From: an uncultured Niabella sp.
GTDB lineage: Bacteria > Bacteroidota > Bacteroidia > Chitinophagales > Chitinophagaceae
Assembly: GCA_934486785.1 (NCBI GenBank)
Contig: CAKSQK010000010.1
Location: forward strand, 1 to 64,000
DNA: 64,000 nucleotides
Reading direction: 5' to 3'
Below, piece by piece: positions 1-64,000 of the stretch. A model generated the notes under the pieces. That model was not told the DNA's origin. It saw only the letters and a program-made list of their open reading frames with translations, and made no database searches. Position 1 is the first letter of the stretch. Each line of letters starts with the position of its first letter. Position numbers and translations under genes: made by a program.

Positions 1-26
1 ATATTTCATTTTTCAAATTATGAATA

Positions 27-3000
27 TTGCCCCAATTCTCTACTTTTAATTGCTACGGTTTTTCGGGAGGAGGTCAATGTTCCATTCAGGATAAGCGGGG
101 TTTCATGTGGTTTGGTACAAAGGACGGACTGAACCGGTTTGACGGACATACTTTCAAGATCTTTCGCAGTGATTCAAAAGTAAAGCGCAGCCTCACCTCT
201 AATTCAATCTGGTCATTATACGAAGATCCATCCGGTACACTATGGGTGGGCACTGAACGGGGACTTTTTAAATACAATGAGGAGCAGGAGAACTTTGAAA
301 TGCTTGAAAATTCACGACCTGAAGAGATCAGAGATATAAGGATGGATGGCCGAAAAAATCTTTGGTTTATTTCTAACCAGGAAATATGCCGGTATAATTA
401 TGCCACTAAAGGTGTTATAAGATATTCCAGAGCAGCTAATGAAAGCTATATAAAGCTTGGCGTGGATAATGAGGGAAACCTATGGGCGAGTTCTTTACAG
501 GGAACAATAGACCTTTATGATGCCACGAAAGATAAATTCATAAAATATCCGGTACTTGATGTTTCAAAAAAACTAATAACACGTGAAATTCAACGCGTCA
601 TTGATTCAGGATTGGGATACCTGATTGTTGGCACAAGTGGGCAGGGCGTTCGCAAGTTTGACCTGAAAACAAAAACCGCTACGGCGCTTTTTACGCATGA
701 TGAAAATAATAAAGAAATTTTTGTAAGGGATATTTTAAAAACTTCAAAAACTGAATTATGGCTCGCTACAGAAAGCGGTATATTTATTTATGATCTCAAC
801 CTTGGCAAGCTGGCGCATTATACCAAAAACTATAACAACCCCTATTCTATAAGTGATAATGCTATTTATACACTATGCAAAGACAGGCAGGGCGGCATAT
901 GGGCCGGTTCTTATTTTGGGGGTATTAACTATTTTTCCAATCAAACCTTTGTTAAGAGAAAATACTTTCCATTTTCAGAAAATAAGGCGATTAGCGGTAA
1001 CGCTATAAGAGAAATTACCGGAGATGCTTACGGCCGGCTGTGGATTGGATCAGAAGATGCAGGTTTAAATGAATTAAATCCGGTTACGGGAGAATTTAAA
1101 CATTATACCAGCGAGCAAAAACCAAACTCACTTGCCTATAATAACATACACGGTTTATTAATAGACAACAATCATCTTTGGATAGGAACATTTGAACACG
1201 GCCTTGATATAATGGATATACGGTCAAAAAAGATCATTCAACATTTTGAATATGGAATGGGTGAACACGACCTCAAAAGCAATTTTATTCATTCAATATA
1301 TAAAACAAAAGAGGATACCATACTCATTGGCACATCAAATGGGCTATTCGCTTTTGACAGGTATTTAAACAGATTTAACCTGATCAAAAATGTACCCCAT
1401 AATGCTTTTTACTCAACTATAACGCAAGACCATGCGGGAACAATATGGGTTGGCACATTTGCATCAGGAGTATATTTTTTTAACTTAAAAAATGGTATAA
1501 CCGGAAGGCTGAAAATTATAAAAAACAAACAAAACTTACTTGAGAACAGCAGGCTAACCTATCTTTTTGAAGACTCGGATAACTATTTATGGACAGCCAC
1601 GGAAGCAGGCCTGTATAAAATATGCTTTAAAACAAAAAAAGTTATTGATTTTGAAGGAAAGCTTCCCAGCAATCTGGTTTATACTATAATGCAGGATAGC
1701 CTCAAAAACATTTGGTTATCTACCTCAAAAGGTTTGGCAAGAATTGACCATAATACGCGGGCGATCAAATTTTTTCTTAAATCTGACGGCTTGCTGAGCG
1801 AGCAGTTTAATTATAACTCGGCCTACCAGGATAGCCGGGGTTACATGTATTTTGGAAGCGTGAAAGGACTAATAAGATTTAACCCTCTTGATTACACGGT
1901 GAGCAATTATGCAGCCCCCATTTACATTACCGGCATGCAATTATCAAACTATCCGCTACAAACGGACAGCGGTAAATCTCAGTTAAAAAAATCTATTGCA
2001 TTAACGGAAAAACTAACCCTCAATCACAATCAATCTACCTTTAGTTTCGATTTTGCCGCTCTTGATTTTACCTCACCTGATAATATTGAATATGCTTATA
2101 TACTCGAAGGGCTTGATGACAGTTGGAATTACATTAAAAATAATCATAGAATTTATTTCACCAACTTGCCTCCGGGGTCTTATAAACTTCGCCTTAAAAG
2201 CACTAATAGCAGCGGTATATGGGGCGCCACCGAAAAAACGCTTCAAATAGATATATTGCCGCCTGTTTGGAAAACAAAAACAGCCTATTTTATATACGCA
2301 GTTATTTTTTGCTTATTCCTATATTACCTATACCGCAGTATACAGAAAAGAAATGCGGAAAAGCAAAAAAGAGAAATGGAAAAATTCGAGTTACACAAAG
2401 AGCGGGAATTGTATCACTCAAAAATTGATTTTTTTACCAAAATCGCGCATGAAATAAAAACGCCGTTAACCCTAATACGCGCACCAATGGAAAAATTAAA
2501 GAATAGCCAGGCTGGTAACCTTTCCATTCAAAAATACGTGCGTATTATGGATAGCAATACGAAACGATTGCTAAAGCTTACGACCGAACTTCTGGACTTC
2601 AGGAAGATTGAATATGGCAATGTTTCTTTAAACATAACATTACAAAATGTAACAGCGCTTACCTATAATGTTTGGAAGGATTTTGAACCCATCGCGGAAC
2701 AGAAAAAAATCATTTTCAAATTTAAAAAATGTAACAAAGACATACAAGCACATATAGATGAAGAATCGTTTATTAAAATCCTAACCAACCTTTTAAACAA
2801 CGCCATCAAGTTCACAAAAAAGAAAGTGGTTACAGAAATTTATTGCATTGAAGATAAAAGAGCAGTTGAGATCCGGGTCACCAGTGACGGAGTGGTGATT
2901 CCTGAAGAAATGCGGGATAAAATTTTTGAACCTTTTTACCGGTCAAAAGATGTGGCTCACATTTCGGGCACAGGATTAGGCTTATCGCTCGCAAAATCCC

Positions 3001-3104
3001 TTGCCCAATACCAAAATGGAAACCTTTACCTTTTACCTCACCCCGATGGATTCAATACGTTTGTTTTAGAATTACCTTTTAATAATATACTCAGCCATGA
3101 ATAA
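27..3104 (+). CDS. Two-component sensor histidine kinase with Reg_prop beta-propeller (HTCS type), 5' end uncertain
   Basis: Repeated 'W.GT..GL..Y/F' blades over roughly residues 20-640 form the Reg_prop propeller that senses ligand in the periplasm. A Y_Y_Y domain follows (about 655-735), then one membrane segment (about 740-760), a HisKA domain with phosphoacceptor motif HEIKTP (about residue 808), and an HATPase domain with N box (LLNNAIKF) and G2 box (GTGLGL). The G1 box is altered to SDGVVIP. Typical Bacteroidota hybrid sensors (HTCS) continue into receiver and AraC domains; here those lie on a separate gene that overlaps the end by 8 bp. The only start is a TTG just after an in-frame TGA at 21-23, and no signal peptide is encoded. 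The true 5' end is therefore missing, disrupted, or outside the window. A role in polysaccharide sensing is inferred from the neighbouring hydrolase. Confidence 0.85.
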   Translation: MPQFSTFNCYGFSGGGQCSIQDKRGFMWFGTKDGLNRFDGHTFKIFRSDSKVKRSLTSNSIWSLYEDPSGTLWVGTERGLFKYNEEQENFEMLENSRPEEIRDIRMDGRKNLWFISNQEICRYNYATKGVIRYSRAANESYIKLGVDNEGNLWASSLQGTIDLYDATKDKFIKYPVLDVSKKLITREIQRVIDSGLGYLIVGTSGQGVRKFDLKTKTATALFTHDENNKEIFVRDILKTSKTELWLATESGIFIYDLNLGKLAHYTKNYNNPYSISDNAIYTLCKDRQGGIWAGSYFGGINYFSNQTFVKRKYFPFSENKAISGNAIREITGDAYGRLWIGSEDAGLNELNPVTGEFKHYTSEQKPNSLAYNNIHGLLIDNNHLWIGTFEHGLDIMDIRSKKIIQHFEYGMGEHDLKSNFIHSIYKTKEDTILIGTSNGLFAFDRYLNRFNLIKNVPHNAFYSTITQDHAGTIWVGTFASGVYFFNLKNGITGRLKIIKNKQNLLENSRLTYLFEDSDNYLWTATEAGLYKICFKTKKVIDFEGKLPSNLVYTIMQDSLKNIWLSTSKGLARIDHNTRAIKFFLKSDGLLSEQFNYNSAYQDSRGYMYFGSVKGLIRFNPLDYTVSNYAAPIYITGMQLSNYPLQTDSGKSQLKKSIALTEKLTLNHNQSTFSFDFAALDFTSPDNIEYAYILEGLDDSWNYIKNNHRIYFTNLPPGSYKLRLKSTNSSGIWGATEKTLQIDILPPVWKTKTAYFIYAVIFCLFLYYLYRSIQKRNAEKQKREMEKFELHKERELYHSKIDFFTKIAHEIKTPLTLIRAPMEKLKNSQAGNLSIQKYVRIMDSNTKRLLKLTTELLDFRKIEYGNVSLNITLQNVTALTYNVWKDFEPIAEQKKIIFKFKKCNKDIQAHIDEESFIKILTNLLNNAIKFTKKKVVTEIYCIEDKRAVEIRVTSDGVVIPEEMRDKIFEPFYRSKDVAHISGTGLGLSLAKSLAQYQNGNLYLLPHPDGFNTFVLELPFNNILSHE

Positions 3105-3888
3105 CACATCAGAAGAAAAAACAACTATCTTAATAATTGACGATAATGAAGAAATTCTGGAATTTTTGAAAGAGGACCTCATGGAAAATCATTATTATGT
3201 GTACGAAGCGCGGGATGGCTTAGAGGCTTATAAAATTCTTGAAAAAAACGTTGTGCACCTGATCATTAGCGATGTGATGATGCCGGGCATGGATGGCTTT
3301 AACTTATGTAACAAGATAAAGTCTGATTTTGAATTCAGCCACATACCTGTAATTTTGCTTACAGCAAAAAACACGTTACAATCAAAGATTGAAGGATTGA
3401 ATTCCGGCGCTGACGCGTACATTGAAAAGCCTTTTTCACCAGAACACCTTAATGCCCAAATACAAAGCCTTTTAAAAAACAGGAACAAGATTAAGGAGTA
3501 CTTTGCCAAATCCCCCGCTGCCCATATCAAAAGCATGGCGCATTCCAAAACAGATGAAGAATTTCTGGAAAAATTAAACAGCCTCGTAATTAAAAATATG
3601 GCAAACCACAGCCTTGACGTAGAACAACTCGCAACGATGATGAACATGAGCAGGCCCACCCTTTATAGAAAAATAAAATCAATTTCTGATTTGAGCGTAA
3701 ACGAAATTATAAACCTAACCAGGCTTAAAAAAGCAGTTGAGCTAATGGTTGACAGAAAATTCAGCCTCAGTGAAATTGTTGAACGCGTAGGCTATAGTTC
3801 CCTGAATCATTTAGGAAGAAACTTTCAAAAACAATTTGGCATGACACCATCAGATTACATAAAAAAACAAACGACTCAGGGGAAATAA
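3097..3888 (+). CDS. Response regulator: receiver domain plus AraC-type DNA-binding domain
   Basis: Residues 10-130 are a CheY-like receiver with the acidic pocket D15-D16, the phosphoacceptor aspartate near residue 59 (ISDVMMPGMDG), the conserved T in LLTAKN and the lysine in EKPF. A linker leads to a C-terminal AraC/XylS helix-turn-helix domain (about 155-263) ending in the usual 'FQKQFGMTPSDY' signature. The start overlaps the end of the sensor gene by 8 bp, so the two are almost certainly co-translated cognate partners. Together they equal one classical hybrid two-component protein split in two. The likely target is a nearby carbohydrate-use gene, but no operator is evident. Confidence 0.93.
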   Translation: MNNTSEEKTTILIIDDNEEILEFLKEDLMENHYYVYEARDGLEAYKILEKNVVHLIISDVMMPGMDGFNLCNKIKSDFEFSHIPVILLTAKNTLQSKIEGLNSGADAYIEKPFSPEHLNAQIQSLLKNRNKIKEYFAKSPAAHIKSMAHSKTDEEFLEKLNSLVIKNMANHSLDVEQLATMMNMSRPTLYRKIKSISDLSVNEIINLTRLKKAVELMVDRKFSLSEIVERVGYSSLNHLGRNFQKQFGMTPSDYIKKQTTQGK

Positions 3889-3944
3889 GATTCTGTTCAA
3901 TTGCATTTATCGCATAACATTATATGCAAATAATTACAAGCCGT

Positions 3945-5795
3945 TTATTTTATTTTATACAACTCGTTATGTAAACGATTCAAATCGGCCACCGGTATTT
4001 TAATCACTTTTCTATCGTAAGTCAGTATACCATTGGTTTCTATTTCCACATCAGTTGTTTGTGTGTAAACAGCCGCAGAGAGGCCCATTGGTATCAGTTT
4101 TTTTAAATCTTCCATCAATTTTATATAACGGTTGAGCAGTTCCTGCTCGTTTTTAAAACTCTGGTAACCCCAGTTGTCTTTTTCCTGCCAGGTGTGCCTT
4201 TCTACCGGCAATCCCAGGCCGCCAAACTCACCAAGTACCAGCGCCATACCGCTTTTACCGTATATGGCAGGGTCAGGCATCATTGGATCTGGGTAATTGT
4301 GGATGTCTAAGATATGCCCTGTATTAAAAAAGTTTCCGCCGCTGGCGCTGTTCACCAGCCTGGAAGGATCGTAGTTCATTGTCCATTCGGTAATTTCTTT
4401 TGTTTTAAACTGCCCCCATGCTTCGTTGAACGGTACCCAAACTACAATGGATGGAAAGTTGTGAAGAAAATCCATGATGGCCTTCCATTCTTTACGAAAA
4501 TAATTTTCTGATTCTGCGGTGCGTATTTTATCGTGGTTGCCGCCCGAAATTTTTCCGGGGTGCATATCCCAGCGGTTGCCTCCCATATCTCCGCTGGGCA
4601 TATCCTGCCAAACCAAAACCCCAATGCTATCACAATGGCGGTACCAGCGCGCGGGTTCTACTTTTATATGTTTACGGATCATATTAAAACCCATTTCTTT
4701 TGTTTTCACAACATCAAAAGCCAGGGCCTGGTCAGTTGGCGCTGTGTACAGCCCGTCAGGCCACCAGCCCTGGTCGAGCGGGCCGTACTGAAATACAAAC
4801 TCGTTATTTAAGGCCAGCCGCTCAATACCATTGGCATCTTTTTTAAGCGTTATTTTACGCATTGCAAAATAGCTTTCGGCCTGGTCAATTTGCTTTGCCC
4901 CGCGCAGCAGGGAAATTTTTAAACTGTATAAATGGGGAGAAGAAGGAGACCAAAGTTTGGCATTCTTAATATCAATACTACCTTCAACACCTGAAGGCAA
5001 AGTAGCTTCACCAATTTCCCTGGTTCCATCGTATGCCACAAATTTTACAATATCGCCAGGCAATGCGCCCACCAGGTTGGCCGATACTTTCAACTGGCCA
5101 TTGTCTACATCGGGCGTATGTTTTGTGCTTTCAATATACGTGGCGGGTACTATTTCCGTCCACACAGTTTGCCATATGCCTGTAACGGGTGTGTACCAAA
5201 TGCCATGCGGATTTTTAATTTGCTTGCCTCTTGGCTGAGGGCCATCATCGGTAGGGTCCCATACGCGAAGGGCTATATCCTGCCTGCTGCCTTTCTTTAA
5301 AAATTTTGTAATGTTGAAACTAAAGGGATCAAAGCCGCCCTGGTGGCTGCCAACCTTAGTACCGTTTACATATACATCACACTGCCAGTCTACCGCGCCA
5401 AAATGTAAGATCAACTGATCGGCGCCTGAAGGCCTTTTTAAATTGAATGTATTTTTATACCAGAGCGCCTGGTCTTTGCTGACGGTTTTCCCCACGCCTG
5501 ACAGAGCGGATTCAACCGCATAGGGAACAAGAATATTTCCATCAAAATTTGAAGGAATGGTTTGCTGGCCAGCGCTGGTAATGGCATATTGCCACAAGCC
5601 GTTCAAATTTTGCCAGTTGCCCCTTACCAATTGCGGCCTGGGATACTCGGGCAATACGTTATTGACATCAATTTTTTCAGCCCAGGGTGTAAGTATTTTA
5701 TTGCCAGCCGGTTTCCACGATTGTGCAAATACCAAAGAAACTGATGAAAACAAAATGAACAGAAGAAGACCAAAAACAGATAGATTTTTTTTCAT
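3945..5795 (-). CDS. Secreted glycoside hydrolase family 2 protein (beta-galactosidase/beta-glucuronidase-like)
   Basis: 616 residues with an N-terminal signal peptide (hydrophobic run ending near the QSW at 25-27), so the enzyme is exported. An N-terminal jelly-roll sugar-binding domain (NLNGLWQYA ... WYKNTF ... LILHFGAVDW) is followed by an immunoglobulin-like domain and a TIM barrel. In the barrel, FNEAWGQF carries the expected Asn-Glu acid/base and VLGEFGG the candidate nucleophile. Family GH2 removes beta-linked galactose, glucuronate, mannose or related sugars; the exact substrate cannot be read from the sequence. The gene converges on the two-component pair with a 56-bp gap. That context fits a glycan-utilisation role, although no SusC/SusD pair is present. 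Confidence 0.9.
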   Translation of the reverse strand: MKKNLSVFGLLLFILFSSVSLVFAQSWKPAGNKILTPWAEKIDVNNVLPEYPRPQLVRGNWQNLNGLWQYAITSAGQQTIPSNFDGNILVPYAVESALSGVGKTVSKDQALWYKNTFNLKRPSGADQLILHFGAVDWQCDVYVNGTKVGSHQGGFDPFSFNITKFLKKGSRQDIALRVWDPTDDGPQPRGKQIKNPHGIWYTPVTGIWQTVWTEIVPATYIESTKHTPDVDNGQLKVSANLVGALPGDIVKFVAYDGTREIGEATLPSGVEGSIDIKNAKLWSPSSPHLYSLKISLLRGAKQIDQAESYFAMRKITLKKDANGIERLALNNEFVFQYGPLDQGWWPDGLYTAPTDQALAFDVVKTKEMGFNMIRKHIKVEPARWYRHCDSIGVLVWQDMPSGDMGGNRWDMHPGKISGGNHDKIRTAESENYFRKEWKAIMDFLHNFPSIVVWVPFNEAWGQFKTKEITEWTMNYDPSRLVNSASGGNFFNTGHILDIHNYPDPMMPDPAIYGKSGMALVLGEFGGLGLPVERHTWQEKDNWGYQSFKNEQELLNRYIKLMEDLKKLIPMGLSAAVYTQTTDVEIETNGILTYDRKVIKIPVADLNRLHNELYKIK

Positions 5796-5929
5796 TGGAA
5801 CAATATTAGTTAGGCGCTAAAATACAAAATACAAGTTAAAACATTTCTTTACAAATGATGATACGCTTTGTAAAGCAGCCGGTATGGTAGTTGAAACGCA
5901 GGCAGGATAAGGCTTTCAGCCGATAAATA

Positions 5930-5968
5930 AAAATGAAAAGCCGCACCAGATTATTTTGATGCGGCTTG
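5930..5968 (-). terminator. Rho-independent terminator after the sugar dehydrogenase
   Basis: Perfect 8-bp stem (5938-5945 pairing with 5960-5967, GCCGCA core) with a 14-nt loop. On the minus strand it is followed by a T-rich stretch. It lies 20 bp past the stop of the sugar dehydrogenase gene. Confidence 0.7.
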
Positions 5969-5987
5969 TTAAATAAGAGCGTTAAGA

Positions 5988-7208
5988 TTATTTATTTGAG
6001 ATCCTGTACAAACGGCCTTCATCAGTTACAGCGTACAATGCGCCATCTGTACCCTGGCCTACATCTCTAAACCTCTGGTTCTGATCAGCCAGCAATCGCT
6101 CCTCGCCCACTACCCTATTGTTTTCTATTACAAGCCGGGCAATATGTTTACTGCTGAGGCCGCCAACAAATAAATTGTTTTTCCACTCCGGTATCAGGTT
6201 ACCGGTATAAAAGGTGATGCCGCTTGGCGACTGAACGGGATCCCAGTAATACACGGGCTGCTCCATTCCTTCTTTTTGCGTGATGCCTTCGCCAATGGTT
6301 TTGCCGCTGTATTCAATACCATAAGTAATGGTAGGCCATCCGTAATTTTTACCCGGTTTAATGATGTTGATCTCATCGCCGCCACGGGGGCCCATTTCAC
6401 TTTCCCATAATTCCCCGGTTACGGGGTGAAAATCCAGCCCCTGCGGGCTCCTGATGCCATAAGCATAAATTTCGGGCTTCGCGTTTGCCGTATTGATGAA
6501 TGGGTTGCCGGGCGCGGGCTGGCCTTCTTTCGTAATGCGGACAATTTTGCCCAGAGCCGAATTGAGCTGCTGTGCCTGTGGCCTTGTCACCAGGTCTGAC
6601 CTTTCGCCGGTGGTAACAAAAAGATAACCGTTTTTATCAAACACCAACCGGCTGCCGTAATGCTTGTCTCCATTATAAGTGGGCAGCGCCTGGTAAATGA
6701 CGCGCGCGTTTTCAATTGTTTTTTCATCGGCTGAAAGCGTGCCTTTTGCAACCGCGGTATGGTTTCCACCGCTTACCGGTTCAGAAAATGCCCAGTAAAT
6801 GGTTCTATTAGTTGTAAAGTTCGGGTCGAGCGCTACATCAAGAAGGCCTCCCTGGCCTCTGCTGTCAACTTTTGGTGCGCCGGTAATAGGTGCGCTTACC
6901 ATTCCGGTAGTGGTAGCTATTCTAAAAGTGCCGCCTTTTTCGGTGATCAATAACCTGCCATCAGGCAAGGCTATTACAGCCCAGGGTTTGTTTAGCGCGG
7001 AAGACAATATCTGCACGTTGATTGGCGTTGTGGTTCTTACGCCTGCCACTCTTGTCTGGCCCGCAAAAGCAGGCTTGTATTGAGGGCTGTTGGGCGGTTG
7101 TGTTTCAACCGGAGGATACGTACCTGGTGCGGAACTTTGCGCCTGCTGCGGCTCAGAGCATGAAAATAATATGGCTGCAAAGCCAAGTGATGCAAATAAT
7201 TTGTTCAT
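5988..7208 (-). CDS. PQQ-dependent sugar dehydrogenase-like lipoprotein (GSDH family)
   Basis: 406 residues. The N-terminus is a lipoprotein signal with lipobox LFSC, so the protein is membrane-anchored. The rest is the six-bladed GSDH propeller (PF07995 type), recognisable from 'LNKPWAVIALPDGRLLITEKGG', 'GQGGLLDVALDPNF', 'YGSRLVFDKNGYLFVTTGER' and 'GPRGGDEINIIKPGKNYGWP'. The family oxidises aldose sugars at the periplasmic side using pyrroloquinoline quinone and calcium. No PQQ biosynthesis gene is in the window. The gene is monocistronic with its own terminator. Substrate and cofactor use are inferred from the family. Confidence 0.88.
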   Translation of the reverse strand: MNKLFASLGFAAILFSCSEPQQAQSSAPGTYPPVETQPPNSPQYKPAFAGQTRVAGVRTTTPINVQILSSALNKPWAVIALPDGRLLITEKGGTFRIATTTGMVSAPITGAPKVDSRGQGGLLDVALDPNFTTNRTIYWAFSEPVSGGNHTAVAKGTLSADEKTIENARVIYQALPTYNGDKHYGSRLVFDKNGYLFVTTGERSDLVTRPQAQQLNSALGKIVRITKEGQPAPGNPFINTANAKPEIYAYGIRSPQGLDFHPVTGELWESEMGPRGGDEINIIKPGKNYGWPTITYGIEYSGKTIGEGITQKEGMEQPVYYWDPVQSPSGITFYTGNLIPEWKNNLFVGGLSSKHIARLVIENNRVVGEERLLADQNQRFRDVGQGTDGALYAVTDEGRLYRISNK

Positions 7209-7285
7209 AATGTAATTTTTTTTGGCAATTACCTGATTGTAAGCACAAGAATAATGCTAAAGTTTAGGGGAATGTAATTTAAAAA

Positions 7286-7810
7286 TTACTCCGTGATCAC
7301 CACCTTATCTTCATCGTTATTTTCCTTCCACCGAACGAGCACTTTTTGTGTTTCAAAAGAATCAATTGCCTTGCCCACGTAATCGGCCTGTATGGGAAAA
7401 TCGCGTGTAAAGCGGCGGTTAATGAGTACACAAAGCTCCACCTTTGCCGGGCGGCCATAATCCAGTAAGGCATCCAGCGCAGCACGTGTGGTGCGGCCCG
7501 TGTACAACACATCATCAATCAGTATCACTTCCTTGTTTTCGATGGAAAACCTTATGTCGGTTTTATTGGCCTTGTGTAATTCCTTGCGCACATCGTCACG
7601 GTAAAAAGTAATGTCCAGCTTACCATAGTTGATCTTTTCAGTGCTGATGAGAGATTGAATTTCGGCATAAATGCGATCGCTTAAATAAATACCACGTGGC
7701 TGTATGCCAATAATAGCCACGTTGGAAACATCAGTATGGTTTTCCATGATCTGATGTGCCAGCCTTTTGATGGTAATGCCTATTTGCTTTTGTGACAGTA
7801 TTTCTTTCAT
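7286..7810 (-). CDS. pyrR: Bifunctional pyrimidine regulatory protein / uracil phosphoribosyltransferase PyrR
   Basis: 174 residues of the type I phosphoribosyltransferase fold. The PRPP-binding loop is VILIDDVLYTGRT (about residues 94-106), with the PyrR hallmark IGIQPRG earlier. The family converts uracil and PRPP to UMP. In Firmicutes it also binds pyr mRNA attenuators; RNA binding in Bacteroidota is not established by this sequence. The gene is last in a probable prfB-pruA-pyrR transcription unit, 19 bp after pruA. pyrE lies far away in the window. Confidence 0.92.
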   Translation of the reverse strand: MKEILSQKQIGITIKRLAHQIMENHTDVSNVAIIGIQPRGIYLSDRIYAEIQSLISTEKINYGKLDITFYRDDVRKELHKANKTDIRFSIENKEVILIDDVLYTGRTTRAALDALLDYGRPAKVELCVLINRRFTRDFPIQADYVGKAIDSFETQKVLVRWKENNDEDKVVITE

Positions 7811-7829
7811 AGCCTGTTTGTTGTTTGGT

Positions 7830-9461
7830 CTATTCTTCCATCATAAAAGGATACCTGTAATCGGTTGGAGGATTAAAGGTTTCTTTAATGGTTCTGGCGC
7901 TCAGCCAGCGGTACAGGTTTAAAATAGAACCGGCTTTATCATTGGTGCCGCTTGCCCTGGCGCCGCCAAATGGCTGCTGGCCCACCACGGCGCCGGTGGG
8001 TTTATCATTGATGTAAAAATTGCCCGCAGCGTTCGAAAGCCTTTGTGTAGCCAGCTCTACCGCGGCCCTGTCTTGTGAAATAATGGAACCCGTAAGCGCA
8101 TAAGGCGATGTATTGTCTACCAGCTCTAATGTTTTTTCAAAATCATTTTCAGGGTACACATGCACGGTAAGCACCGGGCCGAAAATTTCTTCGCACATGG
8201 TTACAAACTGCGGGTTCTTTGCTTCGATAACGGTGGGCTGCACAAAAAATCCTTTTGTTTTATCACAGGTTCCGCCGGCTATGATGGTTGCATCGGGTGC
8301 GTTTCTGGCTTTATCAATATAGCTTTGAATGTTATCAAAACTTTTTTCATCTATCACCGCATTGATGAAATTGCTGAAGTCTTCTACCGTTCCCATCTTA
8401 AAAGAATTCACATCATCAATAAGCTGTTGCTTCACCTCTTCCCAAAGGTTGGAGGGTATATAAGCCCTTGACGCGGCTGAACATTTCTGCCCCTGGTATT
8501 CAAAAGCGCCGCGAAGCAATGCCGTAGAAACCACTGAAGGATCTGCGCTTTTGTGCACCATTACAAAATCTTTACCACCCGTTTCGCCCACAATGCGTGG
8601 ATAGCTTTTATACATGCCCATGTTCTTACCAATTGTTTCCCACATGTTGTTGAACACGCCGGTAGAACCCGTAAAATGCACGCCCGCAAAATCTTTGTGA
8701 TTGAAACAAACTTCGCCTACTACAGGGCCGCTTACATAAATCAGGTTGATAACACCATCAGGCAAGCCTGCTTCTTTTAAAATACGCATCAGCATTTGCG
8801 CTGAATATACCTGAGTATTGGCACATTTCCACACCACTGTGTTGCCGCACATGGCAGCAGAGGTGGGCAGGTTGCCGCCAATGGCAGTAAAGTTAAAAGG
8901 CGTAACAGCCAGCACGAAACCTTCCAGCGGGCGGTACTCAAGGCGGTTATGCATGCCCGGCCCGCTAATGGGTTGCTGGCGGTAGATCTGGTCTAAAAAA
9001 TGTACGTTAAAGCGAAGAAAATCCACTAACTCGCAGGCGCTGTCAATTTCTGCCTGGTACACATTTTTGCTTTGCCCCAGCATGGTGGTGCCATTCATAT
9101 AGCTGCGGTATTTTGTAGCAATAAGATCAGCAGCTTTTAAGAATATCCCTGCACGGTTTTCCCAGCTCATGGCGGCCCAGCCTTGTTTTGCTTTCAGGGC
9201 AGCATCTATGGCCATTTGCACGTGTTCTTTATTGCCGGCAGAAAATGTTCCTAATAAATGTGCTCTTTCGTGTGGTGGGCGGATCTCTACTTTTTTATCG
9301 GTATGCACTTCTTCTCCGCCTATATACATAGGCACATTCCTCACTTCATTTTTAAGCAAAGCAAGTGTTTTTTTCAGCGTTTGTTTTTCTGTGCTGCCCG
9401 GCGCATAATTTAGCACCGGTTCGTTGGCCGGTAATGGGTATGAAAAATTTCCGTGGCTCAT
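7830..9461 (-). CDS. pruA: L-glutamate gamma-semialdehyde (1-pyrroline-5-carboxylate) dehydrogenase
   Basis: 543 residues, the usual length for the stand-alone RocA/PruA enzyme. Aldehyde dehydrogenase signatures are visible: the NAD-binding region VHFTGSTGVFN, the glutamate in VGETGGKDF, and the catalytic cysteine in EYQGQKCSAASRAY. It catalyses the last step of proline and ornithine catabolism, oxidising glutamate semialdehyde to glutamate with NAD+. It lies between prfB and pyrR with short gaps (27 and 19 bp). The ornithine aminotransferase gene near 39 kb would supply the same intermediate. Confidence 0.95.
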   Translation of the reverse strand: MSHGNFSYPLPANEPVLNYAPGSTEKQTLKKTLALLKNEVRNVPMYIGGEEVHTDKKVEIRPPHERAHLLGTFSAGNKEHVQMAIDAALKAKQGWAAMSWENRAGIFLKAADLIATKYRSYMNGTTMLGQSKNVYQAEIDSACELVDFLRFNVHFLDQIYRQQPISGPGMHNRLEYRPLEGFVLAVTPFNFTAIGGNLPTSAAMCGNTVVWKCANTQVYSAQMLMRILKEAGLPDGVINLIYVSGPVVGEVCFNHKDFAGVHFTGSTGVFNNMWETIGKNMGMYKSYPRIVGETGGKDFVMVHKSADPSVVSTALLRGAFEYQGQKCSAASRAYIPSNLWEEVKQQLIDDVNSFKMGTVEDFSNFINAVIDEKSFDNIQSYIDKARNAPDATIIAGGTCDKTKGFFVQPTVIEAKNPQFVTMCEEIFGPVLTVHVYPENDFEKTLELVDNTSPYALTGSIISQDRAAVELATQRLSNAAGNFYINDKPTGAVVGQQPFGGARASGTNDKAGSILNLYRWLSARTIKETFNPPTDYRYPFMMEE

Positions 9462-9488
9462 TCTATTTCTTTTTAGAAATTATAATAT

Positions 9489-10578
9489 TTAAACTTCTTC
9501 TTTACTCATCATCAGGTACGCTTTAATAAAACCATCCAGCTCGCCGTCCATCACCGGCTGCACATTTCCTACTTCATAATCTGTACGGTGATCTTTGATC
9601 ATTTTATACGGGTGAAAAACGTAGCTGCGTATCTGGCTGCCCCATTCAATTTTCTTTTTATTGGCGTTGGCCGCATTTTTCAGCTCTTCACGCCTGCGCA
9701 ATTCTTCTTCGTACAAACGGCTCTTGAGCATTTGCATTGCCTTTTCGCGGTTGCCCATTTGTGTGCGCTCGGTTTGGCACACTACCGTAATACCAGTTGG
9801 AATGTGGGTGAGAAACACTTTCGTTTCTACCTTATTCACATTTTGGCCACCGGCGCCTCCGCTGCGCGCTGTTTCCATTTTTACGTCGGCATCTTTAATT
9901 TCTATTTCAATAGAATCGTCTACTAACGGGTATATAAAAACAGAAGCGAAGGATGTATGGCGACGTGCATTACTGTCGAATGGAGAAATGCGTACCAAAC
10001 GATGCACACCACTTTCAGCTTTTAGAAAACCGTAAGCAAAAGGGCCTTCAAACTGCAGCGTGGCCGTTTTAATGCCGGCGCCATCGCCCCATTGCCAGTC
10101 AAGCTCCGTAACCGCCCAGCCTTGTTTTTCGCCATACATTTTATACATGCGTGCCAGCATTTCTGCCCAGTCCTGGCTTTCGGTGCCGCCCGCGCCGGAG
10201 TTGATCTGCATCACGGCCGTCAGCTCGTCTTCTGGCTGGTTGAGCGTGCTTTTAAACTCGGCATCATCCAAAACCTCCAGGGCATGATTGTATGCCTGCT
10301 GTGTTTCTTCTTCAGTGGCGTCACCGCCTTTCCAGAAATCGAACAGTACAGCAAAATCTTCTACTGCCGTATCCACCTCTGAATAAAGACCAAGCCAGTA
10401 TTCATTGGTTTTTACATTTTTCATGATTTCAGTGGCACGGGTATTATCGTTCCAAAAACCGGGGCTCAGCGAAAGTTGTTTATCTTCTGCAATTTTTTGA
10501 CGGCGGTTATCTACGTCAAAGAAACCTCCTTATCCCGAGAACGCGGGACCGCATATCATTTAGCTTTTCCTGTGTCAT
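9489..10578 (-). CDS. prfB: Peptide chain release factor 2, expressed through a programmed +1 frameshift
   Basis: The main frame begins after an internal TGA (minus-strand positions 10518-10516). An upstream 20-codon frame from the ATG at 10578 reaches that TGA as CTT TGA C, preceded by AGGAGG and three bases. Shifting +1 joins both frames into about 362 residues, the normal RF2 length. The protein has the RF2 stop-codon tripeptide SPF ([11 protein letters not shown]) and the GGQ hydrolysis motif ([13 protein letters not shown]). RF2 reads UGA/UAA and releases the peptide; low RF2 favours the frameshift, giving autoregulation. A TATTTTCG element on the minus strand just upstream (10590-10583) may be the -7 promoter box. 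The gene heads the pruA-pyrR unit. Confidence 0.95.
10515..10530 (-). promoter_or_regulatory. prfB: prfB programmed +1 frameshift site
   Basis: On the minus strand: internal Shine-Dalgarno-like AGGAGG (10530-10525), three bases, slippery CTT (10521-10519), stop TGA (10518-10516), then C. The spacing matches the classical prfB recoding site exactly. The AGGAGG stands out because genes in this genome otherwise lack such sequences. Confidence 0.93.
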
Positions 10579-10624
10579 GCTGCGAAAATACGATTTTAAA
10601 AAGATTACCTGCTATGGTTGATAT

Positions 10625-10653
10625 AAAAGAAAAGAGCTGAATGTCTTCAGCCC
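10625..10653 (-). terminator. Rho-independent terminator
   Basis: Eight-pair stem (10634-10641 with 10646-10653, one G-U pair on the minus strand), four-base loop, then a T-rich run on the minus strand. It lies just downstream of the small lipoprotein gene. Confidence 0.65.
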
Positions 10654-10685
10654 TTTCATCAAAACATAATCGGAAAAAATATAAA

Positions 10686-11189
10686 TTAGTTACCTGTCGC
10701 TCTATTTAGATCTTCAACTTTTTGCTCGTGCCTTTGCTGTAAATGGTCGCCCACTTTGTTGGCTCCGTCTTTAACTGCTTCTGCAGCATTACTTACGCCT
10801 TCTTTTGTTGCTTCCCATGCATTTTCAATAGCTGCGCCGGTTCTGTCAAAAAAGCGGCCTGCTCTTGTTACATAGTACCCATCTTCAATTACATATACCC
10901 GGCCATCCTTATTTCTTGCTTCGCCATTCACGGTTACAACCGTACCATCGTCAAGCACTACATCTTTTTCAACAGGAACCCAATTGCCATTCTGATAGGT
11001 GGAAACCCTGCCATCCCTGCGGCTGATGTCACCCTCATTGTAAGTAATAGTAGGGGCCGGTGTTGTTTCCACCGCCACTGCGGTATCAGGGGTTAAAGCC
11101 AGGGAGTCGGCATTTTCATTGTTATTGGCGTCATTATTACAAGCTGCAAAACCTACAGCTATGAATGCGAATGCTAATAATTTTTTCAT
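10686..11189 (-). CDS. Small lipoprotein, DUF6799-like
   Basis: 167 residues. An N-terminal lipoprotein signal ends in lipobox FAAC, followed by an Asn/Asp-rich tether. Two short repeats of the type 'DGRVxxxxNGxWVPVEKDVVLDDGTVV' and 'DGRVYVIEDGYYVT' (about residues 55-115) resemble DUF6799 domains. The C-terminal third is a charged amphipathic helix (NAAEAVKDGANKVGDHLQ) reminiscent of stress-related apolipoprotein-like repeats. Function unknown. The gene is monocistronic and bounded by terminators. Confidence 0.72.
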   Translation of the reverse strand: MKKLLAFAFIAVGFAACNNDANNNENADSLALTPDTAVAVETTPAPTITYNEGDISRRDGRVSTYQNGNWVPVEKDVVLDDGTVVTVNGEARNKDGRVYVIEDGYYVTRAGRFFDRTGAAIENAWEATKEGVSNAAEAVKDGANKVGDHLQQRHEQKVEDLNRATGN

Positions 11190-11302
11190 TTTTTAAAATT
11201 TAGGATTATAAATTATAGCAGATCATTTACAAAGACTTTGCCAAACCATGCCAGCTTAAAAAATAAAAATAAAGGTGTTTATAACTTCCGACTATGCCGC
11301 TA

Positions 11303-11340
11303 AAAACAAAGCCGGATCCAAAATAAATTCGATCCGGCTT
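11303..11340 (-). terminator. Rho-independent terminator after aspS
   Basis: Perfect 10-bp stem (11309-11318 with 11331-11340, GCCGGATC core), 12-base loop, followed on the minus strand by a T-rich stretch. It sits 23 bp after the aspS stop. Confidence 0.75.
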
Positions 11341-11362
11341 GAACGCTTCAATTACGTTGAGA

Positions 11363-13189
11363 TCATTCTATATTCAGTTGTATATTCAGCTCTTTTAACT
11401 GCTTGTCATCAATGGTAGCCGGTGCGTCAAGCATCACATCGCGCCCGCTGTTATTTTTAGGAAAGGCAATAAAATCGCGGATGCTTTCGCTGCCGCCCAA
11501 AATGGCGCAAAGCCTGTCAAAGCCAAAAGCAATGCCCCCGTGAGGCGGAGCACCGTACTCAAACGCGCCTAATAAAAAGCCAAACTTATGGTGCTGTTCC
11601 TGTTCGTCCATACCCAGCGCTTCAAACATTTTTTGCTGCAATTCTTTTTGATAGATCCGAATGCTTCCGCCGCCAATTTCATTCCCGTTCAATACCATGT
11701 CATAAGCATTGGCTTTGATATTGGCATAAGGATGCTTCAAGTAGCTGGCTGCGTCTTCAATTTCAGGGTTATTGCTGATCATGGTTTCAATATCAGCCTG
11801 CCTGGGTGAGGTGAACGGGTGGTGGCGGGCAACCCAGCGGTTTTCTTCTTCGGCATACTCGAACAACGGAAAATCCAGCACCCACAGCAGCTTCAATTCA
11901 TCATCCTTTCTCAGGCCAAGCCTGCGGCCCATTTCAAGGCGCAGCTCGCTGATGGCTTTGCGGGTTCTTTCCTCCGGCCCTGCCAGTATCAAAATCAAAT
12001 CTCCGGCACCGGCGCCCGCGGCATCAGCAATGGCTTTCAACCTCTCTTCGCTGTAAAATTTATCCACACTGCTTTTGCAAGAGCCGTCTTCATTCACTTT
12101 TATAAACGCCAGGCCTTTCATTCCAATCTGCGGCCTTTTTACCCAATCAGTTAGTTCATCCGTTTGTTTACGGCTGTAAGCAGCACATCCGGGAACTGCA
12201 ATGGCCACCACGGTTTCCGCATCGTCAAATACGCCAAAGCCAGCGCCTTCAATTAGTTCGTTGTGCCTTTCTTTATCCGCGTACACATGCAAGGGCGCCT
12301 TCAGGTTGAGCAATTGCATGCCAAAGCGAATATCCGGTTTATCGTTTCCGTAAATCCACATGGCGTCTTCCCAGCTCATGCGTGCTACCGGCTCATTGTA
12401 ATCAATTCCCTTTACCTGTTTAAAAATATATTTGATGAGGTTTTCAAACATGTTCAACACATCTTCCTGCTCTACAAATGCCATTTCGCAGTCAATTTGT
12501 GTAAACTCCGGCTGGCGGTCTGCACGCAGGTCTTCATCCCGAAAGCATTTTACAATTTGATAGTACCGATCGTAACCGCTCACCATCAGCAATTGTTTAA
12601 ATGTTTGCGGGCTTTGCGGCAATGCGTAAAATTCGCCCGGGTTCATGCGGCTGGGCACTACAAAATCTCGTGCACCTTCAGGTGTTGATTTGATGAGGAA
12701 GGGCGTTTCAATATCCATAAAACCATGCTGATGCATAAAATCCCTTGTGGCACGGTTTACGGAGTAGCGGAGTTCTATATTTTTCTTTACGGCATTGCGG
12801 CGCAGGTCTAAAAAACGGTATTTCATGCGCAGGTCGTCGCCACCATCGGTATCATCCTGAATGGTGAAAGGAGGGGTAATGCTTTTGTTAAGAATGGTAA
12901 ACTGCTCCACCAAAATTTCTATATCGCCGGTTGGAATATTTTTATTTTTATTGCTGCGCTCATTTACCATGCCAGTTACCTGCAGCACATATTCGCGGCC
13001 CAGCGGGTTGTCGTCAAGCTGCGGGTTCAGGCTTTCATTAAATAATAATTGTGTAATGCCATAGCGGTCTCTGAGGTCAACAAAAGTGATGCTGCCAAAT
13101 TTGCGAACCGTTTGCACCCAGCCGGCCAGGGTAACTTTTTTATTTACATCTGCGATCCTTAACTCGCCACAGGTACTTGTGCGAAACAT
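11363..13189 (-). CDS. aspS: Aspartate--tRNA ligase
   Basis: 608 residues from the chosen ATG at 13189 ([10 protein letters not shown]). An N-terminal OB-fold anticodon-binding domain ([22 protein letters not shown]) is followed by a class II catalytic core with motif 2 ([20 protein letters not shown]), a GAD-type insertion and motif 3 ([15 protein letters not shown]). It charges tRNA-Asp. The frame is open a further 13 codons upstream, but a -7 promoter element inside that extension supports the later start. It has its own terminator. Confidence 0.96.
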
Positions 13190-13207
13190 AATTTTTACAA
13201 TTTTGCG

Positions 13208-13215
13208 CAAAGATA
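13208..13215 (-). promoter_or_regulatory. Probable -7 promoter element of aspS
   Basis: TATCTTTG on the minus strand fits the Bacteroidota -7 consensus TAnnTTTG and lies about 20 bp before the aspS ATG. No clear -33 box. Confidence 0.4.
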
Positions 13216-13298
13216 AGGGGCCCAACATTTACAGGCGGCAGGTTGTTTGTAACCCTTAATTTGCATAATGAACGGGAGCACTTAAAAAATCGTATTTC

Positions 13299-14333
13299 AT
13301 GAAAGTGAATAAAAAAGAAGAAGCCCTTTTAAAGAAAGCTATTGAGCACTGGAAGCAGGAAACGCTGATAGATGATGCCACGGAAGAGCGGTTGAAACAG
13401 TCTGTTTCATCTTATAAATATGAGTACGATGCACTTTCGGTGTATGCGTTTGTGGCGGCCATTTCCTGCGGCATTCTTGCTTTTGGGGCTTTGGTGCTGG
13501 ATGAAAAGTGGCTGGAAAGGATGCGAAAATTTTTCGAGGTATCGCAATTCATCATCGGTTTTGTATTTACAGGTCTTTCGGCTTTTCTTTTCTGGGTATC
13601 TAAAAGAAGGATGAAAAAATATCCTGCCGCCCTTCTTGCTAATGAAAGTTTTAACATACAACTGGTGCTGAGCATTGGAGTAGCTGCCACCTATTTTGGA
13701 AAAGGCTTTGGAGCCACGTTTGAATGGTATGGGCTGCTGATATTGCTGGTAGCCGTGGCGTATGCCATCTGTGCCCAACACCTTAAATCAAAACTGATAT
13801 GGCTGTGCATGATGATTGCGCTGGCCGTGGCCTGGGGCGTGCAAACCTGGGCCTGGAGCGATGACGCTGCACACAATTATTTTTTAGGCATGAATTATCC
13901 TTTGCGCATGACTGTGCTGGGATTGCTGATGGTTGCTGCTGCCCGGGGATTGAAGCAAATTCGTCCTTTTGATTTTTTTCACAATATTACCTGGCATTTT
14001 AGCTGGATCTTTTTTTTACTATCTGCGCTGGCACTTTCCATTTCCGGAAACCTGCATTACGAATTGTGGGCAGCCATCAAACAGGGAAGGCTGATAGGCT
14101 GGGCCATTGGTTACACGCTGTTGCTGGTTGTGCTCATCATTTATGCTTTTCGCAGTAAAGATGATCTGCTGCGCGATGTGTTTGTGATCTTCTTCCTGGC
14201 AAACCTGTACGTGCGTTTTTTTGAATACTTTTGGGACCGCACCAATAAAGGCATCTTCTTCGCCATACTTGCCTTGTCCTTTTGGCTGATTGGGCGCCAT
14301 GCCGAAAAGATCAGGCAGCGCCTGAACAATTAA
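13299..14333 (+). CDS. Polytopic membrane protein, DUF2157/DUF4401-like
   Basis: 344 residues. A soluble N-terminal helix region (about 1-45, ALLKKAIEHWKQETLIDDATEERLK) resembles the start of DUF2157 proteins. About nine hydrophobic membrane segments follow between residues 48 and 335. The protein ends in a short basic tail (RHAEKIRQRLNN). No catalytic motif is visible and the function is unknown. It is transcribed divergently from aspS and may be co-transcribed with the M15 peptidase gene 94 bp downstream. Confidence 0.75.
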   Translation: MKVNKKEEALLKKAIEHWKQETLIDDATEERLKQSVSSYKYEYDALSVYAFVAAISCGILAFGALVLDEKWLERMRKFFEVSQFIIGFVFTGLSAFLFWVSKRRMKKYPAALLANESFNIQLVLSIGVAATYFGKGFGATFEWYGLLILLVAVAYAICAQHLKSKLIWLCMMIALAVAWGVQTWAWSDDAAHNYFLGMNYPLRMTVLGLLMVAAARGLKQIRPFDFFHNITWHFSWIFFLLSALALSISGNLHYELWAAIKQGRLIGWAIGYTLLLVVLIIYAFRSKDDLLRDVFVIFFLANLYVRFFEYFWDRTNKGIFFAILALSFWLIGRHAEKIRQRLNN

Positions 14334-14427
14334 TCAGCCTCACCTAATGAGGCGATACCCGGCGCTGACGATTTATTATAATTTCAGCTACTTTGCAGGT
14401 GTTCTAAAAAATTTAAAACACCTATAC

Positions 14428-15021
14428 ATGCCTAAAGCCATTACCAAAACCCGGCAAAGCGCTAAAAAACCAGCATCAAAAATTGAAGCTACAGTTAGCA
14501 CCAGAAAGATCACTCCTGTTGTCCGCACCCGATCCGGGCCAGGTGCTAAACGGCGGATCATGACGGATAATGAAGTATTTGCTTTATACGGCGCACCGGG
14601 AAACACCAATAACTTTACCCAGATCGTTTGCCCTTTTCAACTTATTATAGCATGGGATAAAACTGTAAAAGCCAATAAACTCACATGTCACAAAAAAATT
14701 GCACAGCCGTTGTCAGGGGTTTTAAATGACCTGCTAACAGCATACGGACCGGCAAAAATTCATTCACTTGGTATTGACTTATACGGCGGCTTATATAATA
14801 AAAGACTGATGCGCGGCAGCACCACCCGATGGAGCCGTCACTCCTGGGCTATAGCTATTGACCTTGACCCGGCCCGCAACCAGCTACGCGAAGACCACAC
14901 CACGGCCCGGTTTGCCCGCGCCGAGTACAAACCCATGATTGACATTTTTTACAAACACGGATTTGTTGGCTACGGGCCTGAAAAAGATTATGACTGGATG
15001 CACTTTGAAATAGGTATTTAG
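14428..15021 (+). CDS. M15-family (D-Ala-D-Ala carboxypeptidase/endolysin-like) peptidase without signal peptide
   Basis: About 197 residues from the ATG at 14428; an in-frame upstream start at 14347 would add 27 residues. The C-terminal half shows the M15 zinc signature: SRHSWAIAID supplies the first His and the Asp, and DWMHFE the second His, so all three metal ligands are present. The usual Gly of SxHxxGxAxD is Ala. M15 enzymes cut peptidoglycan peptides. The first 45 residues are Lys/Arg/Ala-rich with no hydrophobic core, so export by the Sec pathway is not evident. A caspase-like gene follows 29 bp downstream on the same strand, probably in the same operon. Confidence 0.8.
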   Translation: MPKAITKTRQSAKKPASKIEATVSTRKITPVVRTRSGPGAKRRIMTDNEVFALYGAPGNTNNFTQIVCPFQLIIAWDKTVKANKLTCHKKIAQPLSGVLNDLLTAYGPAKIHSLGIDLYGGLYNKRLMRGSTTRWSRHSWAIAIDLDPARNQLREDHTTARFARAEYKPMIDIFYKHGFVGYGPEKDYDWMHFEIGI

Positions 15022-15050
15022 ATCCATCATTCAATTACTGTGTTAATAAA

Positions 15051-15890
15051 ATGAATGCTAAAACAAAATTATCTATGCCATACGGAATTTCTTTACACAT
15101 CGGGCTTAACAGGATTGACCCTGACCATTACGGCAGTACTTACCCGCTGGTAGCCTGCATTAACGACGCCAGAGACATGCAAAAAATTGCCAGGCAAAAA
15201 GGCTTTGAAGAATCTTACGTTCTTACCAATGAAAAAGGTACTTACGAAAATGTGGTGAAGCATATAAAAGATGCTGCCAAAAAATTAAAAAGCGGCGATC
15301 TGTTTTTTATAACATATTCCGGGCACGGCGCTTTTGTACCAGATAAAGACAAAGATGAACCGGATGGAAATGATGAAACCTGGTGCCTTTATAACAGGAT
15401 GATCTTAGACGATGAGCTGGCAGGCCTTTGGGCAAAATTCAGGACAGGTGTAAGAATTTTAATGCTGTCAGACAGTTGCCACAGCGGTACGGTTTCAAGA
15501 ACCATGAGGGCCGACGGAACTTATGAAGAACCTGTACCCGAAGAAAAAAACCGGTTGATGAAAGAAGGCCATGCTGTTTATAAAAACTTTAAAAGCCTTT
15601 ATGATAACGCTTTGCCAGACACGGCAAAAAGCAATGGCAAAAACAATATCAAAGCCACGGTCATTTTACTTTCGGGCTGCCAGGACAATCAAACTGCTTT
15701 GGATGGAGATAAGAACGGGCTGTTTACCGAAAACCTTTTAAAGGTTTATAACAAAGGAAAATTCACGGGTAATTATGCCGAACTACGTAAATCGCTTTTA
15801 ACACTCATGCCAGCCAATCAAACACCTAATTTTTCTTTAATAGGAAAAAGAAATATAGCATTTGAAACCAGCCGGCCTTTTGAAAAATAA
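15051..15890 (+). CDS. Caspase-family (metacaspase-like, C14) cysteine peptidase
   Basis: 279 residues, almost entirely one caspase p20-like domain. The catalytic His is in FFITYSGHGAF and the catalytic Cys in MLSDSCHSGT, both in full family context (about residues 99 and 145). No signal peptide, membrane segment or extra effector domain is seen, so the protein appears cytoplasmic and stand-alone. Prokaryotic caspase homologues cleave after basic residues and act in stress, development or abortive-infection pathways; which applies here is unknown. It directly follows the M15 peptidase gene. Confidence 0.88.
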   Translation: MNAKTKLSMPYGISLHIGLNRIDPDHYGSTYPLVACINDARDMQKIARQKGFEESYVLTNEKGTYENVVKHIKDAAKKLKSGDLFFITYSGHGAFVPDKDKDEPDGNDETWCLYNRMILDDELAGLWAKFRTGVRILMLSDSCHSGTVSRTMRADGTYEEPVPEEKNRLMKEGHAVYKNFKSLYDNALPDTAKSNGKNNIKATVILLSGCQDNQTALDGDKNGLFTENLLKVYNKGKFTGNYAELRKSLLTLMPANQTPNFSLIGKRNIAFETSRPFEK

Positions 15891-15893
15891 CTC

Positions 15894-16517
15894 TTAAAAC
15901 ATAAAACCCAGGCTGAGCACCGCGCCTACCACGGTATTTTCGCCATAACGCTGTGCCCGGCAGCTAAATGCCGGAAGAAATGAAACAGTATTGCCCAGGT
16001 GTATTTTATAACCGCCGCCTACTTTTACCAGTGCTCCACCGTTTAGATCGGTTTTTGCAGTTTGAGTGCCGTTGAGCAATGGGGCGTAACCTACATTAAT
16101 GATAAACATGGGCGCATTGCGGGTATTCCTGGGGTAATACCTAAAATCAGCAAACACGGGGAGCAATAGCATGTCCGGGCCAATTTCCATTGAAGGGCCC
16201 GTGCCAAAACCAGGGTCATAGCTTCTTTCAACTTTAGCGATTTGTATGCCTGCGCCCAGGCCTACTGACATGTTGGGATTAACAAAATAACCATTGATGG
16301 TATGCGCTTCAAAGCCGCCTTTCACCACGGCCAGGCCGTTTTCAACAATTGATGAGTCAATGGAACGCAAATACTGGATCTCTGCCGGGTTGGTGATATT
16401 AAAAAAACCACGTTCCTGCTTTGTTTTTACCTGCGCCTGCAAAACCTGCGAAGCCGCCACAGCCAAAACCAATAACAAACAAAATCTTGTCATGCTGATG
16501 GGTTTGAAGAGTGACAT
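15894..16517 (-). CDS. Outer-membrane beta-barrel protein
   Basis: 207 residues with a signal peptide ending near VLQAQ; the start may be the internal Met at 16493 (MTRFCLLL). Alternating hydrophobic strands rich in Gly and aromatic residues (GGFEAHTINGYFVNPNMSVGLGAGIQ, VGGGYKIHLG) and the terminal Phe (LSLGFMF) indicate a small outer-membrane barrel of the porin/OmpA-like type. No binding function can be named. It converges on the caspase gene with a 3-bp gap. Confidence 0.75.
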   Translation of the reverse strand: MSLFKPISMTRFCLLLVLAVAASQVLQAQVKTKQERGFFNITNPAEIQYLRSIDSSIVENGLAVVKGGFEAHTINGYFVNPNMSVGLGAGIQIAKVERSYDPGFGTGPSMEIGPDMLLLPVFADFRYYPRNTRNAPMFIINVGYAPLLNGTQTAKTDLNGGALVKVGGGYKIHLGNTVSFLPAFSCRAQRYGENTVVGAVLSLGFMF

Positions 16518-16578
16518 AAATTTAGCGATTTAGCTGCGATTAAAAAATATAAACTGCTTTTTCTACATTTGTGGCCTT

Positions 16579-17235
16579 ATGAGGAGAAGTTTACAGGAAA
16601 CATATAAGCACAAAGGTTTACGAAAAAAGCTGACGGAAACGGTTAAACGAAAAGGAATTGCTGATGAAAGCGTTTTAAACGCCATCAATACGGTTCCCAG
16701 GCATTTTTTTTTAGACTCTGCTTTTGACGATGTGGCATACGAAGACAGGGCATTCCCTATTGGCGAGGGGCAAACCATTTCGCAGCCGTATACCGTGGCA
16801 TACCAGTCAGAACTGCTGGACGTGGCGCCGGGCCACAAAGTGCTTGAAATAGGCACCGGAAGCGCTTACCAGGCTGTAATACTGGCCACGATGGGAGCAA
16901 CTGTGTACACGATTGAAAGGCAGAAAAAACTGTATGATGAAAATAAAAAATTTGCTTATCTGCAACAATTTCCACTGATCAAATTTTTTTATGGAGATGG
17001 TTATAACGGCCTCCCCACTTATGCACCCTTCGACAGGGTGATCATTACCGCGGCTGCGCCGGAAATTCCGCAAAAACTTATTGAACAGCTAAAAACAGGC
17101 GGTAAAATGGTAATACCGGTGGATATTGGCGATGTGCAGCAAATGCGCCGCATTACCAAATTGGCCGATGGTATTGATGTGGAATATTTTGATAACTTTT
17201 CATTTGTGCCCATGCTGCAGGGCAAAAATTCATAG
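16579..17235 (+). CDS. pcm: Protein-L-isoaspartate O-methyltransferase
   Basis: 218 residues, the family's usual length. SAM-binding motif I is VLEIGTGSAYQAVILA (about residues 89-104), and the PCMT-specific region 'AFPIGEGQTISQPYTVA' lies before it. The enzyme repairs isoaspartyl residues in aged proteins. A TACATTTG -7 element (16564-16571) lies a few bases upstream. The LysE-type exporter follows after 6 bp, so the two probably share a transcript. Confidence 0.94.
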   Translation: MRRSLQETYKHKGLRKKLTETVKRKGIADESVLNAINTVPRHFFLDSAFDDVAYEDRAFPIGEGQTISQPYTVAYQSELLDVAPGHKVLEIGTGSAYQAVILATMGATVYTIERQKKLYDENKKFAYLQQFPLIKFFYGDGYNGLPTYAPFDRVIITAAAPEIPQKLIEQLKTGGKMVIPVDIGDVQQMRRITKLADGIDVEYFDNFSFVPMLQGKNS

Positions 17236-17241
17236 CGTTCA

Positions 17242-17928
17242 ATGAAACAATTGTTAAGAGTATTTGGGGCAGGCATGGTAGTGAGTTTTTTAGGTTCTCT
17301 GCCGCTGGGTACGCTTAATATTGCTGCCATGCAAATAGCAATTACCGAAGGCATTATGAGTGCCGTAATGTTTTCATTAGGCTCGCTTACTGCAGAAATG
17401 GTATACGTGCGGCTGTCTTTATTTGCCATGGACTGGGTGCGCAGGCAGGAAAAAATCTTTAAACTGCTTGAATGGATCACGCTTTTGGTGGTACTGGCAT
17501 TGGCCATTGCCAGTTTTTATGCAGCGCTACACCCCAGTGTTGAAGACAATGTAATTTTAAACAACCGTAGCTCCTACTACCTGCTTGGCCTTATTATGAG
17601 CGCTGTCAATCCTGTTCAGATACCGTTTTGGTTTGGATGGAGTACGGTGCTGTTTACCAGGGGCGTTTTGCATTCAAAAACTTCTCACTATAATATTTAC
17701 ATTTTTGGGATTGGCCTGGGAACCCTGCTGGGTAATTGTGTGTTCATCTTTGGCGGGCGGCTTGCGGCAAAAAGCGTGCAGGATAACCAGCCTCTTTTAA
17801 ACTACATCATTGGCAGTGTGTTTGCTATTACGGCGCTGATACAGGCCTGGCGCATGTTTGTAAGAAAAAAGAATTTTAATGCTAAAGTGCAGGATGCCGA
17901 AGAAACTACTTTAGAAAACCATAATTAA
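17242..17928 (+). CDS. LysE-family transporter
   Basis: 228 residues with six predicted membrane segments. The N-terminal 'FLGSLPLGTLNIAAMQIAI' resembles the LysE/RhtB signature region containing the conserved proline and glycines. The family exports amino acids or small metabolites across the inner membrane. No substrate can be assigned. The gene is tightly linked to pcm (6 bp). Confidence 0.8.
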   Translation: MKQLLRVFGAGMVVSFLGSLPLGTLNIAAMQIAITEGIMSAVMFSLGSLTAEMVYVRLSLFAMDWVRRQEKIFKLLEWITLLVVLALAIASFYAALHPSVEDNVILNNRSSYYLLGLIMSAVNPVQIPFWFGWSTVLFTRGVLHSKTSHYNIYIFGIGLGTLLGNCVFIFGGRLAAKSVQDNQPLLNYIIGSVFAITALIQAWRMFVRKKNFNAKVQDAEETTLENHN

Positions 17929-17934
17929 ACCTGG

Positions 17935-18894
17935 TTAATTTCTCTTAAAAAAATCGGTTGTGTATTTTATGGCCTTTTCCCAGTCGCCCGGCGCGTTACC
18001 AAAACCATGATCGGTTTCCATTAGTATATATTCACTTTTTACGCCTCTTGCCTTCAGCTCCCGGTCGTATTTACGGGCATCCGCCACTGTACTGTAATAG
18101 GGTTCAAATCTCAGGTCGCGGTCATTACTTACGGGCATCACTGTAATATTGGGCATACCCGGGCTGTTTAATGACGATACCCAATTTGGTGAAATGGCCA
18201 TAAGCGACAGCGCGTTTTCTTTTACAACTTCAGCGCCGGATAAGCGATAGATGAGCTCTTTGAGAGCCGGCCAGTATTCGTGCTGCGGTGGATTGTTATA
18301 AATTTCATCAGTTAGCGTAAGGTTGGTTAGGCCTGCCAGGTTGCCTGAAGCCCTTACCTGCTTATTCAAATTCTTACTGCCCTGTACGTACAGCATAGCC
18401 AGCGTGCCGCCGGCGCTGTGGCCTGCCATATACATCCTTCCTGTGCCGGAACCAAAAGCTATCGCCAGGGATTTGTACTTTTCAACGGCTGCTGCCACAT
18501 CATCTACTTCATCACTTACTTTTATTGCTGATGCAAGGTGCAGCGGTGGCTGATTTGTTAACCCCGTGGCATCTACCAGCCGGTGGCTGATGTTTACCGT
18601 TACAAAACCTTTTGACATGAATAATTTTGCCTGGGCAGTAAAGTTTTCCTTTGTGCCTGCAATAAAACCGCCGCCATGAATTACGAACACTACCGGTGTA
18701 TTGGTATTGTATCCTTCAGGAAAATAAATATCTACTTTTTGTAAAGGGTGGTTGCCGTAGGATATATTCAGCTCTTCTTTTTGCAGCGCAAACACTTTAT
18801 TGTCGTCTGCATCAGGCTGTTCAGATTTTTTGCAACCTGTTAATAGTAGCATCATTAGTGGCAATGCCATTGGGCTTATTATTTTTAATTGCAT
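17935..18894 (-). CDS. Alpha/beta-hydrolase esterase lipoprotein
   Basis: 319 residues. A lipoprotein signal with lipobox LLTGC anchors it in the envelope. The oxyanion-hole motif HGGG (VIHGGGFIAGT) and nucleophile elbow GHSAGG are those of the hormone-sensitive-lipase/carboxylesterase group. A C-terminal His in ETDHGF completes a plausible Ser-Asp-His triad. Likely a serine esterase; substrate unknown. It converges on the LysE-type gene with a 6-bp gap. Confidence 0.85.
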   Translation of the reverse strand: MQLKIISPMALPLMMLLLTGCKKSEQPDADDNKVFALQKEELNISYGNHPLQKVDIYFPEGYNTNTPVVFVIHGGGFIAGTKENFTAQAKLFMSKGFVTVNISHRLVDATGLTNQPPLHLASAIKVSDEVDDVAAAVEKYKSLAIAFGSGTGRMYMAGHSAGGTLAMLYVQGSKNLNKQVRASGNLAGLTNLTLTDEIYNNPPQHEYWPALKELIYRLSGAEVVKENALSLMAISPNWVSSLNSPGMPNITVMPVSNDRDLRFEPYYSTVADARKYDRELKARGVKSEYILMETDHGFGNAPGDWEKAIKYTTDFFKRN

Positions 18895-18971
18895 CAGTTA
18901 CTGTTTGCAAGAAATTATTACAATAAACATTCCATAAGATGTAGCGCATTCAATTACCTGATATTATAAAC

Positions 18972-19000
18972 AAAAATCCCCGCTTCTTTCGAAACAGGGA
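18972..19000 (-). terminator. Rho-independent terminator after rpsG
   Basis: Ten-pair stem (18977-18986 with 18991-19000, two G-U pairs on the minus strand) closed by a GAAA tetraloop and followed by five T on the minus strand. It ends the rpsL-rpsG transcript. Confidence 0.8.
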
Positions 19001-19025
19001 CGTTATTTTAAAGCCAGATATTTAG

Positions 19026-19493
19026 TTATACTCTGAAGTGAGCAAATGCTTTGTTAGCTTCGGCCATGCGGTGGGTATCTTCTTTCTTTTTAAAAGCAGA
19101 ACCTTCTCCTTTGCTTGCTGCTACAATTTCGTTAGCCAGTTTGTCTGACATGCTGCGCCCGTTACGGTCGCGGCTGTAGCGTATCAGCCATTTAATGCTT
19201 AAAGATATCTTCCTGTCAGGACGCACTTCAGAAGGAATTTGGAAGGTAGCGCCACCAATACGACGGCTTCTAACCTCAACAGCGGGAGTAACATTTGCCA
19301 ATGCTTTTTTCCATACCTCGTATCCGTCTTCGCCGGTTTGCTTGGCAACCTTATCTAACGCGTCGTAAAAAATTGTGAACGCTCCGCTTTTTTTACCCTC
19401 CCACATCAGGTTGTTTACAAAACGGGTAACCAGCTTATCATTAAACTTTGGGTCCGGAGCTAAAGGGAGTTTCTTGGCTTGTGCTTTACGCAT
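19026..19493 (-). CDS. rpsG: 30S ribosomal protein S7
   Basis: 155 residues and a recognisable S7: an N-terminal basic tail ([19 protein letters not shown]), '[19 protein letters not shown]' and '[19 protein letters not shown]'. It binds the 3' major domain of 16S rRNA. It follows rpsL by 38 bp and is itself followed by a strong terminator. The common next gene fusA (EF-G) is not present here. Confidence 0.97.
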
Positions 19494-19531
19494 TGTTTAA
19501 ATTATTTTATTTCTAACGTCTGAAGTCTTAA

Positions 19532-19903
19532 TTATTTGGCTTTTTTAGTTCCGTATTTAGAACGGCTTTGTTTGCGGTCTTTTACACCTGCAGTATCGAG
19601 GCTGCCACGAACAATGTGATAACGTACACCTGGCAGATCTTTTACCCTTCCGCCACGGATCAATACGATGGAGTGCTCCTGCAGATTATGGCCTTCACCC
19701 GGAATGTAAGCGATTACCTCAATTTTATTGGTTAAACGAACTTTGGCTACTTTACGAAGCGCAGAGTTGGGTTTTTTGGGTGTGGTTGTATACACACGTG
19801 TACAAACGCCACGGCGCTGGGGACACTGATCCAAAGCCCTTGATTTGCTCTTTGCTTTAATAATTTGTCTTCCTTTTCTAACTAACTGATTAATAGTTGG
19901 CAT
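19532..19903 (-). CDS. rpsL: 30S ribosomal protein S12
   Basis: 123 residues. Canonical S12 with '[17 protein letters not shown]' and '[19 protein letters not shown]', the decoding-centre loops where streptomycin-resistance changes occur; both appear wild type in sequence (Lys in TPKKPNS). It is the first gene of the rpsL-rpsG transcript and has a well-formed Bacteroidota promoter upstream. Confidence 0.98.
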
Positions 19904-19928
19904 TCTTAATGCTTTAATTTTTGGACGG

Positions 19929-19959
19929 CAAAGGTAGGATTTACATATGAATTGACAAA
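19929..19959 (-). promoter_or_regulatory. Promoter of rpsL-rpsG
   Basis: On the minus strand a TTTG -33 box (19959-19956), 19 bases, then TACCTTTG (19936-19929) match the Bacteroidota TTTG / TAnnTTTG pattern. The -7 box is about 25 bp before the rpsL ATG. Confidence 0.65.
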
Positions 19960-20037
19960 ATTATTAGAAAGTTTTCTATATAGTAGCTGTACAGATCATG
20001 TACTTACTTTCCGTTGGATGTTTTAATTATCCCAACT

Positions 20038-20070
20038 AAAAAAGGCCGACCAATAATGTTGATACGGCCC
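20038..20070 (-). terminator. Rho-independent terminator after the DUF3052-like gene
   Basis: GGCCG (20044-20048) pairs with CGGCC (20065-20069) around a 16-base loop, followed by six T on the minus strand. The stem is short but well placed. Confidence 0.55.
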
Positions 20071-20089
20071 TTTTATCACATTTGTAAAT

Positions 20090-20527
20090 TTAGGCTACCT
20101 GAGCCTGGCGTTTTCTTTCTTTTACCGAAGATCCTTTTACGTCTACTGCTTTTTCAAACCTGGTTGCTGTCCACACATGATCCAATTCTACTTTGTCACT
20201 ACTCGCATACCCTTCTTCGGTCAACCTGCTCCAACTACGCTCACGGTTCAGGTCAGTAACAATTTTAGACGTAGTTTTAGGATGTGCCACCCAAAACTTG
20301 GTATCTTCTTTTAAAGAAGGCATTACATCGCTCAATATGCCATTTAACTGGCTTTCGTTCACGGCAAATACCAATGCAAAATCCAGTTTTCTCGACTTTA
20401 ACAGTGGAGTCATGTTTTTTGCAAATGAAATTTTGCTGAACTGCTTTTCGATAGATGAGGGAAGGCCTTGAATTAAAAGATTTTTTTCGTCTGAATACTG
20501 TAACTTTTCAAAAACTGTCTGAATCAT
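20090..20527 (-). CDS. DUF3052-like small protein
   Basis: 145 residues, soluble, no signal. The middle and C-terminal parts (DFALVFAVNESQLN, LKEDTKFWVAHPKTTSKIVTDLNR, DHVWTATRFEKAV) match the pattern I associate with DUF3052: a predicted alpha/beta protein with an 'LVF', a 'WVxYPK' and a 'WSAxRF' block. Function unknown. The C-terminus is basic (SSVKERKRQAQ). The gene is monocistronic and flanked by terminators. Confidence 0.65.
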   Translation of the reverse strand: MIQTVFEKLQYSDEKNLLIQGLPSSIEKQFSKISFAKNMTPLLKSRKLDFALVFAVNESQLNGILSDVMPSLKEDTKFWVAHPKTTSKIVTDLNRERSWSRLTEEGYASSDKVELDHVWTATRFEKAVDVKGSSVKERKRQAQVA

Positions 20528-20640
20528 AGAACTAATGTGGGATTTATTAAAAAAACAAACTTTTAAAAAACCTTAGCCAATAAATAGCCGAAAATGATTG
20601 GCGAAGTTACAAAATTTTTTCCCGAAAACAGATTTAAATA

Positions 20641-20673
20641 AAAAAAGCCGTTAGTGAATTGATTACTAACGAC
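20641..20673 (-). terminator. Rho-independent terminator after the M48 peptidase gene
   Basis: Nine-pair stem (20647-20655 with 20664-20672, one G-U) with an 8-base loop, followed on the minus strand by seven T interrupted by one C. Confidence 0.7.
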
Positions 20674-20697
20674 TTTAATATTAAGTTGAATAACGTT

Positions 20698-21513
20698 TTA
20701 TTTATTACCCATCGGCTTGTAATATTTCATGGCTTCGGGTAAATACTTTTTCAACTGCTCAATCCTTCTTTCAGGGCCAGGGTGTGTGCTTAAAAACTCA
20801 GGCGGATTGTTTCCCTGCGCCTGGGCGTTCATCCTGTTCCATAAATTAATGGCTTCCTGTGGATTATAACCTGCCATAGCTGCCCAGATCATACCATAAC
20901 GATCGGCTTCCAGCTCCTGGTTTCTGCCAAAAGCCATAATTCCCAACTGAGAGCCTACTCCCACTGCTGCGCCAAATATCTGCCGCATACCGCTGGAAGT
21001 TCTGTTAGCCATAAACGCATCTAAAATACTGCCGCCATATTGTGCTGCAATGGCCTGACTCATCCTTTCGTTGGTATGGCCAAACAATGCGTGAGAAACT
21101 TCATGCCCCATCACATTAGCCAACCCGGCTTCATTTTGAGCAATAGGGAGCAGCCCTGTATAAACCACGATCTTACCCCCCGGCATACACCAGGCGTTAG
21201 CCTGATCGCTTTGAACGAGCCTGGTTTCCCACTGATATCCTTCCAGCTCGTTGGCAATATTATTCTGGCGGTAATAATTATAAACCGCGTTCACAATTCT
21301 TTGCCCCACACGGTTTACCATTTCTGCGTCTCTGTTATTTGATGCTGATACAACCTTGTTGGAAGTTAAAAAAGACTGATATTCAGCCACGGCCATTTGC
21401 TGTAATTCAGCTTCTGGGAGCAGCTTAAACTGGCTACGGCCGGTAATTGCATTGGTTGAACAGGCGATCGCTATTGCAGCAATAACGAATACAAAAAGCA
21501 ATTTTCTTATCAT
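20698..21513 (-). CDS. M48-family metallopeptidase lipoprotein
   Basis: 271 residues. A lipoprotein signal ends at lipobox AIAC. The zinc motif HEVSH (GHEVSHALFGH, about residue 140) and a downstream Glu in 'RNQELEADRYG' are the M48 ligands. The family (BepA/LoiP/YcaL type in E. coli) degrades misassembled outer-membrane proteins on the periplasmic side. The closing 'FLSTHPGPERRIEQLKKYLPEA' is typical of this group. Monocistronic with its own terminator. Confidence 0.92.
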   Translation of the reverse strand: MIRKLLFVFVIAAIAIACSTNAITGRSQFKLLPEAELQQMAVAEYQSFLTSNKVVSASNNRDAEMVNRVGQRIVNAVYNYYRQNNIANELEGYQWETRLVQSDQANAWCMPGGKIVVYTGLLPIAQNEAGLANVMGHEVSHALFGHTNERMSQAIAAQYGGSILDAFMANRTSSGMRQIFGAAVGVGSQLGIMAFGRNQELEADRYGMIWAAMAGYNPQEAINLWNRMNAQAQGNNPPEFLSTHPGPERRIEQLKKYLPEAMKYYKPMGNK

Positions 21514-21627
21514 ATTTAAGTGATTTTAAATTTAATAATCAAGCATTGTACCAAAATCAACCATAAAGATATACGCCTGAAATTAAATTAAGCTAAAGAA
21601 ATATATGCTACTAAAAAATAGATCAAA

Positions 21628-22281
21628 TTAATTGTTATTACGTTGCCTGCGGCGATCCCTGTTTTTAAAAATGGGAACTTTGTTCTCATTACCGCGTAAA
21701 ATGCGGCCAATGTTCTTTTGGTGTGTTAAAATGATCAATAGAGCAACTGCTATGGCAAACACCCTGTAAAAGTAATTATCCACGTTAAAAATAACGAGTA
21801 TAAATACCGGGAAAGCAAGCCCCGCAAGAATGGAGCTAAGTGAAACAAACCTGGTTAAATATAATACAAACAAAAAAATGCCTGAACATGCCAGGGCTGT
21901 CCATGGAGAAATACCGATCACAATTCCTAATAAAGTAGCCACTCCTTTGCCTCCCCTGAAGTTGGCCCAAACAGGAAAAATATGGCCCAATACGGCAGAG
22001 ATGCCAAAAATTAATTGAAGGTTAAGAAAATGAATATCATTTTCAACAAAATTTCCGGGTAATAAAAATGCAAGCTTTACAGCAGCAAAGCCTTTTAAAG
22101 CATCGCATACCATTACAAAAGCGCCCCAGCGTGGCCCCAGCACCCTAAAGGTATTGGTAGCGCCTGCATTACCACTGCCGTAATCGCGGATGTCGATATT
22201 AAAAAAGCCACGGCTTACCCAAACCGAAGTGGGTATACTGCCTATGCAATAGGCTAATATTGCTAAAAAAACTTCCTGCAT
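21628..22281 (-). CDS. plsY: Glycerol-3-phosphate acyltransferase PlsY
   Basis: 217 residues, five or so membrane segments. PlsY motifs are clear: GSGNAGATNTFRVLG (motif 1, about residues 37-51) and the GGKGVAT glycine-rich loop (about 109-115). It transfers acyl groups from acyl-phosphate to glycerol-3-phosphate in phospholipid synthesis. The C-terminal tail is unusually basic (RRRQRNNN). A TATTTTCG element (22326-22319, minus strand) may be its -7 promoter box. Confidence 0.94.
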   Translation of the reverse strand: MQEVFLAILAYCIGSIPTSVWVSRGFFNIDIRDYGSGNAGATNTFRVLGPRWGAFVMVCDALKGFAAVKLAFLLPGNFVENDIHFLNLQLIFGISAVLGHIFPVWANFRGGKGVATLLGIVIGISPWTALACSGIFLFVLYLTRFVSLSSILAGLAFPVFILVIFNVDNYFYRVFAIAVALLIILTHQKNIGRILRGNENKVPIFKNRDRRRQRNNN

Positions 22282-22385
22282 GCAATAAAGAGATAAATGA
22301 TAATCAGAGATTATAACACGAAAATAGGGAAATAATCAAAAACAAAATTTACTGCTATTGTTAAAAAAATAAAGCTTATCTAACT

Positions 22386-23222
22386 TCAAAATTTTTTGCT
22401 TTGTGCATTTACCGGCAGGCGTTCCCACTTCATACATACCCAATTCTTCTTTTCAGACTGTTCCGAAAGGATTAATCCGTTTTCAGAACATTTTTTTGAG
22501 ATAACGTCCACATCATCTGTTAAAATACCGCTTAAAACAAGGCAGCCATTTTGTTTAAGCTGTTGCGAAAGATAAGGAATGTTTTCCAGCAGCACATTGC
22601 GATTGATGTTGGCCAGGATCACATCAAACAGATCGTCCTGCCGACCGGTATCAGACTGTTGAAGAATGATCTCAGTGGTTCCGTTTCGTTCAAAATTCTC
22701 ACGGGCATTCTCAATACTCCATGCATCAATATCATTGGCTACAACCCTTGTGGCGCCTGACTTTGCAGCTAAGATGGCCAGTACACCGGTACCTGTGCCA
22801 AAATCAAAAACCGTTTTACCCGTAAATGCAATATGGCGCATCATCCGCATCATTAAAAAGGTGGTGGCATGGTGGCCGGTGCCAAAGCTCATTTTGGGTG
22901 TGATCACAATTTCGTGCTGCACGTTTTGTATGGATGTATGAAAGGATGCGCGTATGGCCACAAAGTCATCCACCACCACCAGGCTGAAATTGGATTCCCA
23001 CAGGGTGTTCCAGTTTTGCTGCCCGATTTCTGCTTTTTCAAAAACCACTTTTAGCTTGTCAGCCATGGTGCAAACTTCTGTTTCGCTATACGTTTCTTTT
23101 AAAAAGATGGCCTTTAGATCGCCATGATCCATTTCTTCAAAGCCTTCTGCCGAGGGCAAGCTGGCGATCAGCAGGTCTTTTGTATCTGCAGTTAATTCTT
23201 TAAAAGTAATTTCTATATACAT
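22386..23222 (-). CDS. prmA: Ribosomal protein L11 methyltransferase
   Basis: 278 residues from the ATG at 23222; a TTG four codons earlier is possible but less likely. The C-terminal methyltransferase domain has SAM motif I VFDFGTGTGVLAILAA and motif IV 'VILANINRNVL'. PrmA trimethylates ribosomal protein L11. It is the last gene of the ypdA-DUF445-prmA unit, starting 8 bp after the DUF445 stop. Confidence 0.92.
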   Translation of the reverse strand: MYIEITFKELTADTKDLLIASLPSAEGFEEMDHGDLKAIFLKETYSETEVCTMADKLKVVFEKAEIGQQNWNTLWESNFSLVVVDDFVAIRASFHTSIQNVQHEIVITPKMSFGTGHHATTFLMMRMMRHIAFTGKTVFDFGTGTGVLAILAAKSGATRVVANDIDAWSIENARENFERNGTTEIILQQSDTGRQDDLFDVILANINRNVLLENIPYLSQQLKQNGCLVLSGILTDDVDVISKKCSENGLILSEQSEKKNWVCMKWERLPVNAQSKKF

Positions 23223-23230
23223 GATATTGT

Positions 23231-24496
23231 TCAACTGTTTTCTATAAAGCGCGTAATGGTGTAAATCAGCAGCCCTACCAGCCCGCCAACAAGCGTTCCG
23301 TTAATGCGAATGAACTGCAGGTCTTTTCCCACTTCAAGTTCCAGCTTATTGCTCAGCTCTTTTCCTTTCCAGTTGCCTACCGTATTGCTGATAAGCTCGC
23401 CGGCTTTATCCGTGTTTCTTAAAATATATTTATAAGCGTTAAACCTGATCCAGCCGTCAATTTTTTGACGAAGCGCTTCATCGTTTTCCAGGTTCTGCAC
23501 CATTTCCTTCAGCGATTTTCTGAGGTAGTTTTTTATTGCTGATCTTTCTGCTGACAAATCGTTTGAAATGCCCGACTGGAAAGACTTCCACGCGGCTGAA
23601 GCATATTCGCTGATCTTGTCGCCGGCAAGCAGGCTGTCTTTAATCTCCTGTAATTCCTGCTGCCACCTGGCATCGGTTTTAATGCTTTCAATAAACTGCT
23701 CAAGCCGGGCCTTTATATCGGCACGCAACTTGTGGCTGGGATCATTTTCAATCTCGCCCAGGTAACGTGCCAGGCCTTTGGTAAGCCTTGCAGCAATGAT
23801 ATTATCTACAAAACCGGGTATTAAAAAATAACTTTCCTGTTTTACTTTCTGGCGCACCAGCGCTTCATTGTGGATCACATACTCGCGCACATTTTTTAAA
23901 ATATAGTTTACCATCTTTTCATGATCGCCACGCTGTATAACCAGGTTCAAGGCGCCTGCCAAAGCTTCATTCAGCTTCATATCATTCAGCAGGCTTTTCA
24001 GCTTATGCGTTATAAAACGGGTCACGGCTTTATCATTGGTGTTTTGAATGATGCCCTTTAATAAGTACAGTATTTCATTCAGCAGGATGTCAATATTTTT
24101 ATCGCTGTTCAGCCACTTAGCAGCGTATTTGCTTATTTCCAGCTTTTGAATATATGGCCTGATGGCGGCAGCATTCAAAAAGTTTGACACCACAAATCCA
24201 CCCAGGTTATCACCAATACTTTTTTTACGGGTTTCAATCAGGTTGGTGTGCGGTATGGGTATGCCTAGCGGGTGATGAAACAGCGCAGTCACTGCAAACC
24301 AGTCTGCCAGTGCGCCTACCATACCGGCTTCGGCAAAAGCGCGAACGTATCCAATCCAGGCATAGCCAGTTCTGTGCAAATACCATGTGCAAAAGATATA
24401 CGCGGCCATCATTAGCAAAAAAAGCCCGGTGGCCAGCGCCTTGTGCTTTCGCAATTGCCTTTGTTTAAATAAATCTGGATTGTAGTTATTGTTCAT
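23231..24496 (-). CDS. DUF445-family membrane protein
   Basis: 421 residues. Two membrane helices near the N-terminus (about 20-65) and one at the C-terminus (about 400-418) flank a long helical region, the usual DUF445 (YheB/YjiN-like) layout. The start contains the family hallmark 'GMVGALADWFAVTALFHHPLGIPIPHT'. Function unknown. Its ATG overlaps the ypdA stop by 11 bp (ATGAACAATAA), indicating translational coupling. Confidence 0.88.
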   Translation of the reverse strand: MNNNYNPDLFKQRQLRKHKALATGLFLLMMAAYIFCTWYLHRTGYAWIGYVRAFAEAGMVGALADWFAVTALFHHPLGIPIPHTNLIETRKKSIGDNLGGFVVSNFLNAAAIRPYIQKLEISKYAAKWLNSDKNIDILLNEILYLLKGIIQNTNDKAVTRFITHKLKSLLNDMKLNEALAGALNLVIQRGDHEKMVNYILKNVREYVIHNEALVRQKVKQESYFLIPGFVDNIIAARLTKGLARYLGEIENDPSHKLRADIKARLEQFIESIKTDARWQQELQEIKDSLLAGDKISEYASAAWKSFQSGISNDLSAERSAIKNYLRKSLKEMVQNLENDEALRQKIDGWIRFNAYKYILRNTDKAGELISNTVGNWKGKELSNKLELEVGKDLQFIRINGTLVGGLVGLLIYTITRFIENS

Positions 24497-25481
24497 TTAC
24501 CGCTGCAGGCACATCTTTTTTGTTAAGAGATATTGCTTTGATAATTTTTACGGCGTGCTCGCGCGAGTTTTCAATAAAAAGCCTGTGCGTGTTCATACCG
24601 CCGCAAATAACTCCTGCAAGATAAATGCCACTAATATTGGTTTCATGCGTTTCGGGGTTCAGTACCGGGCAGCGCACTTCATCATCGCTCAGCTCAATAC
24701 CCACCTGCTCCAAAAAAGACAGGTTGGGCTGATACCCGGTTGCTGCTATTACCCAGTCGTTTTTTAATATAACAACGCCATCGGGCGTAATAATGTCTAC
24801 TTCCGCTTCGCGGATCTCTTTAATGGTTGAATGAAAATATGCGTTGACAGAACCTTCTTTGATGCGGTTTTCAATATCGGGTTTTACCCAGTATTTTACC
24901 CGCGAGCCAATTTCTGCACCGCGGATCACCATGGTTACTCTTGCGCCTTTGCGCCAGGTTTCCAGTGCGGCATCCACCGCCGAGTTCATGGCGCCTACCA
25001 CTATCACGTCCTGAAAAGCATAAAAATGCGGGTCTTTATAATAGTGTGTCACTTTGGGCAGATCTTCGCCAGGCACGTCAAGTTTATAGGGAATATCGTA
25101 AAAACCGGTGGCGATAATAATATGATCGGCTGTGTAAGATGCTTTTTCAGTGTCTACCCCAAAAAGATCGCCGGCTTTTGAAATGGTTTTTACTTCTTCA
25201 AACAAATGAATATTGATCTCAAAATTTTGCGCCACCCTGCGGTAATATTCCAGCGATTCGTTGCGCGTGGGCTTGGCATTGTTTGAAACGAACGGTACAT
25301 TACCAATTTCCAGCCTTTCAGAACTGGAAAAGAAAGTCATATTTACCGGGTAATGGTACAGCGAGTTCACCAAAGTGCCTTTTTCCAGCACCAGGTATGG
25401 CAAGCCCGCTTTTTGCGCTTCGATGGCGCACGCAAGCCCAATAGGCCCGCCGCCAATAATAATGATGTGGTAATGTTGCAT
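24486..25481 (-). CDS. ypdA: YpdA-type bacillithiol disulfide reductase (flavoprotein)
   Basis: 331 residues from the ATG at 25481 (MQHYHIIIIGGG); an in-frame extension to 25559 reads like leader sequence. An N-terminal FAD-binding Rossmann motif (IIIIGGGPIGLACAIEA) and a central NADPH-binding motif (VIVVGAMNSAVDAAL) are present. YpdA proteins reduce bacillithiol disulfide and have no CxxC pair, consistent with this sequence. This suggests a low-molecular-weight thiol of the bacillithiol type. First gene of an overlapping unit with DUF445 and prmA, divergent from pdhB. Confidence 0.85.
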   Translation of the reverse strand: MQHYHIIIIGGGPIGLACAIEAQKAGLPYLVLEKGTLVNSLYHYPVNMTFFSSSERLEIGNVPFVSNNAKPTRNESLEYYRRVAQNFEINIHLFEEVKTISKAGDLFGVDTEKASYTADHIIIATGFYDIPYKLDVPGEDLPKVTHYYKDPHFYAFQDVIVVGAMNSAVDAALETWRKGARVTMVIRGAEIGSRVKYWVKPDIENRIKEGSVNAYFHSTIKEIREAEVDIITPDGVVILKNDWVIAATGYQPNLSFLEQVGIELSDDEVRCPVLNPETHETNISGIYLAGVICGGMNTHRLFIENSREHAVKIIKAISLNKKDVPAAVNEQ

Positions 25482-25541
25482 GGCGGCAAAGTTAAGCGCC
25501 TTTTGGCGGTACCTTATGGCAAACGTTTGTCGAAGATTTGG

Positions 25542-25573
25542 TTTGACGGATCGGGGCAATTCACCTAAATTTG
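25542..25573 (+). promoter_or_regulatory. Promoter of pdhB
   Basis: TTTG (25542-25545), 20 bases, TAAATTTG (25566-25573): an excellent match to the Bacteroidota -33/-7 consensus, 26 bp before the pdhB ATG. Confidence 0.7.
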
Positions 25574-25599
25574 CAACTCTTTAAAATTTATAATCAACT

Positions 25600-26589
25600 A
25601 TGGCGAGAACAATAGCTTTCAGAGAAGCCTTACGCGAGGCGATGAGTGAAGAAATGAGAAGGGATAACAGGGTTTTTTTAATGGGAGAAGAGGTGGCAGA
25701 GTACAATGGCGCCTATAAAGTAAGCCAGGGCATGCTTGCAGAATTTGGGCCTAAAAGAGTGTTGGACACTCCTATTGCCGAGCTTGGTTTTACAGCAGTT
25801 GGCGTTGGCGCCGCGCAAAACGGCCTTCGCCCGATTGTAGAATTCATGACCTGGAACTTTGCCGTTCTGGCTTTAGATCAAATTTTGAACACGGCTTCTA
25901 AAATGCTTGCCATGAGCGGCGGCCAGATCTCCTGCCCTATCGTTTTTCGTGGTGGCAACGGGTCAGCGGGCCAGTTGGGTGCGCAGCACTCCACCGCTTT
26001 TGAAGCGCTATACGCCAACATCCCGGGCATTAAAGTGGTTTCTCCCAGCAACCCATACGATGCCAAAGGGCTTTTAAAACAGGCCATCCGCTACGAAGAA
26101 GATCCCGTAATGTTTATGGAAAGCGAATTGATGTATGGCGACAAAATGGAAGTGCCTGACGAAGAATATTATATTGAACTGGGCAAAGCCGATGTAAAGA
26201 AAGAAGGAGCTGACGTTACCATCATTTCTTTTAACAAAATGATGAAAGTGGCGTTAGGCGCTGCCGCAGAGCTGGAAAAAGAAGGCATCAATGCCGAAGT
26301 GATAGATTTAAGAACCATTCGCCCGCTGGATATGGATACCATTTTGGCCAGCGTAAGAAAAACCAACAGGCTTGTAATTGTAGAAGAGCAATGGCCTTTT
26401 GGTTCCGTATCATCAGAAATTTCATACCGCGTGCAAAAAGATGCATTCGATTATCTTGACGCCCCCATCCGCCGCATTACTGCTGCCGATGCGCCTTTGC
26501 ACTATGCGCCTAACCTGGTGGCTGCCGCACTGCCTGATGTGCCGCGCACAGTAAACCTGGTAAAGGAAGTAATGTATTTGAAAAAATAG
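25600..26589 (+). CDS. pdhB: Pyruvate dehydrogenase E1 component, beta subunit
   Basis: 329 residues, full length for E1-beta. The N-terminal transketolase pyrimidine-binding domain (FMTWNFAVLALDQILNTASK, FRGGNGSAGQLGAQHS) and the C-terminal transketolase domain (IDLRTIRPLDMDTI, VEEQWPFGSVSSEI) are both present. With E1-alpha it decarboxylates pyruvate using thiamine diphosphate. No alpha subunit or E2/E3 gene adjoins it, so the complex is encoded in more than one place. A TPP-dependent branched-chain 2-oxoacid role is less likely. Confidence 0.93.
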   Translation: MARTIAFREALREAMSEEMRRDNRVFLMGEEVAEYNGAYKVSQGMLAEFGPKRVLDTPIAELGFTAVGVGAAQNGLRPIVEFMTWNFAVLALDQILNTASKMLAMSGGQISCPIVFRGGNGSAGQLGAQHSTAFEALYANIPGIKVVSPSNPYDAKGLLKQAIRYEEDPVMFMESELMYGDKMEVPDEEYYIELGKADVKKEGADVTIISFNKMMKVALGAAAELEKEGINAEVIDLRTIRPLDMDTILASVRKTNRLVIVEEQWPFGSVSSEISYRVQKDAFDYLDAPIRRITAADAPLHYAPNLVAAALPDVPRTVNLVKEVMYLKK

Positions 26590-26614
26590 GGGCCTGGCCC
26601 ACACAGCAATTTTG

Positions 26615-26640
26615 AAAACTCAGGCAATTGTCTGAGTTTT
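26615..26640 (+). terminator. Intrinsic terminator-like hairpin after pdhB
   Basis: Perfect 9-bp stem (26615-26623 with 26632-26640), 8-base loop, the 3' arm ending in four T. It lies 26 bp after the pdhB stop. Confidence 0.55.
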
Positions 26641-26680
26641 GTCGTGAATACCTGAAATATAAAATATTAAATTAATTCGT

Positions 26681-27868
26681 ATGCCAAAAGGAAAACCTAC
26701 CGAGCCAACCGCCGATATTTTAGTAATAGATGATGAGGTAGCAATACGTAAAACGCTGGGAGAAATTTTATCGTTCGAAGGGTATAAAATTCATGAAGCT
26801 GCCGATGGCGAGGAAGGCCTTCAGATGTTTAGCGAAAAAAAATATGACCTGGTACTTTGCGATATTAAAATGCCCAAACTGGATGGCCTTGAGTTTTTGG
26901 CAAAGGCCGTGGCTGCAAGCCCGGACGTACCCGTGGTAATGATCTCCGGTCACGGAACGATTGAAACTGCCGTGGAAGCCGTAAAAAAAGGCGCTTATGA
27001 TTTTATTTCTAAGCCGCCAGACCTGAACCGCCTGCTGATCACCGTTCGCAACGCCCTTGACAAAGGCAGCCTGGTAACTGAAACCAAAGTGCTGCGCAGA
27101 AAAGTTTCAAAAGTGCAGGAAATTGTGGGCAATTCGCTCCCCATTCAAAAAATAAAAGATACGATTGATAAAGTGGCTGCCACTGAAGCCCGTGTGCTGA
27201 TCACCGGCGCCAATGGCGTGGGTAAAGAACTGGTAGCCCGCTGGATACATGAAAAAAGCAACCGCTGCAACAGCCCGCTGGTAGAAGTAAACTGCGCGGC
27301 CATTCCTACCGAGCTGATCGAATCTGAATTATTCGGCCATGAAAAAGGCTCTTTTACTTCAGCTGTAAAACAACGCATCGGAAAATTTGAGCAGGCCAAT
27401 GGCGGAACCCTGTTCTTAGATGAAATAGGCGACATGAGCCTGAGCGCACAGGCCAAAGTATTGCGTGCCCTGCAGGAAGGAAAGATCACACGCGTGGGGG
27501 CTGATAAAGACATTAATGTGGATGTGCGCGTGGTAGCCGCTACCAATAAAGACCTGCTACAGGAAGTGGAAGATAAAAACTTCAGGCTTGACCTTTACCA
27601 CCGCCTGAGCGTGATACTCATTCACGTACCATCTCTTAACGAAAGAAGAGACGACATTCCGTTACTTGTAGACCAGTTCCTGGCAGATATTTGCGCCGAT
27701 TACGGAACGGCAATAAAAGACATTGACAAAGAAGCCATCAGGCTTTTACAGGAATACGATTGGACGGGAAATATACGCGAACTGCGAAACGTGGTGGAAC
27801 GCCTGGTGATCTTAAGCGGTAAAACCATTACGGCAAGCGATGTGAGCAATTACGTTTCGATCAGTTAA
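26681..27868 (+). CDS. NtrC-type response regulator (receiver + sigma-54 AAA+) lacking a DNA-binding domain
   Basis: 395 residues. The receiver (about 12-125) has the phosphoacceptor Asp near 61 (LVLCDIKMP) and Lys at 111. The AAA+ domain (about 145-380) has a Walker A variant GANGVGKE, Walker B GGTLFLDEIGD and an arginine-rich sensor region. The sigma-54 contact loop reads GSFTSA (223-228) rather than GAFTGA. The protein ends right after the AAA+ lid (NVVERLVILSG ... SNYVSIS), so the usual Fis-type helix-turn-helix is absent. It may activate sigma-54 holoenzyme from solution, or act differently. No cognate kinase is adjacent. Confidence 0.9.
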   Translation: MPKGKPTEPTADILVIDDEVAIRKTLGEILSFEGYKIHEAADGEEGLQMFSEKKYDLVLCDIKMPKLDGLEFLAKAVAASPDVPVVMISGHGTIETAVEAVKKGAYDFISKPPDLNRLLITVRNALDKGSLVTETKVLRRKVSKVQEIVGNSLPIQKIKDTIDKVAATEARVLITGANGVGKELVARWIHEKSNRCNSPLVEVNCAAIPTELIESELFGHEKGSFTSAVKQRIGKFEQANGGTLFLDEIGDMSLSAQAKVLRALQEGKITRVGADKDINVDVRVVAATNKDLLQEVEDKNFRLDLYHRLSVILIHVPSLNERRDDIPLLVDQFLADICADYGTAIKDIDKEAIRLLQEYDWTGNIRELRNVVERLVILSGKTITASDVSNYVSIS

Positions 27869-27938
27869 ATTCAGCCTGCTTCTTTGTTACAGGTTGAATA
27901 ACTCAGCCCTGTATTGCTCATAAGAAAAACAACACCAT

Positions 27939-28799
27939 ATGAAATGGAGAAACCGTCGCGAAAGCGATAATGTAGAAGACCGCCGCGGCGTAAGCGGCGG
28001 CCGGGTAATAGCTGGCGGCGGTATTGCCGGCCTTATTATTTACCTGCTTGTTGCATTCTTAGGCGGCGGAGAAGTAGACCCTTCCCAAATTCCGGGCATT
28101 AGCCCAACAGGGCAAACAGCGCCCATTTCTCCGCAACAGCAGGCTGCTGATGATGAACGGGCTTCTTTTGTAAAAGTGGTTTTGGCAGATACAGAAGACG
28201 TTTGGAACAACCTGTTTCAGCAACAGGGCAGCCGCTACCAGGAGCCTGTGCTGGTACTTTATCGCGACCAGGTAGCATCTGCCTGCGGCTCTGCCAGTTC
28301 GGCCTCAGGCCCTTTTTATTGCCCGGGCGATCAAAAGCTGTACATTGACCTTTCTTTTTACGAACAGCTTGAAAAACTTACCAATAAAGACAAAATAGAA
28401 TTTGCCATGGCTTATGTCATTGCACACGAGGTGGGGCATCACATTCAAACCCTTAATGGCACTGCTGCACAGCTTGAACGGTTGCGCCGCACCGTAAGTG
28501 AAGAAGAATACAACCGCTACTCGGTAAAAATGGAGTTGCAGGCAGATTTTCTTGCAGGCGTTTGGGCACATCATGCACAAAAAATGAAAAATATTTTAGA
28601 CCCCGGAGATATTGAAGAAGCGCTGGCCGCGGCCAATGCCATTGGCGACGACATGCTTCAAAAACGCTCGCAGGGCTATGTGGTACCCGATGCCTTTACA
28701 CACGGCACCTCGGCACAAAGGGTGCATTGGTTTAAAAAAGGATTTACTACAGGTGATGTAAGCCAGGGCGATACATTTAACGATCCTTCCCTAAGATGA
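27939..28799 (+). CDS. Neutral zinc metallopeptidase (YpfJ family)
   Basis: 286 residues: a charged N-terminus (MKWRNRRESDNVEDRRG), one membrane helix rich in Gly (about 25-47), then the zinc_peptidase domain (PF04228 type). The domain has HEVGHH (about residue 166) and 'QADFLAGVWAHH' supplying the third ligand. The conserved Cys pair (SACGSAS ... FYCPGD) is present. Orientation suggests the catalytic part faces the periplasm. Function of the family is unknown. The 3' end overlaps the convergent ligase gene by 9 bp. Confidence 0.88.
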   Translation: MKWRNRRESDNVEDRRGVSGGRVIAGGGIAGLIIYLLVAFLGGGEVDPSQIPGISPTGQTAPISPQQQAADDERASFVKVVLADTEDVWNNLFQQQGSRYQEPVLVLYRDQVASACGSASSASGPFYCPGDQKLYIDLSFYEQLEKLTNKDKIEFAMAYVIAHEVGHHIQTLNGTAAQLERLRRTVSEEEYNRYSVKMELQADFLAGVWAHHAQKMKNILDPGDIEEALAAANAIGDDMLQKRSQGYVVPDAFTHGTSAQRVHWFKKGFTTGDVSQGDTFNDPSLR

Positions 28800-30434
28800 T
28801 GCTTCATCGGCGCCACTACCATCAGCGCCGGGCGGGTTTTTATGATAGGTTTCTAAAAGGGCATTCAAATCCTCCAAAGTATTTGCTTCTTCGGCAGGCT
28901 TGTCTTCGCGCCAGCGTGAAATTCTGGGAAACCTAAGCGCCACACCACTTTTATGGCGCGTACTTTTTGCAATGCCTTCAAAAGCAATTTCAAAAACATG
29001 AACTGGCTGCACGCTTCTTACCGGGCCAAACTTTTCAATCGTGTTTCGCTTCACCCAGTTGTCTAAGCGTAAAATTTCTTTATCGGTCAGCCCGCTGTAA
29101 GCTTTTGTAAAAGGAACCAGTTTGCCTTCGTGCCACACAGCAAAAGTATAATCAGTAAAAAGATTGGCCCTGCGCCCGCTGCCGCTTTGCGCGTAAATGA
29201 GTACGCCGTCAATCGTCATCGGGCTGGTCTTCCATTTCCACCAGTTGCCCCGTCTGCGGCCTGTTTCGTAAATGCTGTTTTTTCTTTTGATCATGAGTCC
29301 TTCGCAAAACTCATCCCGTGCATTAGCCCTGAACTCAGCCACTTCATCCCAACTGTGCAGATCTACAAGCGGCGAAAGCAACAAAATGTTTTGTACAGAC
29401 TCGTTTTGCAGGAGAGCTGCTAGCAGGTTTCGCCTTTCCCACAATGGTTTTTCACGAATGTCTTCTCCGGCATATTCCATCAGGTCGTAACATATCATGA
29501 CCAGTGGCGCTTCGGTTAAGATTTTTTTCGACAGGTTTTTACGGCCAATCCTGATCTGCATAATAGCAAAAGGAAGCGGTTGGTCGTCTTTCCAGGGAAT
29601 TATCTCTCCATCAATCACAGTACCGTCAGGCAGGTGCTGGTGTAGCGTTTCAAACTCGGGAAATTTATCCGTAACCAGCTCTTCGCCCCTGCTCCAAACG
29701 AATACCTGGTTGTTGCGTACAATGATCTGCCCGCGGATGCCATCATATTTTTTTTCAAAGAACCATTCATTCAGATCGCCCAAAGCCTCATCTGGCGGGG
29801 CTTCCAGCGGGTATGCCAAAAAAAAAGGGTAAGGCAGGTGGTGCCGCGCCTGCTGTTGTGAGCCGAACAATCCTTGCAGCGTTTCTTCTTCAGGATCCCA
29901 TTTCCCCATCAACTGGTGGGCAGTATCTTTTTCATCTTTATTTAAAAACCGGGCAAGCGCTTTTATCACCAGTTGCCGGCTTACGCCCATCCTGAAATTG
30001 CCTGTGATAAGCTTATTAAAAACAAAATTTTGCGGCTGGTTATGGTTCGCCCAAAAACGGGTGATGTAATTTTTCTTTTCTTCATCAGTGGCCGTAAGCA
30101 GCATTTTTAAATCTGTAACTACCTGCGTAAGCGAAAGATCAGTACCTGCTGCGTCATCATTGTAAACGATCAGCGACAGGGTTTCAGCCAGATCGCCCAC
30201 GATGAAATAGGATTCTTCCAGTAACCAAAGCGGCAGTTGGCGCAGTTCAGCAGCCCACTGGCGCAGCTGTGTTGTTTTTACAGGGCGCTTCGGCTTGTTT
30301 CCCATAAGCAATGCAATGGCCCACAGCAGATCTTTTGCATCAGCAAGATGAAAATAATTCACCAACGCCTCCACCTTTTCATTGGTTTTGGTAGTTGCAT
30401 CAATTTCTAAAAAAAGCTGTACAAACCTATTCAT
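28791..30434 (-). CDS. ATP-dependent DNA ligase (bacterial repair type)
   Basis: 547 residues: an N-terminal helical DNA-binding domain, a nucleotidyltransferase domain with the adenylated lysine in EKKYDGIRGQ (motif I KYDG, about residue 232), motif IV 'EGLMIKRKNSIYETGRR' and an OB-fold C-terminus. This is the ligase class that is genetically coupled to a metallo-beta-lactamase exonuclease, here the adjacent gene with an 8-bp overlap. Other members of that cassette (a DEXH helicase and a metallophosphoesterase) are not nearby. It is distinct from the essential NAD-dependent LigA. Confidence 0.9.
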   Translation of the reverse strand: MNRFVQLFLEIDATTKTNEKVEALVNYFHLADAKDLLWAIALLMGNKPKRPVKTTQLRQWAAELRQLPLWLLEESYFIVGDLAETLSLIVYNDDAAGTDLSLTQVVTDLKMLLTATDEEKKNYITRFWANHNQPQNFVFNKLITGNFRMGVSRQLVIKALARFLNKDEKDTAHQLMGKWDPEEETLQGLFGSQQQARHHLPYPFFLAYPLEAPPDEALGDLNEWFFEKKYDGIRGQIIVRNNQVFVWSRGEELVTDKFPEFETLHQHLPDGTVIDGEIIPWKDDQPLPFAIMQIRIGRKNLSKKILTEAPLVMICYDLMEYAGEDIREKPLWERRNLLAALLQNESVQNILLLSPLVDLHSWDEVAEFRANARDEFCEGLMIKRKNSIYETGRRRGNWWKWKTSPMTIDGVLIYAQSGSGRRANLFTDYTFAVWHEGKLVPFTKAYSGLTDKEILRLDNWVKRNTIEKFGPVRSVQPVHVFEIAFEGIAKSTRHKSGVALRFPRISRWREDKPAEEANTLEDLNALLETYHKNPPGADGSGADEASS

Positions 30435-31449
30435 CGCTGTTGATCTCTTTAATTTCTTCTTCAGACTCTTCTTCTGTGCTGCTGAACCTGGTTTTTAGCT
30501 CAACGGCATTTAAACCATAATGCTCGCGCAACCATTTACTGTAAACGGCCTGGTAGCCGTGCGTTACATAAACATTTTCTGCACCTGTAGCTTTTACAGC
30601 CGTGTTCAACTGCTCAAAATCGCAATGATCGCTTAACACGAAACCTTTGTCGGCGCCTGAGCGCCTTCTTGCTCCGCGCAAAGCCATCCAGCCACTGCAT
30701 ACCGCCAGGCGGTAAGGTTGCAGGCGCCTGAACCAGGGCGTGCCCACCACACTGTTAGGCGCCACAATAACAGCTCCCTGCAACTCCTGCTTTGTTATTT
30801 CCCTGCTGAGCCAGCGCCCTTCAAACTGAATGCCCTGCTTCCTGTATGCCTCGTGAATATTATGAACTGCGCCGTGTAAAAAAATTTTTTCCGAAGGTGT
30901 GTGCAGGTGTTTAATGATGTTCTGCGACTTTCCCAGAGAGTAAGCGATCAGAACACTGTTGTAGCCTTCTGCCGCATTTTTTTCGCACCAGGTGTTTATT
31001 TCGTTATAAACATTGTTACAGGGTTTGAAGCGGTAAACCGGTAAACCAAAAGTACTTTCTGTAAGAAAATGATGCCCCTGCACGGGTTCGTATGGTGTGG
31101 AAACCCCATCCTTGTTGATTTTATAATCGCCTGATATCACCCATACTTCTCCTTTATACTCAAGCCTTATTTGCGCGCTGCCTAAAATATGCCCTGCCGG
31201 ATGTAAACTGATTGTAACGCCATTCATATGAAGCGGTTCATGATAAGGCAATGTTTGCACGCTAATGCCTTCTCCCAGCCGCAATCGTAAAATATTTTCT
31301 GATAGCTGATGACACAGGTAATGATCCATACCTGGCCTTGCATGATCGCTGTGGGCATGCGTGATCACAGCTTTTGCAACAGGCTGCCAGGGGTCAATAT
31401 ACAAATCAGCCGGTACGCAATAAATACCGGCCTCTCTAAATTCTATCAT
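30427..31449 (-). CDS. Ligase-associated DNA exonuclease (metallo-beta-lactamase fold)
   Basis: 340 residues. The N-terminal MBL signature is THAHSDHARPG, followed by HPAGHILGSAQI and 'WVISGDYK'. Near the C-terminus, 'LSDHCDFEQL' and 'YVTHGYQ' supply the beta-CASP-type final ligands. It resembles the SNM1/Artemis-like nucleases encoded with bacterial ATP-dependent ligases. The end overlaps the ligase start by 8 bp, so the two proteins are presumably made together for DNA end processing and sealing. Confidence 0.88.
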   Translation of the reverse strand: MIEFREAGIYCVPADLYIDPWQPVAKAVITHAHSDHARPGMDHYLCHQLSENILRLRLGEGISVQTLPYHEPLHMNGVTISLHPAGHILGSAQIRLEYKGEVWVISGDYKINKDGVSTPYEPVQGHHFLTESTFGLPVYRFKPCNNVYNEINTWCEKNAAEGYNSVLIAYSLGKSQNIIKHLHTPSEKIFLHGAVHNIHEAYRKQGIQFEGRWLSREITKQELQGAVIVAPNSVVGTPWFRRLQPYRLAVCSGWMALRGARRRSGADKGFVLSDHCDFEQLNTAVKATGAENVYVTHGYQAVYSKWLREHYGLNAVELKTRFSSTEEESEEEIKEINSDE

Positions 31450-31455
31450 AAGAAT

Positions 31456-31965
31456 TTAAATATGGAGTTTGCCTTCCACACCATCGCTGTTGTTGGTTTT
31501 TTTGCCTGTAATAACAGCCTTAGCAAACGTAAGCATGCTTACCAGTTTACCGGCTTTAGTATCCCAGTAATAAACATCAACCGGCGCTACGCGGATGATG
31601 GACACGAGTGGATCATCCTTTCCCTCCTCAAACCAAGCGCTCGCAAATTCGCTCCATTTATCTTCAATAGTGGCTTTGTCTTTATAAATAAACGCTTCAC
31701 CCAGGATAGAAAGGTATTCAGCATTGCTGTTATTCATAAAAAATAGCTGCACGCGATTGTCTTCGCCTATTTCAAAATTTTTATTGCTGCTGGAACTGCT
31801 GATAAACCAGAGGTTTCCTTCGGCATCGCACTCCTGAAGGCTCATAGGCCTTGAAGCAATGGGAAGCTGGTCAAGCGTTGTACAAAACATGCAGGTACGC
31901 GCACTTTCGGTAAGCTCTTTTAATTTTTTCAGCGCATCCTGGTTAGAAAGATTTTCTGTTGACAT
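31456..31965 (-). CDS. Pyridoxamine-5'-phosphate-oxidase-like flavin protein (general stress protein 26 type)
   Basis: 169 residues with the split-barrel FMN-binding fold. 'RPMSLQECDAEGNLWFISSSSS' and 'VQLFFMNNSNAEYLSILGEAFI' are typical of the Pyrid_ox_like group of stress proteins rather than of PdxH. Enzymatic activity is not established for the group. It lies 6 bp upstream of the exonuclease gene on the same strand and may share its transcript. Confidence 0.82.
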   Translation of the reverse strand: MSTENLSNQDALKKLKELTESARTCMFCTTLDQLPIASRPMSLQECDAEGNLWFISSSSSNKNFEIGEDNRVQLFFMNNSNAEYLSILGEAFIYKDKATIEDKWSEFASAWFEEGKDDPLVSIIRVAPVDVYYWDTKAGKLVSMLTFAKAVITGKKTNNSDGVEGKLHI

Positions 31966-32059
31966 ATTTGTATGGTTTATTTATGTATGCCACGGTTCAA
32001 AAACCCTGCCACTGATGCCGTTATGCATGGCATTTCATTAGCCGGTGCCTGCCTCCCGG

Positions 32060-32092
32060 TTGTACAGGCGCCAGCGCATCCCCTTACATTTG
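32060..32092 (+). promoter_or_regulatory. Probable promoter of rlmH
   Basis: TTG (32060-32062), 22 bases, TACATTTG (32085-32092), fitting the Bacteroidota pattern. The -7 box is 15 bp before the ATG at 32108, which also argues against an upstream start. Confidence 0.5.
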
Positions 32093-32107
32093 TATCAAAA
32101 TTTTTTT

Positions 32108-32581
32108 ATGAAGATATTTTTTCGCGCGGTGGGCAAGGCACATGAGGCTTATGTGAAAGCGGGTGTTGAAGATTTTACCAGGCGCATCAACAATTATTTT
32201 AAAGCAGAGTGGGAGATTCTGCCGCCGCCAAAGGAGGCAGCCAGTCTTCAGCCAGCCGAGCTGAAAAAGAAAGAAGCCTCGATGGTCTTAAGCAAGATAC
32301 AGAAAGACGATTTTTTGGTGGTGCTGGAAGAGCGCGGTCGCCAGATCACTTCTGAAGAACTGGCTGATTTTTTACAGGTACAGGCTAACAACGGCACGCG
32401 TAAGCTGGTGTTTTTAATTGGCGGCGCTTATGGCTCTGATGCATCAGTGCTGCAGCGCGCCGATATGCAATGGAGCCTTTCAAAACTGGTATTCCCGCAT
32501 CAACTGGTGAGATTAATACTGGCCGAACAGTTGTACAGGGCCTGTACCATTTTGCGCAATGAGAAGTATCATCACTCATAA
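32108..32581 (+). CDS. rlmH: 23S rRNA (pseudouridine-1915-N3)-methyltransferase RlmH
   Basis: 157 residues from the ATG at 32108 (MKIFFRAVGK), the family's standard length; the in-frame extension upstream overlaps the promoter. It is a SPOUT methyltransferase with the SAM-knot region FLIGGAYGSD and the C-terminal 'MTLSHQLxRxxLxEQLYRA'-like tail (here SKLVFPHQLVRLILAEQLYRA). It modifies the pseudouridine in helix 69 of 23S rRNA. Confidence 0.93.
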   Translation: MKIFFRAVGKAHEAYVKAGVEDFTRRINNYFKAEWEILPPPKEAASLQPAELKKKEASMVLSKIQKDDFLVVLEERGRQITSEELADFLQVQANNGTRKLVFLIGGAYGSDASVLQRADMQWSLSKLVFPHQLVRLILAEQLYRACTILRNEKYHHS

Positions 32582-32647
32582 GAATAAGCTGGTTTTTAAT
32601 GGAGCAAGCTCGTGCAAATGCCTTAGTTTTGGCGGAAATTTTTTAGT

Positions 32648-33292
32648 ATGTTTTCGATGGAGTACCCTATTACGCTGATCATTATTGCTATCAATGTTAT
32701 CGTTTCAATGATCGGTTTTTCAAATCCTGATTTTGTGAATAAATATATCTTTTGGCCTTTCCGGCAGGCAAGAGATAACCAGCATTACCGCTTTATTACA
32801 TCGGGTTTTTTACATGCCGACTGGATGCACCTCATCTTTAACATGTTTACGTTTTATTTTTTTGGCCGTGTGATTGAAATGCTTTTCCAGGCATACGAGC
32901 TGGGTGGAAAGGTTGCTTATATCCTGTTATATTTTCTGGCGCTTATCGTAGCCAGCATGCCCAGCTACATCAAACACAAACACAACTATGGTTACAGGGC
33001 GCTTGGCGCTTCGGGTGCGGTATCTGCTGTGGTTTTTGCAAGTGTTCTTTTCAATCCCTGGGGCACATTATACCTGTTTTTTATTCCCATGCCCGCCATT
33101 GTTTTTGCCGTGCTCTACATTTGGTATTGCATATATATGGCAAAGCGTGGCGGCGACAACATCAACCATGATGCACACCTTTGGGGCAGCCTGTTTGGAC
33201 TGGCCTTTACCATTGCCCTGATTGCCTCGTTGCGCCCGGAATTGTTTGAAGGCATTTTTTACGATCTCATGCATCCCACTTTCAGAATTTAA
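32648..33292 (+). CDS. Rhomboid-family intramembrane serine protease
   Basis: 214 residues with six membrane segments. Rhomboid motifs appear in order: HADWMHLIFNM (His and Asn of the oxyanion site), GASGAVSAV (catalytic Ser in GxSG) and DAHLWGSLFG (catalytic His). It cleaves membrane proteins within or next to the bilayer; the substrate is unknown. A TAGTTTTG -7-like element lies at 32624-32631. Confidence 0.9.
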   Translation: MFSMEYPITLIIIAINVIVSMIGFSNPDFVNKYIFWPFRQARDNQHYRFITSGFLHADWMHLIFNMFTFYFFGRVIEMLFQAYELGGKVAYILLYFLALIVASMPSYIKHKHNYGYRALGASGAVSAVVFASVLFNPWGTLYLFFIPMPAIVFAVLYIWYCIYMAKRGGDNINHDAHLWGSLFGLAFTIALIASLRPELFEGIFYDLMHPTFRI

Positions 33293-33363
33293 ACATGGTA
33301 ACGATCTTTTGTACAGTGTGATTTAGGCATTGATTTTGCACTGGCCTATAGAAAATTACAACT

Positions 33364-33648
33364 ATGACAGAAGATAAAAATGTAAACAAAACAGACGATA
33401 CCAGTTTACCGAAAGACCTTGTATATTCAGCAACAGAAGATATTTACAACCAGGAGGAGCGTGTGGCCATGGATGAAAATGGCAATGTAATTTTAGAAGA
33501 AGAAAGCACAGCCGCTGAAACAGAAGATGAACCTATTGGCGCTGAACTGGATGTGCCCGGCGCTGAGTTAGATGATGAAAACGAGGCGATTGGTGAAGAG
33601 GATGAAGAGAACAATTATTACAGCCTGGGCGGTGATAATCATGAGTGA
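33364..33648 (+). CDS. Small acidic protein of unknown function
   Basis: 94 residues, very rich in Glu and Asp, no signal peptide or membrane segment, probably disordered. Two short repeats 'PIGAELDVPGAELDDENEAIGEEDEE' give a modular look. I do not recognise a family. It follows the rhomboid gene by 71 bp on the same strand and converges on tilS. Confidence 0.6.
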   Translation: MTEDKNVNKTDDTSLPKDLVYSATEDIYNQEERVAMDENGNVILEEESTAAETEDEPIGAELDVPGAELDDENEAIGEEDEENNYYSLGGDNHE

Positions 33649-33661
33649 TGTATGATTTGCT

Positions 33662-34993
33662 TTAGCTGTCGCGAAATTCTATTTGTAAGATCGGTCCGGT
33701 AGTATTGGTAAGCCTAAAGCGGTCATCAATGCGATAGCCCACCACCCATATGATCTTTTTATTCATTTCTATAACCCAGGTTTTTTCTTTTTCAAAAAGC
33801 GACAGCTTTTGGTCAATTAAAAAGCGGGATACCTTTTTCTTTTTACGCATACCCAGCGGGTAAAAATAATCGCCTGTTCTCCACCGCCGTAAAAGCAGTG
33901 GATATACAATCTCTTTCGCATCAATCAATGCTATATTAGAGCTATCTGTAACAAAACTCTTTACAGCATTTTTTTCTTTAAAGGTAATAGTCCCGTTTGC
34001 AAAAGAATAAGTTCCCGGTTGTTCTATCACAATGGCTGAATTTTGCAGTTCCTGCAAAGGTGAAATAATCAAATGCTTTCGGTTGCGAAGAATGCGATGC
34101 GTGGCAGATAACACATATTTACCACTATCGCTTTGTAAAAGTTGCAAAATATCGGTAAGCTGCGCAGAAGTAAAACCAAAATCCTTTACAATTTCATACA
34201 TCAATGTTCTTACAGATGCTTGTTGTTGCAATAGTAAAACCGGCAGGTACCATTCATTCCCTTTTTGTTCAACCAATGTTTTGCGCTTTTGAGTAACCGC
34301 TTCCTGGTACAACCACGCGGTTTCTTTCATTCGCTCAATAGTATTCAACATATTTTCTTCCGTTTCAGGATAAACTTTAGCGATCATCGGCAATACCGTA
34401 TTGCGAAAATAATTACGTGTATAATCATCGTGCAGGTTGCTTTCATCCTGAGCAAAAGAAAGTTTCTCATCAACCAGGAAACTTTCCAGTTCAGCCCTGC
34501 GCGCAAACAATAAAGGCCTTCTCAGCTTTCCATTCTTTTCTTTAATGCCGGTCAGGCCTTTGATGCCCGTACCACGGAAAAAGGCCATCAGTACCGTTTC
34601 AATATTATCATCTGCATGGTGGGCCGTTAAAATATAATCGTAATCATTTGCAGAACGTACTTCTTCAAACCAGTTGTAACGCAACTCCCGAGCGGCTACC
34701 TGCGTGCTCAGCCTGTTGTTTTCAGCGTACGCTTTTGTATCAAATTTTATACTGTAAAACGAAACATTTAATGTGTCGGCAAATACTTTTACAAATGCTT
34801 CATCCCTGCTGCTTTCATCGCCCCGCAACTGAAAGTTGCAGTGGGCTATACCAAAATCTAACCCGGTCAATTGGCAAAGCCGGCATAGCGCTACCGAATC
34901 CACTCCCCCGCTGACGGCAATCAGCAACCTGTCCTTTTTTGTAAAAAGATTTTTGGTTTGATAGTTTGATATAAACGCCTGTAATAAACTCAT
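33662..34993 (-). CDS. tilS: tRNA(Ile)-lysidine synthase
   Basis: 443 residues from the ATG at 34993 (MSLLQAF). The N-terminal PP-loop ATP-binding motif is AVSGGVDSVAL; the hallmark 'ARELRYNWFEE ... TAHHADDNIETVLMAFFRGTG' follows; and the C-terminal TilS domain runs to the end (RRWRTGDYFYPLGMRKKKKVSRFLIDQK). It converts C34 of the AUA-reading tRNA-Ile to lysidine. The TPR gene lies 27 bp upstream on the same strand. Confidence 0.94.
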   Translation of the reverse strand: MSLLQAFISNYQTKNLFTKKDRLLIAVSGGVDSVALCRLCQLTGLDFGIAHCNFQLRGDESSRDEAFVKVFADTLNVSFYSIKFDTKAYAENNRLSTQVAARELRYNWFEEVRSANDYDYILTAHHADDNIETVLMAFFRGTGIKGLTGIKEKNGKLRRPLLFARRAELESFLVDEKLSFAQDESNLHDDYTRNYFRNTVLPMIAKVYPETEENMLNTIERMKETAWLYQEAVTQKRKTLVEQKGNEWYLPVLLLQQQASVRTLMYEIVKDFGFTSAQLTDILQLLQSDSGKYVLSATHRILRNRKHLIISPLQELQNSAIVIEQPGTYSFANGTITFKEKNAVKSFVTDSSNIALIDAKEIVYPLLLRRWRTGDYFYPLGMRKKKKVSRFLIDQKLSLFEKEKTWVIEMNKKIIWVVGYRIDDRFRLTNTTGPILQIEFRDS

Positions 34994-35020
34994 TGTATAA
35001 ACCCGCAACGTTTTTAAATA

Positions 35021-35332
35021 TTAGTATGTCAGATCTTCCCATGCAGCCCTAAGTTCATTCAGCGCGTGCGCATCACCCGCGGCCTTTGCCACCTGCATAC
35101 CTTTTGCATATACTTCCACAGCCTGTTGTTCATTGCCATTGCGCTCTAATAATTTTCCCAAATGATAATAGCTGCCAACATAATCTTCGTGCGCCTGCAG
35201 TATTTCCCAAAAAAGATTTTCAGCCTCGCCATCGTTGCCGGCTTTTATATATTCAAGCGCCAACGCATGTTTTAGAAAACTATCGTTGGGATTATCTTTT
35301 AAAAATTGTTTTATCTTTTCTACGCGATCCAT
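35021..35332 (-). CDS. Small tetratricopeptide-repeat protein
   Basis: 103 residues, with about two TPR-like helix pairs (ALEYIKAGNDGEAENLFWEIL, YYHLGKLLERNGNEQQAVEVYAKGM). No signal peptide, so cytoplasmic. It probably mediates protein-protein contacts; partner unknown. It sits immediately upstream of tilS and likely shares its transcript. Confidence 0.75.
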   Translation of the reverse strand: MDRVEKIKQFLKDNPNDSFLKHALALEYIKAGNDGEAENLFWEILQAHEDYVGSYYHLGKLLERNGNEQQAVEVYAKGMQVAKAAGDAHALNELRAAWEDLTY

Positions 35333-35395
35333 ATTAAGTATTGATTGCTGTTGTGCCGTTGTTCATACGTCTAAAAACTTGATTGAACACAATCA

Positions 35396-35423
35396 TTTGA
35401 TAAACCTTATTCTTTTATCTTTG
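35396..35423 (+). promoter_or_regulatory. Possible promoter of etfB-etfA
   Basis: TATCTTTG (35416-35423) matches the -7 consensus; TTTG at 35396-35399 is 16 bases upstream, slightly short. It lies 48 bp before etfB. Confidence 0.4.
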
Positions 35424-35470
35424 ATTTGGTTGTTGCCAACACAACTACTTCAACAAAGTAAAAAGCCGAT

Positions 35471-36214
35471 ATGAAGATCTTAGTTTGTATAAGTAAAACG
35501 CCGGATACAACGGCAAAAATAGCTTTCACAGATAACAACACGAAATTTGATACCACCGGTGTTCAATGGATCATCAATCCTAACGATGAGTACTACGCGC
35601 TCATCAGGGCTATTGAATTAAAAGAAGCTGATCCCTCTGCCACTGTTCATCTTATTACCGTAGGTGGGGCAGACAGTGATGCCATTCTTCGCAAAGCATT
35701 TGCTTTAGGTGGCGATGAAGGCATACGCGTAGATATAGAAAACTCTGATAGCTTTGGCATTGCCACGCAAATTGCCACTGTTGCAAAAGAGGGTGGTTAC
35801 GACCTTATTTTTCTTGGCAAAGAAACCATTGATTATAACGGCAGCTCTATTGGCGGCATGGTAGCCGAAATACTAAACCTGCCCTTTGCATCACTTGCCA
35901 CAAAATTTGAACTGAACGGTTCCACGGCCACCATCACGCGCGAAATTGAAGGCGGCGAAGAAGTATGTGAAGTAGCACTGCCCCTGGTAGTAAGCTGCAC
36001 CAAAGGCATGGCAGAACAACGCATCCCCAACATGCGCGGTATTATGGCGGCGCGTACCAAACCTTTAAAAGTGGTGCAACCCGTAGCAACAGAGCCTTTA
36101 ACCGAAATTATCAGCTATAGTTTGCCACCTGCAAAAACAGGAGTAAAACTGATTGATGCCGATAACATGGCAGAGCTGGTAAGATTGCTGAAAGAAGAAG
36201 CCAAAGTGATTTAA
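35471..36214 (+). CDS. etfB: Electron transfer flavoprotein subunit beta
   Basis: 247 residues, the normal length. The N-terminus 'MKILVCISKTPDTTAKIAF' and the block 'DLIFLGKETIDYNGSSIGGMVAEIL' are characteristic. The subunit binds AMP and forms a heterodimer with EtfA to pass electrons from acyl-CoA and other dehydrogenases to the quinone pool. It precedes etfA by 47 bp. Confidence 0.95.
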   Translation: MKILVCISKTPDTTAKIAFTDNNTKFDTTGVQWIINPNDEYYALIRAIELKEADPSATVHLITVGGADSDAILRKAFALGGDEGIRVDIENSDSFGIATQIATVAKEGGYDLIFLGKETIDYNGSSIGGMVAEILNLPFASLATKFELNGSTATITREIEGGEEVCEVALPLVVSCTKGMAEQRIPNMRGIMAARTKPLKVVQPVATEPLTEIISYSLPPAKTGVKLIDADNMAELVRLLKEEAKVI

Positions 36215-36261
36215 CAAAAGCCTGGCAGCAAATATTTTTGAACTCTTTTTAACCTGTTGAT

Positions 36262-37221
36262 ATGATCCTGACTTTTATTGATATTGCAACCGATGGCAGC
36301 GTAAAAAAATCTTCATTAGAAGCCCTTACTTATGGCGGCAAACTGGCCGGCCAACTGGGTGTGCAGGCGCATGGCGTGGTACTTTCTCCCGCCGCTGAAG
36401 ATCTTTCGACTTTAGGCAAATACGGCGTACAGCAAATTCACCAGGTAACCAATGAGCATCTGAAACATTTTGACGCGCAGGTATTTGCCAGTGTAATAGC
36501 ACAGGTAGCAGAAAAAGTCAATGCCAGCGTAATCATTTTCTCCAATAATACTGACGGAAAAGCCATTGCACCGCGGCTTTCAGCCAGGCTAAAAGCAGGG
36601 CTTGTAAGCGGCGCCGTGGCATTGCCCGAAACCACTGATGGCTTTGTGGTAAAGAAAAGTGTTTTCTCAGGCAAGGCTTTTGCCCATGTAAAAATTTCAG
36701 GCGCTGTAAAGATCATATCAGTTAACCCCAATGCTTTTCCTATACAAGCCGGTGGTGGCAGCGCAGAAGTATTGCCTTTTAACGCTGTGGTGGAGGCTCC
36801 TAAAGTAGTGGTAAAAGAAGTAAAAAAAGAAAGCGGCGAAGTGCCTCTTGCCGAAGCCGAAATTGTAGTAAGTGGTGGCCGTGGCCTCAAAGGCCCTGAA
36901 AACTGGGGCATATTGGAAGACCTGGCCAAAGCCTTAAATGCCGCGCTGGCATGCAGCCGCCCCGTGGCTGATGCACACTGGCGCCCGCACCACGAACACG
37001 TAGGACAAACTGGTGGCGCCATTGCACCTAACCTGTACATTGCCTGTGGAATTTCAGGCGCCATTCAGCACCTCGCAGGCGTCAACCGCAGCAAAACCAT
37101 AGTGGTCATCAATAAAGATCCCGAAGCTCCGTTTTTTAAAGCAGCCGACTACGGCGTAGTGGGCGATCTGTTTGAAGTGATCCCCAAACTAACGGAAGAG
37201 ATCAACAAACTAAAGGGCTGA
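36262..37221 (+). CDS. etfA: Electron transfer flavoprotein subunit alpha
   Basis: 319 residues. The C-terminal FAD domain carries the family signature 'VSGGRGLKGPENW', 'ACSRPVADAHW', 'HEHVGQTGGAIAPNLYIACGISGAIQH' and 'VVINKDPEAPFFKAADYGVVGD'. It pairs with EtfB encoded just upstream. No ETF-quinone oxidoreductase or acyl-CoA dehydrogenase lies in the window. Confidence 0.96.
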   Translation: MILTFIDIATDGSVKKSSLEALTYGGKLAGQLGVQAHGVVLSPAAEDLSTLGKYGVQQIHQVTNEHLKHFDAQVFASVIAQVAEKVNASVIIFSNNTDGKAIAPRLSARLKAGLVSGAVALPETTDGFVVKKSVFSGKAFAHVKISGAVKIISVNPNAFPIQAGGGSAEVLPFNAVVEAPKVVVKEVKKESGEVPLAEAEIVVSGGRGLKGPENWGILEDLAKALNAALACSRPVADAHWRPHHEHVGQTGGAIAPNLYIACGISGAIQHLAGVNRSKTIVVINKDPEAPFFKAADYGVVGDLFEVIPKLTEEINKLKG

Positions 37222-37407
37222 GCCTTTGTTGCCGGCAGCAGCACTCATAGTTATCGTGATGGCTCATCCCTGCTGTGTCAATCAATGATGATGCAATTTT
37301 CCACAGTCTTTTTGATTTTAATTGATAGCTTAGAATCTGCCTTACAGATAAAACCCGGGCGCAAAAAATACTTTATATTTGCCCATTAAAGGTTTTATCC
37401 GTTGAAT

Positions 37408-38010
37408 ATGAAAAAGATTGAACTGGAAATAGTAGCCCTTTCTCACAGCATCACACAAACCCATTCTTACGCCGTTGTATTGGGCGAAGTGAACGGACTG
37501 CGCCGCCTGCCCATTGTTATTGGCGGCTTTGAAGCGCAGGCCATTGCAGTGGCGCTTGAAAAGATGAACCCCAGCCGCCCGCTAACGCACGACCTGATGA
37601 AAAACTTCATGGTAGCTTTTTCCATAGACCTGCACGAGATCATCATTTCAGACCTGCAGGAAGGTATCTTTTTCAGCAAACTCATCTGTTCAACCGAGCA
37701 TGAAACCATTGAAATTGACAGCCGCACTTCCGATGCCATTGCACTGGCCGTAAGGTTTGGCTGCCCCATTTACACTTACGAAAAAATTATTGACAGCGCC
37801 GGCATTGTTATGGACGATAAAGGCGAGCCTGCCCCTGCCGGGCAAATGGAAACTTCTTCCCCTTCAGAAAAAACAAGCGCTAATGAAGATCTTAAAAACC
37901 TCTCCGTTGAAGAGCTGAACCAGTTATTGAACGAAGTTTTGGAAAACGAGGATTATATGAAGGCCATCGCCATCAGGGATGAGATCAACAGCAGGAAAAA
38001 AAATAAGTAA
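37408..38010 (+). CDS. Bifunctional nuclease (DUF151) family protein with UVR motif
   Basis: 200 residues from the ATG at 37408. Residues 1-135 are the DUF151/BFN domain ('LPIVIGGFEAQAIAVALE', 'SRTSDAIALAVRFGCPIY'), whose plant and Thermotoga members cut DNA and RNA. After a polar linker comes a C-terminal UvrB/UvrC-type motif (about 163-197, LNQLLNEVLENEDYMKAIAIRDEI). A TATATTTG -7 element lies at 37374-37381. Followed by ispE on the same strand (44 bp). Confidence 0.88.
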   Translation: MKKIELEIVALSHSITQTHSYAVVLGEVNGLRRLPIVIGGFEAQAIAVALEKMNPSRPLTHDLMKNFMVAFSIDLHEIIISDLQEGIFFSKLICSTEHETIEIDSRTSDAIALAVRFGCPIYTYEKIIDSAGIVMDDKGEPAPAGQMETSSPSEKTSANEDLKNLSVEELNQLLNEVLENEDYMKAIAIRDEINSRKKNK

Positions 38011-38054
38011 CCGGCAGTTTTATCTTTTTACAATAACTACAAACCACTGCATCA

Positions 38055-38879
38055 TTGATCGTTTTCTCCAATTGCAAAATCAATATCGGCCTTTATATCA
38101 CAAGCAGGCGCGATGATGGCTACCACAATATCGAAACTGTTTTTTATCCACTGCCATTGTATGATGTGCTGGAACTGATGGATGCCCATGAAACCGCACT
38201 CACGTTGAAAGGCATTCCAATTCCCGGCAGCACGCAAGACAATATCGTTTTAAAAGCATATCATCTTCTTAAAAAAGATTTCCCTGCGCTCCCACCCGTT
38301 CACTTTTACCTGCTTAAAAACATTCCACCCGGCGCGGGCCTGGGTGCAGGCAGCGCTAATGGCGCAGCAGCTTTAACAGCGTTAAATAAAAAATTCGCTC
38401 TCAGCTTATCAACTGATCAGCTTATCAACTACGCGCTTCAACTTGGCAGCGACTGCCCGTTCTTTATCATCAACCAGCCCTGCTTTGCCGCCGGTCGCGG
38501 TGAGCAGATGCAAGCTGTTGCGCTAAACCTTGCTGCTTATAAAATCATTGTCATAAATCCAGGCATTCATATTTCTACGCCTTGGGCATTTCAGCAAATA
38601 ACGCCAGGGCCGGCAAAAATATCATTACAACAAAGCATTTTCACACCTGTTAAGGAATGGAAAAATATGATCATAAATGATTTTGAGGCACCTGTGTTTA
38701 AAGCCTACCCTGAAATAGCATCTATAAAAAACAAACTGTATGAAGCGGGCGCTGCTTTTGCCCTGATGAGCGGGTCGGGCAGCACGGTTTACGCGTTGTT
38801 TGCTGCTGATGCATACCCCAGCCTAAATTTCCCGGATCATTATTTTGTAAGATCACTGATGCCCGAGCAAGGTGGTTAA
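38055..38879 (+). CDS. ispE: 4-diphosphocytidyl-2-C-methyl-D-erythritol kinase
   Basis: 274 residues from a TTG start; an in-frame TAA lies 18 bp upstream with no ATG between, and the protein begins exactly at the family's conserved 'IVFSNCKINIGL'. GHMP-kinase motifs are visible: PPGAGLGAGSANGAAAL (ATP loop) and MSGSGSTVYALF. It phosphorylates CDP-methylerythritol in the MEP isoprenoid pathway. Slightly shorter than the E. coli enzyme but complete. Confidence 0.92.
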   Translation: MIVFSNCKINIGLYITSRRDDGYHNIETVFYPLPLYDVLELMDAHETALTLKGIPIPGSTQDNIVLKAYHLLKKDFPALPPVHFYLLKNIPPGAGLGAGSANGAAALTALNKKFALSLSTDQLINYALQLGSDCPFFIINQPCFAAGRGEQMQAVALNLAAYKIIVINPGIHISTPWAFQQITPGPAKISLQQSIFTPVKEWKNMIINDFEAPVFKAYPEIASIKNKLYEAGAAFALMSGSGSTVYALFAADAYPSLNFPDHYFVRSLMPEQGG

Positions 38880-39038
38880 GGCCTGCGTAATCAAATAAAT
38901 TGCTATCTTGCTGCTATCGGCAGTTTTACAATCATATCAGCATTTTTGCAGCTCAATCTTGATTTGCTGAATCACTGAATTTACGTGATGCTACCTCACC
39001 GCGTAATTTATTTCCTGCAACAAAATTAAATACTGAAT

Positions 39039-40253
39039 ATGAACTCTGACTATTATATACAGCTCGAACAACAATATGGCGCGCACAATTATCATCCGCT
39101 GCCCGTAGTACTTACCAAAGGCCGCGGCGTATATGTATGGGATGTGGAAGGCAAACAATATTATGATTTTATCAGTGGCTACTCCGCCGTAAACCAGGGG
39201 CACTGCCACCCGAAAATTGTGGAAGCCTTTGTACAACAAGCCCAGCAGCTAACGCTTACCAGCCGCGCATTTTATAACAACAGGCTTGGCGAATTTGAGC
39301 AATACATTACCACGCTGTTTGGCTATGATAAAGTATTGCCCATGAACACCGGCGTTGAAGCGGTTGAAACCGGCATTAAGCTGTGCCGCAAATGGGCTTA
39401 CGAGGTAAAAGGCATCGCCGAGAATGAAGCCGTGATCATTGTTTGCGACCATAACTTTCACGGGCGCACCTCTGCAGTTATTTCGTTCAGCAGCGATGAT
39501 AATGCAAAGAAAAACTTCGGCCCATATATGGGCGGCTTTGTGAGCATTCCTTATAATAATATCAGCGCGCTGAAAGAAGCGCTGGCTCTTAATAATATTG
39601 CCGGGTTTTTGGTAGAACCTGTGCAGGGCGAAGCCGGTGTGATAGTTCCTGATGAGGGTTACCTTGCAGAAGCCAAAAAACTTTGTAAAGAAAAAAACGT
39701 TTTATTTATTGCTGATGAAATACAAACCGGGCTGTGCCGCACGGGTAAAATGCTCTGCTGCGATCATGAAAACGTAAGGCCCGATATAGTTTTATTAGGC
39801 AAAGCGCTGAGTGGCGGCATGATGCCCGTGAGCGGTGTGCTGGCTGATGATGAAGTGATGATGTGCATTAAACCGGGGCAGCACGGATCAACATTTGGCG
39901 GCAACCCGTTGGCGGCTGTTACAGCCATTGCATCGTTGCAGGTATTGCAGGATGAGCACATGGCTGAAAATGCTGCGCAACTTGGCGCTTTCTTTCGCAG
40001 TGAAATGAAAAAGCTAAGCAGCAGCCACATCAGGCTGGTTCGTGGCAAGGGCCTGCTCAACGCGATTGAAGTGCATAGTAATGACCCGGAAGCAGCGTGG
40101 AATCTTTGTCTTGAAATGAAAGAGAGAGGACTTCTTGCGAAGCCCACTCATGGAGATAAAGTTCGTTTTGCACCACCATTGTGCATAACGGAAAATCAAT
40201 TAGCAGAATGTATTGAAATCATTAACCAATCACTACCCATCCTTGAAAAATAA
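39039..40253 (+). CDS. rocD: Ornithine--oxo-acid aminotransferase
   Basis: 404 residues, class III aminotransferase. Recognisable are '[14 protein letters not shown]', '[16 protein letters not shown]', '[18 protein letters not shown]' and the PLP lysine in '[15 protein letters not shown]'. It converts ornithine and 2-oxoglutarate to glutamate semialdehyde and glutamate, the substrate of the pruA product encoded at 7.8-9.5 kb. The next gene overlaps its 3' end. Confidence 0.93.
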
Positions 40254-40842
40254 ATTTTACAAAAACCTGCCGGTATTTTTGGTAGGCTTTATTGACGGCA
40301 TTATTGTACCGCTGGCCATTTATTGCTTTATCGCGCGCAGCGCAGATGCTAAACAACTTCCAATTTTTGTTGTTGGCATCTCTGGTTTGGCATTGTCCAT
40401 CATCATGGGCATCGGCGCTTATTTTACCAGGAAGGCCGAGATTACAAAAAATGGTGATAATAAACTATTAAAAATTTATACCTCGCTGGGCATTAGTGAA
40501 ACCATTCAAAAGCAAATGGCTGAAGATACCCTGCATGAGCAGCAGCAATGGCAGGCAGAGTGGAAAGAAGGCAGTAACGCAACTCAGGAACTTGAGCCTA
40601 TAAACTACGGGTTCATTATCTGGTGGGGTTATGTAACAGGATTGATTGTTGTTTTGCTGAATGGCTTTATCAGCACAGCCGGTAATCTTTGGTTTTTAGC
40701 CATCCCTTTACCTGCGCTGGCTATTGCTGGTTTTGCCAAAGCTAAAATGGCCTTACAAAATCCTGTATTTGGTTTGTTTAAATCAGTACTTACAGGTGCC
40801 ATTGCTGCTATTGCTACCTGGCTGATAGCGGGCATCTTTTAG
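40213..40842 (+). CDS. VIT1/CCC1-like membrane transporter
   Basis: 209 residues with about five membrane segments. The first one, '[18 protein letters not shown]', and '[19 protein letters not shown]' resemble the VIT/CCC1 family that moves iron or manganese. The start is uncertain: both candidates are TTG, at 40213 (41-bp overlap with rocD) or 40243 (11-bp overlap, TTGAAAAATAA). The second is more in line with coupling elsewhere in the window. The metal-binding cytoplasmic insert is short and Gln/Glu-rich. Confidence 0.75.
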
Positions 40843-41255
40843 TCGGTGTCGGCAGCTTCGCTTTTATCAGCTACCGGTATTTTCATGTTAGGAAAAAATG
40901 TGGTGATCAACAGCGCCAAAGCCGCGATCAATACCAAATAAAGGCCTGTTTGCTTAACAGGACATTCGCCTGCCTCGCAGCGGCTCATGACCATATAATT
41001 TTTAATAGCCCATGCCAGATTCAGCGCGGCAAACATCAGGTTGAAACGCTTGGCCCATATTTTTTTAATGAATGTAAACAGGATGATAACAGCAGCTAAA
41101 ATAAAATGAAGATAAGCAGGCTTTCCAAACCGTGTGCCTTCTGTATCAACCCCTGAAACGATAAGATTGGCCGGGGCGATGTACACCCACGGCATAAAAC
41201 ATGCTACCACTAAAACGATTGCTGAAGCCAGCGCTATCCATTGAGACCTGTTCAT
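40839..41255 (-). CDS. Small four-helix membrane protein of unknown function
   Basis: 138 residues with four hydrophobic segments (about 7-27, 47-63, 70-88, 104-124). A loop with two Cys (MSRCEAGECPVKQTG) lies between the last two. No known family recognised. It overlaps the convergent VIT-like gene by 4 bp. Confidence 0.65.
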   Translation of the reverse strand: MNRSQWIALASAIVLVVACFMPWVYIAPANLIVSGVDTEGTRFGKPAYLHFILAAVIILFTFIKKIWAKRFNLMFAALNLAWAIKNYMVMSRCEAGECPVKQTGLYLVLIAALALLITTFFPNMKIPVADKSEAADTD

Positions 41256-41284
41256 AACTGCAAAGTAAATACCTGCAGGCTAAT

Positions 41285-41314
41285 AAAACAAAAGGCGCTC
41301 CCGATAGGGAACGC
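41285..41314 (-). terminator. Rho-independent terminator after the outer-membrane barrel gene
   Basis: Eight-pair GC-rich stem (41295-41302 with 41307-41314, one G-U), tetraloop, T-rich tail on the minus strand. Confidence 0.75.
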
Positions 41315-41343
41315 TTTTGCAAATTTTCAAAAGGATAATAAAT

Positions 41344-41982
41344 TTAGAAGTAAATAATACCGCTTACTCCAAATGTTCTATTGTTGTTTTTGCGTGAATC
41401 TTGTGCAGAACCAGGTGTTGTATTTACCAAACCAATTCCGTATTGTGTATGAATACCAAACCTGTCATTGAATTTTAAACCGCCGCCAACGATTACACCA
41501 CCGTCTACGCGTTTCATATCATCATCATTATCACTACCCCACTCAATGTTTCTTTCACCATCTGCAAGGCCCCAAAAACTACCGGTGGTTTTGTATTTAC
41601 CGCCAACACCAAAAGCCACGTATGGGCCAGCACCTGCATACAACTTTGTGTTACCACCTAACGGGAAGTTCACATTAAAAGTAAGTGGAACTTCAAGGTA
41701 TAAAGGATTAGCCGTAAGCTTACCTGTGGCATTGTTTTCACTTAAAACACCCCCTTTGCTTTGAAGGTCTACACCGGTGCGAACGCTAAACATTTCAGTT
41801 ATGCCAACATCTGCCACCAAGCCGGCGTTAAAGCCTGACAAGCCTTTGGTTGTAGTGCCATCTTCATCTGTTGTAATTTTTGAATGGTTATAACCACCTT
41901 TAATACCAAAATTTGTTTGAGCATTTACCGCTCCTGCTGTTACAAAAAGAGCCAAAGCCCCGATAATTACTTTGCGAATCAT
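41344..41982 (-). CDS. Outer-membrane beta-barrel (porin family) protein
   Basis: 212 residues. Signal peptide ending near VNAQ. Repeated Gly/Asn-rich amphipathic strands (NFGIKGGYNHSKITTDEDG, LFAGAGPYVAFGVGGKYK, FGIHTQYGIGLVNT) and a terminal Phe (GIIYF) match the OmpX/OmpA-like 'outer membrane beta-barrel' family. Probably structural or a small porin. Monocistronic, with its own terminator. Confidence 0.8.
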   Translation of the reverse strand: MIRKVIIGALALFVTAGAVNAQTNFGIKGGYNHSKITTDEDGTTTKGLSGFNAGLVADVGITEMFSVRTGVDLQSKGGVLSENNATGKLTANPLYLEVPLTFNVNFPLGGNTKLYAGAGPYVAFGVGGKYKTTGSFWGLADGERNIEWGSDNDDDMKRVDGGVIVGGGLKFNDRFGIHTQYGIGLVNTTPGSAQDSRKNNNRTFGVSGIIYF

Positions 41983-42131
41983 AGTTGAAATTTTAATGAT
42001 TAAATAAAAGATCTAATGGTTACTATAAATTTTTCAGCATATATGTAAATACCGTGCCAAAAAATGATAATAAAAACTTCAAAGTTTTTTTGCAAGCTTA
42101 CTATGTTATGGTATTCAATACCTTAAATAAT

Positions 42132-42159
42132 AATGGCCGGAACTGTAACTCCGGCCATT
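42132..42159 (-). terminator. Terminator hairpin after the von Willebrand gene
   Basis: Perfect 10-bp stem (42132-42141 with 42150-42159, GGCCGGA core), 8-base loop, T-rich but interrupted tail on the minus strand. Confidence 0.6.
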
Positions 42160-42179
42160 CAATGATTTATGCAACAATT

Positions 42180-44102
42180 TTAATGCGGTTTTACCAGCCC
42201 CACATCATACACAGGTTCATCATCCTTCCTGATGTTTGACGCCATCTGCACCAATTGGAAAAGCTCTTTTTTATAGCCATCCGCATCATCTTTTAATAAA
42301 GGCTTTAATAAGTTGGCAACCATGTTATAACCACCCTGGCCTTTGTATTCCGAATTGCGCAGCAACATGCCAAACTGCGCAATGGCAGCCACCATGTGCA
42401 GGTTAGCACTACCTGATTGAAAAGCTACGGGTTGGCCTTTTATAACGTGTTGCAACAACAGGCTCTTGTTGCCATCAGGTTTTTTGTACCGAAACTTAAC
42501 CGTCATTACTTCATTGCTGTTTACAAAACTTTCTGACGCAGAATGATTTTTTTGATATTTTAAACCGTCAACTTTTTTTAGCTCCGGCGCTTTAACGCCA
42601 ACAGGAATGATCTCGTACAATGCGGTAACAGTATGGCCGCTGCCCAGTTCACCGGCATCTTTTTTATCATCATTAAAATCTTCTTTTGCCAGCATTCGGT
42701 TTTCATAACCAATAAGGCGGTAGCCCTGTACTTTGGAAGGATTGAATTCTATCTGAAGTTTTACATCTTTTGCAATGGTAAACATGGTGCCGCCAAACTG
42801 GTTGATCAAAACCCTGCGCGCTTCTTTAAGGTTATCAATGTAGGCATGGTTGCCATTACCTTTACCTGCAAGCTTTTGCATTTTGGCATCCTGGTAATTG
42901 CCCGTACCGTAGCCAAGCACAGTTAAATACACACCTGATTCTCTTTTTTCTTCTATCAGATTTTCAAGGGCTGCATCGCTGCTTTGGCCTACATTAAAAT
43001 CGCCATCAGTACAAAGTATCACGCGGTTGTTTCCATTTTTAAAAAAATGATCCTGTGCCACTTTATAAGCAAGTTGAATACCTGCACCGCCTGCAGTGGA
43101 GCCACCGGCTTCCAGTTTATCAATGGCATTTTTGATGGTTACTTTTTCTGATCCTGCTGTAGAAGGCAGCAGCAGGCCTGCCCGGCCCGCATAAACCACT
43201 ATTGCCACTTTATCCTGCGGCCTTAACTGGTCTGTAAGCAATTTCATTGAAGTGCGTATCAATGGTAACTTATCCGGCGATTGCATGCTGCCGCTTACAT
43301 CAATTAAAAAAACAAGGTTAGCAGGTGGTAAGTTTTCTGTATGAATCTTTTTGCCTTGTAATCCTATAGACACAAGCTGGTGCTGCGTGTTCCAGGGGCA
43401 AACGGCAAATTCTGTACTAATGCTGAAAGGCTCATCACTTTTAGGCTGTGGATAATTGTAAGAAAAATAATTGATCATTTCTTCAATTCTTACTGCGCCA
43501 TCCGGCGGCAACTGGCCCCGGTTGATAAACCGCCTGATATTACTGTAAGACGCACCATCCACATCAATTGAAAAAGTGGACAAAGGATTGTCTGTTGCTT
43601 TCAGAAATGGATTTTCCTGTATGTGATCATAACCTTCGCGGTCAAACTGATTGTTGTAACGCCAGTGCCCGCGTGGGTACGGGCTAACCGCCAATCCGGC
43701 AACACGCCCTGATAAGGCCGGTGTTCCTTCATGCAATTTACTAACCGAACCTGTTAAAGCTGATCTACGTTGTACGCCATAACCCACCACCACCACTTCA
43801 TCAAGCGTATTATTCACAGCAGTTAGCACTGCGTTTATAACAGAATTTCGGCCAATCTTTATTTCAACGGTTTTAAAACCAACAGCAGAAAATACCAGAA
43901 CATCCCCATAGCCCGCCTGTATTTTATAACCTCCGTCGGCTCCAGATGAAACAGATACTTGGGTACCTTTAACCGACACTGAAGCATAGGCTACCGGTTT
44001 GCCGGCTTCATCTTTAATGGTTCCTGAAACGGTTTTTAACGCTTTTGAAGCAATAAACACGATGGCTGACAGTAATAGCAGTAATAAGTAAGCTTTTTTC
44101 AT
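42180..44102 (-). CDS. von Willebrand factor A protein with SusC-like N-terminal region (YfbK type)
   Basis: 640 residues. After an N-terminal signal or anchor comes a carboxypeptidase-regulatory-like domain (about 24-95, SGTIKDEAGKPVAYASVSVKG). The TonB-box-like LDEVVVVGYG follows (100-109), then 'ALTGSVSKL ... LSGRVAGLAV', which looks like the start of a SusC plug. A YfbK-type vWA N-terminal region (NPLSTFSIDVDGASYSN) leads into the vWA domain, whose MIDAS motif is DVSGS (268-272). A DUF3520-like C-terminus ends the protein. It probably binds a partner through a metal ion at the cell envelope. The gene is divergent from an ECF sigma factor whose anti-sigma partner carries the same DEVVVVGYG segment. 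Confidence 0.88.
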   Translation of the reverse strand: MKKAYLLLLLLSAIVFIASKALKTVSGTIKDEAGKPVAYASVSVKGTQVSVSSGADGGYKIQAGYGDVLVFSAVGFKTVEIKIGRNSVINAVLTAVNNTLDEVVVVGYGVQRRSALTGSVSKLHEGTPALSGRVAGLAVSPYPRGHWRYNNQFDREGYDHIQENPFLKATDNPLSTFSIDVDGASYSNIRRFINRGQLPPDGAVRIEEMINYFSYNYPQPKSDEPFSISTEFAVCPWNTQHQLVSIGLQGKKIHTENLPPANLVFLIDVSGSMQSPDKLPLIRTSMKLLTDQLRPQDKVAIVVYAGRAGLLLPSTAGSEKVTIKNAIDKLEAGGSTAGGAGIQLAYKVAQDHFFKNGNNRVILCTDGDFNVGQSSDAALENLIEEKRESGVYLTVLGYGTGNYQDAKMQKLAGKGNGNHAYIDNLKEARRVLINQFGGTMFTIAKDVKLQIEFNPSKVQGYRLIGYENRMLAKEDFNDDKKDAGELGSGHTVTALYEIIPVGVKAPELKKVDGLKYQKNHSASESFVNSNEVMTVKFRYKKPDGNKSLLLQHVIKGQPVAFQSGSANLHMVAAIAQFGMLLRNSEYKGQGGYNMVANLLKPLLKDDADGYKKELFQLVQMASNIRKDDEPVYDVGLVKPH

Positions 44103-44268
44103 AACAAATTTTTTAGATGTGATATTTTAAGGATGCCGGCGTATAGAAAATTACACACGGGAGTTTAGGGAGCTTTGGCTTTATACCTATCGCTGATTGC
44201 TTATTGCTTATTTAATGCTTATTTTGTATCGGCTACTGATATGATTTTTTATCGCAGCGCTATAATAT

Positions 44269-44844
44269 TTGGCTAAACTGTTTCAAATAAAGTCTACTGC
44301 CGATACGCCGGATGAAAGGTTACTGGAAATTTTTAAAACAACCGGTGACCAGCAGGCGCTTGCTGCTCTTTACCTCAGGTATAGTGATTTGCTGTATGGC
44401 ACCTGCCTGAAATATCTTGAAAATGCTGATGAAGCTAAAGATGCGGTGATGAATATTTACCAGGAACTGCTGCGCAAACTGCCGGGGCAGGAAGTGGCTA
44501 ATTTTAAAAGCTGGGTATATGTGGTGGCAAAAAATTATTGCCTGATGCAATTACGCGCAGCTAAAAAGCATGTCACCGTTTCGTTAGAAGGCGCCAGTAT
44601 GCAATCAGGCGATTTTGAGCATCTTGATAGTGTAATTAACAAAGAAGAAACTTTTAAGAGGCTGGAAAAGTGTATGGAAATATTGTCAGGCGAGCAAAAA
44701 AGAACCATTCAACTTTTCTATTATGAAAATAAGTGCTACAACGAAATAGCCACTGAAACCGGGGTGGAATGGAACAAAGTGAGAAGCCTGATACAAAACG
44801 CACGCAGAAACCTTAAAATTTGTATGGAAAAGAATGGCGGCTGA
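44269..44844 (+). CDS. ECF-type RNA polymerase sigma factor
   Basis: 191 residues. Region 2 (ALAALYLRYSDLLYGTCLKYLENADEAKDAVMNIYQ) and region 4 (SGEQKRTIQLFYYENKCYNEIATETGVEWNKVRSLIQNARRNL) are clear. The only possible start is TTG at 44269; an in-frame TAA lies 6 bp before it. The anti-sigma gene begins 11 bp before this gene's stop, which indicates translational coupling. It probably drives an envelope-related regulon. Confidence 0.9.
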   Translation: MAKLFQIKSTADTPDERLLEIFKTTGDQQALAALYLRYSDLLYGTCLKYLENADEAKDAVMNIYQELLRKLPGQEVANFKSWVYVVAKNYCLMQLRAAKKHVTVSLEGASMQSGDFEHLDSVINKEETFKRLEKCMEILSGEQKRTIQLFYYENKCYNEIATETGVEWNKVRSLIQNARRNLKICMEKNGG

Positions 44845-46171
44845 TCATACATATTATACCCTGCAGGATATTGAAAGATACCTGAGCGGCAGCATGACGG
44901 CGCAGGAAATGCACGAGCTGGAAAAAGCAGCGCTGGCAGATCCGTTGCTGGCAGATGCCATTGATGGTTACAGTAATGCAGATAAGGCCCTAACCGCCCG
45001 CCACTTGAACGAAATTGCAGCGCTTTTAAACAAACAGGAAGCCGGCGAGGCCGTTGTGGTACCCATGACAACTGTAAAAAATAACTGGTGGCGCTGGGCA
45101 GCGGCAGCCGGCATTACCGGTATTCTGGGCTTTGGCGCATGGTTATTGATGCACACGGGCGACCAGCAGGAAGCAACCATTGCCAGGGCTGATACAGAAA
45201 TTGTACGTACAGATACCACGCGCAGTGCAGCGGCAGATAATACCAATACCGCTGTGCCAGATACAAATGCACAAAAAACCATAACTGATGCACCGGTTCT
45301 GGCAAATGCGCCATCCACATCTTTTAGTGCAAAACCAAACCAGTCAAATACTGGCAGGGAACAAGAACTGACTGCAGCACGGGTAAAAGCACCCGCTACT
45401 GGTTGGCTTACAGAGCTTCAGGCGGCCCCACCCATAACAGAAGGTAAAGTGGTGGTGGGCTTTGGAAATCAAAAACACTCTTCAATAGTGAGCGCAGCAG
45501 AATTGAGCAGGCCTGCACAGGAACAAAACCAAATGATGCGGGCAAAACAAGCTCCAAGTGCACCGAGTTCAAATGATGGAGAAATTGCTTTCAGCGGAAA
45601 AATTACAGATAATACCGGTAAACCACTTCAAGGTGTGGCGGTGGTTTCAGGCAGCATTGCTACCGTTACCAATGCTAATGGAAGTTTTCATTTAGACGTG
45701 CCCAAGCCGGTGGACAGCCTCAGTATTCAAATCTCAGCAATTGGCTACGAAAATGAAAAAGCTACATTATTTGCAGGCAGAACAGCAGGCATCGCTCTTC
45801 AGCCCGGGCAGGCTGATTTGGATGAAGTAGTGGTGGTAGGATACGGTACAAAAAAGAAAAAAGCCCAGTTGGGGAATTTCAGCAAATTAAAAGTAGAAAA
45901 ACTGGAGCAAACTGAATACCCATATCCTGATGGCGGCTGGGCACATTTTTATAAGGAGCTTACCGAAGAATTGGGTATTAATGAAACGCGTGCCAACAAG
46001 TTGCTTCACATCAGGTTTTACGTAGAAGATGGAGAACCCACAGATTTTACCGTTGTTAAAACACCCGATCTGGCCATTGCAGAGAAAGCAATTGCTGCCA
46101 TTAAAAAAGGACCACGCTGGAAAAACTACCGCAAAAGCCGAAATGCAGAGATAAAAATCAGGGTTGAGTAA
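44834..46171 (+). CDS. Anti-sigma factor with carboxypeptidase-like and TonB C-terminal-like domains
   Basis: 445 residues. The N-terminal cytoplasmic part (about 1-80, IERYLSGSMTAQEMHELEKAALADPLLADAIDGY) is the common Bacteroidota anti-sigma segment without a zinc motif. One membrane helix follows (about 86-106). A long Thr/Ala-rich linker leads to a carboxypeptidase-regulatory-like domain (about 249-325), a DEVVVVGYG segment (about 330) and a TonB-C-like end (about 355-445, GWAHFYKELTEELGINE ... AIAAIKKGPRWKNYR). Its periplasmic part may receive a signal and release the coupled sigma factor; this is inferred. Confidence 0.82.
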   Translation: MAADHTYYTLQDIERYLSGSMTAQEMHELEKAALADPLLADAIDGYSNADKALTARHLNEIAALLNKQEAGEAVVVPMTTVKNNWWRWAAAAGITGILGFGAWLLMHTGDQQEATIARADTEIVRTDTTRSAAADNTNTAVPDTNAQKTITDAPVLANAPSTSFSAKPNQSNTGREQELTAARVKAPATGWLTELQAAPPITEGKVVVGFGNQKHSSIVSAAELSRPAQEQNQMMRAKQAPSAPSSNDGEIAFSGKITDNTGKPLQGVAVVSGSIATVTNANGSFHLDVPKPVDSLSIQISAIGYENEKATLFAGRTAGIALQPGQADLDEVVVVGYGTKKKKAQLGNFSKLKVEKLEQTEYPYPDGGWAHFYKELTEELGINETRANKLLHIRFYVEDGEPTDFTVVKTPDLAIAEKAIAAIKKGPRWKNYRKSRNAEIKIRVE

Positions 46172-46735
46172 GCACTATTGCCCAGTAAATAATTTATCGT
46201 ATACTGCCAATAAGTCATTGTTTCGATACCCACTTTATCTTCCATTTATCACCAGCATATTCAAGTTTTTGCTTGCCTACATAAAATTTTACTTTATGTA
46301 GATTATACCTGCATTCGTCTTTCTGAGACATAACTTTCCTGAGTTTTTTAAAATTTTTTTACCAAATACTTCAAAAAATACACTAATATTCATTTATATA
46401 AATTTATAGTTTAGAATCAATTATATAAATAATTGTTTATCAAGATAATTCTATCTATATAAATCATCTCATCTTAATTTTTTACCAATCATTTAATTCG
46501 ACCTTAAATACTTTAAAATTAATTATTTTAAATTTTATGTTAACTTTATAAGATATTTATGAACAACTAATTAAATTAAATATTATAACTAATAATATTA
46601 GTTATTTAAAGTTAATAGCTTATTTGTAAGATTACTAAATACATTAGCATGGATTTTTATTTCCAATACCAAAATAGAGCAGTTTTAACATTCCAGTTTT
46701 GTTATCCATGTTATATTGCAATAAATAAAATTAAA
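46172..46735. other. AT-rich intergenic region
   Basis: About 560 bp without a supported gene. The stretch 46320-46640 is far richer in A+T than anything around it. It contains a perfect 21-bp palindrome and several poly-A/T runs. The frame upstream of the next gene is open from 46649 but shows no coding character. It may hold promoters or operators for the LEA-2 lipoprotein, or be an insertion remnant. Confidence 0.5.
46585..46605. repeat. Perfect 21-bp palindrome
   Basis: Arms of 10 bases around a single central A at 46595, composed only of A, T and one C/G pair per arm. It lies 131 bp before the LEA-2 lipoprotein ATG in AT-rich DNA. It could be a regulator-binding site. Confidence 0.5.
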
Positions 46736-47197
46736 ATGAAAAATGTATTATTGCTGATATTAATCGTTGCTCTCCTACCCTCTTGTATGAGGTATCAAGA
46801 CATAACTTTTCGTGGAGTGGAAAATGTGCGTGTCGGAAAAATTGGCATGAACGAAAGCACCATGGAAATGGACCTGATTTTTAATAATCCTAACAGCATG
46901 GGCGCCACCTTAAACAGTGCACAGGGTGAAGCCTGGATCCAGGATATGTATGTTGGTAATTTTTTGCTGAACGAAGATGTTAGAATTCCGGCTAAAAGTA
47001 ATTTCTCCGTACCAGTCAGGTTATCAGTAAACCTAAAAGAAGTGGTTCAGAATTCGCTGACGCTCCTGTTCAGCGACTCTGTCAACATCCGGGTAGATGG
47101 CAATGCAAGTCTGAGCAAAGGCTCTTTCCTCAAAAATTTTCCCCTAAAATACCAGGGCAAAAAATCTTCGCAGGAATTACTAAAAGCGCTAAAATAA
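46736..47197 (+). CDS. LEA type 2 family lipoprotein
   Basis: About 153 residues from the ATG at 46736 (MKNVLLLILIVALLPSC), which places a clean lipobox LPSC at the right distance; the upstream in-frame start lacks this. The rest is one LEA-2/WHy-like domain (VRVGKIGMNESTMEMDLIFNNPNSMGATLNSAQGEAWI). Such domains occur in desiccation-related and envelope lipoproteins. Exact role unknown. Its coding GC returns to normal after the AT-rich upstream region. Confidence 0.8.
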   Translation: MKNVLLLILIVALLPSCMRYQDITFRGVENVRVGKIGMNESTMEMDLIFNNPNSMGATLNSAQGEAWIQDMYVGNFLLNEDVRIPAKSNFSVPVRLSVNLKEVVQNSLTLLFSDSVNIRVDGNASLSKGSFLKNFPLKYQGKKSSQELLKALK

Positions 47198-47200
47198 TTT

Positions 47201-47845
47201 TTATTGAAAAGCGCCATCCCTGCCCCAGGCAGCCGGGTTCTCTCGCCATTTTAATAAATCGGTTTCATCATCAGGCTGGATCAGGCCGCTTTCTTTGGCA
47301 AGCTCAAGCAGCACGGGATAGCTGGTTAAAGGCACATATTTTAAGTGGCGGGCGGCAAAAGCTTCGGTGGCTACTTTAAAATCATACGTAAAAATTGAAA
47401 CCATCCCAGTCACTTCCAGTCCTGCAGCAACTAATGCATCCACCGCCTGCAGACTGCTTTTCCCGGTACTTACCAAATCTTCAATTACAACCACTTTTTG
47501 CCCTGCTTCAAAACGCCCCTCAATCTGGTTGCCCAACCCGTGCTCTTTCGGCTTAGGCCTCACGTATATGAACGGCATTTTCAACTGGTCTGCAGCCATG
47601 GCGCCCCAGGGAATGCCAGCAGTGGCCACACCGGCAAGTAGATCTGCCTCACTGAATTCTGAAAAAAGAATATTGCACATCTCACTTTTAATAAAATCCC
47701 GCACAAATGGGTACGAGAGCACACTCCGGTTATCACAATAGATCGGGCTTTTCCAGCCGCTGGCCCATGTAAAAGGTTGCCGCGGGCTCAGTTTTATCGC
47801 GTTTACCTGTAATAATTTTTCAGCCACTACTTTTGCATCGTTCAT
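47201..47845 (-). CDS. pyrE: Orotate phosphoribosyltransferase
   Basis: 214 residues. PRPP motif VVVIEDLVSTGKSS and the family features 'SGWKSPIYCDNR' and 'FIYVRPKPKEHGLGNQIEG' identify it. It makes orotidine 5'-phosphate from orotate in pyrimidine synthesis. A TATTTTCG element on the minus strand (47875-47868) 23 bp before the ATG, with a TTTG about 21 bases further up, is a plausible promoter. Divergent from the Nudix gene. Confidence 0.95.
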   Translation of the reverse strand: MNDAKVVAEKLLQVNAIKLSPRQPFTWASGWKSPIYCDNRSVLSYPFVRDFIKSEMCNILFSEFSEADLLAGVATAGIPWGAMAADQLKMPFIYVRPKPKEHGLGNQIEGRFEAGQKVVVIEDLVSTGKSSLQAVDALVAAGLEVTGMVSIFTYDFKVATEAFAARHLKYVPLTSYPVLLELAKESGLIQPDDETDLLKWRENPAAWGRDGAFQ

Positions 47846-47918
47846 AATTGCAGTTTAACTTTAACTGCGAAAATAGCAACTTGAGCACAAACCATTCAAA
47901 CAAAGCCAAATTCTGCCC

Positions 47919-48539
47919 ATGCATATCAAAATCTACATCAATAACAATCCATTATACCTATGCGATGCGCTGGATGAACAACTCAATTTGCTGATCCACC
48001 AGCCTGATCATATTTTTATTGATGAACTGGATGCCCACACTGTAAAAACAATGCTTCACGAAATGCAGTTGCCCGAAATAAAAACAGGCATTTTTTTACA
48101 CAACAACCTGGAGCAGCTAAAAAAAGCATTTCTTAAAAAGTTTACGGTTGTACCTGCCGGCGGCGGGCTGGTACAAAATGAAAAAGGAGAAATTTTAATG
48201 ATCTTCAGGCGGGGATTTTGGGACCTGCCCAAGGGAAAACAGGATAAGGGTGAAACAATGGAAGCCTGCGCCGTTCGGGAAGTGAAAGAAGAAACCGGAC
48301 TGAAAACAATTCAGTTAAAAGATATGCTTACCATTACATGGCATAGTTATGATATGGGCACGCACCATATGCTCAAAGAAAGCCATTGGTACCTGATGGC
48401 CGCCAGCAGCAATGAAAAACTGGTAGCCCAGTCGGAAGAAGATATTGAAGACATACAATGGGTGCATAAAAAAGACCTTCCCCGCTTTATCCGCATGGCC
48501 TACCCATCTATTGCTGATGTGCTGGCACTGGTTGCATAA
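47919..48539 (+). CDS. Nudix hydrolase
   Basis: 206 residues. The Nudix box is present (about 106-128: GKQDKGET ... REVKEETGL), with all catalytic glutamates. An extra N-terminal region of about 80 residues (IKIYINNNPLYLCDALDEQL) precedes the fold. The family hydrolyses nucleoside diphosphates linked to other groups; the substrate cannot be read from the sequence. It is divergent from pyrE. Confidence 0.88.
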   Translation: MHIKIYINNNPLYLCDALDEQLNLLIHQPDHIFIDELDAHTVKTMLHEMQLPEIKTGIFLHNNLEQLKKAFLKKFTVVPAGGGLVQNEKGEILMIFRRGFWDLPKGKQDKGETMEACAVREVKEETGLKTIQLKDMLTITWHSYDMGTHHMLKESHWYLMAASSNEKLVAQSEEDIEDIQWVHKKDLPRFIRMAYPSIADVLALVA

Positions 48540-48584
48540 AGGCATTTTTCATCTTATTAATTTACATTTACCAAAAACAAAAAT

Positions 48585-49745
48585 ATGAGTACAACCAAGT
48601 TAAGAATGGGTATGATTGGCGGCGGTAAAGACTCATTTATTGGCGCGGTTCACCGCAATGCCATTAATATGGATGGCCTGATAGAACTTTGCTGCGGCGC
48701 GCTAAGTGTTGACCCCGAAACTGCCATAACATCAGGGAAAATGCTGTTTTTGCCCGAAGAACGCATTTACACGAACTATGAAGAAATGATCAAAAAAGAA
48801 AGTGAGATGCCTGCGGATCAACGCATTCATTTTATTACAATCGTCACACCCAACTTTGCACATTTTGCCCCCGCCATGATGGCGTTGGACCATGGCTTTC
48901 ATGTGGTGATTGAAAAACCAATGACCTTTTCGCTTGAAGAAGCCAAACTATTAAAACAAAAAGTAGAAGAAACCGGCCTGATGCTTTGCCTCACCCACAC
49001 GTATACAGGTTATCCGATGATCAAACAGGCGCGCAAAATGATCGCGGATGGCGTTTTTGGTAACATCAGAAAAGTGTTTGTTGAATATCCGCAGGGTTGG
49101 CTGAGTAAACTTTCAGAACGTGAAGGAAACGCCCAGGCCGCATGGAGAACAGACCCCACAAAAAGTGGAAAGGCTGGGGCCATTGGCGATATTGGCACAC
49201 ATGCCGCCAACCTTGCCGAATACGTGACCGGCCAGGAAATAACGCAATTATGCGCCGATGTGAACATTGTAGTGCCTGAGCGCCTGCTGGACGATGACGG
49301 GGCCGTTCTTTTAAAATTTGATAAAGGTGCAAGCGGCGTACTTATAGCCAGCCAGGTAGCTGCCGGTGAAGAAAACGCGCTGAAAATAAAAGTGTATGGA
49401 GAAAACGGCGGCATTGAATGGCACCAGATGGAGCCCAACACCCTGCTTGTAAAATGGTACGATCAGCCGGCACAGGTGTACCGGGCGGGCAATGGTTATC
49501 TTGACGAAGCAGCGAAAAAGAATTGCCGAACACCTGGTGGCCACCCCGAAGGATACCTGGAAGCTTTTGCTAATATTTACAGAAATTTTGCCTGGGCTTT
49601 AAATGCCCGGCTAAATGGTGATGAGGCCAACACGGGCGATTATGATTTCCCCACCGTGGATGATGGTGTGAGAGGTATGGCATTTATTGAAAACGTGATT
49701 GCCAGCGGCCAAAGCGATAAAAAGTGGTGGGATTATGTGATTTAG
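48585..49745 (+). CDS. Gfo/Idh/MocA-family oxidoreductase
   Basis: 386 residues. An N-terminal Rossmann NAD(P)-binding domain (MGMIGGGKDSFIGAVHR) includes the family motif EKPMTFSLEEA; the larger C-terminal domain has 'GDIGTHAANLAEYVTGQ', which supplies a catalytic His. The family interconverts sugars or inositols with their keto forms. The substrate is unknown. The gene ends before a bidirectional-looking terminator. Confidence 0.88.
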   Translation: MSTTKLRMGMIGGGKDSFIGAVHRNAINMDGLIELCCGALSVDPETAITSGKMLFLPEERIYTNYEEMIKKESEMPADQRIHFITIVTPNFAHFAPAMMALDHGFHVVIEKPMTFSLEEAKLLKQKVEETGLMLCLTHTYTGYPMIKQARKMIADGVFGNIRKVFVEYPQGWLSKLSEREGNAQAAWRTDPTKSGKAGAIGDIGTHAANLAEYVTGQEITQLCADVNIVVPERLLDDDGAVLLKFDKGASGVLIASQVAAGEENALKIKVYGENGGIEWHQMEPNTLLVKWYDQPAQVYRAGNGYLDEAAKKNCRTPGGHPEGYLEAFANIYRNFAWALNARLNGDEANTGDYDFPTVDDGVRGMAFIENVIASGQSDKKWWDYVI

Positions 49746-49753
49746 AAATATAC

Positions 49754-49787
49754 AAAAAAAGCTATACTGTTGCTAGTATAGCTTTCA
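49754..49787 (-). terminator. Terminator between the Gfo/Idh and ABC-F genes
   Basis: Perfect 10-bp stem (49759-49768 with 49775-49784), 6-base loop, preceded by seven A on the plus strand, so on the minus strand it ends in a T run. It may act in both directions. Confidence 0.75.
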
Positions 49788-49806
49788 TTACTTTCTTCCT
49801 ACAGCA

Positions 49807-51432
49807 TTATTGATACATTTCCTCTCTCAGCGCTTTTACTCTTTCATCATCCAGGTATTCATCAAAGGTAGTCAGCCTGTCAATAATACCTTTAGGGGTC
49901 AGTTCAATCACGCGGTTGGCCACTGTTTGCATAAACGTATGGTCGTGGCTGGTGAGTAATACAATTCCGTTGTAGTTGATGCACTGCTCGTTAAAGCTTT
50001 GAATACTTTCCAGGTCAAGGTGGTTGGTAGGCTGGTCAAGAACAATGCAGTTGGGGCTTTGCAGCATCATTTTACTAATCATGCAGCGCACTTTTTCACC
50101 ACCGCTCAGCACCGTGGTTTTCTTCATTACATCTTCACCACTAAACAGCATTTTGCCTAAAAACCCACGCAAAAATGGCTCATCCACATCTGTAACGTGT
50201 GGCGGCACATACTGCCGCAACCAGTCCATCAGGTTCAGGTCTTTTGTAAAATACTCATTGTTTTCAACCGGCAGGTAAGCAGTTGTAACTGTTGTTCCCC
50301 ACTCGTATTTTCCGCTTACAGCCTGTGCATCACTATTAATGATATTAAAGAAACTGGTTACGGCCAGTGGGTTGCGGCTGATGAAAGCAATTTTATCTCC
50401 TTTGTTTACCGTAAAAGATACCTGATCAAAAAGTACGCGGTCCTCAATTTGAGATTTGAGCTGCTCCACATTCAGTATCTGGTTGCCCACTTCGCGCAGC
50501 GGTTGAAAAATGATACCCGGATATTTGCGATAGCTGGGCTCAATTTCTTCTATCACCAGTTTTTCCAAAGCTTTTTTACGGCTGGTGGCCTGCTTACTTT
50601 TTGAGGCATTGGCGCTAAAGCGTGCAATAAAGTCCAAAAGGTCTTTACGCTTTTCTTCCATTTTCTTGTTCTTGTCAGCAATCTGCCTTGCCATCAGTTG
50701 CGAGCTTTCGTACCAGAAAGAATAGTTACCGGTAAAAATCTTGATCTTTTGACGGTCTACGTCTGCCACGTGCGTGCACACAGCATCTAAAAAGTGACGG
50801 TCGTGGCTCACCACCAATACAATGTTTTCATAATCTGCCAGGAAGTTTTCAAGCCATCCAATGGTTTCAATATCCAGGCCGTTGGTAGGTTCGTCTAATA
50901 AAAGTATATCAGGATTGCCAAACAGGGCCTGCGCCAAAAGCACACGCACTTTCATGTTGCTTGGGATATCCTTCATCAGCACCTGGTGCATTTCATCGTG
51001 CACACCCAGGCCGTTTAAAAATGCTGCTGCATCGCTTTCGCTTTCGTAGCCGCCCATTTCACCATATTCGGCTTCCAGGTGGCTGGCTTCCATATAATCT
51101 TCTTCGGTAGCTTCGGGGTTGGCGTAAATGGCATCACGCTTTTGCATGGTTTCCCACATTTTTTTGTGGCCCATCAGCACGGTATTTAAAACCGTTTCGT
51201 TGTCAAATTCAAAATGGTTTTGCTTCAATACCGCCATTCTTTCCCCGGGCGTAATGGTTACTGTGCCTTTATTAGGTTCAATTTCCCCGCTAAGTATTTT
51301 TAAAAAAGTAGATTTTCCGGCCCCGTTGGCGCCAATGACGCCGTAACAATTGCCTTTTGTGAAGTTGAGGTTCACATCTTCAAATAAAACACGTTTGCCG
51401 TAGGCCAGCTTAAGGTCTCTAACACTGATCAT
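49807..51432 (-). CDS. ABC-F family ATPase
   Basis: 541 residues with two ABC domains in one chain and no membrane segments. Walker A 1 is GANGAGKST; the first domain's Walker B region is 'DILLLDEPTNGLD'; a linker rich in Lys follows (KKMEEKRKDLLDF ... SKSKQATSRKKALEKL); the second domain has signature LSGGEKVR and 'CIVLDQPTNHLDLES'. The second nucleotide site lacks a normal Walker A (KIAFISRNPLAVTS). ABC-F proteins act on the ribosome (EttA/YbiT group) or confer antibiotic protection; housekeeping seems more likely here. A TACCTTTG -7 element lies upstream. Confidence 0.9.
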   Translation of the reverse strand: MISVRDLKLAYGKRVLFEDVNLNFTKGNCYGVIGANGAGKSTFLKILSGEIEPNKGTVTITPGERMAVLKQNHFEFDNETVLNTVLMGHKKMWETMQKRDAIYANPEATEEDYMEASHLEAEYGEMGGYESESDAAAFLNGLGVHDEMHQVLMKDIPSNMKVRVLLAQALFGNPDILLLDEPTNGLDIETIGWLENFLADYENIVLVVSHDRHFLDAVCTHVADVDRQKIKIFTGNYSFWYESSQLMARQIADKNKKMEEKRKDLLDFIARFSANASKSKQATSRKKALEKLVIEEIEPSYRKYPGIIFQPLREVGNQILNVEQLKSQIEDRVLFDQVSFTVNKGDKIAFISRNPLAVTSFFNIINSDAQAVSGKYEWGTTVTTAYLPVENNEYFTKDLNLMDWLRQYVPPHVTDVDEPFLRGFLGKMLFSGEDVMKKTTVLSGGEKVRCMISKMMLQSPNCIVLDQPTNHLDLESIQSFNEQCINYNGIVLLTSHDHTFMQTVANRVIELTPKGIIDRLTTFDEYLDDERVKALREEMYQ

Positions 51433-51473
51433 TGATTCTGATTTATAAAAATTTGGTGATTTTTTAAGAGCCG

Positions 51474-51481
51474 CAAAGGTA
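51474..51481 (-). promoter_or_regulatory. Probable -7 promoter element of the ABC-F gene
   Basis: TACCTTTG on the minus strand matches TAnnTTTG, about 41 bp before the ATG at 51432; no good -33 box. Confidence 0.4.
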
Positions 51482-51615
51482 CGGAATTATTTGCGCCCGG
51501 CAGTAAAGCTTCATGCCTGTTGCAAAAGAATAACAATTTGACAGAATATAAAAGGATTGCCCGCCGGGGATAAATGGCGGCATTAAAAGAAGGTTTTCAA
51601 TCAGACTTAGATTGT

Positions 51616-53007
51616 TTATTGTACCACGGGCCCACCCTTTTCCTTCCACTCCTTCATGCCGCCGGAATAGTTTTTTACATTCTCAAAACCATATTTGCGC
51701 AGCAGCGAATAAGCAATGGCAGACCGGTCGCCAGACTGGCAATACACAACCACTTGCCTGTCTTTATCAATTTTTGAAAGATGGTCCGGAAGCGTTCCTA
51801 CAAAAACATGCGCTGCTCCCTGCACATGGCCGGCTTTGTATTCGCTGGCGCCACGCACATCTACCAACTGCACGTCTTCTTTTCCTAAATAATTTTTAAA
51901 AACTTCAATATTGATCACGTCCGAAGTTTGCAATTCAAGCCCCATAGCCGAAATGTCAGATATATATCCATGAACCCGATCCAGTCCAATGCGCATGAGC
52001 TTACGTGTTATGTCTTCCACCTGATCCTCATTAACAACAATGATGAATGCTTCATCATAATCCAATAACCAGCCGGCCCAGGTGGAGAATGAATTGTTGT
52101 TTTGTATATTGATGCTGCCGGGAATAAATCCCTTTTCAAATTCAGTTTTTACACGCGTGTCAATCACTTTCATGCCTTCATGATAGGCTTTTAAAAATTC
52201 TTCTTTCAACAGCTTTTTATGCTTGGGCACAGACAGCAGCAATGGCCGTTCTTCTTTGTTAAGTTGCTTCATCCTGGCAAAATATTTTGGCGGCTCCGGC
52301 TGGTCTTCTAAAAGATTTTTTACAAACCCTTTTTCATTATCCTGATACTGAAATGCCCAGTTGCGTATTTTTTCGTAACCTACGGTGGAACTGTGCACCG
52401 CGCCCAAAGCCTTGCCACAGGCCGATCCTGCCCCATGGCCCGACCATACCTGCACATAATCGGGCAGCGCTTCAAACTTTTTTAACGATTGAAACATTTG
52501 CCTGGCACCGCTTTCCATGGTACCGGAAATACCAGCGGCTTTTTCCAAAAGATCAGGCCGCCCGATATCGCCAACAAAAACAAAATCGCCTGTTAAGATC
52601 ATAGCGGGCTTGTCGGTTGCAGGATGGTCAGTTATAATAAAACTGATGCTTTCGGGTGTATGCCCCGGCGTGTGCAGCACGGTTAAAGTAAGGTTGCCTA
52701 CGTTTATCACATCGCCATCTTTCAGTCCCACGTGAGGAAATTGGTACTGCCAGTCTTCGCCACCTTCATCAGACAAATACAACGTTGCACCTGTAAGTGC
52801 GGCTAGCTCCCGCGAGCCTGAAAGAAAATCTGCGTGTATATGCGTTTCGGTAATATGCGTGATGCGCAGGTTGTTCTTCCTGGCAATTTCGATGTAAGTA
52901 TCCACATCTCTTTTGGCATCCACTACAATGGCTTCTCCTGTAGCCTGGCAACCTGTTAAATAACTTCCCTGCGCCAAACTATTGTCATAAATGTGCTCAA
53001 AAAACAT
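51616..53007 (-). CDS. Persulfide dioxygenase-like MBL hydrolase fused to two rhodanese domains
   Basis: 463 residues. The N-terminal metallo-beta-lactamase domain (about 1-240) has HIHADF, LHTPGHTPES, LTGDFVFVGDIGRPDL and a late GHG motif, the pattern of ETHE1-type persulfide dioxygenases. Two rhodanese domains follow (about 265-350 and 365-463). Only the second has a catalytic cysteine (VVYCQSGDRSA); the first has VVNEDQ at that point and is probably structural. The protein likely oxidises glutathione- or bacillithiol-type persulfides in sulfide detoxification. Confidence 0.88.
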   Translation of the reverse strand: MFFEHIYDNSLAQGSYLTGCQATGEAIVVDAKRDVDTYIEIARKNNLRITHITETHIHADFLSGSRELAALTGATLYLSDEGGEDWQYQFPHVGLKDGDVINVGNLTLTVLHTPGHTPESISFIITDHPATDKPAMILTGDFVFVGDIGRPDLLEKAAGISGTMESGARQMFQSLKKFEALPDYVQVWSGHGAGSACGKALGAVHSSTVGYEKIRNWAFQYQDNEKGFVKNLLEDQPEPPKYFARMKQLNKEERPLLLSVPKHKKLLKEEFLKAYHEGMKVIDTRVKTEFEKGFIPGSINIQNNNSFSTWAGWLLDYDEAFIIVVNEDQVEDITRKLMRIGLDRVHGYISDISAMGLELQTSDVINIEVFKNYLGKEDVQLVDVRGASEYKAGHVQGAAHVFVGTLPDHLSKIDKDRQVVVYCQSGDRSAIAYSLLRKYGFENVKNYSGGMKEWKEKGGPVVQ

Positions 53008-53121
53008 AACTCCTGATTTTTACAATTAAGGCAAAGATCAATTTTTTTCTTTGGCCAGGCTTACAAAAACAAACAATTTACAGGTAAGATGGTTTTGAAT
53101 CGCGCTTTCAGGATGGTATAC

Positions 53122-54228
53122 TTAGAAATCTTTTTGCAGGATAAACCCGTTATTACCGGAAGAAGTTTGAACCCGGTAATAGTTGCCGCTAACGCCTAAA
53201 ACATGCACGGTATCTGTTCTGGCAATATTGCGGTAAGGCGCTCTTGATTCAGGCTGCTGCAAAAGCCTTATGGCTTTGCCGGTTTTAAATTTCTGCTGCG
53301 GAAGACCGGCTGATGGCAATTGAGCGCTGGCTGCTTTTTGCACAAAACCAATCGGATCAATAGCGCCATAAGGCCGGGCGTAAATACCCAGGTGCAAATG
53401 CGGCGGTGTGCTGATGGCGTTGCCCGTGTTGCCAATCGTGGCAATGGTATCGCCTGCCTTTACGCGGGCGCCCTGCTCAACAAGCTGTGTATCTAAATGT
53501 GCATAATAAACGCTCAGTGGCATGTCATTGGGCCTCATGAAAATAACGTTGCCGCCCAGGTTGTTTTGACCTACCCGGTGTACAATGCCATCAGCAACAG
53601 CAACAAGATAAGTGCCGCGCGGTGCAAAAATATCAATGCCTTCATGCCGCCTGGCACCGCCATCCCTGTTAGCGCCCCAATAGCTGCCAATGTTGGCATT
53701 CACGCCTTCCTGCACCGGCCATTGTAACAGTGGCTCCGATTCTATCATCACTTCATAATGGCCGGTATAGTTAGCCACTGGCTGAAGCCTGAGAATAAAG
53801 TCGCCGCCAAAATATGCGGCATGCTGAATGATATTTTTAGTAGTATCAGCTTCCACTACCGTATTAAAACCGCTGCTGTCTGCCTGCACCAGGTCTGCAA
53901 AAATTTTTTGAGCAGCATGATTGGTAATGCTGATATTGATTTGCCTGCCGGCGATGGTTGAGAAACGCAAACCTGTAGCCTGAAAACCTTTGAATGTACC
54001 TTTTTCGGCATAAGGGAACAACACCTGGTAAGGCGCGGACAATGACAGTTTTGCCGATGAATCCCACTGCATGGCCAGTGTATCGCTGATCTTTTTCAGC
54101 TTATCGAAATACGCCTCCCGCTGGGTTTTTAAATTGAAAATATTGCGCACCGAACATTTATTGTAAAGCACCACAATTGCACCCAACAATATCAGCACTA
54201 TAAACAAAGGCCCGATACTTCTTTTCAT
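53122..54228 (-). CDS. M23-family metallopeptidase (peptidoglycan endopeptidase-like)
   Basis: 368 residues. One N-terminal membrane or signal helix, then a region without recognisable family, an M23 domain (about 190-285) with HEGIDIFAPRGT (first His and Asp) and HLHLGIYARP (HxH), and a C-terminal SH3-like segment (TDTVHVLGVSGNYYRVQTSSGNNGFI). M23 enzymes cut peptidoglycan cross-bridges; the ligand set is complete, so it is probably active in the periplasm. Monocistronic. Confidence 0.88.
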   Translation of the reverse strand: MKRSIGPLFIVLILLGAIVVLYNKCSVRNIFNLKTQREAYFDKLKKISDTLAMQWDSSAKLSLSAPYQVLFPYAEKGTFKGFQATGLRFSTIAGRQINISITNHAAQKIFADLVQADSSGFNTVVEADTTKNIIQHAAYFGGDFILRLQPVANYTGHYEVMIESEPLLQWPVQEGVNANIGSYWGANRDGGARRHEGIDIFAPRGTYLVAVADGIVHRVGQNNLGGNVIFMRPNDMPLSVYYAHLDTQLVEQGARVKAGDTIATIGNTGNAISTPPHLHLGIYARPYGAIDPIGFVQKAASAQLPSAGLPQQKFKTGKAIRLLQQPESRAPYRNIARTDTVHVLGVSGNYYRVQTSSGNNGFILQKDF

Positions 54229-54591
54229 GATTTTTATTTTTTAACGGTTATATAAAACGCCAATCCACAGGTTTACGGGAATCATCCTGCATCACTCATC
54301 ATCACCTGTACACGAACCGCACTTTCAGTGTAATGGTTGTTGCAAAAAACTTTCCAAAATCAGGTAACGACTCCGCAAAAGTGCCGTAGGAATTACAGAA
54401 TAACGTTTATCCGTAGTAATTAATGGCCCCTTTATGTGGCCGCACCTAAAATGGCCGCGTATTTTTTATTTATATTGAATTGTGGTGAATGTTGCATATT
54501 TTGCAGTAGCCATGTTACTGCTGTAAGTGCATCATACCAAAGCTTATGAAACGAAAACGGCAGGGTGGTTAACTAATATAAATCTACAGAA
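54229..54591. other. Divergent intergenic region
   Basis: 363 bp between the M23 gene and the exported TldD-like gene. No supported ORF or RNA gene seen. Short GGCC-containing segments around 54424-54455 could form weak hairpins, but without a convincing stem and T run. Confidence 0.4.
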
Positions 54592-56265
54592 ATGACAACC
54601 TTGAAAAGGATAAAAGTATGGCTGCCTATGCTCCTGCTAACGTGTTTTTTACAATCAAATGCACAGGATCAGCTTTTTACTGTTTTAAAAGATGAATTGC
54701 AAAGAGAATTTGCGCAATTAAAAGCGGCAGACAGTAATTTGTACTACATCAGCTACCGGGTAGATGATATAACCACTTACCGTGTTACCAGTAGTTTTGG
54801 CGTGATCAACTCCATTGATTCCAGCCGGGTAAGGATCTTTTCACCTACCCTGCGCATTGGAAATTACCAGTTAGACAATACGCACGGAAGCATGTTTGGC
54901 CAGGTTCCTTCATCTTTACCTGTAGTAAATGATGCAGGACTGATCAAACTGGCCATTTGGAAAAGCACCGATGCGGCTTATAAAAATGCAGCCCAGTTGT
55001 ATGAAAAGATCTTAACCGATAAAAAAGTACGGGTTACTGAAGAAGACACGGCAGCCGATTTTTCATCAGCCCAAAAAGCCAGCTATTTTGATGCGCCGCT
55101 TCATTATGCAACCTTAAAACCGGATATTAAAAAACTGGCCACGCAACTGGCCGGGTACACTGCGCTGCTTAAACAAAACCCTGACCTGTTAACTGCATCC
55201 GGTGTGATTGAATATAAAATCACCCGCAAATATTTTGTTGATACCGATGGCTCCGCAATCATAGAGAACAGCACGGGCACATGGCAGTCAATCTCAGGCA
55301 ATACAAAAGCAGATGACGGTATGGATCTGCCGCAATACCTGATGTATTATGCATATCTTCCCAAAGACCTGCCATCGGCAGACAGCGTTCATAAAGATGT
55401 GCTGAACATGAGCGCCAAGCTCAGCGCCTTGCGCCAATCAAAAATCGCCGATCCGTTTGTAGGGCCTGCCATTCTCTCCGGCCGTGCAGCAGGGGTTTTC
55501 TTTCACGAAATTTTTGGCCACCGCCTTGAAGGCAAGAGAATGAAGAGCCAATACGATGGGCAAACTTTTAAAACAAGGCTGGGAACAAGCGTGCTTCCGT
55601 CGTTTTTAAGTATTACCATGGACCCCACCATTAAAAGAATTGAGGATACTGATGTAAACGGGTTTTACCGCTTTGATGATGAAGGCGTAAAAGCCGAAAA
55701 AGTAAACGTGGTAGAGAACGGCATTCTTAAAAACTTTTTAATGACGCGTACACCCATCAATGGTGTTTCAGGCTCAAACGGGCATGCCCGCACAGCCCCC
55801 GGCGGCGTGCCTGAAAGCAGGCAGAGCAACCTTGTGGTAACTCCTAAAAACACAAAAACAGATGCAGAGCTGCGCCAGCTTTTAATTGCCGAGGCCAAAA
55901 AACAGGGCAAGGAATATGGCTATCTTTTTCAAAATGTGCAGGGAGGTTTTACCAGTACCGGGCGTACCAATCCCAATGCATTTAATGTGCTGCCGATAGA
56001 AGTCTATAAAATTTTTATTGACGGCAGGCCGGACGAACTCGTTCGCGGTGTAGACCTTATAGGCACTCCGCTGTCCATGTTCAACCGCATTATTGCCAGC
56101 GGTAACAAGGTGGAAGTTTTCAACGGCATGTGCGGCGCGGGTTCGGGCTGGGTGCCCGTGTCGGCCTCATCACCGGCTATTTTTGTAGATGTGATCGAAA
56201 CGCAAAAGAAAAGTAAATCGAACGACCGCCTGCCGGTTTTGCCACGGCCTGATCTGGACAAATAA
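54592..56265 (+). CDS. Exported TldD/PmbA-family metalloprotease (catalytic member)
   Basis: 557 residues with an N-terminal signal peptide (LPMLLLTCFLQSNAQ), unusual because E. coli TldD is cytoplasmic. The zinc motif HEIFGH (about 305-310, FFHEIFGHRLEGKRM) and the C-terminal 'CGAGSGWVPVSASSPAIFVD' region resemble TldD. TldD/TldE heterodimers degrade unfolded small peptides and mature microcins. The next gene, 49 bp downstream, is a paralogue without the zinc motif, as expected for a TldE-like partner. Confidence 0.88.
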   Translation: MTTLKRIKVWLPMLLLTCFLQSNAQDQLFTVLKDELQREFAQLKAADSNLYYISYRVDDITTYRVTSSFGVINSIDSSRVRIFSPTLRIGNYQLDNTHGSMFGQVPSSLPVVNDAGLIKLAIWKSTDAAYKNAAQLYEKILTDKKVRVTEEDTAADFSSAQKASYFDAPLHYATLKPDIKKLATQLAGYTALLKQNPDLLTASGVIEYKITRKYFVDTDGSAIIENSTGTWQSISGNTKADDGMDLPQYLMYYAYLPKDLPSADSVHKDVLNMSAKLSALRQSKIADPFVGPAILSGRAAGVFFHEIFGHRLEGKRMKSQYDGQTFKTRLGTSVLPSFLSITMDPTIKRIEDTDVNGFYRFDDEGVKAEKVNVVENGILKNFLMTRTPINGVSGSNGHARTAPGGVPESRQSNLVVTPKNTKTDAELRQLLIAEAKKQGKEYGYLFQNVQGGFTSTGRTNPNAFNVLPIEVYKIFIDGRPDELVRGVDLIGTPLSMFNRIIASGNKVEVFNGMCGAGSGWVPVSASSPAIFVDVIETQKKSKSNDRLPVLPRPDLDK

Positions 56266-56314
56266 GCAGCTTAACACAGAGTACATTCTTCTTAAAAGTC
56301 TAACAACAATTATA

Positions 56315-57997
56315 ATGTTGAAAAAAATATCAATACCCCTGTTTCTTTTTTTGCTGAGTTCTTTTTTAAGCAACGCGCAGCCATTAAAAGATAATTTTTA
56401 TGTAAAAGTTTTAAGCCAGGAACTGAACCGCAACATGCAGCGCCTTCACCTTCCCGAACTTTCAAAACCTTTTTTAATTTCATACCGGCTGCGCAATGGT
56501 TATTCGCATAACATACGGGCAGAGCGTGGCCACATTACCAGCCTGCTGAAAGAACCATCGAATAACAAAGTTGCCGTTGTAAAACTGCTGGTGGGAGATT
56601 ATCACCGCAATTTTGATCATATGCAGTATGGCGGATTTTCAATGAATTTGCCTGATGAAGACAATGCTGATGAAATTCGCAGGTTGTTATGGCTGGAAAC
56701 TGACAGGGCTTACAAGGCCACCGCGCAGCAATACAATGCCACCATGGCCAGCTTGAAACGTGTGAATGTGGACAAAAAAGAGCTGGAGCTGGATGATCTT
56801 TCAAAAATAACGCCCGTGGTGAAAGACTTTGGCGCTATGGCGCCGCTAAAGCCAGACCAGCAACACTGGGAGGCTATTTTAAAAGAACTTTCATTGCTCT
56901 TTACAAAACACCCGGAACTGACCACTTCTTACACACAGGTCAATTTCAGCAGTTATGAAGACTACCTGGTGACCAGCGAAGGAACAATCACGCGGCAACC
57001 TGCGCAATCTGTTTCATTCACCGCGTATGCATCTGCCAATGATGAGCAAGGAAACACTTTTAACGACAGCTATACTTTCTATGCAAAAAATATTTCAGAA
57101 CTTCCTTCACAAGAAGTTTTAAAAAATGAAATACTGAACATTATTGAAACGATCAAAAATGCAAGAACTGCCAAAAAATTTGAGAATGCTTACCTGGGCC
57201 CCGTGCTGTTTATGAACGATGCGGCGCCTGCTTTGATGAGCAATCTTTTTGGTTCAAGCCTGATCGTTCGGCGCAAATCCATTCTGGGATATTCTTCTTT
57301 TGGAGCCACCGATTATGAAGACAAGCTGGGGCAGAAATTGGTAGCCGCCGATCTTAGCGTGACGGCATTGCCCAAACTCGTTTCGTTTAACGGCATTTCT
57401 ACAACAGGCTCTTTTCAAATTGATGATGAAGGCGTAGAACCACCAGATTCGCTGGCGCTGATCAAAAATGGTATTTTAACATCTTTATTGAACGGCAGAG
57501 TGCCTACGCAAAAGTTCCCGCGGTCACAGGGCTTTGTCAGGTCATTTAGCGGGAGGGCTTATAACCCCGGCGTGCTAAGGATACAGTCAGCCAACACAAC
57601 AGTTTCCGATTCGATGAAACAGCGCCTCATTAAAATTGCAAAAGAAGAAGGCCTGCCGTATGCCTATATTGTAAAAGACAGGGATTATACAACGGCGGAT
57701 CTTTATAAAGTAGATGTAAAAACAGCACAGGAAGAATTGGTAACTGCCAACCGTATTGCAAATTTCAACATACGCAGCATGAGGCGTTTTGTTACCGCAT
57801 CCGACAAACAGGTTTTATACAACACACCTACCCTTAGCATTATTACGCCCGAAAGTTTTATAATAAATGAAGTAGAGATTGAAAAACAGGATCAAACGGT
57901 AAAACCCAAACCCATCATTGTTTCTAATCCTTTGCTGGATAGTGAAACCACGGCTGTTAAAACATCTGCAACTAAGAAAAGAAGAAACAGAAAATAA
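56315..57997 (+). CDS. Exported TldD/PmbA-family protein lacking the zinc motif (TldE-like partner)
   Basis: 560 residues, with a signal peptide ending near LSNAQ. It aligns along its length with the preceding gene product, but at the metal site the motif HEIFGH is replaced by SNLFGS (about 308), so it cannot bind zinc in the same way. This mirrors TldE/PmbA, the non-catalytic half of the TldD-TldE complex. The C-terminus is Lys/Arg-rich (SATKKRRNRK). Function inferred as partner subunit in the envelope. Confidence 0.85.
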   Translation: MLKKISIPLFLFLLSSFLSNAQPLKDNFYVKVLSQELNRNMQRLHLPELSKPFLISYRLRNGYSHNIRAERGHITSLLKEPSNNKVAVVKLLVGDYHRNFDHMQYGGFSMNLPDEDNADEIRRLLWLETDRAYKATAQQYNATMASLKRVNVDKKELELDDLSKITPVVKDFGAMAPLKPDQQHWEAILKELSLLFTKHPELTTSYTQVNFSSYEDYLVTSEGTITRQPAQSVSFTAYASANDEQGNTFNDSYTFYAKNISELPSQEVLKNEILNIIETIKNARTAKKFENAYLGPVLFMNDAAPALMSNLFGSSLIVRRKSILGYSSFGATDYEDKLGQKLVAADLSVTALPKLVSFNGISTTGSFQIDDEGVEPPDSLALIKNGILTSLLNGRVPTQKFPRSQGFVRSFSGRAYNPGVLRIQSANTTVSDSMKQRLIKIAKEEGLPYAYIVKDRDYTTADLYKVDVKTAQEELVTANRIANFNIRSMRRFVTASDKQVLYNTPTLSIITPESFIINEVEIEKQDQTVKPKPIIVSNPLLDSETTAVKTSATKKRRNRK

Positions 57998-58028
57998 AAA
58001 AGCCGAACCAAAAATATTTGATCCGGCT
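57991..58028 (-). terminator. Rho-independent terminator after the DUF6515-like gene
   Basis: Ten-pair stem (58001-58010 with 58019-58028, two G-U pairs on the minus strand) followed by a T-rich run on the minus strand. It reaches into the last codons of the convergent TldE-like gene. Confidence 0.65.
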
Positions 58029-58049
58029 GTTCTCATGTAATATATAACA

Positions 58050-58901
58050 CTAATCCTCTCTTGCTTTTATCACCTCGTAAACGGTTTTGCCGCTTTCCAA
58101 AACTTCTTTGTACCGTGTTCCGCTTGGTGATTCATATTGTGTTTCTCCGCCCACTTTTATGGTTTTTGAATTGCGGGGCAGATTTTCAAACCGGTCTCCC
58201 ACCTGCGGACCTACGCTGCCATACACTTCGTCAGTAGCTGTAGCGGCCGGGCGATTGCCTGCGCGGGCTTCTGCTTCATTTGCATTTCTCACAATAATTT
58301 CTTCACTATCGTTAGGCCTGCGGCGCTGCGAATCATACCGGCCTTCATCATACTCGTCCTCATAATTGCCATCACGGCTGTCTGCCCTGCGGCGCAATGC
58401 CTCGTCTGTATTCAGGCGGCCCTCTTTTCCCACAATGATGTATAGATCATCATCGCTCATGTAATAATTTCCGTTGTGCTCGTAATAGATCTGCCCGTTG
58501 ATTACGCGCTTGCGGGCGCCGGACGGAAGCCGCTCCAAACTGGCGCCTAACGGTGGCTCTACTATTTCATAGCCATCACCTCTTTCTCTTTCACGGTAGT
58601 AAGTATTGCCGCGGTAATAATAAGTAACACCGCCATAATATACCCTGCGGGCACCCGGCGGCAAACTATGCACCCTGCTGCCCAGCACAATAGGAGGCAA
58701 CATAACAGAAACTCCAACGCCAGGTCCGCCATAATAACCGCCCCAGCGGCCCATGCCAAACACACCGCCAATACCTACCGACACGCGGGGGCCGCCATAA
58801 TATGGTCTTGATGGATAACGCCTCCATTGGGCATGAACATCTGAAACCACAAAGAGTGTGGCTAAAAATACAGCCGCACCCAGTATAAAATTTCTTTTCA
58901 T
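58050..58901 (-). CDS. Exported DUF6515-like protein
   Basis: 283 residues from the ATG at 58901 (MKRNFILGAAVFLATLF...HAQW), which gives a clean signal peptide; the in-frame extension to 59003 does not. A Gly/Tyr/Arg-rich stretch is followed by three similar motifs of the form 'LPxGARxVxxGGxxYYxxxxxYY' (about 75-100, 120-150 and 255-280), the DUF6515 pattern. An Arg/Asp/Glu-rich linker separates the last two. Probably a periplasmic or outer-membrane-associated protein. Function unknown. Confidence 0.75.
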   Translation of the reverse strand: MKRNFILGAAVFLATLFVVSDVHAQWRRYPSRPYYGGPRVSVGIGGVFGMGRWGGYYGGPGVGVSVMLPPIVLGSRVHSLPPGARRVYYGGVTYYYRGNTYYRERERGDGYEIVEPPLGASLERLPSGARKRVINGQIYYEHNGNYYMSDDDLYIIVGKEGRLNTDEALRRRADSRDGNYEDEYDEGRYDSQRRRPNDSEEIIVRNANEAEARAGNRPAATATDEVYGSVGPQVGDRFENLPRNSKTIKVGGETQYESPSGTRYKEVLESGKTVYEVIKARED

Positions 58902-58990
58902 TGTTGTTGCACTTTTTTTTGTTGACGATATGAATTGAAAAAAAGATGCGAAGACCGTGTTAAAAAATTTGGGTAAGAAAGGCAGCATAT

Positions 58991-59395
58991 ATGCTTGCAA
59001 CACAAAAGTATCAGCAGCGGAAGGGCATCGGAAAACGTGGCACTGCCATGCTAATCATTTTTACACAGGGGTTTAAAAATACGCACAACTACCGTCAGCT
59101 CATCAGTTTTGCAGGCTTAAGCCCAACAGAATACGCCAGCGGAAGCAGTATTAAAGGAAACGGCAGAATTTATAAAAAAGGTGGTAAGGCCATGCGTGAT
59201 GTACTGTATATGTGTGCTATGAATGCCAGGCAAACCAACCCTGCCTGCCAGGCTCTTTATGATCGGCTCAAAGCAAACGGAAAAACCGGAAAACAAGCCT
59301 TAATAGCGGTAATGAAATAGCTTCTCAAACAGGCGTTTGCCGTAGCTAAAAATGGCACCCTTTACCAACCGAATTATTGTTCTGTAAAACCATAA
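58991..59395 (+). pseudogene. IS110-family transposase remnant (C-terminal part, with internal stop)
   Basis: The first 109 codons encode the C-terminal Transposase_20 region of IS110 proteins (GIGKRGTAMLI, FAGLSPTEYASGSSIKGNGRI, RDVLYMCAMNA). The N-terminal DEDD catalytic half is absent. A TAG at 59318-59320 interrupts the frame, but the next 24 codons still encode the typical IS110 tail (LLKQAFAVAKNG ... YQPNY) up to TAA at 59393-59395. The element is thus both truncated and nonsense-mutated. Upstream homology fades before about 59009. It lies at the edge of the accessory cassette. Confidence 0.82.
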
Positions 59396-59486
59396 AATTA
59401 TTTGGATTTATGCACAGTTCATGTTATCAGCTGCCCTTCTTTCAGTCGGTTTGGATTGTCGTGTCGGGTTGTCGTGGTGCGTTGGC

Positions 59487-59552
59487 TTGGTAGCTCTTTT
59501 GCAATTTTAGCTTTGTGCGGCTGGTTTGTGGGAATTGCAAATGTGCTACCAA
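59487..59552. repeat. Long imperfect inverted repeat (hairpin)
   Basis: Left arm 59487-59506 and right arm 59533-59552, 20 bases each with 18 pairing, separated by 26 G/T-rich bases. Outer halves TTGGTAGC / GCTACCAA and inner halves TGCAATT / AATTGCA pair perfectly; the two mismatches lie between them. There is no T-run after it, so it is not an obvious terminator. Set in non-coding DNA between the IS110 remnant and the cassette. Confidence 0.6.
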
Positions 59553-59576
59553 ATGCGTGAGCTGTCTTGTGTTGTC

Positions 59577-59626
59577 TGCCCCACTATTGCCCAACCATTG
59601 CCCCACTTGCCCCATTATTGCCCAAC
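59577..59626. repeat. Two 19-bp direct repeats, 31-bp period
   Basis: Copies at 59577-59595 and 59608-59626 differ at one base (TGCCCCA[C/T]TATTGCCCAAC). The second copy contains the last codons of the AlbA_2 gene. A related C-rich stretch lies between them. Confidence 0.6.
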
Positions 59627-60946
59627 TATTTTATAGTAAATTCCTGCTCCCGAAGTACCTGTTTTTGTCAAGATTTTAAACTTGTCTGCCAATTCAGTTA
59701 GTTCGGTTGTCGCTGTTCGTTTAGAGATGTCGTTCAATGTTTGATAATCGCTGTTCGTGATTTTCCCTTTGTCTTTTGCATACAAAACCGCTTTCACTTG
59801 TCTGTCGTTAAGTCCAAGTGTCTGCAAGTATTCTGTATAATAAATGTCTTTTCTGAACACAACCCAAAAGTCTGAACTTTCGGCAATGTAGGTCGGTTTT
59901 GGAAGTCCTTCGGCTACACACAATTCATTCATTTTGCTGATACCTCGTCCCCAAGATTCTACATAACCACTACGAAAAAACGTGTTTGCAATGTCAGGAT
60001 TGAAAGGTCGTGATGAATGGCTTTTCAAAAGGTTGCTGACTGTCCAATTTTCGGGTAAATGTCCTTCGTTCCAAATCATTATTTTGTCTTTGTAAATTCT
60101 GATTTGAATAGGTGTCAAGCCCGAATAATCTTTGTGAGCAATCGCATTTAGCAAGGCTTCACGAACAGCTTCTTTCGGATATTCGTAAGTTTCAATGCGA
60201 TTAATTCCGTTTTCATAACTAACAATCGCTTTGATGTATTTTGTAAAAAGTATATCAAGCCTTTTTTCAATTTGCTCAAACAAATTTCCGTGAACTTCAT
60301 CTTGGAAAATTAAGTCTGCTTCGTTTTCAAAATATCCGATTTTGATGTAAGCACCCGTTACAAATTTTTCGGGTTTCGGGTGGAATAACAACAAAGCGGC
60401 ACGTTTTAGATATTTGCCTTCTGTCAATTCCAAATTTTCTAAAAGTTGTTCGTTGGTGTCATTTACACTTTCTTCATCAAGGCGTTTACTCCTTATGCCA
60501 CGCTTTTTGAAAAAATCAAATGTTTCTTGCTTCAAATCCGCTACAGAAACATTTGGAATAGGAACACCGTCCCAACGTTTCCCTTTTTTCTGTAAAAGAA
60601 ATTTGTCCAAAGCTGCACCTTTCAATTCTTGTTTGGTGCTCCCGCTTCTGTAATGATATTGTCCTTTGTAGCTTATTCCGTTTGGATAAGGCTCTACGAC
60701 AATTTCCAAATAGTCGCCTTGCTTTGTTTCTTTCAAATTCATATCAACCAAAATTCCCAAAACATCACGCACTTTATTGGGGATTTCTTCCAATAACCTT
60801 TTGGCTTCATCAACTCCAACAATATTTCCGTTATCGTCTTTCCCGATGAAAATAGTGCCTCCGTTGGCATTTGCAAAACCGCAAATCCATTTCAAGTATT
60901 CATCTCTCCAAGTGCTTTTGTATTCTATGTTTTGAGTTTCGGGCAT
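59615..60946 (-). CDS. AlbA_2 / HATPase transcriptional-regulator-like ATP-binding protein
   Basis: 443 residues. The N-terminal AlbA_2 (Schlafen-like) domain (about 5-125) starts with 'IEYKSTWRDEYLKWICGFANANGGTIFIG'. A central region leads to an HATPase_c_4 domain (about 250-355) with 'EAVREALLNAIAHKDYS' and 'GRGISKMNEL'. A winged-helix-like C-terminus (about 375-443, LNDRQVKAVLYAKDKGKITNSDYQTL) completes the usual architecture. Such proteins are common on mobile islands and are thought to bind nucleic acid. It is the last gene of the cassette operon, 15 bp after the methyltransferase stop, so it may be its regulator or an effector; this is inferred. Coding GC is lower than in the flanking chromosome. 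Confidence 0.85.
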   Translation of the reverse strand: MPETQNIEYKSTWRDEYLKWICGFANANGGTIFIGKDDNGNIVGVDEAKRLLEEIPNKVRDVLGILVDMNLKETKQGDYLEIVVEPYPNGISYKGQYHYRSGSTKQELKGAALDKFLLQKKGKRWDGVPIPNVSVADLKQETFDFFKKRGIRSKRLDEESVNDTNEQLLENLELTEGKYLKRAALLLFHPKPEKFVTGAYIKIGYFENEADLIFQDEVHGNLFEQIEKRLDILFTKYIKAIVSYENGINRIETYEYPKEAVREALLNAIAHKDYSGLTPIQIRIYKDKIMIWNEGHLPENWTVSNLLKSHSSRPFNPDIANTFFRSGYVESWGRGISKMNELCVAEGLPKPTYIAESSDFWVVFRKDIYYTEYLQTLGLNDRQVKAVLYAKDKGKITNSDYQTLNDISKRTATTELTELADKFKILTKTGTSGAGIYYKIVGQ

Positions 60947-60961
60947 TATTTAATTATTGTT

Positions 60962-61705
60962 TTATCCAATAAAATATTTTGTACTTGCTTCAACAAAATC
61001 AAAGTCCAATCTATTAACTTCATCGTTGTCTGCATACTTTTCAAATGGGTTTATATCACTTAAAAAAATAACTCTATCCGTAGCCGTTGCTTTACCTTTT
61101 GAATCTGCCCATATTCGAGTAGTCTTGTCAGTATCTGATATTGCATCATTGATACACCAAACATTTTTAAATAATTTTTCTTCCCGTATCATTAAAGCAA
61201 ATTCTCTTGCCAATGGAATAACGCTGGTTTTTGATTTTGCAACATCTCCAATTACAAAAACAGCAACCCCGTCTTTCTTTAGAAATTTTTTAAGTTCAAT
61301 AACAACTTCTTTTGAAAAATTAATCCATTCTTCTAAATTCAAATCATCATCTAATTCCTCCGAAACTTTCAATGGGTCTTCATCTAAAAACCAACTTCTA
61401 ATCCAGTTTTGTTTAGCATAATTTACAATTCCCAAATAAGGAGGAGAAGTCAAAATCAAACTTACCTTTTTGTGAAATGGTTTAAGTTCATCAATTTCGG
61501 ATAGTTTTTTTGCATCAGCTTTGACAACTACTCCTGATTGTTTTAGTCCGCTATGTTTTTTGTAAAGCCTTTCTGTTTTTTCTCTTAAAATATTAAACAT
61601 ATCGTGAAATATCCTGTTCAGATTATTGGTCTGAACAAACTTTCTCACATAATCGGGCGACATTCTAAAAGTATCTGAATGATATGTTGTATTTAAAATA
61701 TTCAT
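60962..61705 (-). CDS. DNA methyltransferase (TSPPY type), apparently lacking SAM motif I
   Basis: 247 residues from the ATG at 61705, whose ATGA overlaps the nuclease stop by 4 bp; an alternative ATG at 61720 is possible. The catalytic motif TSPPY lies at 86-90 in 'VSLILTSPPYLGIVNYAKQNW', a context typical of N4-cytosine or N6-adenine methyltransferases. 'DGVAVFVIGDVAKSKTSVIPLA' and 'TDRVIFL' follow. No FxGxG SAM-binding motif I is visible before or after it, although related full-length enzymes carry it N-terminally. The sequence could be an incomplete protein, a split subunit whose partner is elsewhere, or a divergent motif. Confidence 0.78.
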   Translation of the reverse strand: MNILNTTYHSDTFRMSPDYVRKFVQTNNLNRIFHDMFNILREKTERLYKKHSGLKQSGVVVKADAKKLSEIDELKPFHKKVSLILTSPPYLGIVNYAKQNWIRSWFLDEDPLKVSEELDDDLNLEEWINFSKEVVIELKKFLKKDGVAVFVIGDVAKSKTSVIPLAREFALMIREEKLFKNVWCINDAISDTDKTTRIWADSKGKATATDRVIFLSDINPFEKYADNDEVNRLDFDFVEASTKYFIG

Positions 61706-62550
61706 TTTACTAATCTCCATTTATCGTTTTCAAGAATAATCAAACCATTCTTTTTAAGGTGTTGCTGTGAAGTTCGGACTGCGTGTTTCCACTTTTTACC
61801 AAAACTTTTTCCATCAATAATTCTATCAACCATATTATCACATAAATCAGGATGAATATTTTGAATTTCATTATGAATTTCTTCTGTTTGTAAACCTTGT
61901 GGATTTTTATCTAAAACATAGAGAATGGTTTTTGAAAAGACATTATGAACCGCTCCAACATTATTCAACCTGTCTTTAACCAATTCCTTTTGAGTCGATT
62001 CTATAAGGCTTATTATTTCTGTGTTAAGACTGTTTTCAAGAGTGGGTGCAGTTCTTGTGATTTGACTTGAAATACTTATTAAAGATTTTAATGTGTCGTA
62101 TTCTATTAATGAACCAAGTTGACAATACTGATTTATATCTTGATATATTTTTTGGGTTTCATTCTCTTGATTTATTTGGATTCCATACTCAAAGTTTGAA
62201 AACAACCCACCATTTGTCAAATTTCCAGATGTGATAATGGACTTTTTTTTGTCTGATATGTAAACCTTAGCGTGAAGTTTAGGCAAATGCCAAATTTTAA
62301 GATTTTTTATTTCTAAATTGAGTTGCTCAAAAACTTTAGGGTTGTTTGAGCCTTGAATAATATTTATGGGTGAAAAATTTGTAAGGAATGTGAAGTTCCC
62401 ATTTTCTTTCAGATTATTATTGATTTTTTTCAGAATAAAGTCAACGCCATTTTGAGTAACAAAAGGTGATGAAATAAAGAAATCACTTCTCGATTCATTT
62501 ATTAATACACCTAATTTTTGATGCCAATTTTTATGGAGTTGCTCAATCAT
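61702..62550 (-). CDS. PLD-fold nuclease-like protein with C-terminal winged helix
   Basis: 282 residues from the ATG at 62550 (MIEQLHKNWH), 2 bp after the GHKL gene's stop. A single phospholipase-D-type active site is visible: LHAKVYISD (His93, Lys95) then SGNLTNGGL (Ser108, Asn110). This is like PLD-fold restriction endonucleases, which dimerise to build one active site. The C-terminus (about 205-282, ILYVLDKNPQGLQTEEIHNEI ... KWKHAVRTSQQHLKKNGLI) looks like the winged-helix region of Mrr-type restriction proteins. It is probably the nuclease of the cassette. Confidence 0.78.
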   Translation of the reverse strand: MIEQLHKNWHQKLGVLINESRSDFFISSPFVTQNGVDFILKKINNNLKENGNFTFLTNFSPINIIQGSNNPKVFEQLNLEIKNLKIWHLPKLHAKVYISDKKKSIITSGNLTNGGLFSNFEYGIQINQENETQKIYQDINQYCQLGSLIEYDTLKSLISISSQITRTAPTLENSLNTEIISLIESTQKELVKDRLNNVGAVHNVFSKTILYVLDKNPQGLQTEEIHNEIQNIHPDLCDNMVDRIIDGKSFGKKWKHAVRTSQQHLKKNGLIILENDKWRLVK

Positions 62551-62552
62551 TT

Positions 62553-63584
62553 TTATGCTGCTATTGTGTGAGGGGTAGAAGTGGAAATCCTTTTTTGAGG
62601 AACGAAAAAAAGATTGCAAGGAATAGCCCGACCCGAAGTGAAACGGAGGGACACACCCAAATCAATTCTATTCAAATTATTCCCTAAAACGCTTCTATTC
62701 TCAATTTTCCCTTTGTTTAAGTCTTTTTTTCTTTGACCAGAAATTGTAAATGGTAAAATTGTGTCAAACATATTGTGATGTGCCAAATACCATAATGATG
62801 AGGTTGGTCCGGTAAGTTTTGCTGTGTACTTACCAATGTCCATTCCAATATGTTTAATCAATGTTCCTGCTTCAAATTCATTTTCAGGAACTGTAAGGCT
62901 TAAAGGGTTATTATTGGCTCCAACACAGTATTCGTACCAGCCAAGTTTTCTTAACCCTAATTCTCCGTCATTGAATCTAACAATTGTAAAAGATACTTCA
63001 TCTCCTTTTTTTAAGATTTTGTTTGGTCTGGAAATTATTACGGTAAAGGTGTTAAAAGACAAAGCAGTTGAACCACCTTGACCATAAGCTCCAAGTTGAT
63101 GAAGTTTGTCAATTTTATTATTGTCATTTAGGCTCAAAATCGTTTTACCAAATTCATCACCTTTAATTCCAGTTCCAAAATCTCTGATTTCAACGGTTGG
63201 GAAATCTTCACGTTCGGAATCTTTTAAAGTAATGACTGTTTGACGTGCCAAATCTTGGATTTTTTTGTTTGAAGCGTCTTTTATGTTTCTTAATTTACCT
63301 TCTGCTAAATCAAACCATTTTTGTGCAGCCATTCTTGGGGAATCAATATCTTTTGGTTGCCCTTCTTGATGCCATTTTAAATCCAATATGGAATCAATAG
63401 AGTTTGTAATTCTTTCAACTAAACCCGCAGCTGGGTCAGTACCCATATTGATAGTTGATTGGTTGTTTTGTCTATCTCCGACTGCTCTCCAATTTATATC
63501 GTAATCATCCGTTAATATTTCTAAAATATCGGTTACTTCTTTGGCAGTAGTTGCGTTTAATAATTGTTGAAATATCTCGTTCAT
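62553..63584 (-). CDS. GHKL-type ATPase (MutL/MORC-like) of a restriction-type cassette
   Basis: 343 residues from the ATG at 63584 (MNEIFQQLL). Bergerat-fold ATP-binding motifs are present: N box 'LVERITNSIDS' (Glu58, Asn61), G1 'IRDFGTGIKGDEF' (D135-x-G-x-G139) and G2 'LGAYGQGGSTALSF' (about 164-177). Proteins of this kind accompany methyltransferases and nucleases in restriction-like operons and are related to MutL and eukaryotic MORC. The C-terminus ends abruptly at SGRAIP followed by a polar tail, so part of a longer family domain may be missing. ATPase function is inferred. Confidence 0.8.
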   Translation of the reverse strand: MNEIFQQLLNATTAKEVTDILEILTDDYDINWRAVGDRQNNQSTINMGTDPAAGLVERITNSIDSILDLKWHQEGQPKDIDSPRMAAQKWFDLAEGKLRNIKDASNKKIQDLARQTVITLKDSEREDFPTVEIRDFGTGIKGDEFGKTILSLNDNNKIDKLHQLGAYGQGGSTALSFNTFTVIISRPNKILKKGDEVSFTIVRFNDGELGLRKLGWYEYCVGANNNPLSLTVPENEFEAGTLIKHIGMDIGKYTAKLTGPTSSLWYLAHHNMFDTILPFTISGQRKKDLNKGKIENRSVLGNNLNRIDLGVSLRFTSGRAIPCNLFFVPQKRISTSTPHTIAA

Positions 63585-63597
63585 CTTTTTAATCTGA

Positions 63598-63834
63598 TTA
63601 AAACTTAAAGGTATTTTTGGTAGATTTTGAATTGGTTGTATAAACAAGTTCTATGCTTTTTACTTTTTCCTTTAAAGCTTTAAGCATTTTTGTTACATCT
63701 TCATCATCATAGTCATAGTTGTTTTTGTTAGCACATTTTGCTAAACTATCAAGTGTGTCAAGCACTTTTTGTACTCTTCTTCCAGCCACATTAGTGAATC
63801 GAACTCGCTTAATATTTTGATTACTTTTCGCCAT
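63598..63834 (-). CDS. Small basic protein at the head of the cassette operon
   Basis: 78 residues, Lys-rich, with a helical core (AGRRVQKVLDTLDSLAKCANKNNYDYDDEDVTKMLKALKEKV). No helix-turn-helix or known family recognised. It starts 13 bp upstream of the GHKL gene's ATG and is the first gene after the promoter, so it could be a regulator or a complex subunit; this is a guess from position. Confidence 0.65.
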   Translation of the reverse strand: MAKSNQNIKRVRFTNVAGRRVQKVLDTLDSLAKCANKNNYDYDDEDVTKMLKALKEKVKSIELVYTTNSKSTKNTFKF

Positions 63835-63853
63835 TTTGATGAAAATTTGTTTG

Positions 63854-63887
63854 CAAATATATAAATTGTAAACTACATTTTGTAAAA
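63854..63887 (-). promoter_or_regulatory. Probable promoter of the defence-like operon, with paired TTGTAAA sites
   Basis: Minus strand: TTTTAC (63887-63882), 20 bases, TATATTTG (63861-63854), about 20 bp before the first ATG. On the plus strand TTGTAAA occurs twice, at 63866-63872 and 63880-63886, in the spacer and over the -33 region, where an operator would sit. Confidence 0.45.
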
Positions 63888-63929
63888 TATAGTGATAAAT
63901 ATGTTTAAAAATATTTTTAGTTTAAAGTT

Positions 63930-64000
63930 TTAGGGTGGTGGGTGGGCTTGGGTGCGGTTGGGCAAAATTAAATGTGGTGCAATAGCGTTGGCTTTGTGTG
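63930..64000. other. G/T-rich intergenic DNA at the window edge
   Basis: Very G-rich on the plus strand. It contains GGTTGGGCAA and GCGTTGGCTT, both also found (one inverted) in the 59.47-59.63 kb intergenic region on the other side of the cassette. No coding frame supported. Cut by the window end. Confidence 0.4.

Follow-up and report, generated by a model that had tools for sequence, protein, structure and literature searches.

A paraMORC-like ATPase–methyltransferase operon whose middle has probably given way to Flavo-1 and a PLD nuclease gene in an uncultured Niabella sp.

Five genes at the locus, two of them fragments

The window, a 64,000-nucleotide stretch of DNA from an uncultured Niabella sp., carries close to its end five minus-strand open reading frames, separated with the chosen starts by 13, 2, -4 and 15 bp. 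In gene order they encode a 78-aa protein (63598..63834), a GHKL ATPase, a PLD/HKD nuclease, a DNA methyltransferase and an AlbA_2/HATPase protein. Their GC contents are 30.0, 33.9 (GHKL, 62655-63584), 29.4, 30.5 and 37.5%, compared with 43.6% for positions 40000-58900. On one side lie a plus-strand C-terminal remnant of an IS110-family transposase (58991..59320; Pfam Transposase_20, E 5.4e-18) and short repeats with a 20-nt hairpin (59487-59630). In these respects the original prediction, made from the letters alone, was accurate, and its PLD, methyltransferase and AlbA_2/HATPase labels hold by Pfam. Two of the five genes, encoding the GHKL ATPase and the methyltransferase, are fragments.

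The GHKL frame starts with ATG and occupies 62553-63584 on the minus strand. Residues 1-303 (62676..63584) align with a family of about 757 aa and are 85-86% identical to L001, the closest relative fetched. The family match ends at about residue 303 (VLGNN, residues 299-303). The last 40 codons and the stop (62553..62675) are foreign to the 757-aa family and read through a Flavo-1 RNA element (RF01705; 62564..62637, plus strand, antisense to the operon; 45.6 bits, gathering cut-off 42); no other Rfam family scores above its cut-off in the window. The segments ERITNSID, RDFGTGI and GAYGQGGSTAL, which we take to be the N-box, G1 and G2, are kept and align with the relatives. The S5 domain is absent; in the modelled intact protein we place it at about residues 317-407. 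The GHKL label stood through alignment to full-length relatives and their predicted fold, while the window protein itself gave no library match over cut-off; its assignment to paraMORC1 we infer.

The methyltransferase frame (60962..61705, minus strand, ATG start; N6_N4_Mtase E 9e-9) encodes 247 aa. Its family match runs from 61672 down and covers residues 184-419 of the intact enzyme, beginning with TFSMSPDYV at residue 184, so that about 183 N-terminal residues are missing. From MSPDYV (residue 187) on, 233/233 residues are identical to the intact 419-aa protein P0177, hence the break is likely recent. Beside the junction, N16D and S19R fall on columns conserved in 115/115 relatives. Motif IV (TSPPY, residue 86 of the fragment) is present; the SAM-binding motif I (DPFSGRGTT, residue 55 in P0177) is absent, since the fragment starts at 184. 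With motif I and the S5 domain both missing, the window copy is likely dead as a restriction-modification system. The new N-terminus recurs in another methyltransferase piece, P0176 (247 aa, seven member sequences); this piece carries R51S and L90S at well-conserved sites, where these letters occur in 0/115 relatives, which points to relaxed constraint.

Between the two fragments sit Flavo-1 and a PLD gene with an intact frame (61702..62550, minus strand, 282 aa), whose start is the ATG and not a TTG at 62619. The protein matches PLDc_2 over cut-off (E 1.5e-8) and the PLD fold, and is predicted to be a nuclease. The H, K, G and N of its HxK...GN active site are invariant in 20 aligned relatives, and by inspection its C-terminal domain appears winged-helix-like. 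SauUSI was the best Foldseek match of the model (pLDDT 87.7; E 2.9e-8, with a low TM-score of 0.43) and was matched in a profile search (E 5.5e-4), in agreement with the nuclease kinship proposed earlier. The score against the NgoFVII-type endonuclease family PF09565 (22.0-22.3 bits) lies below the cut-off of 23.8. The best PADLOC and NCBIfam names are those of the PLD-like DISARM protein DrmC, yet the protein scores 36.4 bits on the DrmC equivalog, whose cut-off is 133.

The intact operon and its surroundings

At 15 of 19 related loci the 78-aa protein, a GHKL ATPase of about 750 aa and a DNA methyltransferase of about 420 aa are encoded consecutively. The GHKL gene is full-length at 17/19 loci, and the methyltransferase match begins at residue 11 or earlier at 18/19. 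The 78-aa protein, initially regarded as an oddity, is a conserved, ordinary partner and the first gene of the intact operon (tblastn match at 16/19 loci, 24-77% identity). At 8/19 loci a 262-322-aa protein and then a second GHKL protein follow the operon (by inspection except at L008). A PLD gene was found at 1/19 loci, AlbA_2 at 0/19 as fetched (tblastn, E 1e-3) and the five-gene order of the window at 0/19. Conservation of that order, anticipated for a new system, was thus not borne out at these loci. In a sample of the phylum the window GHKL protein found relatives in 12/395 genomes, three of them at ≥38% identity. Searches of viral contigs returned nothing for the PLD protein, the PLD alignment or the methyltransferase P0213 and one relative (28%) for the GHKL alignment; plasmids yielded three methyltransferase relatives (26-33%) and no PLD relative.

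The conserved operon is of the MORC/paraMORC restriction-modification kind described in the portion of Iyer, Abhiman and Aravind 2008 (PMC2292703) drawn on here, and the MORC-like kinship suggested for the GHKL and methyltransferase genes is thereby upheld. In both, the GHKL ATPase extends beyond S5 and adjoins a methyltransferase with no helicase between them. Unlike those operons, the window has both its ATPase and its methyltransferase cut and a PLD gene between them; of the neighbouring methylase and nuclease genes typical of the family it thus has an intact PLD gene and a methylase fragment. The same portion of PMC2292703 describes HKD domains fused to helicases, not the arrangement seen here.

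The fifth gene (59615..60946, minus strand; 443 aa, SLFN_AlbA_2/HATPase_c_4 by Pfam) had been counted as part of the system. Absent at all 19 loci as fetched and with its own base composition, it is likely an unrelated neighbour outside the conserved operon. Beyond it, a minus-strand cassette-end repeat (59422..59558), comprising a hairpin and the first bases of an attC-like site, is cut off where the attC begins. It matches at 75% the repeat that follows the L001 methyltransferase, and the similarity breaks off at the attC-like start. L001 itself lies between two attC-like sites with complementary facing ends (GTTATGGGC / GCCCATAAC), as integron gene cassettes do, which places an intact member of the operon within an integron-type cassette array. 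The window copy keeps only the first attC-like bases downstream, followed by the IS110 remnant region; the upstream end of this copy lies past base 64000. An IntI integrase over cut-off was detected in one of the 14 operon genomes (G013), and not in G001.

Probable recurrence of the replacement among relatives

Among 55 GHKL hits, nine clusters (the window and eight others) end in similar tails. The tails were recognised by reading frame, so that one read in a different frame, perhaps that of P0005, would have escaped, and the common frame of the nine is no evidence in itself. A Flavo-1 origin is clear in five tails and weak in one, and in three it depends on tail likeness. Scores against the Flavo-1 reading were 124-136 for P0002-P0004 and 57 for P0006 (shuffled tails ≤43 and ≤35), and 48-51 for P0017 (shuffled ≤45). 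The tails of P0019, P0021 and P0024 were not clearly above shuffled tails, and their assignment rests on likeness to that of P0017. Flavo-1 is common in Bacteroidota, and the part of PMC9723704 consulted still treats its function as unclear. It is a dispersed, multi-copy element, a single genome giving as many as 35 matches. Of 74 matches, 30 were inspected with up to about 1.5 kb on each side, and none had a PLD, GHKL or methyltransferase gene nearby.

The ATPase module is whole in 8/9 tailed proteins; hence these may work as an ATPase with a nuclease, while the window copy looks eroded. Cut positions in GHKL proteins are 74, 303, 428 and about 454. In the protein records, the tailed forms are scattered over several family branches among intact relatives. 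A tree of GHKL residues 1-305 (44 rows) requires at least six changes, six of them forced by well-supported branches, and a tree of residues 306-448 (40 rows) six changes, five of them forced. The placement of truncated relatives on the family tree suggests several separate origins for this kind of replacement. These counts of changes might be too high if alleles have recombined.

Five of the nine tailed GHKLs, versus 0/46 untailed ones, share an exact contig size with a PLD hit, where the PLD side comprised the best 120 of 1373 hits and 0.11 matches were expected with jittered sizes. All five (P0006, P0017, P0019, P0021 and P0024) carry the second tail type. P0002-P0004, whose tails are most like that of the window, matched none of the 120 PLD hits listed, and their tails may therefore be followed by something else. 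The contig size 4059, common to P0229 (full methyltransferase) and P0063 (PLD), was not counted as a link, as their sources differ. The two kinships are in conflict: the window GHKL is 75% identical to P0006 and 49-50% to P0017, P0019 and P0021, and the window PLD protein 51% to P0091 and 69-78% to P0069, P0071 and P0078.

A second case was read in DNA. L016 encodes the 78-aa protein, GHKL residues 1-74, a PLD protein and methyltransferase residues 277-419; the PLD leader is similar, and no Flavo-1 match exceeded the cut-off. Junction DNA was thus read in the window and L016, the remaining cases consisting of protein tails and contig-size coincidences. PLD searches of the sampled genomes gave 5/395 at E 1e-15 (best 46%), and 0/395 and 1/396 (48%) at E 1e-40, and hence no further DNA example of the GHKL–PLD join. 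Six more distant PLD relatives (L033-L037 and L102; ≤48% identity) had no GHKL or methyltransferase relative nearby, as far as searched or seen. Shuffling between intact and PLD forms within one genome found no support: 13 of 14 operon genomes have no match to the window PLD at E 1e-3, and in G013, the genome of L016, the missing GHKL part is absent and the missing methyltransferase part has only weak matches of 30-40%.

Origin of the arrangement and comparison with known systems

We consider the locus probably to be a paraMORC-like ATPase–methyltransferase operon whose middle was replaced by Flavo-1 and a PLD gene, a change that would likely abolish methylation and ATP-driven action. The exchanged part would be the ATPase from about residue 304 on together with methyltransferase residues 1 to about 183. 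In less eroded relatives, whose ATPase module is complete and whose cut lies near 454, DNA cleavage would fall to the separate PLD nuclease, and the 78-aa protein and the ATPase may gate it. In the window, where the cut reaches 303 and S5 is gone, most likely only the PLD enzyme would still be functional.

A PLD gene, often behind Flavo-1, might instead be selfish or passively captured and repeatedly kill the operon, leaving the ATPase and methyltransferase pieces as debris. We regard this as possible but rather unlikely. It agrees with losses of variable extent around the same place (the four GHKL cut positions; methyltransferase from 184 or 277), with the dispersal of Flavo-1, with a PLD kinship that does not follow GHKL kinship and with L003, where the GHKL gene is lost by itself. 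Against it, 8/9 tailed GHKLs end after a complete ATPase module, not at random, and the PLD gene stands alone between the GHKL and methyltransferase genes of both the window and L016, with no transposase or integrase among the frames there. A further point against it is the constraint seen in two tailed pairs that share a cut position (4/42 and 2/24 differences at conserved columns, which make up 31% of columns). The eroded window copy gives a similar value against L001 (3/38), so this measure mostly reflects the time before the cut.

That the two fragments form a minimised working system, in which GHKL 1-303 would switch by binding ATP and the methyltransferase piece would bring the PLD protein to DNA as its binding subunit, is very improbable: the frames have stayed open and P0176 is a second piece with the same new N-terminus, but both fragments lack their catalytic parts and the substitutions in P0176 indicate relaxed constraint. 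Also very improbable is a single working, ATP-using and methylation-guided restriction system of five genes, as first proposed. Tight spacing on a single strand, open frames and an intact PLD nuclease favour it; against it stand a methyltransferase without motif I, an ATPase without S5, and the absence of both AlbA_2 and the gene order from all 19 loci as fetched. An assembly artefact joining unrelated pieces could be suspected from a single window, but we give it hardly any credence. The window GHKL cluster has four member sequences with one 10,524-base contig listed, the PLD cluster has two sequences on three contigs (longest 70,218 bases), the methyltransferase junction recurs in another record (P0176), and L016 shows the same design, broken at different points.

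NgoAVII and CglI are ATP-dependent restriction enzymes of the PLD type. SauUSI (PMC7913695) is likewise of this type, and the window PLD protein would similarly be expected to be ATPase-driven, but the ATPase would be a GHKL protein rather than a helicase, and a separate one. No sequence-specificity domain was identified in the window system, unlike in the ATP-dependent PLD-type enzymes. VcSduA, a paraMORC3-like Shedu protein, has a GHKL domain at its N-terminus that is proposed to control the nuclease domain in phage defence (PMC12137116, in the part consulted). There the nuclease is a PD-(D/E)xK domain of the same protein, whereas in the window it is a separate PLD protein. PMC12839542 reports an HKD nuclease in place of LonP in 1030/2913 BrxL proteins, thus an HKD nuclease replacing another domain of a defence protein. 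The BREX and BREX-related swaps are domain fusions; in the window a separate gene is joined at Flavo-1 and part of the methyltransferase is lost.

An apparent new five-gene defence system thus turns out to be an attractive misreading. What emerges is one defence operon in which the same part has seemingly been exchanged several times, often for one nuclease family, at a Flavo-1-like site. More speculatively, and with considerable doubt, Flavo-1 could be a repeated joining point at which PLD genes capture paraMORC-type operons, each time replace the C-terminal domains of the ATPase, and so convert a methylation-based system into ATP-gated nuclease defence of a new class; if so, Flavo-1 would gain a role as a recombination element. 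If the several separate replacements are real, they would represent a repeated evolutionary move and not a single accident, and if the GHKL–PLD pairs work, they would reveal how natural defence systems switch their weapons.

Truncated genes in the five-gene cluster

All five minus-strand ORFs of the cluster (59615..63834) are present in the window where the original prediction placed them, and the intergenic gaps of 13, 2, -4 and 15 bp (given ATG starts), the low GC of the stretch and the adjacent IS110-family transposase remnant were likewise confirmed. For the GHKL gene the most probable start is the ATG at 63584, in line with its database record P0001. For the PLD gene it is the ATG at 62550, which gives the 282 aa recorded for P0056 in the database, rather than the TTG at 62619. 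The GHKL stop codon lies 2 bp ahead of the PLD start.

Alignment to intact relatives shows that the GHKL protein of the window retains residues 1-303, followed by 40 unrelated codons. By our reading of the model of an intact protein, S5 would span residues ~317-407, followed by helices (419-476), a strand-rich domain (508-605) and a mixed C-terminal domain (623-757). Since homology ends at residue 303, the window protein lacks S5 and all parts beyond. Among the Foldseek matches of the intact model (pLDDT 78.1) are Hsp90, GyrB, SMCHD1 and MORC3, each at a low TM-score relative to the whole model.

The window methyltransferase matches its family from residue 184 of 419 onward; motif IV is kept and motif I (residue 55) is missing. 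From residue 187 onward it is identical (233/233) to the intact 419-aa methyltransferase P0177, so the loss of its N-terminal part is likely to be recent. A 247-aa protein (P0176) carries the same new N-terminus and has unique changes at conserved sites. Three other methyltransferases (P0208, P0213, P0222) share a new N-terminus starting MVSGN in place of the first ~44 residues, with motif I kept.

The intact operon and its cassette setting

A search of genome contigs for matches to the methyltransferase fragment yielded 19 related loci, at which gene presence was scored by tblastn with full-length queries. A full-length GHKL gene (~750 aa) lies immediately 5' of the methyltransferase (~420 aa) at 17 of the 19. 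The 78-aa protein is present at 16 of 19, including the disrupted locus L016, and all three genes accordingly stand in a row at 15. Within the stretches fetched (E 1e-3) the AlbA_2 gene was found at none of the 19 loci and the PLD gene at one; the five-gene order occurs at none. At L003 (1-770) an internal deletion has left ~13 codons from the start and ~106 from the end of the GHKL gene beside an intact methyltransferase, which is another route by which this GHKL ATPase is lost.

Downstream of the methyltransferase, eight of the 19 loci (L005, L008-L012, L014, L015) encode a protein of 262-322 aa plus a second GHKL protein, and four (L002, L006, L007, L013) a DUF1016/YhcG-type protein; Pfam was run on L002 and L008 only, the other loci being assigned by inspection. 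The pair at L008:10720-13055, similar at the eight loci, comprises a ~265-aa protein, which by eye resembles PD-(D/E)xK proteins, and the second GHKL protein. In L008 the former matched no Pfam family above its cut-off, and the latter gave a weak match to MzaB (E 0.002) as its sole PADLOC match. With PADLOC at E 0.01 neither the 78-aa protein nor the first GHKL protein of L008, which is intact, gave a match; the intact counterpart in L002 gave a single one, weak and unrelated (Cas8e, E 0.006). Another locus, L027, encodes a distant GHKL protein (26%) and, immediately 5' of it, a protein related to the 78-aa one (41% over 70 aa), so this small partner may belong to the wider GHKL family. The intact loci fit the kind of MORC/paraMORC operon reported by Iyer et al. 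2008 (PMC2292703), whose species list includes Leeuwenhoekiella blandensis, the source of L010. We infer that the first GHKL protein is paraMORC1.

In L001, the closest intact relative fetched, the three-gene operon lies between two attC-like sites (L001:3414-3544 and 7700-7838) with complementary facing ends (GTTATGGGC / GCCCATAAC). Neighbouring sites in L062 and L063 show the same complementarity, as do those in L061, judged by eye; L064 does not show it, which makes four of five. In the Bacteroidota MAG G001 the site is matched at least 40 times, 40 of 83 candidates having been scored; on the five contigs with two listed matches these point the same way. Ends of the RYYYAAC...GTTRRRY type are common to most of 11 aligned copies of the site. 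The intact operon is in G001 one multi-gene cassette of an attC-like array. Integrons are reported in Bacteroidota (PMC8618304 and PMC9668308). No IntI integrase above the NCBIfam cut-off was found in G001, and among the 14 operon genomes only G013 has one. In the window, the AlbA_2 gene is followed by an L001-type repeat, likely a cassette end, which halts where the attC-like site starts and gives way to the region of the IS110-family remnant. Within 58991-59434 this remnant adjoins the start of the attC-like site, as would be anticipated for attC-targeting members of its group; IS1111-family elements targeting attC are known (PMC11187229).

Flavo-1 and the recurrence of GHKL tails

The tail of the window GHKL protein reads through a Flavo-1 match (RF01705; 45.6 bits vs a cut-off of 42) that runs antisense to the operon and is the only Rfam match above its own cut-off in the window. 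At E 1e-3, Flavo-1 was found in 9 of 14 genomes with operon loci (8 above the cut-off), with at least 74 matches in total, including at least 35 in the Polaribacter genome G009 (source of L011) and at least 14 in G001; among the candidates scored in 14 control genomes there were none. These counts are lower bounds, at most 150 candidates having been scored per genome. In Flavobacterium psychrophilum the element occurs in either sense (PMC9723704).

A protein-database search limited to proteins of up to 1.75 times the query length gave 55 GHKL hits, nine of which carry tails of one look. The window protein is cut at family residue ~303, three others at 453, four at about 454 and one at 428. The Rfam comparison covers the window tail, and the other eight were compared with its Flavo-1 reading as peptides. 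The likeness is strong for P0002-P0004 (124-136; shuffled tails at most 43), clear for P0006 (57; shuffled at most 35) and weak for P0017 (48-51; shuffled at most 45). A Flavo-1 copy in another genome (L085, below the Rfam cut-off) encodes a peptide similar to the P0017 tail. The tails of P0019, P0021 and P0024 reach at best 42-46 (shuffled at most 35-44), and their putative Flavo-1 origin rests on likeness to that of P0017.

Mapped on a tree of GHKL residues 1-305 (44 rows), tail presence requires at least six changes, six of them forced by well-supported branches, and in a tree of residues 306-448 (40 rows) six, five of them forced. Tailed proteins stand among intact ones (for example P0001 with L001, P0002 with L002/L004, P0019/P0024 with L007, P0017 with L008/L009, P0021 with L012). 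If truncation is irreversible, these changes would correspond to about six independent truncations, a number that could be lower if alleles have recombined.

The PLD nuclease and the cut forms

Exactly equal-sized contigs with a PLD hit were found for five of nine tailed GHKL clusters vs none of 46 untailed ones, with the PLD side being the best 120 of 1373 hits; the chance expectation from jittered lengths is 0.11 on average. All five (P0006, P0017, P0019, P0021, P0024) carry the second tail type, and P0002-P0004 have no equal-sized contig among these 120 hits. The window's P0001 cluster and its PLD protein are listed on different contigs. The window GHKL protein shares 75% identity with P0006 and 49-50% with P0017, P0019 and P0021, and the window PLD protein is 51% identical to P0091 (contig equal in size to that of P0006) but 78, 77 and 69% to P0069, P0071 and P0078; going by these identities, the kinships of the two proteins disagree. 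A second PLD case in DNA is L016, which holds the 78-aa gene, GHKL residues 1-74, a PLD gene (51% identity to that of the window; leader GCAATTGCTGCATAAAGATG vs ACAATAGCAGCATAAAAATG in the window) and methyltransferase residues 277-419, with no Flavo-1 above the cut-off.

Among 20 aligned PLD relatives the HKD-type motif residues H, K, G and N are invariant and a C-terminal stretch is conserved. The window PLD model (pLDDT 87.7) matches SauUSI best in Foldseek, with TrmBL2, NucT, Nuc and BfiI lower (TM-scores 0.3-0.45 relative to the model), and a profile search also finds SauUSI (E 5.5e-4).

Eight of the nine tailed GHKL clusters are cut at residue 428 or later, beyond S5. In two tailed pairs with the same cut, 4/42 and 2/24 differences fall at conserved columns (31% of all columns); eight untailed pairs give 0-14%. 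This suggests that the tailed proteins are under constraint. The support is weak because the members of a pair may have diverged before they were truncated, and because the window copy compared with L001 gives a like value (3/38). Against a reading of the cut forms as ATPase-plus-PLD systems we counted that no PLD gene lies near the 30 of 74 Flavo-1 matches fetched with flanks, that more distant PLD relatives stand alone amid unrelated genes, and that methyltransferase P0213 (contig 12351, equal in size to that of tailed GHKL P0004) combines a new N-terminus with a retained motif I, so the extent of the replacement varies.

Swaps with HKD nucleases are known in BREX (1030/2913 BrxL; PMC12839542), and for VcSduA it has been proposed that a GHKL domain controls a nuclease (PMC12137116). 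In a literature coverage without most subscription journals and preprints, a replacement of the present kind was found in no title or abstract opening. The less eroded cut forms are likely to be ATPase-plus-PLD systems, of which the window copy would likely be an eroded form.
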